From the NCBI GenBank assembly GCA_022496805.1, contig CM040092.1, positions 24,219,649-24,283,648 on the forward strand: a stretch of 64,000 bases of DNA, read 5' to 3'. Made by a program: the position numbers and the translations under genes. Source of the DNA: Pohlia nutans (taxonomy: Eukaryota > Streptophyta > Bryopsida > Bryales > Mniaceae). The notes beneath the pieces were generated by a model, which saw only the letters and a list, made by a program, of their open reading frames with translations, did not search any database and was not told the DNA's origin. Positions 1 through 64,000 of the stretch are shown piece after piece (positions within the stretch are counted from its first letter, which is position 1; each line of letters starts with the position of its first letter).

Positions 1-83
1 GGGAAGATTTAGTAGGTTGTGACTTATGTGACTAATGCCCTTTTGGGCATTAGTTACATTAGTCACAACCTATTAAATCTTCC
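1..83. repeat. Foldback (hairpin) repeat, window-edge copy
   Basis: The first 83 bases are a near-perfect palindrome: GGAAGATTTA-type arms meet at a GCCCTTTTGGGC centre. The same hairpin occurs at 1163-1253, 3889-3970, 4236-4317 and 4582-4663. It is probably a non-coding foldback module; no ORF is involved. The left edge cannot be judged because it is the window end. Confidence 0.8.
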
Positions 84-117
84 ATAACTCTCACACGTTG
101 ACTCACAAGCTATTTTA

Positions 118-860
118 AAGAGGACCTTAGTGTGTTGTTCGCAATGTGTTGTTGTACAATGGAAAAATAACATTCATTTGTTTGAAAAAGATAAATAATT
201 TGTAGTTACGACATTCACGTGCTATAACATAGTGGAGGGACAGACGGAGAAGAGATTCAGAAGATGGCAGATGGCCAAAATTGAACACGGTAAGGGGCTT
301 ATGGAAAGGGACAGAGGAGAAGGGACAGACGGGAAGGGCAGACGGCAAGGGCAGAGGGCAAGGGCAGACGGGAAGGGCAGACGCAAAGGGCAGACGCGAA
401 GAGCAGACGCGAATAGCAGTCGGCAAGGGCCGACGGGAAGGGCAGACACAAAGGGCAGACGCGAAGAGCAGACGCGAATAGCAGTCGGCAAGGGCAGACG
501 GGAAAGGCAGACGCAAAGGGCAGACGGCAAGGGCAGTCAGCAAGGGCAGGCAGATAGGGCAGACGGGCATGGCAGACGGGATGGGGCAGTCGGCAAGGGC
601 AGTCGGCAATGGCAGACGGCAAGGGCAGTCGGCTAGGGCAGACGGCATGGCAGTCGGGATGGCAGTTGGAATGTGGCAGTTCGATTCGGGCCGTTGGATT
701 GGGGCACATTGTGAGTGAAAGGGCAGTCGGGATGACGCAGATGGATGGGGACCGTTGGATTGGAGCAGATGGCAGGATAGAAGGGCAGTCGGCAGAGGAC
801 AGAAGGGATGAGAGGGGTAGTCGGGAGAGAGGGCAGTCGGAGGTTAGGGGCAGTCCGGAG
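118..860 (+). repeat. Dispersed repeat with GGCAGACGG/GGCAGTCGG minisatellite
   Basis: A unique leader (about 118-300) is followed by a degenerate nonamer array, GGGCAGACGG/GGGCAGTCGG, up to about 860. The same leader and array recur at 14,482-15,012, which shows a dispersed repeat unit and not a local expansion alone. Long open frames on both strands here are only a by-product of the 9-bp period (low-complexity GR/Q or LP/C peptides) and are not genes. Confidence 0.8.
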
Positions 861-861
861 T

Positions 862-1310
862 GCATTAGTCACATTAGTCACAACCTACTAAATCTTCCCT
901 AACTCTCATACGTGGAGCCCTAACTTTCAGAGGATTTTTATAGAGTTTCTATACCACATAAGACATGTTCCGGTACAATTCTGTGAGCATTGGACACTTT
1001 TACAATATGTTAGAATTTTGAGATTGTTTCAACTCTCAAACCACAAAAAAATAAAAAAAAGGTTGTGTGGTGTCCAATCATTTATGTTAATATATTCATT
1101 TAGTACTATTGTAAGATTAGGAATGATTTGGATGATTTTTTGAGTCAACGTGTAAGAGTTACGGAAGATTTAATAGGTTGTGACTAATGTGACTAATGCC
1201 CAAAAGGGCATTAGTCACATTAGTCACATTAGTCACAACCTACTAAATCTTCCCTAACTCTCATACGTGGAGCCCTAAATTTCAGAGGATTTTTATAGAG
1301 TTTCAAAGAA
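862..1310 (-). repeat. Inverted copy of the 346-bp hairpin-bearing unit
   Basis: This stretch is the reverse-complement counterpart of the tandem array at 3815-4870. It contains the hairpin at 1163-1253 and the same spacer with the ACATGTTCCGGTAC and AATGATTTGGATGA segments. Together the two sides form long, inverted flanks around about 2.5 kb of other repeats. Confidence 0.75.
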
Positions 1311-1544
1311 ATGTTTCGACATGTTTCAATATTCCTTGGGATTTCATCTTCTTCACTAGAAAATGAAAAAAAACCCAAAAAACAAAAGTTTGAGCCCTCT
1401 TCATGATTGAAGAGCCTTGTTACCTAGTTTAGGCTCTTGTTTTTTTTCAACTTTTTTTTTTCATTCTCACTTTGTGCACGTTTGTCTCACGTTGAAGAAC
1501 GAGTGGTTGATTATTACATACTTACTGCCTATGATAACTCACTG
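1311..1544. other. Non-coding stretch
   Basis: AT-rich sequence with no coding signal. It includes a T-rich run near 1440-1460. Confidence 0.6.
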
Positions 1545-1680
1545 GCAGACCAAACCATGTATATCACATTAGTGATGAGACGGGCTTGACGGGAATCGAA
1601 ACCCCGGTCACAAATTTGTAATATATAGTCTTTCCCAACCGACCACCACCTCATCACTTGGTGATCAAGCTCTCTAGAAA
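1545..1680 (-). repeat. Candidate tRNA-derived SINE
   Basis: On the minus strand a GTGGTCGGTTGG segment (near 1640) resembles a pol III A box, and GGTTTCGATTCC (near 1590) resembles a B box, with spacing compatible with a tRNA-derived promoter. The stretch does not fold into a recognisable tRNA cloverleaf. A SINE remnant is the likeliest reading; chance resemblance is possible. Confidence 0.4.
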
Positions 1681-1740
1681 GTTGAAACTATATTGAAACA
1701 ACAGAGGGTTTCATTGTTCTCGTTCCAACTGCCTGGTCGT

Positions 1741-2740
1741 CATGAACTAACTTAATGCCCCACTTGACTGCCCCTCCGACTGCCCATCCGACTGCCCCAA
1801 CCTGGTTGCCCCACCCGACTGCCCAATTCCGACTGCCCAAACTCGCTGAGTGCCTAACATCTCTTCATCATCGATTAGGAAACCAGAAGTCCCTCTTCAT
1901 AAAACATCTCTCCACATCCACCTTGCTAAAGTGACACATCAGAATAACCGATTTGCAATGAAGATGAATATATCCATAATCACGTTGTACGAGTAAACTC
2001 TTTACCTGGAGCTTTTAATTTTTTGTCAGAATACACTAATGATGGTTTGACTTCTGTTTGTTTCCTTTCACTTTAGTAATACGGGCTCACCCAAGGGGAC
2101 ACGGAGGGAACTATACTCAGAAAAAGGAGATCCATGGTTTGTTGTCCAAGAGCTCCCCCGACTGTCCCCCCGACTACCCTTTTCTTCAGTACCCTCTTCG
2201 ACTGCCCCACCCGACTGCCCCATTCTGACTGCCCTTGCCGACTGCCTAGCATCTGAACATCCTCGGTTCGGAAACCTCAAGTTCCTCTTCATACACCTTC
2301 TCTCCAAACCCACCTTGTTAAAAGCACCCGTCATAATAACTGATATACAATGAAGATTAATATATCCATAATCACGTTGAACGAGTAAACTCTTTACCTG
2401 GAGCTTTTAATTTTTTGTTAGAATTAACTAATGATGGTTTGACTTCTCTTTTGTTTCCTTCCACTTCAGTAACAAAGGCTCATCCAGAGGCACACAAAGG
2501 GAACTATACTCAAATAGAGGGGGATCCATAGTGTGCCTGCCACTGCCCTGCCGACTGCCCATACTGCCCACCGTCTGCCCCACCCGACTGTCTCATCCAA
2601 CTTCCCAGATCCGACTGCCCCAGCTCCAGACTGCCGACTTTAGCTTGTATAATGACATTTCGATTAAACGGCCACACAGAAAGATACACCGAGGGACCTA
2701 TACTCAAACAAAGGGGAATTCATGGATTCATTCAAATCAT
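1741..2740. repeat. Diverged direct duplication with GACTGCCC tracts
   Basis: Two related segments lie about 392 bp apart; for example the sequence around CACGTTGWACGAGTAAACTC near 1980 recurs near 2372. A third, shorter piece lies at about 2650-2740. Each is joined to a short CCGACTGCCC-rich tract (1741-1850, 2150-2250, 2540-2640), the reverse complement of the minisatellite nonamer. No credible gene is present. Confidence 0.65.
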
Positions 2741-2744
2741 ATGC

Positions 2745-3705
2745 TATAATCCAATATGGAACACATGCGGTATATCATTAATATGAGGGTATAACATCGT
2801 CAAAGGAATATTCTATAGTTGTTTAAGCACGAATATAACTATATGTCATTATCTAATAATAAACACATGCATCACATCATTTGGATGATGGTATAACATT
2901 GTGGAAGGCATATTCTATAGTTGTTTCAGCTCTGAATATAAATATTTGCCATTATCTAATACAAAACAAATGCGTCACATCATTTGAATGATGGTATAAC
3001 ATCGTGGAAGGCATATCCTATAGTTGTTTGAGCTCCGGATATCATTATATGGCATTATCTAATATAAAACACATGCGTCACATCATTTGGATGGTGGTAT
3101 AACACCGTGGAAGGCATATTCTATAGTTGTTTGAGCTCCGAATATAATTATATGCCATTATCTAATGCAAAACACATGCGCGACATCATTTGAATGATGG
3201 TATAACTTCGTGGAAGGTATATTCTATAGTTGTTTAAGCTTCGGATATAATTATATGCCATTATCTAATGCAAAACAAATGCGTGCCATCATTTAGATGG
3301 TGGTATAACATCGAGGAAGGCATATTCTATAGTTGTTTGAGCTCCGAATATAATTATAAGCTATAATCTAATATAAAACACATGCGTGACATGATTTGGA
3401 TGATGGTATAACATCGTCGAAGGCATATTCTATAGATGTTTTAGCTTTGAATATAATTATATGCCATTATCTAATGCAAAACACATGCGTGACATCATTT
3501 GGATGATGGTATAACATCGTGAAAGACATATCCTATAATTGTTTGAGCTCCGGATATCATTATATGGCATTGTCTAATATAAAACACATGCGTCACATCA
3601 TTTGGATGATGGTATAACATCGTGGAAGGTATATTCTATAGTTGTTTAAGCTCCAGATATAATTATATGCCATTATCTTGTATAAAACACATGTGTGATA
3701 TCATT
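2745..3705. repeat. 103-bp tandem satellite, about nine copies
   Basis: The marker CACATCATTTGGATGATGG recurs with little variation at 2873, 2976, 3079, 3182, 3285, 3388, 3491, 3594 and 3697, a constant 103-bp period. Units diverge by scattered substitutions but almost no indels. They contain no open frame of note. Unlike a CRISPR array, the whole period is conserved, with no unique spacers. Confidence 0.92.
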
Positions 3706-3814
3706 TGTTTCATGGCAGTGCTTGCTACTAGGCATTTGATATTATTGTTTCAGTGTACATGATGGATACGTGATTTAAATTTTTTAAATGCACAGTCTAT
3801 TTTTAAAACCGTAC

Positions 3815-4870
3815 CGGAACGTGTCTTATGTGATATCGAAACTCTATAAAAATCCTTCAAAATTTAAGGCTCTATGTATGAGAGTTTGGGAAGATTTAGA
3901 AGGTTGTGACTAATGTGACTAATGCCCTTTTGGGCATTAGTCACATTAGTCACAACCTATTTAATCTTCCGTAATTCTTACACGTTGACTCAAAAAATCA
4001 TCCAAATCATTCCTAATCTTACAATAGTACTAAATGAATATATTAACATAAATGATTGGACACCACACAACCTTTTTTTTTATTTTTTTGGGGTTTGAGA
4101 GTTGAAAAAATCTAAAAATTCTAACGTATTGTAAAAGTGTCCAATGCTCACAAAATTGTACCCGAACATGTCTTATATGGTATAGAAACTCTAGAAAAAT
4201 CCTCCAAAATTTAGGGCTCTACGTGTGAGAGTTAGGGAATATTTAGTAGGTTGTGACTAATGGGACTAATGCCCTTTTGGGCATTAGTCACATTAGTCAC
4301 AACCTATTAAATCTTCCGTAACTCTTACACGTTGACTCAAAAAATCATCCAAATCATTCCAAATCTTAGAATAGTACTAAATGAATATATTAATATAAAT
4401 GATTGGACACCTCACAACCTTTTTTTTATTTTTTTGGGGTTTGAGAGTTGAAACAATCTAAAAATTCTAACGTATTGTAAAAGTGTCCAATGCTCACAAA
4501 ATTGTACCCGAACATGTCTTATATGGTATAGAAACTCTAGAAAAATCCTCCAAAATTTAGGGTTCTACGTGTGAGAGTTAGGGAATATTTAGTAGGTTGT
4601 GACTAATGGGACTAATGCCCTTTTGGGCATTAGTCACATTAGTCACAACCTATTAAATCTTCCGTAACTCTTACACGTTGACTCAAAAAATCATCCAAAT
4701 CATTCCAAATCTTAGAATAGTACTAAATGAATATATTAATATAAATGATTGGACACCTCACAACCTTTTTTTTATTTTTTTGGGGTTTGAGAGTTGAAAC
4801 AATCTAAAAATTCTAACATATTGTAAAAGTGTCCAATGCTCACAAAATTGCACCGGAACATGTCTTATGT
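3815..4870 (+). repeat. Tandem 346-bp units, each with a hairpin
   Basis: About three head-to-tail units are offset by 346-347 bp (the ACGTGTGAGAG-type marker is at 3874, 4221 and 4567). Each carries one foldback of about 82 bp. The array is inverted relative to 862-1310. Confidence 0.88.
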
Positions 4871-5179
4871 GGATACCGGAACATGTCTTATACCAGAACA
4901 TGTCTCATTTGTATACAAAGTTAACAATGTTTTTGACTTGATCCCAAAACTAAGCTTTATTCTTTTATGATATCGTAAAAAATAACATATGACGCACGAA
5001 GGCCTAAGTAAGAGCGATGAATTTTGTTATTTTCCACAAAAGCGATAGCGTTATTTAATTATTTTCATTGCAAAAGAGGTTACAAATAGGGGCCAAGATC
5101 AATATAGACTTATGATTCCTTTGAGTATAAAATAAATAAATAAAACTACGGGCCAATGGCAATGGTGGTAGCGGCATAA
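4871..5179. other. Non-coding stretch
   Basis: No gene, RNA or clear repeat boundary was recognised here apart from short echoes of the neighbouring array (ACATGTCTTAT repeated near 4858-4905). Confidence 0.6.
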
Positions 5180-5645
5180 GCAGATGGGGTGGGTAGTCGG
5201 GGCAGTTAGAACTGCGACAGTCAAGGCAGTCCGCAGCAGGAAGACGAGGCAAATGGAACTGGCAGTCGGGGCAATCGGCACCGAGAAGACGGGGCAGATG
5301 GAACTCGGCAGTCGGCACTGGGGAAGTCGGGGCAGTCGGCACCAAGGCAGTCGGGGCAGTTGGCACCGGGGGAGTCGGGGCAGTCGGCAGCGAGGTAATC
5401 GGCAGCGAGGCAGTCGGGGCAGTCGGCACCAGGACACTGGGGCAGTCGGGGTAGGGCAGACGGAGAGGGGCAGACGGAGGTGGCAGACGGTGGGGGGGGT
5501 GGGAGGGCAGACGGAGGGGCAGTCGGAGGAGCAGTCGGAGGGGTAGACGGAGGAGCAGACGGAGGGGCAGTCGAAGGAGCAATCGGATGGGCAGACGGAG
5601 GGGCAGACGGAAGGAGCAGTTGGGGGGGTGAGAGGGGGTAAAAAC
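5180..5645 (+). repeat. GGGGCAGTCGGCA-type minisatellite
   Basis: A dense array of GGGGCAGTCGG, GGCAGACGGAGG and related 9-15-bp variants. It gives overlapping artefactual open frames on both strands. The core nonamer is the same as at 300-860, 7285-7515 and 14,590-15,010. Confidence 0.85.
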
Positions 5646-5767
5646 CATCAAAACTTACTGAAGGACTCTGATTCCACCAGGAGTTCACATCATCAAGTAC
5701 TCCACGTCAGATATTGACGTGGCAATATGGAAGGTAAAAGTAAGAGAAAAAGTTACCTGGTAAAAAA

Positions 5768-5864
5768 CAGTGCCGGCATGATCCCGACATGATCTGGCAT
5801 AATGCCGGCATGACACGACATTGTGCCGGGATTTTTGTCCGGCACGACACGATGAACAACCCTG
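5768..5864. mobile_element. Small CAG...CTG-ended MITE-like remnant
   Basis: A short CATGACACGACA-rich segment starts CAGTGCCGG and ends AACAACCCTG, termini of the hAT type. The same sequence family occurs at 15,180-15,279. No clean 8-bp target duplication is seen, so the boundaries are uncertain. Confidence 0.35.
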
Positions 5865-6639
5865 TTTAGAACTATATATAGTATTATAGTATTATAGTAC
5901 TTTTTGGACATCTTGTGTATAGTCTTGTACGCCTTTATTTTATATGAGTTCATGTACAATGAGATATTTGAATGAAAATATACATCAATCTTTTATAGCA
6001 TTTTCACCATTTTGAGGATTGAATGAAATGGAGCTTGACACAGAATTTTCTCATTTGTCATTGAACAATTCCTAGCGTGGAGTTCGTACTATATAGTTTA
6101 TGGGAAGTTGGCATTATGCATTATTGTAAGATTCTATTCGAAAAAGGATGATTTGTAAAATATTGTAAAACTTGTATCATGTCGTAGTGCTTCATCCAAA
6201 TATTTCAAATGTTTTAGAGTAAAAGTGTTGGAATTCCTGGAACCAATACAATTTTTAATATCACTACTCTTTAGAGTAGTACCTCAAACTAATTACAACA
6301 AATGTGATGAAGATTTCTTTTTTGGATAAAATCTCAAACTTCCCTTTGTATATCAATTCCAGAATAGTTTGCTAAATAGAAATTTATGATGATATAGGAT
6401 AAAATTGTCAATTCTAGAGACGTTTAGGAGTTAAATTGAAGGGTTTATCCTCGCCACCGGTGTTGTGCTCCGCTCAGGCTCTAGGTTCTTATTCCTTTTT
6501 CTTATAAATTTATAGCATCCTTTGTTCCCAAAAAAATTTGAATATAAACAATTAAATAAAAATTTGTGTTTAAGTTGTGTGCGTTCAAACCTCTGAAATC
6601 ACGACTATACTTGAACATGATTTGTTCTATAGTGCGTAC
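5865..6639. other. AT-rich non-coding stretch
   Basis: No supportable feature was found. There are only short open frames and A/T-rich sequence. Confidence 0.6.
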
Positions 6640-7240
6640 ATCTAATCTGTGATCTCTATCACAGACAAGTATCTCAACCCGGACGATGATCCATGGTCCT
6701 CCTTCCAGAGCGCGATTGCCGCATCTGCTTGTAGGGTCCTCGGAACTTGTAAGCGGCTTGCTAGATGAATGTCCCGTCTGCCCTTCCGCAGGCGGTGAAA
6801 GGAGGAGGGCGTTCTGACGGGTACACCATTTTTAAATCGAGGTTCTGCCATTTGGACATGCTGGATTACCAGAAATGCGCGATGTTTCCAGCAGGATGTG
6901 TGGCCAGCTTCGCGCATTGAGCAAGTGCTATGGGAGTTCATTCTTGATCATGGGTGTACTGCTTAGCAACGCACCCAGAGACTTAGTGAGCTCTACCCGT
7001 TGCAGGCTCTCAGATTTAGTGCTACATTTGATGCTATATGGTTGAGAACTCCGTTTTTTGGCTCTAGACACGGGGATACGGTTACATGGCATTTGGCTCG
7101 ACTGAATCCGGGCCAGTTGTACTAGGCCGCATTGGTCTGGTTGTAGTTGTACTGAAGTTGTTGTCTGAAAACCAAAATATTTTCGCCGGGGAGGGTTGTC
7201 TCCTCTGGTTTTAGCGTTTGTGACCCCATTCATTCAATGA
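6640..7240 (+). pseudogene. Degraded coding-like remnant, unassigned
   Basis: This block is less AT-rich than its neighbours. On the plus strand it yields coding-like stretches (for example around 6675-6770 and 6850-6945) broken by several stops. I do not recognise the family; a retroelement remnant is possible. Open frames on the minus strand over the same block look like shadows. Confidence 0.25.
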
Positions 7241-7284
7241 GGTTTCATCCTCTTGTTTAAAAATAAAGTAAAAAAAACCTTTGA

Positions 7285-7515
7285 AATCTTGAAGTGAGGC
7301 AGCCGGGACAGGCAGACAAGGGGAGTCGGCAGGAGCAGTTGGGGCATGGCAGTCGGGGTGGGCCATCGGATGAAGGCAGTTGGCGAGCGGTGGGCGGATT
7401 CTGGCCGTCGGACGAAGGCAGTCGACAATGGCAGTCGGCGATGGCAGTCGGCGGGGTCCGTTGGATCAGAGCAGTCGGATCCAGGCAGTCGGCACAGGGC
7501 AAGGGGGGGGGGGGG
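7285..7515 (+). repeat. GGCAGTCGG minisatellite
   Basis: A short array of GGGCAGTCGG variants ends in a G-run of about 12 at 7505-7516. All open frames here are repeat artefacts. Confidence 0.75.
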
Positions 7516-7599
7516 CGACAGATCATATGAAAGGTGGGCCACGTGGTTCATTTAACCACACTTCTAAACCTTCTTGAGCACATTGTTAGGTGTGCTTTA

Positions 7600-7735
7600 C
7601 AGCAATCGCCACCAAGTGCTCGGGGGTGGATAAGTGGCCTCTGAGGCGGAGAATTCAATTGTAATTCTCTATCTCAGAGGTTTCAAATCATATTATCTTA
7701 CTTGTGACTTGTGACTTGTGACTTGTGACTTGACG
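7600..7735 (+). repeat. Candidate SINE with (CTTGTGA)n tail
   Basis: A TAAGTGGCCTCTGAGGCGGA segment (A-box-like) is followed about 50 bp later by AGAGGTTTCAAATCA (B-box-like). Then comes a five-fold CTTGTGA tandem at about 7700-7733. This arrangement, an internal pol III-like promoter with a short-repeat tail, fits a plant SINE. The assignment is by motif only. Confidence 0.35.
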
Positions 7736-7850
7736 CTAAATCAGGAACTGAACGTTAGAGTAAGCACTATATTGAAGTGCGGTTTTACGTTCTTGAATAT
7801 TAATTGCACTATTTTGAAGTGCTAGGTTTTTAAATTAGTTCTAGTTTATT

Positions 7851-10551
7851 ATGGAATTTAGACTTCACAGGAATTTGGTACTAGAATCAGCCCTACACAT
7901 GGCTGAGGGTGCTATTCGCCGACGGCCTCGATGTGAATCTCTCGGGGGGGTTGAGAACAACGAACCACGAAGGAGTAAACTCAAAGGTCAATCGGAGGAG
8001 TTCCAATGGGAAATATATGATAACCCCATTATTCTTGCGAAACCGGGATGGGAAGCACAACCGACTCCGTGGACGTCTTTGGTAGCCAGTCGTTATGTGG
8101 GGTGGGTGCATGCGAACCGTGCATTTTGGCCACCGGACCGGCACGAGCGGAATTGTACGACCGCCTCCGGAAAGTGGACGCAAGTGAGCAACATTCCAAT
8201 AAAATGGAGGATGTTGTGCGTGCTGAGGGCGATTTCGGATGACAAGTCATACGCAAAGCACAACATTCCGTTGGCGATTGTGACGATGGTTTATGCGGAG
8301 AGTGTCTTGAACGTGCAAGTAGATTGGTCCTCGCTCCCGTCAGGACTGCGAAAATCGTATCTACTAAGGAGACCGAAGAAAATTCCGATGGAGCCAGTGC
8401 GACAATGGTTTGTTGAAAACCGTGAGATGTTGTTTCAACCACAGCAATACGGTGGGCCTGTGACTGATGATGATATGCATGTGGATGAAGAAATGCTAAA
8501 TGAAGTCATTGCAAATTTGAGCATGCCACCTTTTGTTGAGGAACGACGGCAAACACCTCCCATACTAGTCGCTGAGGGAGATGACGAGAATAGGGGCACT
8601 GTATCATTGGCGGAGGCAGTTGAAACAGAAGGCCCTCACACAGAGTTGGTGGATGTCGAAACGCAATATTTCAATACCGAGACACTTGATGTGATGATGG
8701 ATCCAACGGTGGTACCAAAGACACCCGTTTTACTGACGGGGCCCACGGGATAAGGATCCCCTCCTATCCATGTGGTATCGAGTAGCTTGGATGACATACA
8801 ATCGCACAACGCGGTTATCGCGAACCTCGTTGCAAAACATGAGGCAGAAGTAGCAACTCTACGTGGAAGAGTCGCATTTCTAGAAGCAAAACTGGTTGAG
8901 TTGGGCTTCAAGGAAGATGCTTTGAACGCAGATTCCATGGTATGGAGTGAAGATTTTGTTGTCCCCATTGACCAAAGTATTCCAAGTGTCCCACCACCGG
9001 AGTGTACGGGCAAGGGAAAGGAGCAAATGACTTCATCACAGTTGTGGAAGTACGAGGAACGTGTAGCAGCATTGTATTGTGCGGACAAATTGCAGTATGA
9101 ACGGGATGGTGCACTGGATTGCATTGCGACCACAGAGTCTTTGGCCGGTGAAGTTATGTCAAGGAACCTAGCTCTAGAAAAATAAAATTAAAAAAAATAA
9201 AATAGAGCGTGCTCTCAGTTGCGGGAGTTTTGAAAATCACGAAGAGCTTGAAGACTTGAGGTCCCGCGTCATGATATATGAAGTCCAACATGATAACTCG
9301 GATGAGTTGGAGCGGCAAAATAGAAGTCTTAGAAAAGAATATGCCGCTCTTGCTACGCAGTTTGACGACTGGGCAAGTGTTGCCATATTTTCAACGGCAA
9401 GAGTGAGGGCGTTGGAGATGGAGATGGAGCAAATTGTAGTTGAATGGGCAAGAGATGGTAGATTGCGAAATCTGATGCTAACATCCTGGCCCGAGGTTGA
9501 ATCGATGTATGACGATAACTGGCCACTCAAGGATAAGGGGATAGATTGGCCTAATCTACCGATTAATCACCGATGGAATCGCCTCCAAGAATATCACGTG
9601 AGTCCCGACAATAGAGTGCGAGAATGGCCTTTACCCAATGAAAAGGTTCATGACGGTTCCACGTGCGTTATTTGCGGCAACTATTTTGGACCGGAGGGTT
9701 TTTGGTCACTAGGAAGTTGCACACATTGCTTCCATGTGCAATGCCTTTTACCACGAATGCTTTCCATCTGACGGTGCCCAATTTGCTCCAAGCCTTTCCA
9801 CCGCCGGCTGTATCAAACATTCGGATTGATACCCTTTATGCCAAGTCATTGGAAGTACAGCGACAACAGCGTAGCAAATTTTGCGGGATATGTAACACAC
9901 GCCGAAATTGGGAAGTCAGTAGAGTGGAGCTGGAAGCACAACATGAGCTTGCAACAGCTATACATTGAGAGGGCAGAGTGGAATTGGAGCGGAGACAATG
10001 ACAACGTACTTTTGGCCGCTAATTTACTTTATCCAAATAAACCTCCCAATTACGGTATGAAACTCTTTTTTTTCCAAGTGTTCGGGTATTCATGGGAATC
10101 GACAACCAGGCGGTTGAAAAAAGGGTTGCCTCCCATCAGAGAACGGGTGAATGCTATGGGCGAGATTATACGTCCGCAATTCGATATAGAAGGCCCTGTA
10201 GGGAACAGGACGCAAGAACAGCTTTCAGAAGAGTGGTACCACAAACTTTGCCTGGAGAAGCAGGCCCTCTATGTACTTTTGCACAGGGTATCCCCGGAGA
10301 CACAGAGGTATTTGAAAGCCAGACAAGAGGGTAGAGTCCAACGTCCACAGCTTGTTATCAGAGAAGATGTTGTTTGTTACCGGACTAGAGGCAACCTCTG
10401 ACGAGTTCATCAGGCGGCCGCAAATGAAACTAGTGTGTATGCGCTACCTAGAGTGATACAAGAGGGCGAAGGTTCAAGTGGTAGAACAGTGGAGGAGCGG
10501 ACACTGGATGAAGCAAACCCCGTTATCGAATTACATTCGGATGAGGAGTAA
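7851..10551 (+). pseudogene. Decayed coiled-coil RING-H2 protein gene
   Basis: One long coding block is interrupted by lesions. An N-terminal part of about 300 codons (7851-8750) ends at an in-frame TAA (8751-8753), and the same frame continues to 9182. An indel in the A-rich run 9177-9203 shifts the frame, which then stays open from 9181 to 10,548 except for TGA at 9769-9771 and TGA at 10,399-10,401. Coiled-coil helices are seen around 8790-8930 and 9256-9450. A RING-H2 finger follows: CVIC (from 9664), C-x-H-x2-H-x2-C, and CPIC (from about 9775). The 9769 stop falls between its two halves. The region after the RING (9826-10,551) is acidic and has no recognised domain. RING fingers usually mark E3 ubiquitin ligases; that role is inferred. 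The stops could come from CAA to TAA and CGA to TGA changes. It lies about 1.3 kb upstream of the kinase-like ORF on the same strand; a functional link is not shown. Confidence 0.6.
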
Positions 10552-11523
10552 AGATTGTAGATTTGTGTAAATGGACATGCATGTATGTATCATTTTCTTC
10601 TGATACAAATGCATGATACAAATCCAATTTCTTTTTGGATTACAAATATGTATATATTGCGTTACATCCAATACATATATAGGTGTGTATTTGTTGTTTG
10701 GCAATCACAAGGCAATATAAATCCCATTGAATGTATTTAAATGTTTTATGTTTTGCATTGTTCTCTAAAAAGGGAATGTTATGTATACAAAAATGAGTAG
10801 GAATGAAATGGATTTCTTTTACATATTGTGGTACGAATAATTTAATGTATCATCTTTAGAACCTTAGAGTTTAAAGTTAATAAATTTTGCACAGTTTGGT
10901 GCCTAACATCATAAGGAACACAGTCCAGTTTTAGTGTTACTTATGAAACATTACTTTTCAAAATTATTTGGCATTTGTTTTCGAATAGGTTTTTTGTCTA
11001 GAATTTGCAGTTAGTGGAAAATGCAGGCACGAGCCCGGGACTCCATTTTGAAATTTTTTTGCAAGATAAATTTGGAAGAAGAGGATTAACCTCGGACCAC
11101 CGAACCGACCATATTTGGTCGAACCAAAAATTCGAAGTTAAAATATAGTGCAGCCCACTGTAAACGACCACAACTTTTGAAAAAATATCAATTTTTGAGC
11201 GTCATTCATTTTCCCTTCTAGATATCGAAAGTGCGCAACTTTTCCAAAAATATAATCTCAAAGAACTTTTGCTGATTCTCCTCTAAAGCCCACAGAGTGA
11301 CGGCATCTCGAATTGTCACAATTTTGAAAATGTGCGCACAATAGACTATTTAGGTTTTCTATAAAATAAGATTAGATCTACCATGAACAAGGGAACAAGC
11401 ATATAAAACCAATGTTTTTGACATATCATACTTGATCCCAAGTCAAATGATTGAACATGTATTGTTTATGAATTTTCAAAGTAAATTCTTATTCATTTTA
11501 AAAGTAAATTCTTATTAGACGTC
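10552..11523. other. Non-coding stretch between RING pseudogene and kinase ORF
   Basis: AT-rich sequence with no gene recognised. It contains short direct echoes such as ATACATATATAG-type runs. Confidence 0.6.
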
Positions 11524-11705
11524 TTGTCGCGATCTGCCTATTTCGACTGCCTGTTCCAACCGCTCGAATCCGACGGCCTCGAAACCGATGGTCCCGATCA
11601 AAACCATAAACCAATTGTCTGGATGCCGTCTGCCATGATCCGACGGCCACATGCCGACTGCGCTAGCCGACTGCCGCATGCCGACTGCTTAAACCCTGAA
11701 ACCGC
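11524..11705 (-). repeat. Degenerate GACTGC-rich minisatellite-like tract
   Basis: CCGACTGC and CCGACGGC motifs recur irregularly. They look like an eroded version of the GGCAGTCGG repeat on the opposite strand, lying just upstream of the kinase-like gene. The open frame across it is probably spurious. Confidence 0.45.
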
Positions 11706-11878
11706 AAGCCGCCTCTATATATTGATGGCCATGTCTCATTTAACCTTGCCAGTGTCGACCACTCCTGCAAGAAACCCCTGACCAATCCTGCGTGATCAGA
11801 ATTTGCTTGGGTTTCCGGGGTGGTAAGATTCTGGTTTTTTTTTGGGGGGGGAGAGATTTTCAAATTTTCTCTTCAAAC

Positions 11879-13624
11879 ATGGAAAGAAGCAGTGGATTCA
11901 AGCAACCTCCTAAGAGGCAACGGAGCAGTGGACAATGTTCTGAATTAAATCCTATGCCTACACCATCTCATGGGGACCAAAGCAAGGGAATGCAGCACAT
12001 GGCAAGTATATCGGTTGGCGTGCAAGAGCTTGACTTTTCTCCCTGCGTGAGTGCATCGATAGGTACTCGGCACATGGGCCCACCCCAAAGCAGAGAAGTA
12101 ATTGGACATAGTAGCTCTCAAGCGCAGAGTACCTCAGTGTCAGGTTCTACTTCTGGACACTCGGGAAAGAGAAAGAGGCACATGACATCGGAAGAGAGGT
12201 CTAACCGACCCGAAATCCTTTCAAAGGAGTGCGTGAAGTTTGTTCAAGACTTTGGATTGCAATTCTATAGGAGGAAATCCAAGGAGTATTTGGAGACCAA
12301 ATACTTGCACCACGGAGTGCATGGCCTCGCGCAAGCTGTTGAGGATATGAAGGTGCATTTAGGAGAGGCCGTCATGCGCGATCCAATTCATTCCGATGCA
12401 ACCGATCTTAAGGGTTATGGATCGTGGTTGAGTAGTCAGGTGCAGCAAGCAATTTACAACCCAACGCAGTGGTACGATGCATTGAACCGGGACGCATCCG
12501 GGTCATCGGGTCCCACTGGAGATCCATGCGAGGAATTAGGCAAGCTTATTTGGTGGAAAAATTACGCAAAGCGTCTGAAAGAGAGTTCTAGACGTCTACC
12601 ACTATGGGCCGACAAGTTGCTAGTGGGCCATCTTTCTTTGCAGGGTCAAACTGGGGTCATGTGGATTCCGAGGTCAGCAGAAATTGTAAACAAAGGCCAT
12701 GTGCAATTTGAGGGGGCGTATGATAAAGTGCGACAAGTATCGATTCATAATTTTGCAACGATTTCAAAGATGGTTTTCGCAGAAAAGACGAGCAAGATTG
12801 CCAAGAAAGACAAAACACATGCAAGAAAAGAACTTTCGATTGAAGCCCTGGTCAATCCTGTGGATCACCCGGGAATGATAAAATTCTTTGCGTTATCAGC
12901 GGAGAACATGTCAGCCTTCACCATATGGTGGAATGGAAATTCATTAGACTCGGTGTTGCGGATTGAATCAAGCTATGACAACGATACACATCCCTCGGTA
13001 TTGTTGGGGTTGTGTGGAATGGATATAGAGATCCGTCAAAAGATTGTAGCATACCGTGGGAAGCAGGCTTACCTAGCTTGGGCGTTGCTAAACATCATAG
13101 ACGTGTTACACAAGAGCGGTGTGCAGCACAACGATTTGAGCAAATCCAACATCTTTCTCCATTTTTCACCGGAGTTACATGAAGATGTGTACATTAGAGT
13201 GTGTGAGTGGGGCATGGCATCTTGGACCGGTGAAGAGCCTACTTCACTATATTGGGCGAAAAATGACAAGGACCTGGAAGAAAAGAGAAGGCAACGATTT
13301 TGGATTGCACCAGAATTGTGGTATTTTCTTCCCAAGGAAGTTGATGGGAAAGTTGTATTCGCAGGCACTACCCCCCAAAAGCATACTATGAAATCAGAGG
13401 CATATGCAGCGGGGAAGCTCGCACAACGCATATACGAGCGTGACATGTCTTCACCGATGTTTAAGGGAATTTCCAGTAACAGGACGAGGTGGGAATTGTG
13501 TTTAGAAGGCGTTACGAAGGAAGATCCAAAAGACCGTTGGACCGTGGCCCATACTGTGAACACATTGAAAGGTCACCCATACAATTTTGAAACCCCAACC
13601 CAGTGTTACCGTTACAATATATAG
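11879..13624 (+). CDS. Atypical protein kinase-like protein, 581 aa, intronless
   Basis: The ORF is intact from the ATG at 11,879, chosen over an upstream in-frame ATG at 11,792 because that extension is translated G-run and flank sequence. The first 110 or so residues are Ser/Gln-rich with a basic patch (KRKRH) and look disordered. The C-terminal third has a kinase C-lobe: an HNDLSKSN catalytic loop near residue 417 (HxDLxxxN pattern, Asp and Asn kept), CEWG at about residue 441 where DFG is expected, and an APE motif at about residue 476. Later a DPKDRW segment matches the usual subdomain XI Arg region. No convincing Gly-rich loop is visible. Glu in place of the DFG Asp suggests weak or no catalysis, so a pseudokinase is possible. 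An AATAAA lies at 13,723. It has no introns, sits among repeats and follows a RING pseudogene, so transposon cargo or a recently mobile gene is possible. Confidence 0.7.
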   Translation: MERSSGFKQPPKRQRSSGQCSELNPMPTPSHGDQSKGMQHMASISVGVQELDFSPCVSASIGTRHMGPPQSREVIGHSSSQAQSTSVSGSTSGHSGKRKRHMTSEERSNRPEILSKECVKFVQDFGLQFYRRKSKEYLETKYLHHGVHGLAQAVEDMKVHLGEAVMRDPIHSDATDLKGYGSWLSSQVQQAIYNPTQWYDALNRDASGSSGPTGDPCEELGKLIWWKNYAKRLKESSRRLPLWADKLLVGHLSLQGQTGVMWIPRSAEIVNKGHVQFEGAYDKVRQVSIHNFATISKMVFAEKTSKIAKKDKTHARKELSIEALVNPVDHPGMIKFFALSAENMSAFTIWWNGNSLDSVLRIESSYDNDTHPSVLLGLCGMDIEIRQKIVAYRGKQAYLAWALLNIIDVLHKSGVQHNDLSKSNIFLHFSPELHEDVYIRVCEWGMASWTGEEPTSLYWAKNDKDLEEKRRQRFWIAPELWYFLPKEVDGKVVFAGTTPQKHTMKSEAYAAGKLAQRIYERDMSSPMFKGISSNRTRWELCLEGVTKEDPKDRWTVAHTVNTLKGHPYNFETPTQCYRYNI

Positions 13625-13722
13625 TTCATAGTTTTTTCCCATAGTTTAATCTCAGATCATAGAAGTTTGCATCTTTATGATGTACATTGTACGGCAATGT
13701 GAAATTCATTTTTTCATATGTA

Positions 13723-13728
13723 AATAAA
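13723..13728 (+). terminator. Candidate polyadenylation signal for the kinase-like gene
   Basis: An AATAAA about 100 bp after the stop at 13,622-13,624, in an AT-rich context. Confidence 0.45.
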
Positions 13729-13796
13729 GATTGATTCATGAATTTGATTCTTGTGCATGTAGCATTTATGTTTGGAATCTTCATTTGTAGTTATCT

Positions 13797-14035
13797 CTAA
13801 ATGCTTAGAGCCTACTCCAAATTCAGCAGTTTTACAAAGATGCATTAAGAAATGCAACCCATAAGGATATTTTGAACTTCATGTATGAATAAAAGTTGTA
13901 CATTATGAATTTTTGATTCTATTCATATGATTAGATCTATGATTGCTATCATCAATATTTTTGAATAAAATTTAGAACTAAAAATTCAAAATCCTTTTGT
14001 AATTTGATTAGGAATAAGATATTTAAGATGGGTAA
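13797..14035 (-). mobile_element. Fragment of the TTAA-flanked MITE family
   Basis: This stretch matches, in reverse complement, the right-hand half of the element at 57,382-57,948 (shared segments around ATAATGTACAACTTTCATTC and AAATGCATCTTTG). The terminal repeat itself is not intact here. Confidence 0.55.
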
Positions 14036-14091
14036 ATGAAAAAATGACGCCCAAGGCCTCCGGCAGTTACGTGTGAAGGGCACGTGTTTCA

Positions 14092-14481
14092 GGGCCTCTT
14101 TACACTAGAGACAAGATGTCGTGAGGAGAGAAATTTCAGCCAATGGGAGGCCTAGAAACCAAGAAGACCAAAGAATGTCACTTCACATCCGAAATTTTCA
14201 ATCCAAGGGACATAAGGAGGAGAAAATGACATTGACAACACTTTTGTCCTTCGTGGCAACAAAAGTGCACATTTTTCCTAAACTCTCACAACCAATCATT
14301 TTTTATTTTTGAAGAAATATGTAAGAACTTTATTTTTTTAAATCAGCACTTTATTTTGTGGCCCCTTCTCACATTACTCTATATCCAAAGGCCGTCAAAT
14401 TCAAGGTTGGCTTCTCAAAAATGAGCCATGGCCCTTGGGAGGTTTTCTCCACGGCTTCTCGCCTTTAGTGTAAAGAGGGCC
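14092..14481. mobile_element. 390-bp MITE with GGGCCTCTTTACACTA ends
   Basis: The left end GGCCTCTTTACACTAG is mirrored by the right end TAGTGTAAAGAGGGCC. The right flank is TTA and the left flank TCA, so a PIF/Harbinger-type 3-bp target is plausible but imperfect. It has no transposase. It abuts the minisatellite repeat copy that follows. Confidence 0.6.
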
Positions 14482-15012
14482 TTAGTGTGTCGTTCGCGAT
14501 GTGTTGTTGTGCAATGGAAATAAAACATTCATTTGTATGAAAAAGATAAATAATTTGTAGTTACGACAGTCATGTGCCACAACATAGAGGAGGGACAGAC
14601 AGAGAAGACACTCAGAAGATGACAGACGGCCAAGATTGAACACGATAAGGGGTAGTCGGGAAGGGGCAAAGGCGAAGGGAGAGACGGGAAAGGTAGATGG
14701 GAAGGGCAGACGGGGGGGGGGGGGTAGATGGGAAGGGCAGTCCGCGAGGGCAGATGGCCATGGCAGACGGCATAGGCAGTCGGCAAGGGCAGATAGCATG
14801 GCAGTCGGGATGGCAGTCAGAAAGTGGCTACTCGATTGGGGTCGTTGGATTGGAATAGATTGTGAGTAAAAGGGCAGTTGGGATGACGCAGATGGATGGA
14901 GACCGTTGGATTGGAGCAGACGGCAGGAGAGCAGGGCAGTCGGGACGGGGCAGATGGCAGGAGAGGGGCAGTCAGGAGAGAGGGCAGTCGGAGATCAGAG
15001 GCAGACGGGGGG
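14482..15012 (+). repeat. Second copy of leader plus GGCAGTCGG minisatellite
   Basis: The leader CTTAGTGTGTCGTTCGCGA and the following array correspond to 118-860, including the unique GATGACGCAGATGGATGG segment downstream of the array. G-runs lie near 14,711-14,723 and 15,009-15,017. Confidence 0.8.
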
Positions 15013-15179
15013 GGGGCCCATGGTAAAAACATTACCCTAAACCCATGTCCACGTAGGACACGACTTTCAAGGGGTCCTACGTGGACATGCCACATCTGTT
15101 GCTAGAGCCACATATAGCTTGCAAGGTGGCACAAAGGTAACTGTTTTAACCCTACCTGGTGAAAAGACTAGACAGTAGT
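15013..15179. other. Short non-coding stretch
   Basis: It contains an inverted pair of CCTACGTGGACATG-type words around 15,045-15,090. Nothing else is recognised. Confidence 0.5.
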
Positions 15180-15279
15180 CTAGGTTGACCCTATCGTGGC
15201 GTACCAAAAGGGTCCGTCACGACATGATCCGCACGACACGGCATGACACGACATGACCGGCATGATGAACAACTCTGTC
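15180..15279. mobile_element. Remnant of a CATGACACGACA-rich MITE
   Basis: It is related to 5768-5864 and ends GATGAACAACTCTG, where the other copy has GATGAACAACCCTG. A second MITE has inserted right at this end, so the two are nested. Confidence 0.45.
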
Positions 15280-15713
15280 CAGGGTTGTTCGGACGCTAGG
15301 ACGTGGACGTCTAGCGGACGCGGACGTTCTTGTCCCAGCTTCCGATGACTTAGAGAAAAAGTAGTTCTTTACCCCGGGGTAAAATGCGTCCGATCCGACG
15401 GCCGCGAGGACGGCCTTGCACGATTGGGCGTCCGCTGGGGCGTCCGATTGGGTGTCCGGTCGACCGATTGTGGCCTATGGGGATGTCCGATTAGGCGTTA
15501 GCAGCTCGTGAGGGCGTCTGCTGGTCTGTCCGACGTCCGTCCAATCGGACGCCCCAGCGGACGGCCGTCCGACTAGGTAAAACAAGCGTCCGACTAGGTA
15601 AAACGAGGGTCCGTCGGTGTAAATAAAAATTTACCAGACGGACGCTATGTCTGACCGTCCGGACGTCAAACCGGACGCGATTTGGTCCGAGGACGTCCTA
15701 AATGACAACCCTG
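15280..15713. mobile_element. hAT-type MITE, 434 bp, with perfect 8-bp target duplication
   Basis: The element begins CAGGGTTGTTCGGACG and ends GACAACCCTG. It is flanked by ACTCTGTC at 15,272-15,279 and 15,714-15,721. CAGGG...CCCTG termini and an 8-bp duplication are diagnostic of hAT elements. The interior is packed with GGACG/CGTCC words in both orientations and can fold strongly. It encodes no transposase. Confidence 0.88.
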
Positions 15714-15718
15714 ACTCT

Positions 15719-18500
15719 GTCGTGTACATATATGCTCTAAGCTTTGTATTTTCAATAAATGCTCAGGGCCTATTGTTGATGAAGTAGTGGAAGCATTTGG
15801 GAGGCATGCAATATATTCCATTGGAGGTCTATATTTTGACTATGATCAATTCCAACTAGCTGTTGAGAGCAGAGAAGACAACCATGAAGACTCCACTTTG
15901 ATTGATGCGCACGTGTACATTGCCTCAACGTGCTACCAACTCAGTGGCACGTATGCAGAGTGCTATGAATCAAATTTTAAGAGAGTTTGTGCTTGACAAA
16001 ATCATACCTATTGTGGATGACATTCCCATAAAGGGGTGCGAGGAGAAAGAAAGAGACTTAACAGCTCAAGATGATGGTTGCAGAGCTTTTGTGATTAATC
16101 AATTCAAAGACGTGGCAAAAATCTTGAGCAGACTTGAAGAGGTGCACTTGACTTTCTCCATTGACAAGTTCAAGTTTGGGGTTGATGAGATTTTGGTAGT
16201 TGGATACTTATGTGGTTCTTATAGAAGGAAACCTAATTCTGAGAAGGTGGATGCTATTGGGAGAATGAAAGCCTGTAGCAATGTCACTGAAGTAAGGAGG
16301 TTTTTAGGAGCCTGCGTCTTCTATCAATTTTGGATCCTTCATTTTGCTCATATATTAGAACCTCTATACAAGCTATTGCGCAAGAGGAACAAGTTTGTTT
16401 AGCAACTTGAGCAAGATTTGACTATGGCGGAGTTGAAAAGAACTTTGGAGTCACCATCGGTTCTTAAACAAGTGAGCTACGACTGTAGACGACCGGTAAT
16501 TGTGACTGTTGACACGAGTCCAATTGCAATTGGATGGGCTATTGGACAAGATGATGAAAAAGGGAAGAGATTTGCTATCCGATTTGGAGCAAGAATCCTG
16601 ACAGATCGGCAAAGAGCATATCCACAAGTGAAAAGAGAATTATATGATGCTCTTACAGCTCTAAAAACAGACAGAAACTACTTGATTGGATCGGAGGTGG
16701 TGTTACAAACTGACTGCTTGCCTTTGCTGAGGATGATAGCAAATTGTCCTTCACCAGACATTGCAATGTTGCGGTGGATAGCCTACATCAAATCTTTGAA
16801 CCATGTTCTAGTTCACATTGAGGGCAAAAAAAATTGTATTGCCGATATATTGTCTAGAGCAAGGTATTTCAATGAAGAAGACATGATGGCTCATGAAGGT
16901 GATAATGAATTGTCACATGGAGGCTATGTGATGATTACAAATGGAATAAGCTCATCCACTGGAGCTTTGCCTTTCGAAAGTGAGATCTACGAAGGAAGAT
17001 TAGGAGACATTGGGCTCTATTTGAGCACCATGGAACGGCAAGAAAGCTGGGTGGATAAAACATTCAAAGACATCATGCATCAGTTTTATGGATATTTGTT
17101 GAAAGACGGAATTTTATGAAAGAGAGCAAAAAGACTTGGTGAAATGCCATTGAGGGTGGTGGGAGACTTTGAGACCAAGACCAAAGTTTTACAAGAATTA
17201 CATGATACGCTTTGGACCGGTCACAGAGGAGTTTGGGCCACCTATACAAAAATCAAGGAAAGATATTGATGGAAGAGGTTATACAAAGATGTTGAAGAGT
17301 TTGTAGCTTCCTGTGTTGTGTGCCAATTACAATCCAAGGTGCGACACAGAGACAAATTGCATCCGACCTATTCCATTGCAATCCATTTTCAATGGATGAT
17401 TGATTTGGTTGCCACGCCAAATGCAATGTGGGGGATGAAATACCTTGTTTTGACCACTCTCAAATTTTGTTGAAGGAAGAGCTTTGAGGACCAAGACAAC
17501 GGAGAATGTTTGCCGATTCATACTTGAAGACATTTTTAGTCGGTACGGGTGCATTGGTCGAATGAGAGCTGACAGAAGAGAATTAAATGCTGCTGAAGCC
17601 AAAGAATTTTTCAACTGATATGGTGTGCAATTGAAGCTGACAACGGTTTACAATTCTGAGGTCAATGGCAAGATTGAAATGGGACATCCCCCTATCATTT
17701 ATGCTTTAGTCAAAACCAGCAAAGAAAAGCCTAAGATGTGGCCAAAATTGCTACCGTTTGCTCTATGGGCTGATAGAACCACACACAGTACGGTTACCGG
17801 TTACATGCCAGTAGAACTAATGTATGGGTAAAAACCAATCATGCCGGTGGAGGGCGATATTCCCATATGGGTATTTCTTTCATGGGTATTTCTTTCATGG
17901 GAAGATGACATAAGCAGAGAAAGACAATGAGAGCTTCGCATTCAACAATTTGAAAGACTGCCTGAGGACGTTGGGATTGCATTGGAGAAAATGAAAGCTG
18001 CTAGACTGAGCAACAAAGAGCGCTTTGACAGACTACACCGAATGAGAAGAAAGAAGATTAGAGAGGGTGATTGGGTCCTTGTATTTGATAGCACATTGGA
18101 GCATCGACACAACACGGTGCGAAAATTTGCAAAAAGATAGTTTGGACCCTATGTAGTGATAAAAGTGCACCTAGATGGCACTTATTCACTCCGCGAGTTG
18201 GATGGAACTTCTCTATGTGTACCAGTAGCTGGAAAGCGCATCTAAATCTTTCGCAGAAGTGAAAGGTTTCATCTTGAAGACCTTGAAGACCATATCAATT
18301 CAGAAGAACTAGAAGATGATCAACAAAATGAAGATGAGGATGAAGAACTAGAGAATGCAGTTGATGACAATCAAGATAGCGAGGAGGACTAAACGTAGCA
18401 CATACCGGAGGATGTGCAGGTTTAGAGAGGGTACATGTCGTAATGGAAATACTTCCATCGTGTATATATATGTTCTTAGCTTTGTATTTTCAATAAATGG
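15719..18500 (+). mobile_element. Decayed Ty3/Gypsy LTR retrotransposon (pol region)
   Basis: Reverse transcriptase: a YDQFQLAVESR segment near 15,840, then a VDDIPIKG catalytic region near 16,013. RNase H: VDTSPIAIGWAIG near 16,510, TDCLPLL and a C-terminal ADILSRAR. Integrase: an H...H...C..C finger at about 17,190-17,330 and a core with IDLVATP and a Glu near 17,650. Frame changes and stops break the chain, for example TAG at 16,400 and TGA near 17,267. Gag and protease were not found. A short matching pair, TTTGTATTTTCAATAAATG at about 15,740 and 18,480, probably marks the R/U5 part of the two LTRs. It is a dead copy; the hAT MITE has cut the 5' side. Confidence 0.85.
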
Positions 18501-19985
18501 AGTAGCGGAATAAAAATGATCGGTCATAGTGAATTAATGACCGCCGCAATTTCAACCAAACAAGTCCGCAGCTTGGTGTTTGGAGACTTCTCCGACACGT
18601 ATCTATTTCTTCCGCGGGTTTGTGGAAGTCCTAGAGTGGTGTTAATTGTTTGAATTATTCTAATTTTAGTTTGTTTTGTTTTATTGGAAGGTACATATAG
18701 TTTATCTTTCGTTTTAATTAAATCATCAAGGGATTAGGTGATTTGAAAGGTGTGAATAGGAAGGGGGAGGGATAAGTACCTTCTTTGAAACTTCAAAAGG
18801 GAGCATGGGTATATGTGCCCCACCGCCACTTTTGATTGGAGGAGATTTAGTGAGGTCTTGGGGTTTTGGGGAGTGTCGAGAATTTTTTTTTTTGTGAGAA
18901 TAGTGAGAGTTTTGGAACAGAATTTCGACTTGATGTAGCTCATTGAGCAAGACTTTGTTTGAATTGAAACTTTGAGAGATTGTTGCTTGTGATGAGAACT
19001 TTTTGAATTAACCTTATAAGTTGAGTTTGAAGTTATATTGCAAACGTTATTAAGGATTGAAGTTTGTGGAAACCCTTGGCCGTTCATTGAGAGGGCAGAG
19101 GTTTGGACGAGCCACAACTTTTGTTGTGTTTATCAACTTGCTTTGCAATTTCGAGGGTGTATGTATCATTGTAATAGCTTTTAAAAAAACATTCCTCTTA
19201 TGATTTGGAGTTCCGAGGAGGAAGTTATAAAGGTGTGAAGGCTTGGAGGTTGATTTCCTTTGGAAGGAAGCAAGCTAAGACTTCAAGGACCATAACTTTT
19301 GGTCATCGTAGTAATTTCTTTTGAAAATTACAGGAATGATAGCTTATAAGATTAGCTCTCCACATTGCTATCACTCAATCTATTTGAAGATTTATAAAAG
19401 GAGTTGTTGTGTGTTGAAGTTGAGAGGTTGATTCTCTCTAAACACAAAGAGACCAAAACTTTGATTAGCCATAACTTATGGACAGAGTTTAGGGTTTCTA
19501 CAAAAATTATGCGTATTGTAGTAGTTTGCATTAACTTTTCAAAATGCTATTGCACTTGTATGTAAGTGCTTTACATCAAAAGTTATGAAGATATAAAGAG
19601 GCAGAGGTTGGTTGTCAAAAAACAATTAAAGCTTCCACTTTGCTCTCTTATAACTTTTGGACAGTAACTTCAATTCAAGTGAAATTTAGAAAAGTGTTAG
19701 TTTGTTGTTTTGGCTTTTCAAAAGTTATTACACTTAGCTTTTAGAGACTCGAGCCATTTATAGCATCAATTTGAAGCTCGTAGTTATAATAGAAGATTGC
19801 CTTGAGAGTTTCTTTGTGTTTGTGAACACTTTGAGACTTGAAAGCAAGAAGACAAGAAGACGTGAAGATTTGTGTGTTGTGGCTTAAGGCTCGTTGTCTT
19901 TTATAGTTACTCCTAGCCGGCTTTGGAGGCTCGTTGTCTTTTATTGTTATTCCCAGCCGGTTTTGGAGGCTAATTGTTTTTAAAT
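18501..19985. repeat. Non-coding DNA with diverged tandem repeats
   Basis: From about 19,190 to 19,740 degenerate units recur around CATAACTTTTGGACAG followed by a TTTTCAAAA-CTATTGCACTT type segment. At 19,887-19,985 a unit of about 41 bp (GGCTCGTTGTCTTTTAT...AGCCGGTTTTGGA) repeats two and a half times. This may be retroelement LTR/UTR sequence. No gene is supported. Confidence 0.5.
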
Positions 19986-21515
19986 TTTGTTTTGTAAACT
20001 TTGTAGCGGCGAAGTGGGATTGATCACTCACACGGTCATATTTATGTTGTTCCCACCGGTGAGGCACGTTTGCTGGTCACTGTGGGTTTGAAGTTTAGGA
20101 GCCATCTTTCGGACGGTTTCAGCTCGTGGTCTGGCCGTCCCGTTTTACCCGTCCGAGACCCATGGTTTCTTATTACCCCTCCCTTACTCTTAAACCTGTT
20201 TAGAGCCATTACATGATAGGCTACTGGGAAGAGATTTGAAGATTTGAAGAATACAAGAATTGAAGACACGACCAATCTCCCAAGCTATCTGGTCATTGTG
20301 TCGCAGCCAGATTCCCCGTGAATTCTCAGAGCGGTCCTCTCTACCCGACAGCGTACTGCAAAAAGAACACAATCACTAATTTGATAATTAGCTAAAGGCA
20401 ACATAAACCAGCTGTACTACTTTGAGTTGCCTTCTACTGAAACAACTAGTTAATTGAAAATCCGTTTGGTGATTACTAGCAAACGCCACTGACAAACCTG
20501 CAATAGGGTATGGTCCAAAACACCATTCAGCTCTTACCAACAATTCAAAAATACCGACACCGTAGCCTTAGCGCAAGAATCTGATCATTGGAAACGGAAG
20601 TCCAAAGAAATGAATCAGCAACGTCACCAGCAAACTCGACAAAAAACAAACCGTATCTCTCTACACGTTCACGACCACTTACACCACTTGCAAGAAGCGC
20701 AAAGTTCACTGCCACACGAAACTGACACTCTCAACTTGATTACGTCTCATTATGAACCCTAAAAACACCAGAAACTCCCCACCAGGCAAAGCCATTTGTT
20801 GCCATTTCTACAAATTCCAATCCAAACCTTCTCCTCAACATCCACCTTAAAGCATCAAATCCCTCGCTTTCTTGAATTCAATCCTTCCATGTCTCGCACC
20901 ATAGAGTGCTCTATTGAACCCTATGGAAAGAAAAGCATCTGAATCAATAGTCCTAATTCTGAACCTTTAATTCGAGTTTGTAGTCCCAAGAGGAAATGGG
21001 CAACACCAATGGACGTACACCCTTAGAACTTGAAAAAAAGACCCCAGCTCGCATTCGACGCTACATAGTAAATTGCATGTAGAACAATCACTGAAGGCCT
21101 GTTCACATACACCATTTCTGCTGCACGCATGCGTGCGTCAGATAACTTTAAAAGAATATGAGGTGAATAGAAAAATCTAAAATACGCAGAGAGGAAATAC
21201 ACTACCGCATGACAGAAAGCAATGCAGCGCAAAAAACGAACGTTACTATACTTGCAGCAGTGTATTGCAGTAGCACAATGTTCAACAGTAGTTGCAGTAG
21301 GAAAAGACAAAGTTTTGAATATTTTTTTGTTTCTTCATTTTTCCTCCCATCCTTTCATGAACGCAAACGCAACAGTGGCACTAGGCTGGTGTGAATGGGC
21401 CATGAATCAGAGAGAGAAACTCTAGCCCTAGAGTTTCTGTGAATGAAGAGTCTGTTTGGGGAAGTGCTATTAACTAGGTCACTAAGATAGACCAAATTCT
21501 CGCGTGCTACTCTTA
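19986..21515. other. Non-coding stretch, one weak exon candidate
   Basis: A TTCTTTTTGCAG acceptor on the minus strand near 20,356 opens a frame of about 45 codons, but no splice partner or protein family was recognised. The rest shows no feature. Confidence 0.3.
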
Positions 21516-24500
21516 GAGCATCCCCACTGGCTGCTATCCATATCCCTATTTGGATGAATCTCATCCAGATATAGTAGAAACAACTTCCACCCGGGTGCTC
21601 TATCTCTATAAAAAAATTGGTAATGGCATGTTGAGTTCCCTAAACTATGCTAATTTTGGGGAGTTTAGTGTTTCCTTTTGTTAACCTAGTTTTGTCACTT
21701 CTAAAATCGAGGAACAAATAGTATAGGGGTTCAAAATATAGGCGATAAGGTCTAGTACTCAGTCTATCATATTGTGACTAAAGTCAGATATCAGAATAGA
21801 ATTTAGATTAAAATAATATCAAAAACACTATTATACCCAGGATAATCAATTTGGTTGCCAATCCTTTCCCAATCGCTGTGACACAATGAGTCTCAGTCCT
21901 ATATAGTGTTCTAAAGGTATAGCAATCGTTCTGGACAATCGTTCAATTTTTGGCAATTTGTCAAATGCAATGCTCTATAACCTAGTCAAAATGCCAATAT
22001 AATATTTTTAATATATAATTCCTTTATTATCTTGTTTTTATATGGCAGACAATCGTTCCAGTAAACTCACTTTCATAAGTCTATATAATTCCATTTAATG
22101 CAAAATGACAAACAAAGCAGTAAGGGCAATCATTCTGGGACAATCATTCTCAGTTATGCAATGCAAAAATAGAGTGGAAAGATTTACCAAAATGCTCTTA
22201 TTTCTGAGGGCAATTTGTCCAAGCACATAGTTAGACCAAGAAATTTTCAGCTAGATTCTTCAGCTCTACAACACTTGATTCATGCCTTCATCACAATCTC
22301 ACCATGTCCAGTTTTTCACAACCATCACCCCAGTTTCACACACTCCTAAGACACTTCAAATTTGAAATTAACGTTGACACTCAGACTGCCCTCACACATA
22401 TCTATTGATTGTGATATCAATAAACTTTGCATTACACACAATCAAACCATAGCCGAAATTTCAGAGTCCAACCCTAATCTGAACAAATGTTTCCATTGTC
22501 GCAAAGAGTGTCCAAAGCACCCCAAAATTTGACCTAATTATGCATACAGACCGATTGACACATGCATTTCTTGTTTGTTAAAAAGATTCCTCCGAAAAAA
22601 TCTCCACATCTACTCTTCAACTCCCTCAAAGCACACAAATTCTTCAATCCTCTCACAACCCTACTGAGTTGTTTCCATTGCAATTTTGCATCAAGTTTTA
22701 CTCCTTGATCAATCAAGCTACTGGCACCTGATCAACTAATTTCCCCTCGATCAATTGCGTGCAGGACTCAATCGAAACCTTCTCCCAAAAACGCGTGTGT
22801 GCAAGCGCACACACACTCACCAAGCACAGAAAAGAAAATTTCCTCCCAATCTCTCGCCATATACTTATAAATTAGGGTTTTGCGCCACTCGCACTGAAAT
22901 TCCGGCGTCACCCCGTAGCTCACCGCCACAACGCCTCACGCACTGGTCATCCAGTTCCTCTTTGCAACTCCACACCACATCCTCTTCTCAACTCTGCATC
23001 AATTCCTCTTCTCAAAATTCATGGCATTCGCAAACACGGAAAGAAAAATTAATAAAATTAATATCCTCATGCTTGTCGCTCCAATAAGGCTCCTCACGCA
23101 ACCCAGCTCCTCACCACTATCTCAGCCTCCAACCGCGCTTTCCGTTAAACTCCGACACTGCACATTTGAACCCTTAGGTCACTCACGACAAGCCTGCACT
23201 CACAGCCACGCTGCCGCGCTCTCCGCACTTCTAACCCTTGTGCCCAACAAAAGACGAAACCCTTGTAAACCAAAAATTAACGCTCTAACACTCAATCAAA
23301 ACACCAACAATTGGAAATCGATCTATCACAACCCTCCCGCCAATCTTCTGAAGATCACAAGAAGCAATAACCACCACTGAAGATCACAAGAAGCAATAAC
23401 CTAATCTATGCAACTCTCAAGTACTCTTAAAACTTGAATCTCCTGTCGCTCTCTGATCAAACGTTGTCGCTGCGCCCTTTGAGAAAACACCAGCACTCAC
23501 AAAAAACAACCAGTACTTCCGAAACTCACAGCCTCGCAATAACTGGCACTTCAATCCTCACACTCACTCAACAAGCGCAGATAACCCCAGCACTCCGTCG
23601 TGTTCTCCGCTCGACAAAACCGTAGATCAACACCGAGACCCTGCTCCGCACTTGAATCCTTAGATCACTCATAGTACACCTGCGCTCAAATCTCGATCGC
23701 TCCGGCGCTCACACTTTGATCACACACTCCAGTACTCCCAACACTCACAATCAAAAAAATTCAGTAAACACACACAGAGACACTCTTAAAAACGAGAGAG
23801 AGAGTGAGATTTTTATTCATGAAAAAATTCCAATTTACAAAACTGCAAGACGAGGAGTAAAACTGCTGCAAAGCTGTTTTTCCAACTGCTTAAGTACAAG
23901 TCCCAGGGACAACCGCCTCAACTGCTCCAACACACCTTCCTCGAACGACATGTGGTAAGATCTCAACCTTTCATCTCTTTTTTTCTTTCTTTTCTTTTTC
24001 TTTTCATCTTTGTCTTTGTTTCTTTTGCTTTAACTTTACTATCTTTACTTTGCAACTTTTCTACCTTTTCTATTACTTTCTTTTTAACTTTTTGATACTT
24101 TTTGAACTTTGTGCATGCAATTCTACTATTTTTGTCTTTTTAATTTGCAAAATGTTTTTATTTGTTTACAAACTTTAGAACTAAGCATATACTAGACTAA
24201 AAGTTCTAACTACACCTTTCTCTATCACATTTTTACCACGAGTAACTTGAATTCATCTCAAGTCACTTAAATTCATAACCTACACCTTGTACACATTGAG
24301 GATGGTGAACTTTTTAACCCCTAAAGGACCGGAGCATTTTTCCTCTAAAAACACTCCAATGTTGCCATTTTTACTCCCCCATACAAATATTCCAAAAAAT
24401 ATCATTTTTTACCTTCTAAACTATTTGAAAAACAGTCACAACAAATTTCGTTGATTTTGACTATACAAATTGCAAGATATTTGCGTTTGATGGAAAAATC

Positions 24501-25605
24501 ACCCCAAAAAAACACATGCCCCAAAATTTCAAATGCATTTGACTGTGGCTACATAATAAAAAACCTCACTACTAAACCTATCGCACTTCACTTTCACATT
24601 CTATATGATGTTAGTTAGTTGTGTACTAATTTTTGTTGCGTTTGGAGATGTTTAAGATGTTGAAGAACACCTTGCACTTGTTGGGGGTTTAAAAGTTTAA
24701 AAAATACTCTTTGTTTTTAGAATTGCAATATTTTCAACTTTTGTTATTTAAAATATGAATCTGAGCGGTGAAACATTAGCACATTCCACCCTCTATAGAA
24801 TGGAAAAAAAAATATTGAAAAAATAAAATGAATCTCCAAGTTTTAGAAGACATATAGCATATTTTCTAAGAATATTAGGAGTTAGGGGAGAAATAAAGGG
24901 TAGAGGAACTGGTTTAGGGTGCCACCTCACCCAACCCATTCTAATGTTCATGACCCCACTAACTCTCAAGGTGGACTGCCACGTGGTAGTCTTTCATTAG
25001 ACGATTTGTTTAATTTAAAAAAAAATTAAACTTAAGAATTTTAATTTTTTTAATTTTAAAATAATTAAATTTAAATTTAAATTAATAATTATTTATTTAA
25101 ATATAATATTTTAATTAAAAATAATAACTCTCAATTTAAATATTTTTTAAAAATTAATTATAAAAAATATTATTTTTGAATTTTCTAATGAGTGTGGGAA
25201 ATGGGGCGCTCTTCTGCCCTCCATAGGCTGATAGGCCACCCCATTTTCCACACTCCGCCCAACTTGTTGCCCCCCAAAATTCAATTATTTTTATACAGCT
25301 TTACTGTCCTTTCTTCCAAAAAAATACATTTCCCTTCATAAGTTCCACATATGGTGTCAAAATCCAAAAAAAGAAATCCCCCATTTTCGTGGCACATTGG
25401 GGAATCCACCATTAAATTTCCTTCAAAATTCGATTAAAATTGTGTTCACCAGGAACATACCCGGTTCTCTAAATGTCCTAGTTAGGACACTTGGTCATTT
25501 AGGGGTTAAGGTACCATTGGTGGAATGAGCATGCCCCTATCTCAATATTCTCCATAATTCCATCCACATGTGAATAGGGATAAGAGAAAAATGGTGGAGA
25601 TGCTC
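21516..25605. mobile_element. Possible 4.1-kb Harbinger-like element (non-coding)
   Basis: The left end GAGCATCCCCACTGG follows TTA (21,513-21,515). The right end, read inward on the minus strand, is GAGCATCTCCACC and is followed by TTA (25,606-25,608). The termini and 3-bp TTA flanks fit PIF/Harbinger, and ATCCCTATT is shared just inside both ends. No transposase frame was recognised inside, so it may be a large non-autonomous element or two unrelated ends. A TTAA-flanked element lies nested in it. Confidence 0.4.
24318..25505. mobile_element. TTAA-flanked TIR element, 1188 bp
   Basis: The left end reads TTAA CCCCTAAAGGACC and the right end, on the minus strand, TTAA CCCCTAAATGACC, with TTAA at 24,314-24,317 and 25,506-25,509. 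An extremely AT-rich core lies at 25,020-25,190. There is no transposase ORF. A TTAA duplication with CCC-starting TIRs recalls piggyBac; a TTA target of Harbinger type is the alternative. Confidence 0.6.
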
Positions 25606-25608
25606 TTA

Positions 25609-27766
25609 GTGCCCCCTTTTGAGGACACACTCTATAACACAATGCAAGTAACCAAAATATTAGGTAACTAGAATATATTATCTTTGTTTAGGATTGGGGT
25701 GATTATTTTGGATTGTTTTGTTTTGTGAAGGGGTGTTGTTTTAAGTGGTCACTCTTTGAAGTTGAATTACAATTGTGAGAAGTTAATGAGTTTAGGGTTT
25801 AGGGTTGCATGAGTGTTCTTAAGAAAGTTGACTTTCTAATTTAGGGTAGTGATTGCACCTACTTCTCCATTTTCAAGGGTTGCAACTCCAACGGTGTGGT
25901 TTTTTTATAAGGAAGTTCATCATTTGTGAGATATGGAATGTTTGACTTTGAGGGTTTGGTGTTGACTTTTGAGGTTTTGAGGTATTTTGGAATTTTGATT
26001 TGGCTAACCCCTCTTCATTTTCAAAGTTTACGAACACAATGGTGTAATGAGAATAGTCATTAGATGTTTGGATAGTGGGATATAAATGTTTTAGGTTTTG
26101 GGTTATGGAGGTGTTATAGTGAGACGGTTTAGGGTTACATGTGTGTTCCCTCAATTAGGGTATATTTATTTTTGGATTTTGAAGTGACCTACCCCCCCCC
26201 CCCCCCCCCCCAATTTTTGAACATGGTGAATCCAAATATGCAAAAAAATATTAAACTTTATCATGATTTTGGAGATATAGACACTTTGACTTCGTAGATT
26301 AGGGAGTTGACGTTGTTGATGTTTAGGTTTTGAACTTTTGAAGATACCCTATCCTCTATTTCAGGACCTTGTGATTCTAGTGGTGTATTTAGTTTTTCCT
26401 AAAAGTGTATAGTTTGATAGTTATTAAGGTTTCAAGGTATTTTGGTTTCTTCTTTATATCTACTTCTATTTTAGGGTTTAGGGTTTAGTGTTATATGGAT
26501 GTTCTTAAGAAAGTCGACTTTCTATTTTAGGATTGTGATTGCGCCTACACACCCCCCCCCCCCCCCCCCCCCGCCCATTTTGAGGGTTGCAATTCCAACG
26601 GTGTGGTTTTTAGGGTTTAGGGTTTAGGGTTACAAGAGTATCCTAGAGATTTTAGGTATTCTTGTGCATTAAGTATCTATAAGATGTAAGCACACCGTTG
26701 GAATCGTCTTCACGCAAGGATTCCAAAAAACCCCAAGCTTTTTTTGAAATTATAAGTTATGTGAAAACCCTAATTATGCCCTACTTTGGCCTACTTTTTC
26801 CCTAATCTACCCTAAGTCCTTTCCTAGCTTGTATTGGTTACAATCCCAGCAGAAGAGGACAAATTGAAGCCCTAGCACACTCTTGTACCCCTAACTTGCA
26901 CTAAGTCTGTCATTTTTGGTCTGTCTTCCAGTCTGTGTTGGTGTTGGCTGCAATTATCTTAGCCATGGCATTCCTAGAGCTAAGTAATCATTATAGCATG
27001 TACATGCATTCCTACTTCAATCTAATCTTGGTGCAATCTATTGTTCATGCTAGAAGCTTAAACTAACACAATACACTCATACACATTTCTGTGGCACAAA
27101 TCTATATATGCACAAATCAAAACATGCTCAGACATGTTGCTTCCGAAAGCGTCAGGGTCTCATGAATCCCCTGCCACAATGAAATGCTCCATTATAAGCT
27201 GATGTTAAACACTACAAGATCAGCAGTCTGAAACCGAAATGAGTGAGTCTAACAGTAGGTCTACAATGTACAACACGTAGAATGTCTAACAACTTAATTT
27301 ACTAACTTTGGCAATGCGATAGGTGCACCTTCTGCGACATAAACAATTCATGCAAATGGGATTTAACAATGCACTCTTAACATGAAAGAGAATATATGCG
27401 TGATTTTGAATGAGTCAAACAACAACGGCAGTATTTGTGGTGATAAGATGTTGCACGTGGTAACTGAACACATCAAAGCACCTCATTTGTTAATTTCATG
27501 AAACAATTCAACCCAAGAACACAACTGCATTGCTTTGAACTAATTCTAACAACGGATTACTCACAAGCATTGTCCACCTTAAACAAGGCTGACTATGAGA
27601 GTGACATAGAAACTACATAATACAACTAAAAAAAGACTACATACTACAACTAAACTAGAGATGACTAATTATGGCATAAGAAAAGTCAAGTTATAACATG
27701 CCAAAATAAGGACTCTTAGTATGAAACGGAGCAGTATGACAGTTGTCATGACCAACGCATGCCAAC
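25609..27766. repeat. Non-coding DNA with telomere-like and poly-C tracts
   Basis: Poly-C runs lie at about 26,192-26,211 and 26,551-26,572. GGGTTTAGGGTTTAGGG-type blocks occur near 25,795, 26,475 and 26,610, with related segments (TTGGAGATATAGACA, TGACCTACCCCC) that recur at 31,200-31,600 and 60,420-60,720. Beyond 26,650 no feature is supportable. Confidence 0.55.
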
Positions 27767-27769
27767 TTA

Positions 27770-28156
27770 GAGCATCCTCACCGTGAGGGTTCCCGTATCT
27801 GTGTCTGGACGGAGTTCATCCGTTTAGCAGTAAAAACCCTCGCACCACAGTCCCGTATCGGGAAAATTTTCCAGGACTGCAGCCGAATCCTGCATACTTG
27901 CTTCATTTTCCAAGATTGAAACTTGCTATCCGCATCGCTCTTTTTACCAGATTGTTTTACTTGTTGAACCTGCTTTTCACCTCTGCGGTGATTTCGAAGT
28001 GTTGAATTAGCGTGTGAAAAGGGAACATACTAAATCAGGGTTTCCAGTTTAACTTTTGCAGGAGTCCGCGGTGCAGCGCCTTGTGCTGTATTTGGAAATC
28101 GGGAACAGAGTCATCCCTTTCCAGATACAGATACGGGAATTGCGGTGAGGATGCTC
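27770..28156. mobile_element. PIF/Harbinger-type MITE, 387 bp
   Basis: The TIRs start GAGCATCCTCACCG on both sides and share TTCCCGTATCTGT-TCTGGA within the first 40 bp. The element is flanked by TTA at 27,767-27,769 and 28,157-28,159. It has no coding capacity. The 3-bp TTA duplication is the class hallmark. Confidence 0.85.
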
Positions 28157-28202
28157 TTAGAACTCCAAATGCAAAATAAGGTGAAGGTGGTGAGAGGTCT
28201 AC

Positions 28203-29416
28203 CTGTCTGTTAAAGTTCACAACTCCTGTCAAATGGTCAACAATCAACGTATCCATCTGAGAAATTGGAAACGTTCACAATTTGAGTTAGTAGATACGAT
28301 GGCATTTCCACATTTTACAACTGTTCCATGATTGGAATACATAATTATAAAGCTCTTGATCTATACTACAGGTACATCAGTGTCAATTGTGTCAACCTGG
28401 AGTCATTTTCAAACAAACAAATGATTTGCAAAGGGGGCAAATGAGAAACCCATAACATCTCATTAGCCCAATTCACAACAGAATCAACGTAGTTCATACG
28501 TCAACCAGGACAACGTGAACAAGAATCATTGAGCCTGAGTCAATACCTTCTTAGCTTTGCAGCCTCAACATTGTTAATATAGGTATTTGTACTCATTGCA
28601 AAAACAAAATTACCACTGTTACGAAATGCTATAAAACACATCAGAATAAAGGCAACCTTCTCCCTCATCTTAATGTCTTAGTACCGTAAACCACAAACAG
28701 AAAACAACATTGCATCGTGTTATCTGTGTCCATTGGGAAAGCCCATGCCCCATGCCATCCTATTTGTTCCCAAGAAGCTGCACCCACATTCCTAGCAAAA
28801 TTCTCAAATTTCTAGCAAAATCAAGATTTCTAGCAACACTTAGCAAAATTCGAGTATCAGATTGATTGATCAGGGAAAAATGTGCACGTGCTACCAAGGT
28901 GTTACTATGGTAATATCTAGGTGTTACCTAGGTCTTCAAACGTCTAGAATCCATGTAGGATACTGGCTATCCTTCCTTGTAGTTTCTCAAAAATCCTTTG
29001 TATCAGTTAACCAGCCCAAGTTCTAGGCAGCAATTGGGCTGAAATTAGCTCGAAAATATGTCAAAGACCCGATTAGACTCCAATTACAGTACCAAAATTC
29101 TATCTATAGAAATACAAAAAGTTCTCACGGCAAAGATCAATGATTTTTATTTCAACTTCAAATGTGTGTACTATTTGTAATCATACTAAACATCGTCATT
29201 TCAAAACCCCAAATTCCAAAACGCAGTAGAAGTCAACAGAAACTGGTAGACATTATCCATTCTATCTGTACTGAGTATATATAATATAGAAACATGCAAA
29301 GACTAGAAACAAACCATGAAATGTGAAATCAGAGTGAGGTCTGTGACGGGAGCTAAGCACAAGCTCTTGGCCACCACATCCAGTTCCTCGAACCGTGAAT
29401 GAGGATCATAAACCAC
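28203..29416 (-). other. Two candidate exons of an unrecognised minus-strand gene
   Basis: A CTTGCAG acceptor opens a coding-like exon at 29,416 (reading down to about 29,330, with a FEELDVVAKSLCLAP segment). A second small exon is bounded by TTTCTCAG and a GTAGAC donor (28,256-28,203, 18 codons). Between them, about 28,860-29,045 is repeat DNA shared with 61,750-61,950, and about 28,270-28,450 is repeat DNA shared with 56,900-57,060. The family is not recognised and the linkage of the exons is unproven. Confidence 0.25.
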
Positions 29417-30332
29417 CTGCAAGAAATGTATACCTCCGTAAACAGACTAGAAGGGGAACGTAAACCAATGGCATTTATTTGTCAGGAATCAGTAAAGCAG
29501 CTCTGCAACTTTTCCATGGCTTGAAGAGCAATCCAGAACTAATTCAACATTGTGAAACATTACATACCAGAAATCTAATATCAAAACAAATTGGTAGTGG
29601 AGGCTCGGAGTATGAGTTTCTTATGCGGTTTCTAAGTGGGGAGGTTGTAGACCATTCTAGGTGACAATTGACAACCCCATTTTTGTTCAAAGATGAGCAA
29701 CCATTGACATTTGGCCACTTGTTAACTGAAAGTCAACCAAGTGTATGAGTTTGCTGTTGGCAGCAGGGGTCCCTTATGTTTTAGGGTTTGAGCTCGTTCT
29801 TGGGCATATCAAATGCAACCGCCTAATTTAGACGTTTCTAGATGATCAGAGTTACTCATGATTTCTCGTTTCTGAGCGAGTGTGTGGCAACGTTTCCATT
29901 TAGCGATGCTGCACGGGCCTACTTATTTGGACATTTTGTTGGGGAAACTTGTCTTAAGCAGGTAATTATCTTTCTCGTTCATATTGTGCCAGGCCGTGTG
30001 TTTTTTCTTGTGGATATGCAATGATGGTGTTTCTGCATGTCCTGGTCCTTTGTCTATACTACAACAAAACGCATGTTTTATGACTGCAATTTATGATTGA
30101 ACTCAGTCATAAAATCCAAAAATATGATTGACGAGGGGTCGGAGGAGGATGACGCGTGTGGTGATTGGGTCTAGTTATTACCGACGAGTTGCTTCGGACA
30201 TCAGTCATATAATTATATACGCTCGTTGGGGCGCATACAAGAGCAAAATCTGCGTTCCTAGGAGCACGTGGAGTATGCCTTGAATGGCCTTGGAGTCCGT
30301 GACCTTCTTTGATAATATAGGTAATATCAGGC
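29417..30332. other. Non-coding stretch
   Basis: No feature is supportable. A short segment CTTTTCCATGGCTTGAAGAG (near 29,510) recurs near 61,689 as part of a dispersed repeat. Confidence 0.5.
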
Positions 30333-30392
30333 CAACTATTCAATTGCAGTTTGAAGTTTGGCGCCAAACTTCAAACTGCAATTGAATAGTTG
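30333..30392. repeat. Perfect 60-bp palindrome without spacer
   Basis: Two 30-bp arms meet at GGCGCC. The left arm starts CAACTATTCAATTGC and the right arm is its exact reverse complement. It is not part of any gene recognised here. Confidence 0.95.
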
Positions 30393-31780
30393 AATCCTAT
30401 AAAATACTTAGTATGTGTATATTACCTAGGCTTATAAAATGGAGAATTTTATGCATTTGATATTTTTTCAAACTTATTATTAAGTTTGTCATATGCACTT
30501 GGACCCAATTCCATGATTTTCATGAAAAATGTCCCTTATTATATTTTGTACTTTAATTTTAATACACATAACAATATCTTCAAACACTTGTATAAGATGG
30601 AAAATTTTATACATTCCATGCAAATGATATGATTTGATCTCATTGCTATCCCTCTTACAGATAGTACAACTCCAGTTTCATGACTTTCATAAATGGCACA
30701 CCAGCAACACCTCTTATTTCGACACATACAAAATATATTTATAAATCCAAATAGAATTTACCACGTCCTAGACAATGCAAATGGCATTCCAGAATGGTAA
30801 GTCACTTCACTATCATCCACCGTATGCATGAGATATCCGTGGATGAAGTTCCCAAATATTGAATTTCATCCATTCATATCTCATGGATTCAAGGTCCAAA
30901 CATCAAGTGTAATATCATTGTGAAATACTCACACTCGGCCCTACGGCGTAGTAAAAACCCAAACACCAATGCAAACCCCGTAAAAAAGTCATATTTCAAA
31001 TCCACATGAATACATCCCCAAAAATAAGCATTTTTAGAGGAATCTAACACCACAAATGGATCATTTAATCTCCATGCCTTAATTAGTGGGGCTAGGTGTC
31101 CTCAAAATTCCAAAATAACGACTTTCAAAATCTTAGGCCACCAAAAGCAACAACATTGGGCAAAGTCAACCTTGTCTTATCTCCCAAATGGTGATAGTGA
31201 TACAGTGGTTTTTTTCACCATTGGAATCACAACCCTCAAAAATTGGGGGGGGGGGGGAGATAAGTTACATGCAAACTTCAAAATTTCAAAAATAGAAGAT
31301 TCTAGAAACCCTAAAGGCTATTATGACGCCTCCTATAACATCTAAACCGTATAGTTTTTGAGAAATCTAAACACACCACTAAAATCACAATGCCCTTAAA
31401 TGGGGGTAGATCACCTCCAAAAGTTCAAATTCCTTAGATATCAAAAAAGTCAATCCAAATTTAGAAAGTCCAAGTGTCTATATCTTCCAAATGGTGATAG
31501 TGTTACGGTGGTATTTTTCACCATTGGAATCACAACACAAGAAAATGGGGGGCTTGGTCACTTCAAAATGTTAAAATAAGTATGTTAAAAAGTTGGGCCT
31601 ATGCATGTAACCCTAAACCTAAAACTCTAAACTCTAAACCGTTCCGACTTTGCATCCATGAGAAATGGACGGATGAGGTTTGAAAATTAAAACTTCATCC
31701 ATCAATATCTCTTGCATGCAACGTCCAATTTGCACATGCCAAGTCATTCCGGACACCTACGACAAGGACCTATCACGTGG
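30393..31780. repeat. Dispersed repeat DNA
   Basis: Several segments are shared elsewhere: 31,200-31,350 (with a G-run at about 31,247-31,258) matches the reverse complement of 60,440-60,730, and 31,640-31,770 (CATCCAT-ATCTCTTGCATGCAACGTCC) matches 36,190-36,320. No gene is supported. Confidence 0.55.
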
Positions 31781-33731
31781 TGCACTCTAATTTGAATTGC
31801 CCTTCTTCATGCAAAAATAAAAATGGACGCCTTCATATTTTGATCCCAAATTTTTTTTATCTTTAGATAAAGGTAATTGTCCTACCTTGTGGATGCTTGC
31901 AAATTCCAGTGACGACGAAAGTTGGAGCTGGTTTAGCATGCATGGGATGGTAGATTCGTCGTCAGGACAGATCCATTTCGTCACCATGATTGATTCTATT
32001 TCGTCTCGTCTCCATGACCGTTCCAACTATCTCCATGACCGTTCCAACTATCTCCATGACAGTTCCAACGGTTCACAGGCTGTTCACATTCTCAGCCTGT
32101 CCGCATTCTAGCCAAAGAAGTGTGCTCGTTTCGGCGTTTCGGCGTGCGACTATGGCTAGGATTGAGTTGGAGATGAAGTAAGAGAGTGAGAAACAAAGAT
32201 TGTCGTTTAGGGCTTGATTTGCAGCTATAGCGTCCGGATTGGCGAAGTGGGCTGGCAATCTTGCGAAAGGCGTGCACGGCTACTGGGCAAACGAGCGATG
32301 GACACTCCTTGCAAGGCACCGTGCAAAAATCCGGAAAGAAACTCTTCCCGCTGGCGGGTATGGCGGTTCATGCCATTTCCTCAAACATCCTTTGTATTAA
32401 TTAACCTTTGAGTCCCCATTTGGATTCTCATTCATGAACTTCGTCTTTGTCACTTCGTTCTTCAGGGTTTGAGCTTTGAGGGTTTCAGCAGTGAAGGTTT
32501 TTCATTGCGAGTATCAGTAGCACCGCATAGCAGGCTTTGTATGAGTGCCAACTGAAGAGAAGAGAAGAATCATCTGCATTTGACGACCGACGCATTACTT
32601 TCTTCACTATGGCAAAGGCGCTTCTGTTCTCCGTCTTCCATGCCGGGTGATTCCTCTTACCCATGCCAGAAATCAATTTGTCCGTCGCCACAATCATTCA
32701 ATCCATCCATTCATCAATCAATATGTGAGTTGAGTCTGCTGCTCAGAAATTTCTCAGCTTCAAGCGTTGCCCGTAACGGTGTATTATAGGTTCGGATTCT
32801 AATGGCAGGTTCTAATTTCCAGTATGAATTATCCGATATTTAGGGTTTAGGATTTATCTTTTACTGTTACGAAAGGCTGGAGTAGGGTTGGAGTTGCACC
32901 CTTTCTACTGTAGCACCAAGATCCTTGGAGAAATACTCTAAAAGTTGATATGGTGCCGTGAGAGCTGATTTCTTTTGAAAATTAATTTGGCCTAGGCTTA
33001 ATATGAACTACAGTGTAATGAGTCACTGACAAACCTGGTTTGTGTTCCAAGACTTTGCAACTTTAGAAGCATTTCCCGGAATGAGGAGAATTGAAGTCGA
33101 ACTGGACTGACTAGGAGATGGTGGACGTACGTTTTCAAGCCAAGAGTTTGCAGGGACAGAGTAAGGTAAGCTATGGCAAAGCCCTTATTTGAGAGTCAGT
33201 GGATTTCGTATCGATTGTTGCGTGCTTAATTGTTAAGGTTTTATAAATGTCGTGCACTGCCGGTTCAAAATTTTGTATTGTGATGAGTATTGTTCCCCAG
33301 TGAGATTAAATGATAGCCCTGGAAAAATCTTGATGTGTACAGGACGCAGTTCTTGATTAATCGTATAGCTTTCTTGATTGCACTGAAAACATCATCATAC
33401 TTTTGAATTGAAGACCAGAAACGAGAATTCGAAGAGGGACAGGTATAGGACTGATAGCTTCAGGCATTCTACTATGGCCGATTTTTTTGTTACATGGAGG
33501 TTCTTAATTTACGAGCTTTCGAATAGAACAACTTACGCGCTTTCTAATAGTAGGGAATTCGAGGAAACGTTTTAAAGAAACCCTAGTTTAGCTATACATT
33601 GTTTTAACTAGAGTGCCGTCTACTAACAACTATCCAGAGCATGTTGTTTGCTTCTTTGTAAGTTCTGATGCTCCAACAGACTTTGTAATGTTGAAGGAGG
33701 ATTTAGGAGTTGAGTGCTAGAAAGATTAGCA
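31781..33731. other. Region upstream of the DUF726-like exon
   Basis: Mostly non-coding. A 21-bp unit (CTCCATGACCGTTCCAACTA plus T) repeats nearly three times at 32,010-32,069. The frames here are short and unlinked. It could hold promoter and 5' UTR of the downstream gene remnant, but no motif proves this. Confidence 0.4.
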
Positions 33732-35250
33732 ATGGCGGACCTCAGTAGTGTGCATCGATACGCTGCTGGTGGGCTTTTCGCCTTAGCCTTAAGCCAAGCT
33801 CAAATTCAGCAGCATACTACCTTTGAACTCGCATGGAATGCTGATTCGGACGATCGGCAATCTGGGAATGCATTTTTTGACGAGAATAAGTCTTCATGGA
33901 GCTCCCCAGAGTATGGGTTATTGCGACACGTTTTCAGGTTTATTATCCTTCGAGCTTCTTATCCGTTTTCTCTGTAGAGAACTGGCGGACAGTATCGTCT
34001 TCTATTCTCTATGACAATAGACTTCCTAATAGGAAATGTGGAAATAATGCATTTGATAGGAGTTGTTAGGCTTGAGAGTACGTCTCGAATCATAGGGTTC
34101 GCCATCCTCTAAAAAATTAGACATCTATGTCCATCGAATTGTTCTATCTTTGATAGAATTAAATAGGACAATAGGTATCGGAAGCATCACAAATTATGCT
34201 TCTTACTTACTACGTATGTTTATTGAACACATGTACAGTAGAAGAAGCCGTCAGTTTCTTGCTTGTGGTTTATACAACTCTGAGAATCTGACTGCGTTTT
34301 TGGACAATACAGGTTCTTAGAAGTAGATGAGAAGGCATGGATTGGCCTCGAGATTACGTCTATGTCTACGGATGGAAAGCATCAAATTGGAGCAGTAAGC
34401 GCTTTAGGCTTTCTTTGATTTGCTATTACTTTTAAGGTCTGCTATCCTTGTGTGTGTTGTAACCCTTTTGTCCTTAGCATGTAGCTAGGCATCGTTCTCG
34501 TTCAAATGGTGCTTTGTAACGTATTTTACGGAAAATCCTAACCGAGAAAATGCTGTAAAGTACTTGAGAGATTGCTGTCAGAAGAAGAGAGTGACGCTTC
34601 ATCAAGTAATGGAGTTTGACGGACGATGAAACATGCAGAAATTGTTGATGCATTTGGAAATGTTCGCTATGGAGGTACTGAAATTCTTCAGCTGTAATTG
34701 TGCCTTCCTGCTCCTGTATTAAGCCCTCTTTGGTTTTGCAAATTTTAGTGCATCCATTCCGTATGTAAATCAAAACGAATGTGCTAATCCTTTTTTTTCC
34801 CTCCCCTCTTCGCTTTTGGAGCATTGAGCTTATGAAAATGTTTTTCGAGTTTTTGAGGATTGGTAGTGGCAATCGCACCGGTATTCACTGGTGTAGTGAT
34901 CCTGCTCTTTTGGTGGGATTCTTCTTGCTGGTATTTGGAGATGGTACTGAATCAGTTCTTAGAAGTTTGATGTGATGCACCTCTGCATCTCCTGGGGCTG
35001 CTTGCTTGCTATTTCAGATCCATCGATGATGAATGTCAAGAGGAGAACAGAGTCCAGCAATCGGGAATATCCTCTGGGTACAGTAGCAGGTTTAGTGAAG
35101 CTGAGGCTATGACGAAGCAACGGAAGATTGCAGTAATACTGATGGCGTGTGTATCCGGAATTCTTAATGATAAAGTATCGGTACGATGCACGTCAACGTG
35201 TAGCTATACGTTTACTTGCTCTCTGGCTCAACATTGAATGGAGCAAAGTG
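33732..35250 (+). pseudogene. DUF726 (TMCO4-like) gene, 5' exons, decayed
   Basis: Exon 1 (33,732-33,937) starts MADLSSVHRYAAGGLFALAL and runs to a phase-2 donor. Exon 2 (34,313-34,394) continues in phase (FLEVDEKAWIGLE) and ends before GTAAGC. The N-terminal RYAAG-LFALAL-QAQI, GLLR-VFRFLE and later LLSEEE and YDARQRVAIRLLA segments fit plant DUF726/TMCO4-like proteins as I remember them. Around 34,561-34,640 the LLSEEE exon is in a shifted frame and hits a stop. In the exon from about 35,018 the frame shifts again before YDARQRVA (near 35,178). The C-terminal hydrolase-like part was not found; similar exon-like copies at about 35,602-35,672 and 35,930-36,028 look duplicated. Family assignment is from recalled similarity, not a search. 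Confidence 0.5.
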
Positions 35251-36060
35251 GTGTGTACATTTTATTCCCATTTCCATTCATCTTAGTTCTCATTTTTCAT
35301 CTTCGCAACTCAGACGTAAACGTTTCTGGTTTGATCATGAGATAAAGGAGTGTGAACTTTCTAGTGAATTCTAGTGACGCTATAATGTACACATTACACT
35401 AGTACTTCAAATTTGTTTATCTTGACCACGTTTGGATCTCCGTTATTTCCATTTCTATGCGAACCCCGTTTGATTATCTTCAATCATTCTATCAAAAAAA
35501 TACATTTGTTGCATATATATATCTGCCATATAGGTTGTTGCATAGACCATGCTTCTTTGTACAGTGACTGGTTGCATGAGTTCTGCCAGTAGCTCTGTGC
35601 AGGGACCGGCGAGGTCAACTGTTGGAAAAGATTCATGAAACTCATTGATCGATTCTGCGAAGTCGGCGTTGAGGTACTTATTTCTTTGACTTATCTATTT
35701 TAGGTTTACTTATCTGTTTTAGGTTTACTTATCTTTCTTCCAAGATTTGTTAAAGTTCACGGTTGACAGTTTGTTTTGAGCCACACACATTAATGGCCGG
35801 CGTGCCGATTAAACGTGTTTTCGCTGAGATGAGAGTCTTTTTGCTGTACGTTGTTCGACTGTTATATGTCATGACCATGCCAAAAAAATGTTTCTTAATA
35901 CATCTGACTGGCCGGTTGCATAAGTTTTGTGCAGAGAATGTTGAGATATCGAGATTGGCGAGGTTGTTGGGAATAAAGATTCATGAAACTCATTGATGCT
36001 GCAAAGTCGGCCAAAAACAACGTCATGGTATTCATATACAATATCATATATAGCAATTTC

Positions 36061-36064
<4 letters not shown>

Positions 36065-36099
<35 letters not shown>
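36065..36099. repeat. (TA)n microsatellite
   Basis: An uninterrupted TA run of about 35 bp. Confidence 0.95.
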
Positions 36100-36102
<3 letters not shown>

Positions 36103-36189
36103 AATATATTCCAATGTATTATAAGATATCAATCGTCACTGGTTGTGCGGAGAGCAGCGAAGCCCTAGTGCTTTCCAAAAACGTAAAAA

Positions 36190-36320
36190 CTCCCCGTTCC
36201 AACTTGGCATCCATGCAAAACGGACGGATGAAGTTCTAAAAATGAACACTTCATCCATCGATATCTCTTGCATGCAACGTCCAATGGACACGTGCCACAT
36301 CATTTTGGACTCCTACAATC
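36190..36320. repeat. Dispersed repeat copy
   Basis: It matches 31,640-31,770 over the CGGACGGATGAAG...CTTCATCCAT...ATCTCTTGCATGCAACGTCC segment. The copies differ by scattered substitutions. Confidence 0.65.
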
Positions 36321-37895
36321 ATGTGGGGCCAATTTTGGAGAAACAAAGTAAAAATTGTGTTTACTTTTAGAATTGTTTTATTTATAAATCATTTTTACTT
36401 TTGGTTATTTTTACTTTGGGCTTGAGGTGCACTTTTATTTTATTTTTAGTATTTAAAGGAGTGTAGTTGGGCTTGTTTGTGTATATTTTCATTTTGTTTT
36501 ATATATTGTTTTCTTCAAATATAAGTGGTTTAGTACTTTAGTGGGGTCAATTTTGGAAAATTACAGCATCGGTTCAGTGCAGTAGCGATGAGCGCCTGTG
36601 TGTGGAGGTGAGTTTCATTATTTCGTTGTGGTGGTTGTGTAGCGTATCAATTAAGCTTTCGTGGATGCAGGTTTTCACAATGAAGCTTGTCTACTTCAAG
36701 ACGGATACATCTCGACCTGTTGGGTTTTGATGGGAGGATGATGGGAGGATCTGGTGGATCGAAGGAGCTAAGGGGTGGGAGTTTCTCGCGTGTGATGGTT
36801 TGCGAGTTTATGGAGCTCTTATCCTGATGCGAAATATTTTGAGAGGGTTTATCAGAGGAGCAGCGGGTAAGTTTTCGAGTCGTGCCTGGTTCGGCCGTTG
36901 ATTCACTTCACCACGTGCGTCTTCCTGCTAGTTCGCTTGTTGTGTGCATTGGAGGCACAGTTCATATTGAGCTTTATTGAAGGTTAGATTAGAATGCCAA
37001 AGCCTCACACAAACACTTGGAATGCATAGGAAAGAGATGATCTTTACTCACGGGCTGCCCCTCTTAAGTAGCACACCCAAGGGAGTCCCCTTGGCAAACC
37101 ATATGGGACATCAGCCCATACTCCACTCCTAATACACTAGGATCAGCCCATATCACTTGGGAGACCCAATTCTCATTACTTCTAACTAGTACCACTTCTC
37201 TAGTTGCAAGTCTAGCTCATTCGCATCATCTACTCTAGCTAATGCGCATGGCTAAGAGCAACTTCAGCCCACGCAATCATCCTACTTCAACAAGCTTCGT
37301 TTATCAATGCCTTGCAGGTGTTGTGTGAGTGTTGCTCGCTCACAACTTCTTGTTGCTTCCTCTGTATCTTTTGCTCCATTTTTTGTCCACTTAGGGTTTC
37401 GTCTTTCTCACTTCTAGGTTTACCTTGTTTTCCCCTTTTTTTGCTTCTAGGTTATGATAGATCGTTGAGATTCTGGTAAAAAATAGAATTTTGGAGCCTA
37501 TTTTGGTCATGTTGTAGTAAATGAGATGCACTATACATACAATTGAGGTTTGATTAGAAGTTTTATTTTTATTTTTATTTTTATTCTCACATATTCTAAT
37601 GATGAATAGAATTCATAACTTGTAATGGTGATTAAAGAGTTTAAAATGGTCTATCCATTTTTGGTGTTGTCAAATACTTCACCATATTCAAAAATGATTC
37701 ATTGAGCTGAAAAACCTTTTCTATGCGGTAAAAGAGAAGTAGATATAAAATTTATAAATTATACATTTCAAATTATAAATCTTTAATTGATGTACAGGTT
37801 GAACATAGATAGCGCTATTTAAGTCGCTTTATTTGCCCATCTTTGCCCGTCCTTTCTTCTGGAGCTTCTTTCTTTACTTGCAACCTCTTTGCCTG
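36321..37895. other. Non-coding stretch
   Basis: No gene is recognised. (TTTTA)n-like sequence lies near 37,560-37,590. Confidence 0.5.
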
Positions 37896-38680
37896 ATGGA
37901 GGTGATGGAGGTGGTTGACGAGTACGGAGCCCTCCTCCAACTCTTGTAGGAGAGATGTCCAGGTTCGAGGTTTAGTGAATCCAACATCAAGAGTTTGTGG
38001 GATGCGCGATTTGAATCAAAAACTGATCTTAAAGGAGTGGATAGGGAACCCTTGGTGAGGACACTTCCTGGACGACTGGGTAAAGTCGCTGTTCTCCTCA
38101 GGACATTCACCCAATCTAAAGCCAGCACAGGTACGTTTGGTCTAATTCAAAGCTTGTGGCGTCTTATTTGACGTTTTTTGCTTGCACCTACAATCTCTTA
38201 GTGAATCCTATGAATTTCGAACCTCAAGGTTTTTGTTCTTCACCTTGTGAACTTGTACTCTCTTGGCAATGTTGGTTCCTTAGGGCTCTGCGGCCTGAAT
38301 TTGCTGATAGTGAGGTTCAAGTACTTCAGGTTTGTTGTCACCAAACCATTGCCACTTCTGCCTTGAGATTTTGGTAGTTCATCGTGATATTCTTACTGAG
38401 CGCATCACGCTGGCTATGTTTGTGCAAGATAGATCATCGAGCTTTCTTTTAATTTGTAAGAAGTTAGAAGTTCGGTTGATAATAGGCTTGTTTGTCTGCA
38501 TCTTGTTTTGTTATCATTTGCATCTAGTGCCCCAATTTTGATCCGTCTGTCAGTTTTGAGTAGGGTGCTTACGGCCTGAGTTTGCTGATAGTGAGGTTCA
38601 AGTACCTAGGGTTTGTTGTCACAAAGTCGTTGGCACTTCTCTCTTGAGATTTTGGTAGTTCACCATGATATTCTGAGTAA
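37896..38680 (+). pseudogene. Exon-like fragments of an unrecognised gene
   Basis: A coding-like exon at 37,896-38,130 (with one internal TAG; segment ESNIKSLWDARFESKTDL) ends at CAG|GTACGT. An exon-like 45-bp segment follows after a TTAG acceptor at about 38,285, and a diverged copy of that segment with its flank lies about 281 bp downstream (38,566-38,680). These probably belong to the same host gene whose later part forms the inverted duplication at 38,979-41,386. The family is unknown to me. Confidence 0.35.
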
Positions 38681-38978
38681 TTGCTGTCTTTGCATCCTCT
38701 TCTATTTTTATTCCAAGTCATTTTGTTCGTTGATACTTGCGGTTTATTTGCACACGGAGAGCCAATTTCAAAGAAACCACACGTATGCATGTTCTTTTTA
38801 TTTGCAAGTATGGACTATGTTTGATTTGCTTTATCTGATTTGCTTGCAAAGTAGTCCAAAAATAGGGTATCAAGGACAATAACTATCACTCTTGCTTTGG
38901 CCTTTGTTTGGAAGGGACTCTTTTACATCACCGTCGTGGACCTTGTCAGACTTTGATGAAGTAATTCGTGTGTTCTGC

Positions 38979-40222
38979 AATGGATTCTTTAGGTGTTGGA
39001 CTCCCGTCCAACTTTGGGAGCCCGTATGAAGGCATTGCTTTCCGTTAGAACATCGGAGGGACCAAGGGGGGGGGCACCGTTTGTAATATTTGTGATCTGA
39101 TCTTAACATATAGTGCGATGTTTATTCGGGCGCTGCTGTAGTTTTAGAAAACATTTTTGCTGGACCTAATACAGGTTCATCCAGTGTGTGTTAGTTCAAG
39201 TCTTCAAGAAGGTTTACCGTATCAGGCTTGCACGGCTTACTGACTCTTTCACATTTGAAGACATATGGAGAAGTGACATTGCAAATGATCTTTTACTTTT
39301 CAACTTAAAAAAGTTGCCCGAGTCTTCTCGAGAGGAAAAAGACAGACAGCAAGCATTGCCGGCAAACATGCGATCCAACCTCCTAGCGGACGAGGGGCAG
39401 AACGATTTTAGAAACAAACTACATTTATGAGATTTCCTCAGATTAGTTCAAGAATGTCAAAAGAAAGCATTTGAGAATGCTCATTATTTCGGCATTGGGA
39501 AGCCATGATGTTTACGAAGGATCTGAGGATGCTTTTGTAACTCTTGGTAATTGAGCCCTGGAAATAGTTGTCGGCCTTTAGCCGACAGTGACGACATCAA
39601 TCAGTCTGCAAGTGCGAGTTGATGAAGTCACTGAAATTTGGAAAATTCGATCATGGGTGTTGTACTCAACGAGAGCATGCGACATAAGATTTTTGATATC
39701 TTGAATAAACAGCTTGATCTATTGCTGCATGTCATTGATCACCTTCGGAACTCGAGCTTAAAGAATTCCGCGAACCCCGAGGCAAAAGCAGTCGAATGTT
39801 TGATATCACCAGATTTTTACTCTAGCCTCTCTTATCTTCGCAGTATAATGAGGTCCTAGGCAGGCATGAGGAACGGTGAATATGCTGAATGTTTAAGAAA
39901 ATTCTTGAGAGTTATGTTGCGAGATTGTGAAATGACTCAGGATAAACTATTTTCAAACGGAAAAAAAGGCGCTGTTATTGCACTTCGGTGGGGGCAAGTG
40001 ATAGAGCATTTAATTCGATCAAAAAAAGTTTTGAAGCTGTCATCAAGGCTTCATGAGATATTTTTCATGAAGTAATTGTATCTAAACAACAGCTGATACG
40101 TACGTTGTGATAGTTTTGGGTCACTTTGTGATACAAGTGGTTGAGAGGATGAATCCTATGCAGCTGGTGAATTTTATGTCCCGAACTGTTTTAGATAATC
40201 GCCTTCATGGGAGAATGTATCA
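38979..40222 (+). repeat. Left arm of a long inverted duplication (gene fragment)
   Basis: Bases from about 39,147 to 40,222 are mirrored at 40,306-41,381 with few differences (for example Ser/Gly, Asp/Asn and Ile/Thr in the encoded stretches and one 3-bp indel). The first part, 38,979-39,147, is mirrored at 55,878-56,056, on the far side of the 14.5-kb transposon. The encoded peptides (SFTFEDIWRSD; KIFDILNKQLDLLLHVIDHL; ECLRKFLRVMLRD) look like a helical host protein, but stops break them and I do not recognise the family. The spacer at the tip is about 83 bp. Confidence 0.85.
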
Positions 40223-40305
40223 GGTTGAGTTTTATAGGGCTGCTTTGATGGTCTTGCCCGTGGGTTCATCGCTGTCACCAGATGCTCGAAAATTACTCGC
40301 AGCTG

Positions 40306-41386
40306 GTACATTCTTTCATGAAGGCGATTATCTAAAACAGTTCAGGACATAAAATTCACCAGCTGCATAGGATTCATCCTCTCAACCACTTGTATCACAA
40401 AGTGACCCAAAACCATCACAACGTACGTATCAGCTGTTGTTTAGATACAATTACTTCATGAAAAATATCTCATGAAGCCTTGATGACAGCTTCAAAACTT
40501 TTTTTGATCGAATTAAATGCTCTGTCACTTGCCCCCACCGAAGTGCAATAACAGCGCCTTTTTTTCCGTTTGAAAATAGTTTATCCTGAGTCATTTCACA
40601 ATCTCGCAACATAACTCTCAAGAATTTTCTTAAACATTCAGCATATTCACCGTTCCTCATGCCTGCCTAGGACCTCATTATACTGCGAAGATAAGAGAGG
40701 CTAGAGTAAAAATTTGGTGATATCAAACATTCGACTGCTTTTGCCTCGGGGTTCGCGGAATTCTTTAAGCCCGAGTTCCGAAGGTGATCAATGACATGCA
40801 GCAATAGATCAAGCTGTTTATTCAAGATATCAAAAATCTTATGTCGCATGCTCTCGTTGAGTACAACACCCATGATCGAATTTTCCAAATTTCAGTGACT
40901 TCATCAACTCGCACTTGCAGACTGATTGATGTCGTCACTGTCGGCTAAAGGCCGACAACTATTTCCAGGGCTCAATTACCAAGAGTTACAAAAGCATCCT
41001 CAGATCCTTCGTAAACATCATGGCTTCCCAATGCCGAAATAATGAGCATTCTCAAATGCTTTCTTTTGACATTCTTGAACTAATCTGAGGAAATCTCATA
41101 AATGTAGTTTGTTTCTAAAATCGTTCTGCCCCTCGTCCGCTAGGAGGAGGTTGGATCGCATGTTTGCCGGCAATGCTTGCTGTCTGTCTTTTTCCTCTCG
41201 AGAAGACTCGGGCAACTTTTTTAAGTTGAAAAGTAAAAGATCATTTGCAATGTCACTTCTCCATATGTCTTCGAATGTGAAAGAGTCAGTAAGCCGTGCA
41301 AGCCTGATACGGTAAACCTTCTTGAAGGCTTGAACTAACACACACTGGGTGAAACTGTATCAGGTCCAGCAAGGATGTTTTCACGC
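40306..41386 (-). repeat. Right arm of the inverted duplication, inner part
   Basis: Reverse complement of 39,147-40,222. The arm is cut at its outer end by the transposon that starts at 41,387; its continuation lies at 55,878-56,056. If transcribed through, the two arms would give a hairpin with about 1.07 kb of stem. Confidence 0.85.
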
Positions 41387-42181
41387 GAGAATGCTAGCAT
41401 GTGAGCCTGGGAGCGGAGAGCCGGAGGGCTCAGGAGCCTGTGAGCTTAGGTTTTTCAGTGGTTGTTTATGTTTTTTTGGAAAAATACCTTTGACCGTGGG
41501 ACTAAGATTCAGAGTTTAGGCTGTATTTTTGGATCCATATTTTAAGGTTTTATAATTTTGGATATTGTGTCCATTATGTACAAATTTCTAATTCGGTTTA
41601 GAACTAAGAAATTCCATAGAGATTGAGCATAGGTAATTAAACAACAGTAGTGAACATTACAATTTTAAGAGATCTAAGAGTACAATAGAGAATGTTAAGA
41701 AGAATAACACGGATTGAAAAATATAGGTTTAGTGGCCTTTTTAGTCTCACTACTATTTCATAAAAAGGTAAAGAAATACAAAACGAACGGCACTATGACG
41801 AATCATCACACGAGTCCTCACGTGAAGAAGATGACGATGTAGACAAAGAGCAAGAACTATGGGTGCGAGAAGACTCCGCAACTTCTACATCCATGAATCG
41901 AGAAACACCGGTATCAGCAGATCGCTCTGTCATCTCCACGTCATCAATGCTCTGTTGTGCAAATGTTCCAACGAGGGGCTCCGCGTACATGGGGAGCTCA
42001 AATGGTTTAGTTGGACTAGGGAAGAAACCGTAGGCAGCAAAGAACGGCTTGTGTCGAGGAGGGCTCATTCGGATTGAAGGTCTATAAAACATAGGAAATA
42101 CATTAGATCTTTGAGTTGCATGTCATCATCACGGGTTACGGTCATCATATAGCAAGCTAATTTAAATCCAAACAGACTTAC

Positions 42182-43214
42182 TTACTCTGACGTCTTCTCT
42201 TGATTTGCGTCAGCACGATCTCCATGGTATCGGGATCTTGAGAATGCTTCGATGCGGACGGCCGTTGTGAAGAGGAGGTAGCCTTTGTACGCTGAAAAGA
42301 ACCGATGAGTACATCATAAATAGCTTTGTCCTCCTCTAAAGCCACGATGTGGCGGTTGACGTTCCCGTATGCATGAATCGAAGCGCCTGGAACACACATA
42401 CACATACACGGAGTTTATAAGAGTATTGTCAATGTCCAGTATGAATCACGTCCTCGATGTGCAATCTAATTAATACGAACGGTTTAGGGTTAGAAATTAC
42501 CGGTCACGGCATTGCAATCAACAACAACGTCTGTCGGTTTTGAGCAAGCCTCAATAAGAACTTGCGGGAAGCCTCTGCTCTTTTCGCGCGGTCCACGCCA
42601 GGGCGTGCTTCCGTTCATTGCCTGGTCAGATTTGGTGGCGTAGTTCTGCAGCCACTCGTCTAATCCAATGTCCACATCCACGTCGTTCATGGACGACACT
42701 GGATTGAATTTGAAGTTCGAGCCTTCCTTCGTCACCAGCAGGTAGGCACCAAATCTCTGCATCTGATACATTATCAGACACGGAAGACCACATACGAATG
42801 AAGTTATTGACATTGAAACAACATTAACAATAACATTTGAAGTTTGGTAAAGAAGTAAGTACAAATTTACCGTTAATTGCTCATTAGCCGGATAACACAA
42901 ATGCAATCGATTCATGCACACCCAATTTTTCCGTTCTACAAATACGTCGTTGCATATCTGAGAACAGCTGATTTCACCACCACGTCGTACGGGTGGATGA
43001 CGACGATGGCTCCATCATCTTGAAGGTGGTTATCTGCGAAGTAAAAAATGGCAGCAAAATTGGCTGGAATAAACGTGTTTCAGCGTGGGACCTCGTTGGA
43101 AGGGTGAGATACAATGGGGACGCGCAGATCCTCTTGGTAGTCCACCAACATGAGGTCAACAGTTCCCTTTGCATTGCGGCGTCCACTGAACATGCGATCC
43201 CGATCCCCTCGCTG
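42182..43214 (-). other. DNA methyltransferase-like domain of the cargo gene
   Basis: Exons 11-13. The order of motifs (IV-like first, an X-like PQVLIEACSKP segment, then I-like VVVDCNAVTG and an acidic ALEED strand end) is that of beta-type N4-cytosine/N6-adenine methyltransferases. The catalytic (D/N/S)PP(Y/F/W) is not intact: DYQED stands there. A TGA (43,080-43,082) and a frameshift near 42,940 interrupt exon 11. Whether the motif IV change is family-typical or local decay cannot be told from one copy. Confidence 0.5.
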
Positions 43215-45022
43215 CTGCAAAATATTCAAAAAATATATGATTGATCAAGTGCACAACACCAAAAAGTTGTTGCAAAGATTTTGAAATGAAAAGCGCTCAT
43301 GAAGAAGAGAGAACGATGATCATGAGCAATACTTTATCGAAGAATGTCAGGATTTCCTGGAAGGCGGGAATGGCAGGTTTATCCTCCGGCAAGAGCGACC
43401 CAAACGACAAATTCAGGAAGAGCTCGTCATTTACCAAGTCAGCCTCATCCGCGACAACAACGGCAACAGGACCTTGGGTCAATCGCTCTTGTGTGAATGA
43501 GATGGGAGGAAATTCTCGTTTTTTAACCACCTCCTTTGATGCACGATTGCTTTGGGCCTCTTCCACCACCGCAGAGTCGTTTGTGTTAGCAACAACATCC
43601 GCTTTCGCCTTCTTCCCCTTGCCTTTCTCTGCCTTCAACTAATTCTTTTTGGCCTCCTTTGCCTTTTGCGCTTCTTCCTATGCAATCTCTCTCTCGAACA
43701 AGGCTTTAATGTTCTCCTTCTTCTTCATATCCTGGGCATGAATCTTCGCGATTGCTTTAGCTCTCGCAGCGTCGTCCATGAAGCCATCGTTTTCGTCGAG
43801 GAGGATGACTTTCTTTGCATTCTCGGTTGAGTCGTAAAGGGACTGCTCGACCTTCAGTATGTGTTTTAGACCACACTCGAGGTACCAGCCAGCGCCTCGA
43901 AGATGAGCAGAGGTCCACGTCTTCATCTGATATGAATTGAACATGCAGGTCAAACTGAATAGATCACTCCACAAGCACAGGAAGGGGGGTAAAACATCCT
44001 TGCTGATAGCCTTCTTGGGAACCAGTTTCAACATAAAGTACCTGCGTAAATTCAACATTAAGGATACATGTAACGTCATCAACAGTTATAAAGAGTTATA
44101 ACGGAAAGACATTTGCGAATTTACAAAGCATACCGGTAAATGACACGGTTGACCAGAAGCGGCGCATCCGCGTGTTTGGAGAAAATGTTAGCCTTCTTAA
44201 AGTCGGATCTCCTGAACAAGTCTGTGAAGTCGATGTCCTACAGCTTCATTCTCCACTTCTCGAGATAAGTGGAGATGCTATCAGCAAGAGTGTAATCAAT
44301 GACGAGGTTGTCCTTCTCTGCGATGGAGGTGAAGGTCTCAACGGCGGCATCCATGTACTGAAAAAAACCAATTGAGAGTTATTAGCAATTGAGTCACAGA
44401 ACAAACGATCACAATTCAAGCTCAAATAAAGAAACTTCTCAAATCCTCACCCCCGCATACCAAACCGCCTTGTCTAGCCATAAACTGAGAACCTCCTCAC
44501 TGGTCTTCGCAGGGAACTTTCGAGCAGCCCGAGTTTGAGGAGAGCTGTTCCACCAAACCAACCAGAAAATCTTCCTTTTAGGGCTCGCCTTACACGTTGC
44601 AATGAATTGCAGGTTGTCTAGTTGCATCTCCGGCTTTAATGAGTTGTGGGCATAGTGTTTCTCGATCTGAACAAATGAGATGAATTAGATATGAACTTTA
44701 ATCAAGAGCATGACAGGAATGGAAAGGTGGCTAGTGAAGACCTCTTGCAAAATCCGGTCATCGTAGATCAGATTCGCAACAGATGTCATCTTCCGCAAGT
44801 TTGTCTTCAACTGTGAGGTCTTGTCTTTCATGCCTTTCAAGAACGCTGTTTTGATGGCGGCACTGGTTATATTCTCTTCTGGCGTCTCCTCACAATACTT
44901 CTTGACCTCTTCATCTCCTGCCTTTGCTATGTCTTGGTGTAAACAGAAGTACGAGAAAACAATGAGATATTGAAATTGGATGTAAGAGAAGTGACAGTAG
45001 GAATGCAATGGAATACACTTAC

Positions 45023-45934
45023 ACGAAATATCAGTGTAGTGAAGATGTCTGCAGGGAGACTAAACGATGATTGTCGAGCATAGACCTTCGCACGCTCGAA
45101 ATCGGAAGCACTAATGATGCCCTTCATTTGCTCAACCGGCATCAATCCGAACTTGCGAACTTGGTACAAATCATGAACCAAGTTCGTCTTGACGTGCGAA
45201 CTCTCGGTTGATTTGCACCGACCAATTTGAACAATCGAAACACTATCAGTATAAAGAGAATGTCAGAATATCAATAATTAATAAAGATTTGAGCATGACT
45301 TACTTATCAATGTCGTGCATAGCCTGCATGACGGCGCCGATACAACCTTTGGTATCAAGGAGGATGGAGTCAACGGAGTAATGCCACTTGCCCTCTCCTA
45401 AATGATCTCGACAGATCACAGTCATCCACGCCTGCAATCGGTGGTTGCCATCGCAAACGTAAAACTTGACATTGCTCAGATGTTGCAAGGAAGGTTTGCT
45501 GAGCAGGAACTCTTCGAATAGCATATCCGCAGCTCGCCAATGCCCATTCCAATGCTGGCGATCATCATTGGAGACTTTTTGAACAACCCTTGCTCGTCGG
45601 TTGTGGAAACATAGAAAACTGCGGCTCCCTCTCGGTATCCGTGGACGAATTCAGTTTCGAGCATAGCAAGGTCACAAGACAGCGCGGGCCGAACGATGGG
45701 CATCGTCACCATTCGACAAAGAGGTATTAACATGCGTGAGTCTTCAATTGGAGCAATCCGGAGCTGCTTAATCGTAGAGACGGAGTTGAGGGTGTTCATG
45801 GTACGAAGTTGATCTGTGGAAAGGTCTGCCACGTCCATTTCGTTGACATCGTTAATTTCGTCATCAGACTGTCCAAGAGCAGGCTGAGGATCTTCATCAT
45901 CGAAATGAGCGGCAACATTGGGATTCATTGGATT
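45023..45934 (-). other. ParB/Srx-like domain of the cargo gene
   Basis: Exons 5 and 6. Residues before the frameshift (near 45,590) read ...CDLAMLETEFVHGYREGAAVFYV in shape; I describe only the motif. After it comes a helix and the core DGNHRLQAW, matching the G-x-x-R signature of ParB N-terminal and sulfiredoxin-like folds. The next exon starts with QIGRC and continues as helices. The frameshift fits loss of one base or gain of two, and joining the frames restores a continuous domain. Confidence 0.55.
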
Positions 45935-46189
45935 CTGAAACATGGTGGTGAAATAACAAATCAAGCACAGAATCAAACTATAAGTTGCCCAAAGCAGATT
46001 ATCAACATGCAGAACTAGGCCAACCGTCTACAAACTCCCCTCCCACGAGCTGAAGACCGCCTACCCTGTCCACGAAAGTCTGGGATGCTAACACCTCGTA
46101 GGGGAATCGGTGAATGTGAAACATCCATCTCAATGGTATCCGCGAACAATGGGGACGTAGGCACAAACTCATGAAGAGAACTAGATACA

Positions 46190-46575
46190 AGCCCTCGAGG
46201 AGATCTGGGATCAGATTCCGGAGGAGAAGTAGGTACGAACCCAGGGGGAAAAATAACATCCGACTCCGGCGGGGAAGTAGGTACAAACCCTCGAGAAGAA
46301 GTGGGATCAGACTCCGGAGGGGAAGTAGGTACAAACCCACGAGGAAAAATATCATCCGACTCCGGAGGGGAAGTGGATACAAACCCTCGTGGAGAAGTGG
46401 GATCCGACTCCAATGGGGAAGTAGGTACAAACCCTCGAGGAAACATGAGATCGACCTCCGGAGGAGAAGTAGGTACGAATCCTAGAGAAGAAGCGGGAAC
46501 ACAGCCCGGCGGGGAAGTGGGCACATACTCAGGAGGCGAGGTGGGAATATACTCTCTAGAGAATGAAGAATACGG
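46190..46575 (-). repeat. 16-residue (48-bp) repeats coding a CTD-like tail
   Basis: Within exon 4 of the cargo gene, six copies of GFVPTSPPESDPTSPR-like units follow shorter EYIPTSPPEYVPTSPP words. The (Y/F)VPTSPP core resembles the YSPTSPS heptad of RNA polymerase II. The protein is likely disordered here. The open frame on the opposite strand is a shadow. Confidence 0.8.
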
Positions 46576-47204
46576 TGGGCTGCATACGGGAATGAACTCA
46601 TCACCCGTGCTAGGACCAGACGGAATTGTAGTGAACAAACCACGTGGATGAGAACCTAAGGGGTGAGGATCTACACTAGCCACCTCCAGGTACTCACTAG
46701 GGCAGGTGCAAAAGTGATTGACATCACTGTCCAAATCACTGAGATTGATAATCTCGTCGATGTCAGCTACATTGTCCGCAACGGAAACCTAGAAGGAGAA
46801 TTAGAAACCACTCAATAAATTCCAATCACTAGATTTAGATGACTGAACTGTAGTACCATAATTACATGTAAATGAGACTATACCTCAGAGAGAGGGGGAG
46901 GACGAGACGAAGTATCGTCCGCCAAATCCACTCCAACACGGTGCTGCGAAACAGACGGAGTTTCTTCGACCACATTATCAGAACCCTGAATACAATGAGA
47001 ATACACTAAAATCCAGCAACAAAGCGAATTTGAAGCACAATGTCATGAACAAACATCTAATAAAGTATCATCTCGAGGGTCTGATATGAAAATAAACCAA
47101 GCCGAATTTCCTCCCCGCCACACGCAAGGAGAATTGTCTGCATTATTGTGCAGTTGAAAGGCAAGATGGGAGGCCTCACATTTAAAAATACCATGCTAGT
47201 TTAG

Positions 47205-50165
47205 CCTCCACCATGAGGGTGGTCATATTGCCTCCACCCCAGGGGGGGCTAAACGAGCTTAAATATTTTCCAAAAAACCGAACGTATAAGGCCCGACAAC
47301 GAGAAAAGCAAGGCCGGTTAACCCCTCTCCAAGGGGACGGCGGAACCGCCGCCGCCCTCGCAGGGGGTAAACCGGACCCAATTGTTTCTACCTCATCCGG
47401 TTATTGGGTGGCTGATCAGCAAAAATAGGCATGGCCAAATTACCCCCCCCCCCCCCCACAAGGGAGGCGGCGGCAGCGCCGCCGCCCTCATGGGGGGGGG
47501 GGGGGGGAAACTAGACCCATTTTTTTCTACCTCGGCCGGTTTCTGGGTGGCTGATTAGCGAAAAAGCGTCGCCGGTTTACTTCCTCCAAGAGGAGCGGCG
47601 GTGCCGCCGCTCCTCTGGGGGGAATAAACCGGACCCATTTTTTTCTACTTCGGCCGGTTTTTGGGTGGCCGATTAGCGAGAAAAGCATGGCCGGTTTTAC
47701 CCCCCCCAGAAAGGCGGTGGCGGAGCCGCCCCCACCAGGGAGGTAAACCGAACCCCTTTTTTTCTACCTCGGCCGGTTTCTAAGTGGCCGATCAGCAAAA
47801 AAGGCATGGCCGGTTTACCTCCCCCGGGAGGGCGGCGGAGCCACCGCCCCCCTAGGGGAGAGTAAACCGGACCGATTTTTTTCTACCTTGGTTGGTTTCT
47901 AGGTGGCCGATCAGCGAAAAAGGCATGGTCGGTTTACCTCCCCCAAAAGGGCGGCGGTGCCGCCGTTGCCCTAGGGGGAGGTAAATCGGACCCATTTTTT
48001 TCTACCTCGGCCAGTTTCTGGGTGGCCGATTAGCGAGAAAAGCATGGCTGGTTTACTCCCTCCAGAGGAGCGGCGGCACCACCGGCCACCTCAGAGGGGG
48101 TTAACCAAACCGTTTTTTTTCTACCTCATCCGATTACTGGGTGGCCGATCAGCAAAAAAGGCATGGTCAGTTTAGCCCCCCCTAGCCGCCGCCCTCCTGG
48201 GGGGGGAAAACTAGACCCATTTTCTTCTACCTCGGCCGGTTTTTAGGTGGCCGATCAGCGAAAAAGGCATGGTCGGTTTACCTCCTCCAAGGGGGCGGTG
48301 GCGCCGCCTTTGGGGGTTTACCCAAGGGGATAAACCAGACCCATTTTTCTCTACCTTGACCGGTTTTTGAGTGGCCGATCATTAAAGAAGGCATAGCTGG
48401 TTTACTCGCCCTAAGGAAAGCGCCGCCGCCGCCGCCCTTCTGGGGGAGGTAAACCAGACCCATTTTTTTCTACCTCGCCCGGTTTCTGGGTGGCCGATTA
48501 GCGAGAAAAGCATGGCTGGTTTAGTCCCCTCCGAGGAGCGGCGGCGCCACCGGCCACCTCAGGGGGGGTAAACCAAACCCTTTTTTTTTCTACCGCGGCC
48601 GGTTTTTGAGTGGCCAATCAGTAAAAAAGGCATGGCCGGTTTATCTTCCCAGGGAGGCGGCGGCGTCGCCGCTCTCCTTGGGGGTGATAAACCGGACCCA
48701 TTTTCTTTCTACCTCGGCCGGATTCTAGGTGGCGGATTAGTGAGAAAAGCATGGCTGGATTACCCCTCCCCAGAGGGGCCGCGGCGGCGTCGCCGTCCTT
48801 AGGGAGGGTAAACCGAACCCCTTTTTTCTACTTCGGTTGGTTTCTGGGTGGCCGATTAGCGAAAAAGGCATGGCAGGTTTCTCCGCCCCCCAAGAAAGCG
48901 GCTGCGCCGCTGCCTTTTTGGTGGGAGTAGACCGGACCCATTTTTTTCTACCTCGGCCGGTTTCTGGGTTGCCGAACAGCGAAAAAAACATGGCCGGTTT
49001 ACCTCCCTCTGAAGTAGGCGGCGGCGGCGGCGCCACCGCCTCCCTTAGAGGGGGTAAACTGGACCCATTTTTTTCTACTTTGGCCGGTTTCTGGGTGGCC
49101 GATTAGCGCAAAAAGCATGGCCGGTTTACCCCCCCCTAGAGGGGCGGTGGCGCTGCCGCCTACTTGAGGGGGGAGTAAACCGGACCCATTTTTTTCTACG
49201 TCGGTCGGTTTCTGGATGGCCAATCACTGAAAAATACGGGGCCGGTTTACGCCGCCCAAGGGGGGTTAGCTGGACCTATTTTTTTCTACCTCGGCCGGAT
49301 TTTGAGTGGCCGATCAGCGAAAAAGGCATGGCCGGTTTAGCCCTCCCAAGAGGGCGGCGGCGCCGAGTCCCTAAAGGGTGGAAAATCGGACCCAGTTTTT
49401 TTGTACCTCGGCCGGTTTCTAAGTGGCCGATCAGCGAAAAAGGAATGGCCAGTTTACCTCTTCTAGGGGAACGGCGGCGCTACTGCCATCCTGGGGGGGG
49501 GGGGGGGGGGGGTAATCCGGACCCATTTTTTTCTACCAGGGTTGGTTTCTGGATGACTGATTAGCGACAAAAGCATGGCCGGTTTACCCCCCGCAAGGGA
49601 GGCGGGGATGAACCGGACCCATTTTTTTCTACCTCGGCCGGTTTCAGGGTGGCCAATCACCGAAAAATGCATAGCCGGTTTACCCCGCACGAGGGGCGGA
49701 AGCGCAGCCACTTGGGGGAGGGGGATAAACCGGACCCATTTTTTTCTACCTCGGCCGGTTTTTGGGTGGCTGATTAGCGACAAAAGCATGGCCGGTTTAC
49801 CTGTCCCAAGGGAGGCGGCGGCGGCGCTGCCGTCTTGGGGGGGAGGGGGTAAACCGGACCTATTTTTTTCTACCTTGGCCGGTTTCTGGGTGGCCGATTA
49901 GCGATAAAAGCATAGCCCGTTTATCCCCGCTCAGGTGGGCGGTGGCGCCGCCGCCTTCTTGGGGGAGGGGGGGGGGGGGGGTAAACTGGACCCATTTTTT
50001 TCTACCTCGGCCGGTTTCTGAGTGGCCGATCAGCGAAAAAGGCATGACCGGTTAACCCTCCCTAGGGGGGCGGCGGCACCGCGGTCCGGGGGGGGGGGGG
50101 TAAGCCGGACCTAATTTTTGCCTCCTCAACCGGTTTTCTAAGTGGCCAAGAAGCGATAAAGGAGC
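47205..50165. repeat. 119-bp GC-palindromic satellite, about 25 copies
   Basis: The word TTTTTCTACCTCGGCCGG recurs every 119-120 bp (near 47,521, 47,640, 47,760, 47,879, 47,998, 48,118 and on to about 50,010). Each unit has GGCCGATTAGCGAAAAAGGC, a GGCCGGTTTACC word and a GC-rich inverted repeat of variable length (GGCGGCGGC...GCCGCCGCC) bordered by C- and G-runs. The array lies inside intron 2 of the ParB-methyltransferase gene. The many open frames across it are artefacts. Confidence 0.93.
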
Positions 50166-51535
50166 CACTTTTTTAACCCTTAAGCGCAATTTTTACGCCG
50201 CGTGGGCAGAATTACCCAATTACTTGCTGCAATTTCATCTTCTCAATTGCTTGCTAGTGGCATTAGAGCTGTTTGAAATGATGAATTGTAGGTACCTTAG
50301 GCCATTTGTGATAGATATATTGATTATAAATTTGTATTAGAGCTAAAATGAGAGTGGCAGATTGCGTACCATTCTGTATTGCTGGACGCTGCAACGAGTT
50401 TGAGGTGGTCCTCGTCCTACAATGCTTGGTGCTGGGAGCCCTGAGCCACTCGCCATCGCACAGAAATTCGCAATGTTCTTGTTCTGCAAGCCAATCATGT
50501 GACATTGTTTAGCTAGGGTGACCCTAAACCAAAGGATCTTGCACACAACATATTTGCACATTATGCAGTCTAGAACTTCTATCAACAACCTAGATTCTAG
50601 AATATGCTTCTAATATTGTGATCCTACAGCCTGCACTCACATCTTCGATGTTACAGCGCGAACAGAAAATCCATACTGTAGAGATTATCAGTGATAGATT
50701 GTTGAGAGTGAGTCACCAGCGATAGTTATGAATCTAGATTCTAGAACCCTACACCGCGGCCGACTGTTCCTACATGTCAAAACAGTCTGTGAAACTTCAA
50801 CGAGAACATGAGATTCTAGAGAAGTGGTAGAGAGATAAGATTCTACAACACGTGTCAATATCTTACAATCTAAACCTCACATGTAGGAGTACTAGAAAAC
50901 GACAACGACAATTACATCACGAACTAACGAGGTCGTGCAAAAGTGAGCTATGGAAACAAATGTTAACGTGTAATGCAAGAGGCGACAATTGAAAATTTCC
51001 TTCGCTAGAACCTAATACATAGTCAATGAGCATTGAGATTGTGTGAGGAGTTTAGATAAGATATTGCTAACAAGGAATTAGGGCCACGTGCTCGAAGTTT
51101 GTTATGGACCACAAAAATTAGTGGACCACAAACGTTGGACCACGCGCGGCCGCCACAAGTGCGCCATCGTGTGGGCGGCGCGTGTCTAGTGCGTGGCCAG
51201 CGCGTGGCGCGGCCGCCGCAATTTTATTTTTGTTTATTTTTGAATCAGTATTTTGAATGAGTTTAAGCATGGAAACTTACCCCTCCGGAATCGCATGTTA
51301 GATCTTGAAACCCGAGTGCTTCAAAATCTATAGCCTTCGGAATATTGTCGTCCGCCTCTGTTACTCTTGACTTTGTTTTTGTTTGCCGCATTCTACTGCG
51401 CTCTATTGCCTTTCTAGTGGAGAATCTTACTTTCGACTTCTTCCTTCCTTTGTCTCGCATGGCCGGTCTTCGAATTTTATCCTCGTTGTTCTCCTCTTCA
51501 CTCTGCCCCTCAGCTCTGCAATCTTCGCGTAGCAT

Positions 51536-52252
51536 CTATTCGGTCTCTAAACTGATCAACAAAACTCTAAACATTCGCAATCACGCCAAACCTCCCTAAT
51601 CATCTGCGTGACAGAAGTCACCGTGAAATCGCTCAGTAGTCTCAAATGTTTTAGTGCTCTCAATACCAGTTCACAGATGGAATGTTGGGCCCTGATTATT
51701 GTCTTATATAGGGTACATGACTGATTGGATGAGAGCTTTTCATTCCTCGTCCATTCAATATTCAATGTACTCTGTCATTCCGAGTTGCAAGTTGTTTTGA
51801 CTCAGATCCAACCACATTCCTTAAATGATTTCTGCCGCGCCTGTCTTCAGTCGAAAGCAGTCAGCGGTTTTTTTAGTTTAGAGTGCATATTTAAAGACAG
51901 ATATCGCTGGACCAGTTAAACAGAATCTCGTATGTCAGCCACCCACGCACGATGCCAATGAACCTCTTTAGTCCACCGTGGACAGTATAGAGCGTATGGT
52001 ATGACTCCTTTCGCAGTTAACAGCCTCTACCGAGATTTTGGTTAACCACTCTGATTCCTCTACGGTAGATGCTCCGATCTACGCCACACAGTGTTCTCAA
52101 ACTCCCCAATCCACTCGTTCAGCAACAGAGATTATCCTCAAACTTAGCAAGGTCAAACAAGAGCATCTCTCTCCGATCATAGAATTGTCTAGTGAATTGG
52201 AAGGAGATACACCTGCAAAGTGTATGTCTATTGAAAGACGGTCTTCGATTCC
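51536..52252. promoter_or_regulatory. Intergenic region between divergent transposon genes
   Basis: About 0.7 kb separates the two head-to-head start codons (51,535 minus; 52,253 plus). A shared promoter for the transposase and the cargo gene is likely by position. An open frame at 52,038-52,355 in another phase may be a true upstream part of the transposase joined by a lost or shifted base. No specific promoter element is certain. Confidence 0.4.
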
Positions 52253-55200
52253 ATGTCCACTTCCTTTCAGCCTGGTTCTCATACACCAAGCAATAGTCCG
52301 TCGTCATCGTCGTTGTCTCGACCTCCTCTCTATCCTTCCTTTTCAAATTCACTGAGTATTATACAATCTCTCAAGAAATTATCTAGCATTCAGGGGTGCC
52401 AGAACAAACTTGCCCAAATTGATTTCGATGCCATCGAATATCAAAGGGTGCAATTCTTGCCTCCATCCTTTGATGGGGATGTTGTGTTTGAACTTCCACT
52501 GTGTTGCGGCACTGTTTATTCCTCAAGTGCCAAAAGCATAGAGGGAATGGACAAACGATTTGATGGCCACGCTTGGACGCGCACCCTCACGTCTAACATC
52601 CACAATAATCTTGGACTGAAGTTTAAAAGGTCAGGGTGCGTGGGCCACTTCATTTGTAATAATGTAGGTTGTGATTACCTAAAACACACTTCCAAGAAGA
52701 ACAAGACGGAATGGAGGGGTACCAGTCTAGGTCCATTCTATGTAGGATTGGGCCCCCAGCCAGAGTCCTCGTTGGTTTGCAGAGTCTGCAAATCAATTCC
52801 ATCCTACCATGCGGTTTGTGCGGCGCGTATCTATTATATGTTTAATGTGCTAGATAGGTCGAGGGCATGCATTCATTTAGGACATCATCGCCACCCCGTT
52901 GCTTCCGAAAAATGCCGGGAATCCGTGGAGACTATCACCGGCTTGATCGCATCTGAAGTGGAGAAGACATTAACAGCCAACATCTCTGCTATTGCATTGG
53001 CAGCTAGTAAAGAGTTCATGGACACCTTCTCAGTCCACACCGGGCCCCGTCCAAAAGATATGTTGCGCGGCCTAGAACTGCATGAAGTCATGGACAAGTT
53101 CCGCATGTTTAGCTCTTCCAATATCCGGAATATCATCGCATCATTCCGTGCAGGCGCCAAAGGTAAAGGAGAAATTGACCGGATTCTAGAGATGAAAAGG
53201 GTCGCAAAGATGGAGTTCATCCACGACAACATCTTCCATGGGCAAGGTCAAGACAAAGTATACCTCTTCAAGATGCTCGTGGACGGTCCCGGTAATGGAG
53301 TTGACATCGTCTTGCGAATGCAACCCGATGGCGACCTTCAGAACTGCTTTGTCATGTTCGACCATGTGAAGCGGGTAAAGCCTTTGACAACACTGGCCTG
53401 TCACGTGTACGATTCCACCTATTGCAAAGTCATGACGATTGCGGTATGTGCCATACAGTCCGAAGGTACGGATAGTGAAGTGATTTTTTGGAACTGCCTC
53501 AACAAGGTCATGGCTAGAAATGGTGTGCCTCAGCCTAACTTCAAAGGCTTCATGTGCAATAGTGCACAAGCCAACTTCAACGCGGTTCGCATTGTTTATG
53601 GATCTGGGGACCCATCCGTGGTGATGGTTGACTGGGAAAGGACTTGTTTGTTTCATTGGTCTACAAGCATGCACAAGCATACTGAGAAGCTCATTGCTAA
53701 ATCTTTCCGAAACGAACACATCAAGCTCTGTAGGCAGTACAAGGATGCTAAATCCATAGCGGAAGCGGATCTGATGTATCAGGAGCTTCGAGCCTGGTAG
53801 TACTCCTCCGGAGCAGCAATTAAAGATGCAATCAGAGAACTAGAAGACTGGCTGGCCTTTTGGCATTTCCGCTACTGCTAGTAGAGAGATTTCATAGAAA
53901 CGGTGAGTCCTCGCAATCCCCTTAAACTGACTTCATGGTCTTGCGCACGGTAGGACTATCTAATGAAGTATGACCTATACATCTATTCCATTAAACATGT
54001 ATTTCATCTAACCTGTCCCTCCTTCTCTATTCATAACCTTACACCCGAGGAACTAGCGGATATCCCAACTTACAATCTTGCGGAGACAGTTCACAACAAA
54101 TGGTTGCAGTCTTCGGGCAATCGAGGATCAGACCTCTTTGTTGCAACCACCGACGATTGGGCGCGGGCATTCATGCAGATGACCAACTACCGTTCCTACT
54201 TGTGTGGCGGGGCGTCTGGAAAAGGCCCCTCTAAACAACACTTGAAACTAAAAAGAGCCTTGCAATCACAAGACGGTAAAAAGATTGCTGATGCTCTTGC
54301 TGAAATGCCGAGGGGTCAGGATTTCTGCAACCGTGTACCGTATCTAGAGGGTGAGGAGGTGTTCGGATCCACCAAGAGAAAGCTAGACATGCCCATTGGT
54401 TCAGAACGGGACCCACATCGCCCTGACAAGGTCAACTTCTCCCACCCTCGTGTCCAAACAAGGTCCGCTGCTACTCGAATGATTGCTATTGACGCACGTA
54501 CTCCTGAAGCTCTTGTGCCCTTCACATCAAGCGTATTGGAAATAGACTGTGACGTGACCAAATGGCACATCGCGCTGATAAACCATAAATCCAAGAGACG
54601 ATGTCACGTTGTACAAGCAAACAACAATTCCAAGTGCCAGATGCTTATCGTCAGAGGAGGCAAAGCAACTACAGCTCCCACCTACAGAGGCGTCAAACAA
54701 AAGTGGCGGGCAGAGGGAACTGATACTGAAGATTTCTGGTTTTGTCCTGATCAAATTGTCAGATGCAAAATGGGTCCTAAACGTGGCTTTGTCTTAACGC
54801 GTCCGGAGCTCCGAGATGTTTGGCTAGTCTTAACTGGAACGGACCTCTCGCGTCACGAGATCTTGGAGCTCTAGTAGGCAGGTTTCCACCTTCAATCTAC
54901 AACTACGCTCTCGCCTCGTCGTCTCTTCGAAGGGTCGAAGGTGTTTGAGGCGGTCTTGTGGACTCATCCTAAACCGCCCCATTCTGATCGAGTTCCCACC
55001 ATCCGGAGCGGCAAGTACGTGCGCCGCAACACCAACGCTCCAACAGAAGCTCACCGCAACCAGTGGGAGAGTGCTCGCAACATGAAGGCAACTATTGTCC
55101 GAGTGAACCTCCTTCCATATCCGAGACTGGGTGCGATGATTGCCCTGCAATCAGGAGTCGAACCAAACGCGAACGTCTACAACATCACTCTTTGCAACTT

Positions 55201-55411
55201 CCCAGCTTGTACGTGCCCGTATTATAACAACATGGCTTCTTCTGCAATTGGAAGGCGTGGAATGTACGTCAACTACAAGCACCTTTACTATGTCTTTCGC
55301 TTCCTCTGCAAGCTAGACTACAAGGTTGACACCTTCATCCATGCCCCTACTCTAAGCAGGAACGAAGTCCAACAGCTTTTGGTAGCTGCAGGGATAATCA
55401 AGATGCCTTAG
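52253..55411 (+). pseudogene. MULE transposase with SWIM zinc finger, inactive copy
   Basis: An N-terminal Ser/Pro-rich part is followed by a Cys/His-rich finger (C..C and CIHLGHHRHP, near 52,660-52,910), as in WRKY/GCM-like folds of MULE proteins. The MULE domain has VYDSTYCKV (first Asp, near 53,410) and GFMCNSAQAN (near 53,550), where MADSAQ with the second catalytic Asp is usual: here Asn. Then TAG at 53,798 (Trp expected), TAG-TAG at 53,879-53,884, an intron from 53,903 (GTGAGT) to about 54,027, a continuing frame with TAG-TAG at 54,872-54,877, and a SWIM region ACTCPYY...VNYKHLYYV (55,206-55,300) in which the CxH Cys is Tyr. All parts share one frame. Domain order is typical of MULEs. 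It is the divergent partner of the ParB-methyltransferase gene. Confidence 0.85.
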
Positions 55412-55877
55412 CGATATGTGCAATGTTCTGTCGTGTTGTCGCATCTCGATGACTGCAAAATATCCATTCTATTTTCACTCTTGGTCTTTAGATGGGAGAC
55501 TAGATGTAGACTCATAGCCTACTATTATGAATTCCTACACCACTAGCACTTCTACTTGGTTGAAAAGCCTTCTCGCTAAGTTTGAATACTATCACAATGT
55601 ATTTAAAAAATTCAAAAAAAGTAATCCTACATATAGCTCCAATTATCTCCCATTCTTTGTTTTCTCCCGAATTTATCACATATTGACTATAAACATTATA
55701 CACCCTAAACCCGAAACCACGGTTGTAGGTCCAGCGGTCATAGGACCTATAAATTACCAAAAATAGTAACTAATCTAAAAATAAAATTTTATTTTCTAAA
55801 AATAGAGCCCATTTTTAAAATTGTCAGTTCTCTAGGCTCTAGGCTCTCCATTCTAGGCTCGCACGCTAGCGTCGTTG

Positions 55878-56056
55878 GTTTTCCCGCTCTGCAGCTGCGC
55901 CCGGATAAGCACCGCACAATATGCTAGGATCAGATCACAAAGATCACGAACCGTGCCCTCCCGCCTGGAGCACCCTCCGGTATTCCAATGAAAAGCAATA
56001 CCTTCATATAGGCTCCCAAAGTTGGGCAGCAGTCCAACACCTGAAGAATCCATCTA
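55878..56056 (-). repeat. Outer part of the inverted duplication, separated by the transposon
   Basis: The reverse complement matches 38,979-39,147 (shared coding-like segment GVGL-NFGS-YEGIAF and the CGGGCGC end). It continues the right arm that stops at 41,386, so it gives independent evidence that the DNA between is an insertion. Confidence 0.75.
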
Positions 56057-56867
56057 ATGTCCTTTTTTGCCCTACTTCTAACCTCTTTCTTGAACTATAC
56101 TTGGGTTGAATAGTGTCGTGTCATAGATTGTCCCCTTGTGGGCCATGGGTTTGGAGCTTTGGTGAAAGGTGTGGGAGTCATTGCGAGGTGTGGAAAATTA
56201 TGACAGTGGCTTGCTTTAGATTGTCTCCCGACTCATCATAGACTAGTTTTTGGTCTATTTATATTTCAATATGAGTTCAAGAGAAATTCAACACGAGTTT
56301 GCTAATACTTTCCTCTTTGGGCTGGCTTTTCGGTTGACTCTGGTTTTGAGTAGGTTCTATGTGGACTTTCTTTTGTTAAAATTTATTTAAATTTTGATGA
56401 ACACATGCAATGTTCTTCACTAATTCTAGTGATATAAAATTTGGTTCCATATGAATTGTACTTTTCATGATATGATCAATTGAATTTGCCATTTTAAATT
56501 CATGAATCCTTGGTCCTTGAGGGGTTAAGAAGTAAAACAGAAGTCCATGCCTCAAATTGCAGACAGAATTATTGTACTTTGCACAATCAAAGGATTAAAT
56601 GGCATCTGCGCATGCATGATCAGGCTGAAGCTTCAGAGCTGGCAATTATACAAGCCAGGATGTGCACTCAAAACAGCATCACCATCTCCTCATTTGGCTT
56701 TCATGCTCTAACTGTACAATTGAGCTCATGCGTAGGATGCCTCAGATTTGCATTTCACAAAGGTGAAGACCTCAGAAAATTCCTCTAAAATGGGTTTCTA
56801 TGACAAGCTTGCAGCTCTCCGATACATTTGAACTCCTTTGGACAATATTAGGACGTTTGTTCATACT
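56057..56867. other. Non-coding stretch
   Basis: No gene was recognised. A CTTGAGGGGTTAAG word near 56,516 is an isolated end of the TTAACCCCTAAAGG family. Confidence 0.5.
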
Positions 56868-57114
56868 AACCCTAAGCGTCTAAAACGCCCAATATGGCCA
56901 TTTGCATCACTGAACTTTGCAACGATGGCATTTTCTCATTTTACCTCGGTCTTCTAATTGCAATACATCATTTTAAAGCTCTTGTTCTATACTACAAGAT
57001 CAACTGTGCCGATTGCATCAAACTGAAGTCATTTTCACACAAACAGATGATTTGCAGCAGGGGGTCCAATATTCCTATACTACAGATAATACACAGTGGA
57101 CGCTTAGGGGTTAA
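56868..57114. mobile_element. Small TIR element at the 3' end of the coiled-coil gene
   Basis: The left end is TAACCCTAAGCGTC. The right end, on the minus strand, is TTAACCCCTAAGCGTCC. The interior (56,900-57,060) is repeated with about three-quarters identity at 28,270-28,450. The right-hand TTAA overlaps the stop codon of the neighbouring gene. Confidence 0.5.
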
Positions 57115-59930
57115 GGAGGTCTACTGTCGACCACACTAGAACCAGTTCTGAAAATCTGCTGCAACGCTCCACCTAACGAGATTTCTGTGCCAAGGGCAGT
57201 GGATGCTCGTGAAGGTGGTCGGGCTGTGCCGCGCAAAAAGTCAGGTCCTTGCTGTTCAACCCGCTTGCAAAGAGCTTCATATCTTTCGAGAACAATGTTG
57301 AGTGCCCTCTTCATCTCCCGGACCTCAACCTTCAAGTACTGCACTGTAACTCCAAAGAACAAACAATCATCAAAACGTTAACCCCTAAAGGACCAAGCGT
57401 CCATATTCTGCATGATGAATGATAAATATCAATAAGATTTCATTAATCAAGTCACTTATTGCAATCCAAAAAAGTATTACATAATTCTATGGCAAGATAG
57501 CTTCATGCATGTGTGGACTTTGTAGAAAGGGGATGATTTATGGAATTTTCTATGCCTCATTTCATATTGAAGTGATTCACCAAAATTTTCTAAGATCTTA
57601 GTTCAAAAGTGCTCTTGAAAAAATCAGCTCATCAAATTATGCAACCAAAAAATCTCCAAAAATCACTACTTTTAAAGTATTACATTTCAACACATCACAA
57701 AAAATTTCATCCATAGATTTTCAATATCTTATTCATAATCAAATTACAAAAGAATTTTGAATTTTGAGTTTCAAATTTTATTCAAACATATTGGTGATTG
57801 CAATCATAGATCTAACCATATGGATAGAATCTAAAATTCATAATGTACAACTTTCATTCATGCATATTCAAAATATCCCTCCTAGTTGCATTTTATAATG
57901 CATCTTTGCAGTTATCCAAATCTGGAGAGGAATATAGTCCTTTAGGGGTTAAAATATGTGATATAAGCTACAGCAAAACATGCGAAACTGAAGAAATAGA
58001 TATACCATCTTGAAGGTGTACAGCACTAGTCTTCATGACCGATGCTGAGTAATTGAGTCGCTGCAACAATTTCACTGCGACTGCTTCCACTGCATCTATC
58101 TTGAAACCAATTTCTTCCTGTGCCCCCAAACAACGCTGAGTAATATTTACAGGAAATCTCAACACTGCTAACATATTGACATAGAAGTCTGTTTTTGAAC
58201 AATTAAAATATTTTAAAACCAAACAAACAAAAAGGAAACAACGCTAAACATCAAGTGATCAACCAAGTAGCGCCAATGAGCTGGCGGAAATGAATGTAAA
58301 TTCATTGCAAGTCCGTACCAATTTTCTAATTGACACAGTGCAGTGCAGGCATTTAGTAACTGATTCCAGTCAGCTAACACTTGGCAATACTTGGCGGGCC
58401 CAAATAGAAATGTAGAAAGAAGTACAATACCTGGTTCTTGCTGACCTTCGCAGCAGTGAGACGTTGCCAATCCTGATACAGAGATAGCAGTGCTGCAGTC
58501 GTGGTTGCATCTACTGCACCTATTCACAGGACAACCAAGTCATCAGAAATTTCTTCAGCCATTTGGAAGGAGTTACTGCCACAATCTGATAAGGAACCTC
58601 TGAACGTCCCTAGAACTAATCCATAAATCTTTCCTGACTAAAACCCGAATCTACAATGCTTCCTTTAAGATAAAGTCAGGACTTCCCCCACCCCCGTTCC
58701 CTTCATACCGACTCTCTTTTGAAACAAAACAGAAATTCCTATTCTCAAACACAGTAATGAGGGGACATAGTAGACTGGTCTGCCGTGTAAATTTCATTGA
58801 TTACAGACCATAATCAACGGGACCAGATTGAGACAAGTTCCGCTGCAATAGAACGTCTGTCAAACTGCTCTCCCCCACCAGCGATTTCAATAGAGGTCCT
58901 GCCTGTCCCCACCAAGAAAAAGATCAAAACTTTCATAAGCTTTATTTGTTTTGTTTGGGCAGCCGAACCCACCTGGTGGCCATGCTATGTTGTTTACAGA
59001 GCGTGCATGAGAGACATCTGGCTTTCTCTTCTTAGGCTCCACTAACAACGCCTACCACAAAAGAGCAACAAAATTCAAACTTCAGCATTCAAAATGATTC
59101 ATGCCCCTGCAATGTCAGAGAAAGCCTTGACCATGAAAGTCTCTCACATACACGGTGGGGTTTGAAATCCACGGCTGAGTAAAGGATTAAATTACATCGA
59201 TCGTGGAAAAAGAGCATGTACTACCTTCATTAACCCATGGTCTTAAAATGACCAATTCAATTGATCGTATTGTGAAACATATAACTCAGATGGGGTCAAT
59301 GTTTATCAGCAAAGAACATTGCATGTGCTGGATATAAAATAAACAAAATTGAACAAAAGAAAATCTCCATATGATCTACTTAAAACTGCTTAAAAAACAT
59401 ATGAGACTGAATTTGGGCTTCTTGGTCCTATAAAAGTTAACATATTTAAATCCTCCTGACAAGATTAACAAAATCTACAAGATGTGTTATTGCAAATTCT
59501 CGTATCTTACAATATACATCTTTACAGACACGAAAAAATCCTCAAACCCTAAACAGAGAATTTGGGCACTTACAACGCTTAGGTTTTGAAGACGCTCTAT
59601 ACAAGGATCCAGCTCTTCAGAGCTTCGTCCCGCGTTGATAGTCTCGATTACATCCGCCAACCCCTGTAGAGGCAAACCAATCGCGACTCACAAAATTGGA
59701 GAGGAGGCCGTATTGAATCAAAAATTAGGGCTTGGGATTCTCTAAGGGTTGGCCTTTGGTTTTTATAAATACAGTAACCCCAAAATTCCATTGCTGGTGG
59801 AGCATCAAGCAACAACAAAAGATGAAACCCTAGGCAATCATCCGACCCTGTTTACGCCCTGGCCCGAACCCTAATAAGCATAATTTGAGCATACCTCTGG
59901 GGAACCCAATTTGGAGTCCGTTGCACCCAT
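57111..59930 (-). CDS. Conserved-looking coiled-coil protein, 7 exons, 242 aa
   Basis: Exons: 59930-59895, 59663-59574, 59051-58973, 58898-58809, 58519-58431, 58117-58006, 57343-57111. All joins are GT-AG and phase-consistent, giving one 242-residue frame from ATG 59,930. The protein starts MGATDSKLGSPE, has a basic KKRKP stretch near residue 47, an LYQDWQRL segment mid-way, and a long helical part (EAVAVKLLQRLN; VQYLKVEVREMKRALNIVLERYEAL) that should form a coiled coil. The tail is Ser/Gly-rich. I do not recognise the family; a subunit of a coiled-coil assembly is a guess. The stop TAA (57,111-57,113) lies in the TTAA at the end of a TIR element, so the C-terminus may have been reset by insertion. 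Intron 6 (57,344-58,005) holds a MITE. Confidence 0.8.
57382..57948. mobile_element. TTAA-flanked MITE in intron 6 of the coiled-coil gene
   Basis: Left end TTAA CCCCTAAAGGACC; right end, on the minus strand, TTAA CCCCTAAAGGAC; TTAA at 57,378-57,381 and 57,949-57,952. Length 567 bp, no ORF. Its right half recurs at 13,797-14,035, and its TIRs match those at 24,318-25,505. The family resembles piggyBac in target and first bases, but class assignment needs an autonomous copy. Confidence 0.75.
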
Positions 59931-60707
59931 GGCGAAACTCCCAAACTGAAAAGCCTATCGAACTTCAAACTGCTCAAGACATGATCGACTGCACACTCTT
60001 ATAGAACAGCCTGAGCTCAATTGTGACCTTCACCCTTGCCTTGTCTTTCTATCATGGGCAATTGGCCACCACCTGGGCAGGAGATCTGTAACTTACGTGT
60101 GTTGAAATCCAAGTCCTCATTGATCGATCATCTTACTCTGGTTTGCCATTTGCCAACACTAGAAATGTGATTGGGTCAAAATGTGAGACATAACTTTTTT
60201 GGCTTCTGCATAGAGAAGGGCGATACAAATCCAAGGGCACCACATCATGGGTTATCTCCACCGGATTCTAAAATGACCTGGCACTTTGATGATACCACAT
60301 TCTATGCATGAGATATGAGCGAAATCAATGAAGTTATGCATGAGATATGAGCGAAATCAATGAAGTTCGGACGTTTCATACTTCTAGGTTACATGCATGG
60401 GCGGCCCAAATTTGCATACTTATTTTTGGATTTTGAGGTGACCTACACCCCCCTACCCATTTGTAAAGGTTTTGATTCCGATGGTGAAAAAAACCACCTA
60501 AACACTATCACCATTTCGGAGATATAGACAATTGAACTTTCTAAATTTGGGTTGACTTTTTTGATATATGAGGAATTTGAACTTTTGGATGTGACCTACC
60601 CCCATTTTAGTGGTGTGTTTAGATTTCTCCAAAAATGTACGGTTTAGATGTTATAGGAGGTGTAATAATGGCCTTTAGGGTTTCTAGAATCTTCTATTTT
60701 TGGAATT
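59931..60707. repeat. Upstream region with dispersed repeat and 32-bp tandem
   Basis: The first 100 or so bases are the 5' flank of the coiled-coil gene. At about 60,301-60,365 a 32-bp unit (GCATGAGATATGAGCGAAAT...) is doubled. From about 60,420 the sequence belongs to the repeat family seen at 26,190-26,600 and 31,200-31,350. Confidence 0.6.
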
Positions 60708-62341
60708 TTAAAATTTGGATGTAAACCGGAATCGCTTTGCCCACGTGAGAAAGACTCGAGCAAATACAATGGTCAGAACAGTCCATATAAGCGTGCGCCC
60801 AGCAAACTCAATAGTCGACCGCCTCACCGCAATTACCACGCGCTTGTCATTTTGAACTGCCACACTGGATCGAAGTTCATTCCATGCCTGTTTCCCTTCT
60901 TGGACAAAGTTCGCACCTGCCTGGACAAAGCGGTCAAATTCAAACTCCTCATATGGCAGTAAAACAATTATCCTCTCCTACAATCGGCAAGCAATTACTA
61001 CAGTAAACAAACAATATTGACGACATCGCCTGTCAGTCTACATATTTTATTCTCGATTCAGCTTGCTCAATTCGGTTGACTTTTGAGAGGACGCATCGGT
61101 TCAGCGTGCTCAATTCGGTTTTGAGTTTTGACAGTTTGGCAACCGACATCCATTGATTGGTAATGATATGAAATGGAAGGCATCAAACTATAATATCATG
61201 CTGATGAGCATCAGCAAGATGTGTACTAATTACAAGCTCAGTTTTCAAATCTCTCAATACGTTGTCTTAATACAGTGTTGGATTTTGAGAAGACAGCCCT
61301 TAACAATTAAACATATCGTACAGTTTCTCTCCATATTTCAGCGATAAACCTTACTTCCCTTCCAAGACTCATAGGACCTACCAGTATTCGAGAGCTATTT
61401 TGATGTTGGCAACAGACTGGTAATAATATGAAATGGAAGGAGTCAAACTGTAATATGCTAATGAGTGTCACTAATCCCCAGCTCAATTTTCAAATCTCAG
61501 AGCAAGACACGAACATCTACTGATCGATAAATCGTATGAAATGGAAGGCATCAAATTTAAACATGCTAATGCGTCTCAGTAAGCATGTTTATTAGTTACA
61601 AGCTCAAATTTCAAAACTCTCGTTATCAACTCGATGAGCAGCTACCAGTGATTTTTTTTTGTCAAGAGACAGTTTAGCATTTTTGCTACTTTTCCATGGC
61701 TTGAAGAGCAATCCAGGCTCCTTGGATGCTCTTTACATATTAATATATAGGTGATATCAGGGTAATACACATGTGCTACCTAGGTGCTACTTAGGCAATC
61801 CTTGGGTACTACCTAGGTTTAAACAGGCTACACATCTCGACTCCATGTAGAAAATCTGGCTATTATTCCTTCTTCTTTTTTTCAAAAATCCTTTGTATCA
61901 ATTAGCCAGCCCAAATTTTATGTAGCAATTTGGCTTAAATTAGCAACAAAAAATCACTGGCAGCTACCAATGCAAGTCAGCATCCAAGGTTGAGATTGTC
62001 CTTACCTGTCTTACGTTACCAACGGACGATACGAGAGCTTTCTTCGTCGTGACAGCCGCCTCCCCTGCCCTGAGCTTCAATTCATCGAAGTCAAGCGTAA
62101 TCTCCACCGTATCATCGCCGCGCTGTTGTTTCTTGGCATTCACCGAGCCCTCTCGCCGCCGATGGTGTCTCCGTCCGCCGAGACTAAGTATCGTTCTTGA
62201 ATTGAAACCCGAGGGAGAGGATTTATTAACCCTAAGGTTTATAAAATGGCCTATTCCGTTACACACAATGCCGCCATCACGAAGATAACTCCTCCCAAAA
62301 TTAGCGTGATACAAACCCGAACCTGCACCACGGAGCATCAT
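60708..62341 (-). CDS. Two-exon protein with possible organelle-targeting N-terminus and C-terminal membrane segment
   Basis: Exon 1 is 62,341-62,006 (donor CAG|GTAAGG) and exon 2 is 60,977-60,708 (acceptor TTGTAG|GAG), phase 0, about 201 residues. The start is the ATG pair at 62,341/62,338; an in-frame ATG at 62,503 would add a hydrophobic stretch but lies in likely 5' UTR. The first 60 residues are rich in Arg, Ser and Gly with few acids, as in plastid or mitochondrial transit peptides. A mid-region has EITLDFDELKLRAGEAA. Exon 2 has YEEFEFDRFVQAGANFVQEG, an RRSTIEFAGR motif and one membrane helix (LIWTVLTIVFARVFLTW) near the C-terminus. I do not recognise the family. The last six or so codons and the stop fall in a dispersed repeat (60,640-60,730), so the C-terminal tail is repeat-derived. 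Confidence 0.7.
61150..61960. repeat. Repeats inside the intron of the membrane-protein gene
   Basis: Three diverged units with ATATGAAATGGAAGGCATCA followed by GCTAATG and AGCTCAATTTTCAAATCTC lie at about 61,165, 61,427 and 61,535. From 61,685 to 61,960 the intron carries the repeat also found at 28,860-29,045 (ATCCTTTGTATCA-TTA-CCAGCCCAA). Confidence 0.65.
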
Positions 62342-64000
62342 CGCCACACAAAACTGGCGAATGCTCAGTACAGTTCCGAAATTCTCTCCACCAAACACAT
62401 AATTAAGCGCCGGAGAATTTGAGAAAAGGAACGGCGAACAATGTAATGCAAGAACGAGAATATTTAGGGCACAGGAAAACAAAAGAAAGGAATTGAAGCG
62501 CACCCACTCGCCTTAATCGAGGCGGTAAAAGTTTGGCATCTGTACCGGAGAAAAACACCACCAACCAAAATGCGCGATGAAATTCATGAAAAAGAATGAT
62601 TCAGAAATCGGAATTTCCTCCGACATGCAATCGGAGGACGGGATTCTGAAGAGGAATTGTGAGCACCGGAGGTTCAACAACAACTTTTCTAGTCTTCTTG
62701 TGAGCCTCACGCAACTGCAACGAGACCTCCGTCTGGGGCGGGTTTGGAGGATTTAGGAATGAGATTGGCTTCTCATCTACGAATTATCATCCATAAATGA
62801 AGTCTGATCTGTTCGTTATCACCCCTACTAGCTGTTTTAACCCTCTAGTGCTCAAGCAACCACATTGTGGTCCCTGATGTGTTGAAAACGCGAATAACGG
62901 AAAATTCGTGAAGAATTGGATTTTGAATTGTGAAGTTCAGATGATGAGCGTTATAATATACATCTTCTAGAAAAAGAAAATTTCAATTTGGAGTTGTACA
63001 ACTATCAAAATACCTATGAACAAAACGCAAAAATATTGTAAATACTTACAAATACAACACATGTACTATGCAGTATTTCTTGTGTTTGGAAGTTTGTTAT
63101 CTTATTTTATTTTTTTGGATTGTGTTCTCCTGTTCATATTCCATTAGTGTATGTATTCCGATCTTGATCCATGGACTAACTCCTTTCATATTTTGACGTA
63201 TAAATTTTTGTCCTAAACCGTACATGGATAAGTCACTCTCACTCATAAAATTCACAATAATTATGTGTCAGTCCGTTCTTAACATGAAAGATTGCAACGG
63301 AGAGGTGTTGACATAGGTCATTGCCGAACATCTTTACTTTCATTTTAGAAAATTTTACCCAAATTCAATTTAAGTTTGAAGTGACATACCCTCAAAAATC
63401 TCATTTTTGATTGTGCATTATACGGTTCAAAGACATACTATGATCTTCTAATCCCACCATTGGATGATTCTCTAATTTTGGAAAAATGTTTGCACTCCAA
63501 TTAAGAATACAATTGTACGGTTACTTTCTAATTCAATACATTCTATTTCTAGCAGTATCAATTATAGTGGAACAACCCAGTGAAAACCAGTGAACCCAGC
63601 TACACTACCCAAAGCGTTAAAGGATGAAGAACTCCCTACTCTAATGTCCTCTACAATCCAAAAAAGTTAATGTCCATTTTGGCACTTCTGAAAAAAAATT
63701 ACAAACACCTTGAGAGAAAGAAAATCACACAAGGGACACATGAATGAATGCAAAAGAAAATTAAACCTTTGACGTGCTTGTGTCCATATAATGGACGACG
63801 AATAGATTGCAACCTTTCTCTCGACTACATCCAGTATAGTTCTTCATCCATCCAAAATTCTCTTGGTTCTAGTGCTAGTTGACTATCATTTGTACGGTAC
63901 AAATCTTCAAAATAAGATATTATGATTTTTGAAAAACAACATGATTGGTTTATGTGAAGTTTCATTCTCAATTCAAAAAGTAAGACCTTTAAACATAATT
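62342..64000. other. Non-coding right end of the window
   Basis: 62,342-62,760 is the likely 5' region of the minus-strand membrane-protein gene and may include a further exon-like stretch (about 62,630-62,740, minus), but no splice link is visible. Beyond it, to the window end, I see only AT-rich sequence with no gene. Confidence 0.5.

What the first reader, a model, noticed from the sequence alone, without database searches (positions are those of the whole stretch)
41387..55877. A 14.5-kb MULE-type transposon that carries a ParB-methyltransferase gene next to its transposase
Seen: related terminal repeats at both ends (GCTAGC, GAGCCT and GGAGAGCC words in matching order), 10-bp flanks identical at nine positions, two divergent genes inside, and a host segment continuous across the insertion, with a related uninterrupted version in the left arm near 39,142-39,152. 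Known: MULEs make 9-11-bp duplications, and some (VANDAL, MuDR) carry second genes, including factors that counter host silencing. Inference: this family pairs a transposase with a DNA-modifying-type protein, perhaps for methylation or silencing control.
Basis: partly seen in the sequence, partly recalled or inferred. Interest (0 to 1): 0.9.

Follow-up and report, generated by a model that had tools for sequence, protein, structure and literature searches.

The report
Moss transposon carrying ParB-methylase-like gene
This is a decayed copy of a numerous DNA transposon of a moss-like plant that usually travels with a second gene, whose protein joins a bacterial ParB-type domain to a methylase-like domain lacking the usual catalytic signature, next to a patch of tandem repeats that differed in each of the six copies read.

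Summary
The element is 41387-55877, with a 10-bp duplication (9/10) and ~30-bp imperfect inverted ends; leaving it out restores a match, gapless across the junction, to the other arm of the host palindrome. The host genome (698 Mb, probably a moss) was searchable. Five further copies carry both genes (one transposase truncated); the four whose two ends were read have 10-bp duplications (9-10/10). Of 61 scored transposases of one class, 40 have a ParB exon within 15 kb, 39 divergent (chance mean 0.6). So the pairing is a real transposon family, MULE-like by duplication length and motifs, without a Pfam MULE match. The window copy is dead. New here: the ParB fold is supported by a model, the methylase motif DPPY reads D-x-x-E in all 15 sequences covering it, yet those exons show dN/dS 0.12-0.28 in the one pair measured. 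Each of six copies has its own tandem array between the genes, even where coding DNA is 88-97% identical. This resembles the VANC/VANDAL anti-silencing pattern; the role is inferred. ParB-methylase transposon genes are already published from algae: a new variant, not a new kind.

The parts
41387..55877 (.). whole transposon copy (14.5 kb)
   Evidence: duplication, ends, empty-site alignment; collinear copies elsewhere in the genome
41377..41386 (.). left target-site duplication GTTTTCACGC
55878..55887 (.). right target-site duplication GTTTTCCCGC
41393..41422 (+). left terminal inverted repeat core (GCTAGC...GGAGAGCC)
   Evidence: copies c1, c2, c3, c5 begin with close variants such as CGGGGGTGCTAGTATGTGAGC
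55842..55870 (-). right terminal inverted repeat core
   Evidence: copies c1, c2, c3, c5 end in close variants of TAGCGTCGTTG
41780..46990 (-). ParB/methylase-like gene, about 12 exons (approximate hand model), broken by two frameshifts and several stops in this copy
   Evidence: homologues of three exons
46178..46536 (-). tandem peptide-repeat stretch (48/96-bp period, 16 aa, VPTSPPES-like)
   Evidence: reading frame
45304..45934 (-). ParB-like exon (CDGNHR motif), frameshifted in this copy; limits approximate
   Evidence: 343 homologues at E<=1e-3, 120 listed; ParB/Noc-type fold of a relative
42871..43214 (-). methylase-like exon with the motif IV position (VDYQE instead of DPPY); limits approximate
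42501..42762 (-). methylase-like exon ending at the motif I position (DCNAVTG); limits approximate
   Evidence: PF01555 match E 0.0023, 18.3 bits, below Pfam's cut-off of 26.7
47300..50148 (.). 24 tandem dyad-symmetric repeats of ~119 bp between the two divergent genes
   Evidence: 24 units on the plus strand; 22 matches also on the opposite strand; no covariation support for a folded RNA
51968..55411 (+). transposase gene (one intron about 53903-54034), with 5 in-frame TAG stops outside the intron and catalytic D to N at 53558
   Evidence: relative L001 has an intron at the same place and no stop in the spliced frame
38980..41386 (.). host palindrome (left arm 38980-40223, right arm from 40303) into which the element inserted; the right arm continues at 55888-56053

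Best explanation
Shown: this is a dead copy of a high-copy, two-gene, MULE-like DNA transposon of a moss-like plant. A transposase gene and a divergent ParB/methylase-like gene lie together between short inverted ends that make 10-bp duplications. Inferred mechanism: the ParB/methylase-like protein is not a working methylase but a sequence-specific, cis-preferring DNA-binding factor. It would load on the tandem repeat array lying between the two promoters of its own element, and there keep the element expressed against host silencing (or control its transposition), as VANC proteins do for Arabidopsis VANDAL MULEs. Arrays and the ParB/methylase-like half would diversify or be exchanged together, so each lineage recognises its own array. 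Likelihood: identity of the element about 0.95; array recognition by the ParB-like protein about 0.5; anti-silencing as the outcome about 0.4.
Confidence: 0.45

Rival explanations
1. The protein is an active N6-adenine or N4-cytosine DNA methyltransferase that marks its own transposon, as suggested for the Ectocarpus Sola1-1 protein.
For: PF01555 matches 6 of 16 members, all below its cut-off; the order of the parts fits permuted amino-methylases, motif IV position before motif I position (the order is recalled); published suggestion for a related architecture (PMC12477816, passages).
Against: 0 of 15 sequences covering motif IV have DPP(Y/F/W): they read D-(Y/V/L/I/M)-(P/Q/L)-E, 10 rows and 5 copies, not all independent. 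0 of 14 covering motif I (9 and 5) have the first glycine of FxGxG; they read D-C-x-x-(M/A/V)-T-G or close variants. The canonical motifs are recalled, not from a call.
Confidence: 0.15
2. The ParB/methylase-like protein takes part in transposition itself (for instance bridging the ends or helping integration, as reported for the product of mudrB), not in silencing control.
For: Frequent pairing with the transposase; ParB-type folds make clamps that bridge DNA (general knowledge); GAGC-containing words near both ends.
Against: Does not by itself explain why the arrays between the promoters differ between copies.
Confidence: 0.3
3. Passenger: a captured gene and neutral minisatellites without function for the element.
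For: MULEs acquire extra reading frames and host gene pieces (PMC6446971, abstract and passages); arrays can expand neutrally.
Against: Pairing kept in two transposase classes that are about 68% identical; dN/dS 0.12-0.28 between c1 and c2; many ParB rows without inner stops.
Confidence: 0.1

Closest known systems
[quoted passage not shown] Petroll 2025: not seen)
   Different: Reported as Sola, whereas here 10-bp duplications and transposase motifs point to MULE-like; here the methylase catalytic motif is altered; the sequences of the two were not compared.
VANDAL/VANC (Arabidopsis MULEs; PMC5735166, passages)
   Same: Second gene in a MULE; target motifs in tandem repeats of non-coding parts that vary between related copies; tandem peptide repeats in the protein
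   Different: Homology of the proteins was not tested; anti-silencing not tested here; VANDALs lack or have short degenerate TIRs (PMC6446971, passages)
MuDR with mudrA and mudrB, maize (PMC6446971, passages)
   Same: Two-gene MULE with a helper-type second gene
   Different: No ParB or methylase-like domain is known to me for the mudrB product (recalled)
Bacterial ParB/Noc/KorB
   Same: N-terminal fold of the model
   Different: No ParB Pfam match in six members scanned; DNA binding and CTP use untested; here joined to a methylase-like part

Membership tests
Mutator-like elements (MULE) | 8-11-bp target-site duplications | tested here: met
   10 bp: window 9/10, c1 9/10, c2 10/10, c3 10/10, c5 10/10; c4 left end not in the fetched stretch; 8-11 bp as in PMC6446971
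Mutator-like elements (MULE) | terminal inverted repeats | tested here: met
   short (~30 bp), imperfect, conserved between copies; 14-500 bp reported for MULEs, some without
Mutator-like elements (MULE) | DDE triad with C/D(2)H after the second D and a long insert before E | tested here: met
   relative L001: D(49)D(131)E, CLFHW 29 aa after D2, residues assigned by eye; published distance in prokaryotic relatives 11-19 aa (PMC3942029), so the spacing is longer here
Mutator-like elements (MULE) | SWIM-type zinc finger, frequent not universal | tested here: inconclusive
   CxC...CxH by eye in L001; no Pfam SWIM match
Mutator-like elements (MULE) | sequence kinship to known MULE transposases | tested here: inconclusive
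   none of 12 members matches a Pfam MULE model; no PDB match; no tree or fold model was made, hence 'MULE-like'
ParB/Srx-type domain | ParB N-terminal fold | tested here: met
ParB/Srx-type domain | CTP use and sequence-specific DNA binding | not testable with these tools
   needs protein
N6/N4 amino-methyltransferase (PF01555) | Pfam cut-off score | tested here: not met
   best 18.3 bits against 26.7 (hand-joined window protein); 6 of 16 relatives match weakly
N6/N4 amino-methyltransferase (PF01555) | catalytic motif (D/N/S)PP(Y/F/W) | tested here: not met
   0 of 15 sequences; motif recalled
VANC anti-silencing system | second gene of a MULE whose targets are tandem-repeated, copy-variable non-coding sequences | tested here: inconclusive
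   second gene and copy-variable arrays are there; that the arrays are its targets is not shown
VANC anti-silencing system | protein binds the repeats and causes hypomethylation | not testable with these tools
   needs ChIP/EMSA and bisulfite data

The most novel reading that the evidence does not exclude
Probability: 0.3. Interest if true: 0.9.

Novelty: new variant of a known kind. Interest (0 to 1): 0.72.

Why it matters
ParB-methylase accessory genes of transposons were proposed, in algae, to bind and chemically mark transposon DNA (PMC12477816, passages). This family suggests that in a moss-like plant the protein persists under constraint without the usual catalytic motif, next to copy-private repeat arrays. 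That makes a specific question testable: do transposons repeatedly evolve sequence-specific readers paired with fast-changing tandem repeats to escape silencing? If so, the VANC case is one instance of a general strategy, and one genome here offers a large natural series of copies (150 ParB exons scored in each of two searches) to test it.

Tried and rejected
Rejected: (1) stop-codon reassignment. All five in-frame stops of the transposase outside the intron are TAG, but relatives have W, Q, W at the first three, 15 of 26 one-step departures are C-to-T/G-to-A, and other copies show TAA, TGA and TAG: ordinary decay. (2) Folded-RNA reading of the 119-bp repeats: dyad symmetry is clear, but covariation does not stand out from shuffles (89 of 500 reach the score, 46 of 500 the cells changed on both sides). 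(3) A common YGAGC motif: enriched in four of the six intergenic stretches (c2, c3, c4, c5) and not in the window copy or c1. (4) Linkage through equal contig lengths in the protein searches: 22,362 bp recurs for ParB and methylase exons; by eye no listed length links either to a transposase, and the ParB list shows 120 of 343. Superseded by the genome search. (5) Origin in phages: tblastn of P0118 and P0159 against the phage records gave nothing convincing. (6) Contig scans: two viral scans found no relative; of two genome-contig scans the ParB one found none and the transposase one found L001. (7) Methylase structure model: too poor to use. Literature: nine paper searches; in the listings, titles and abstract starts shown and the passages I opened (PMC12477816, PMC6446971, PMC3942029, PMC5735166, PMC13317346) I saw no ParB-methylase gene described in a MULE or in a moss transposon. 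Most listed papers were not opened, lists were capped, subscription papers are mostly not held, and Petroll 2025 was not held.

Full report
1. The element. Flanks 41377-41386 and 55878-55887 agree at 9 of 10 positions; random pairs of window 10-mers reach that at 9.5e-5. The ends align over 30 columns, 24 identical. Leaving out the element and one copy of the duplication gives an alignment without a gap at the junction to the left arm of a host palindrome. The window matches the plant U3 family. The genome holding the window is 697,796,988 bases in 332 contigs, close to the 698.20 Mb in the abstract of the Pohlia nutans genome paper (PMC9247546, start of abstract in the search listing); that the host is this moss is my inference.

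2. The genes. The plus-strand transposase (51968-55411) has 38 homologues at E<=1e-3, the closest long one 67% identical. The window copy has TAG stops at 53798, 53879, 53882, 54872 and 54875 (a sixth, 53951, lies in the presumed intron), a catalytic D to N, and 15 of 26 one-step departures from conserved residues are C-to-T or G-to-A, against 13.6% expected without any bias. The minus-strand gene has about 12 exons by hand model, with two frameshifts and several stops. Its ParB exon has 343 homologues, 120 of them listed; 18 of the 25 aligned end at the same exon boundary. Its methylase-like exons have 16. One contig length, 22,362 bp, recurs for ParB (P0041) and methylase exons (P0161, P0165), which suggests one contig.

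3. The family. After many unanswered requests the own genome could be searched by protein. P0039 (ParB) gave 150 scored of 1488 first-look candidates and P0118 150 of 1514; P0002 (transposase) 61 of 2951 and the c1 transposase 61 of 2932. Scored counts are lower bounds and candidates are not confirmed copies. Of the 61 P0002-class transposases, 40 have a P0118-list ParB exon within 15 kb, 39 of the 40 divergent; shuffled positions give a mean of 0.64 and a maximum of 4 in 1000 draws. With the P0039 list the figure was 20 of 61, 19 divergent. Of the 61 of the second class, 34 have a partner within 15 kb, 34 divergent (null mean 0.49, max 3), using 103 of the 150 P0039 rows. The misses there are 11 of 45 in the closer class and 16 of 16 in the 74-76% class; for the latter, by eye, the P0118 list holds divergent partners for at least three (C7:24804864, C10:20421306, C10:19078380). 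Copies c1, c2, c4 and c5, read below, are among those counted.

4. Five fetched copies. c1 (C8:18.14 Mb), c2 (C17:19.89 Mb), c3 (C5:27.15 Mb), c4 (C1:31.30 Mb) and c5 (C2:48.16 Mb) carry ParB, methylase-like and transposase parts in the same order. The first transposase exon is truncated in c3 and has one stop in c2; none was seen in c1, c4 and c5. Full lengths are 14,468, 14,426, 12,143 and 16,359 bp for c1, c2, c3, c5, with duplications 9/10, 10/10, 10/10, 10/10; c4's left end lay outside the stretch. Window and c1 align at 72.7% over the ParB half, 79-84% over most of the transposase half and 70% over the last 249 bp.

5. MULE-like. In L001, a contig of a cyanobacterial bin that looks like plant contamination, the transposase is open once one intron is removed, and shows D(49)D(131)E, CLFHW 29 aa after the second D, and CxC...CxH. 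A C/D(2)H signature after the second D and a long insert are published Mutator features (PMC3942029, passages). No Pfam MULE or PDB match was found, so I write MULE-like.

7. Arrays and mosaics. The window has 24 units of ~119 bp between the genes. All six copies have tandem repeats there, of different sequence: the four top 10-mers shown for each occur 0-2 times in any other copy over the stretches counted. c4 and c5 (coding segments 89-94%) and c3 and c4 (88-97%) have different arrays. In c4 the same unit also fills the stretch near its left end. c1 and c2 differ by dS 0.056 in the transposase exon but 0.46-0.75 in the ParB and methylase exons, align at 80% over the ParB half and 89-94% over the transposase half, and are unaligned over most of the array stretch. 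This fits exchange of halves between elements; uneven rates or gene conversion are not excluded. VANC targets in Arabidopsis show the same style of tandem-repeat turnover (PMC5735166, passages).

8. Reading. The composite transposon is established. A ParB-methylase accessory gene was already reported in an Ectocarpus Sola element, with green and red algal cases cited (PMC12477816, passages), so this is a new variant: another superfamily by duplication length and motifs, a moss-like host, high copy number, an altered catalytic motif and private arrays. The anti-silencing role is inference by analogy; that the arrays are bound by the protein is untested.

Noticed in passing
38980-41386 and 55888-56053: Palindrome arms agree at 49-50 of 50 bases in the 50-bp bins inside the insertion point (45 of 50 in the bin next to it, 21 of 24 in the innermost), but at only 37-41 of 50 beyond it: as if arm-to-arm gene conversion stopped where the transposon separated the arms.
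   Followed up: partly
6601-6823: Plant U3 snoRNA gene or copy (Rfam RF01847, 113.5 bits).
   Followed up: no
2727-3850 and 281-616: Other tandem arrays in the window: 103-bp and 13-bp spacings.
   Followed up: no
1-4872: Complex of direct and inverted repeats of about 90-370 bp, possibly another nested element.
   Followed up: no
25790-25862 and 26476-26548: TTTAGGG-type words inside an 86% identical direct repeat pair.
   Followed up: no
L001, L002, L003: A cyanobacterial metagenome bin (CADCWO01) carries a relative of the transposase and, on another contig, a distant ParB exon: probable plant contamination of a public bin.
   Followed up: partly
L041 2-851 (c4): A 12-bp unit repeated about 70 times near the left end of copy c4, the same unit as in its intergenic array.
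   Followed up: partly
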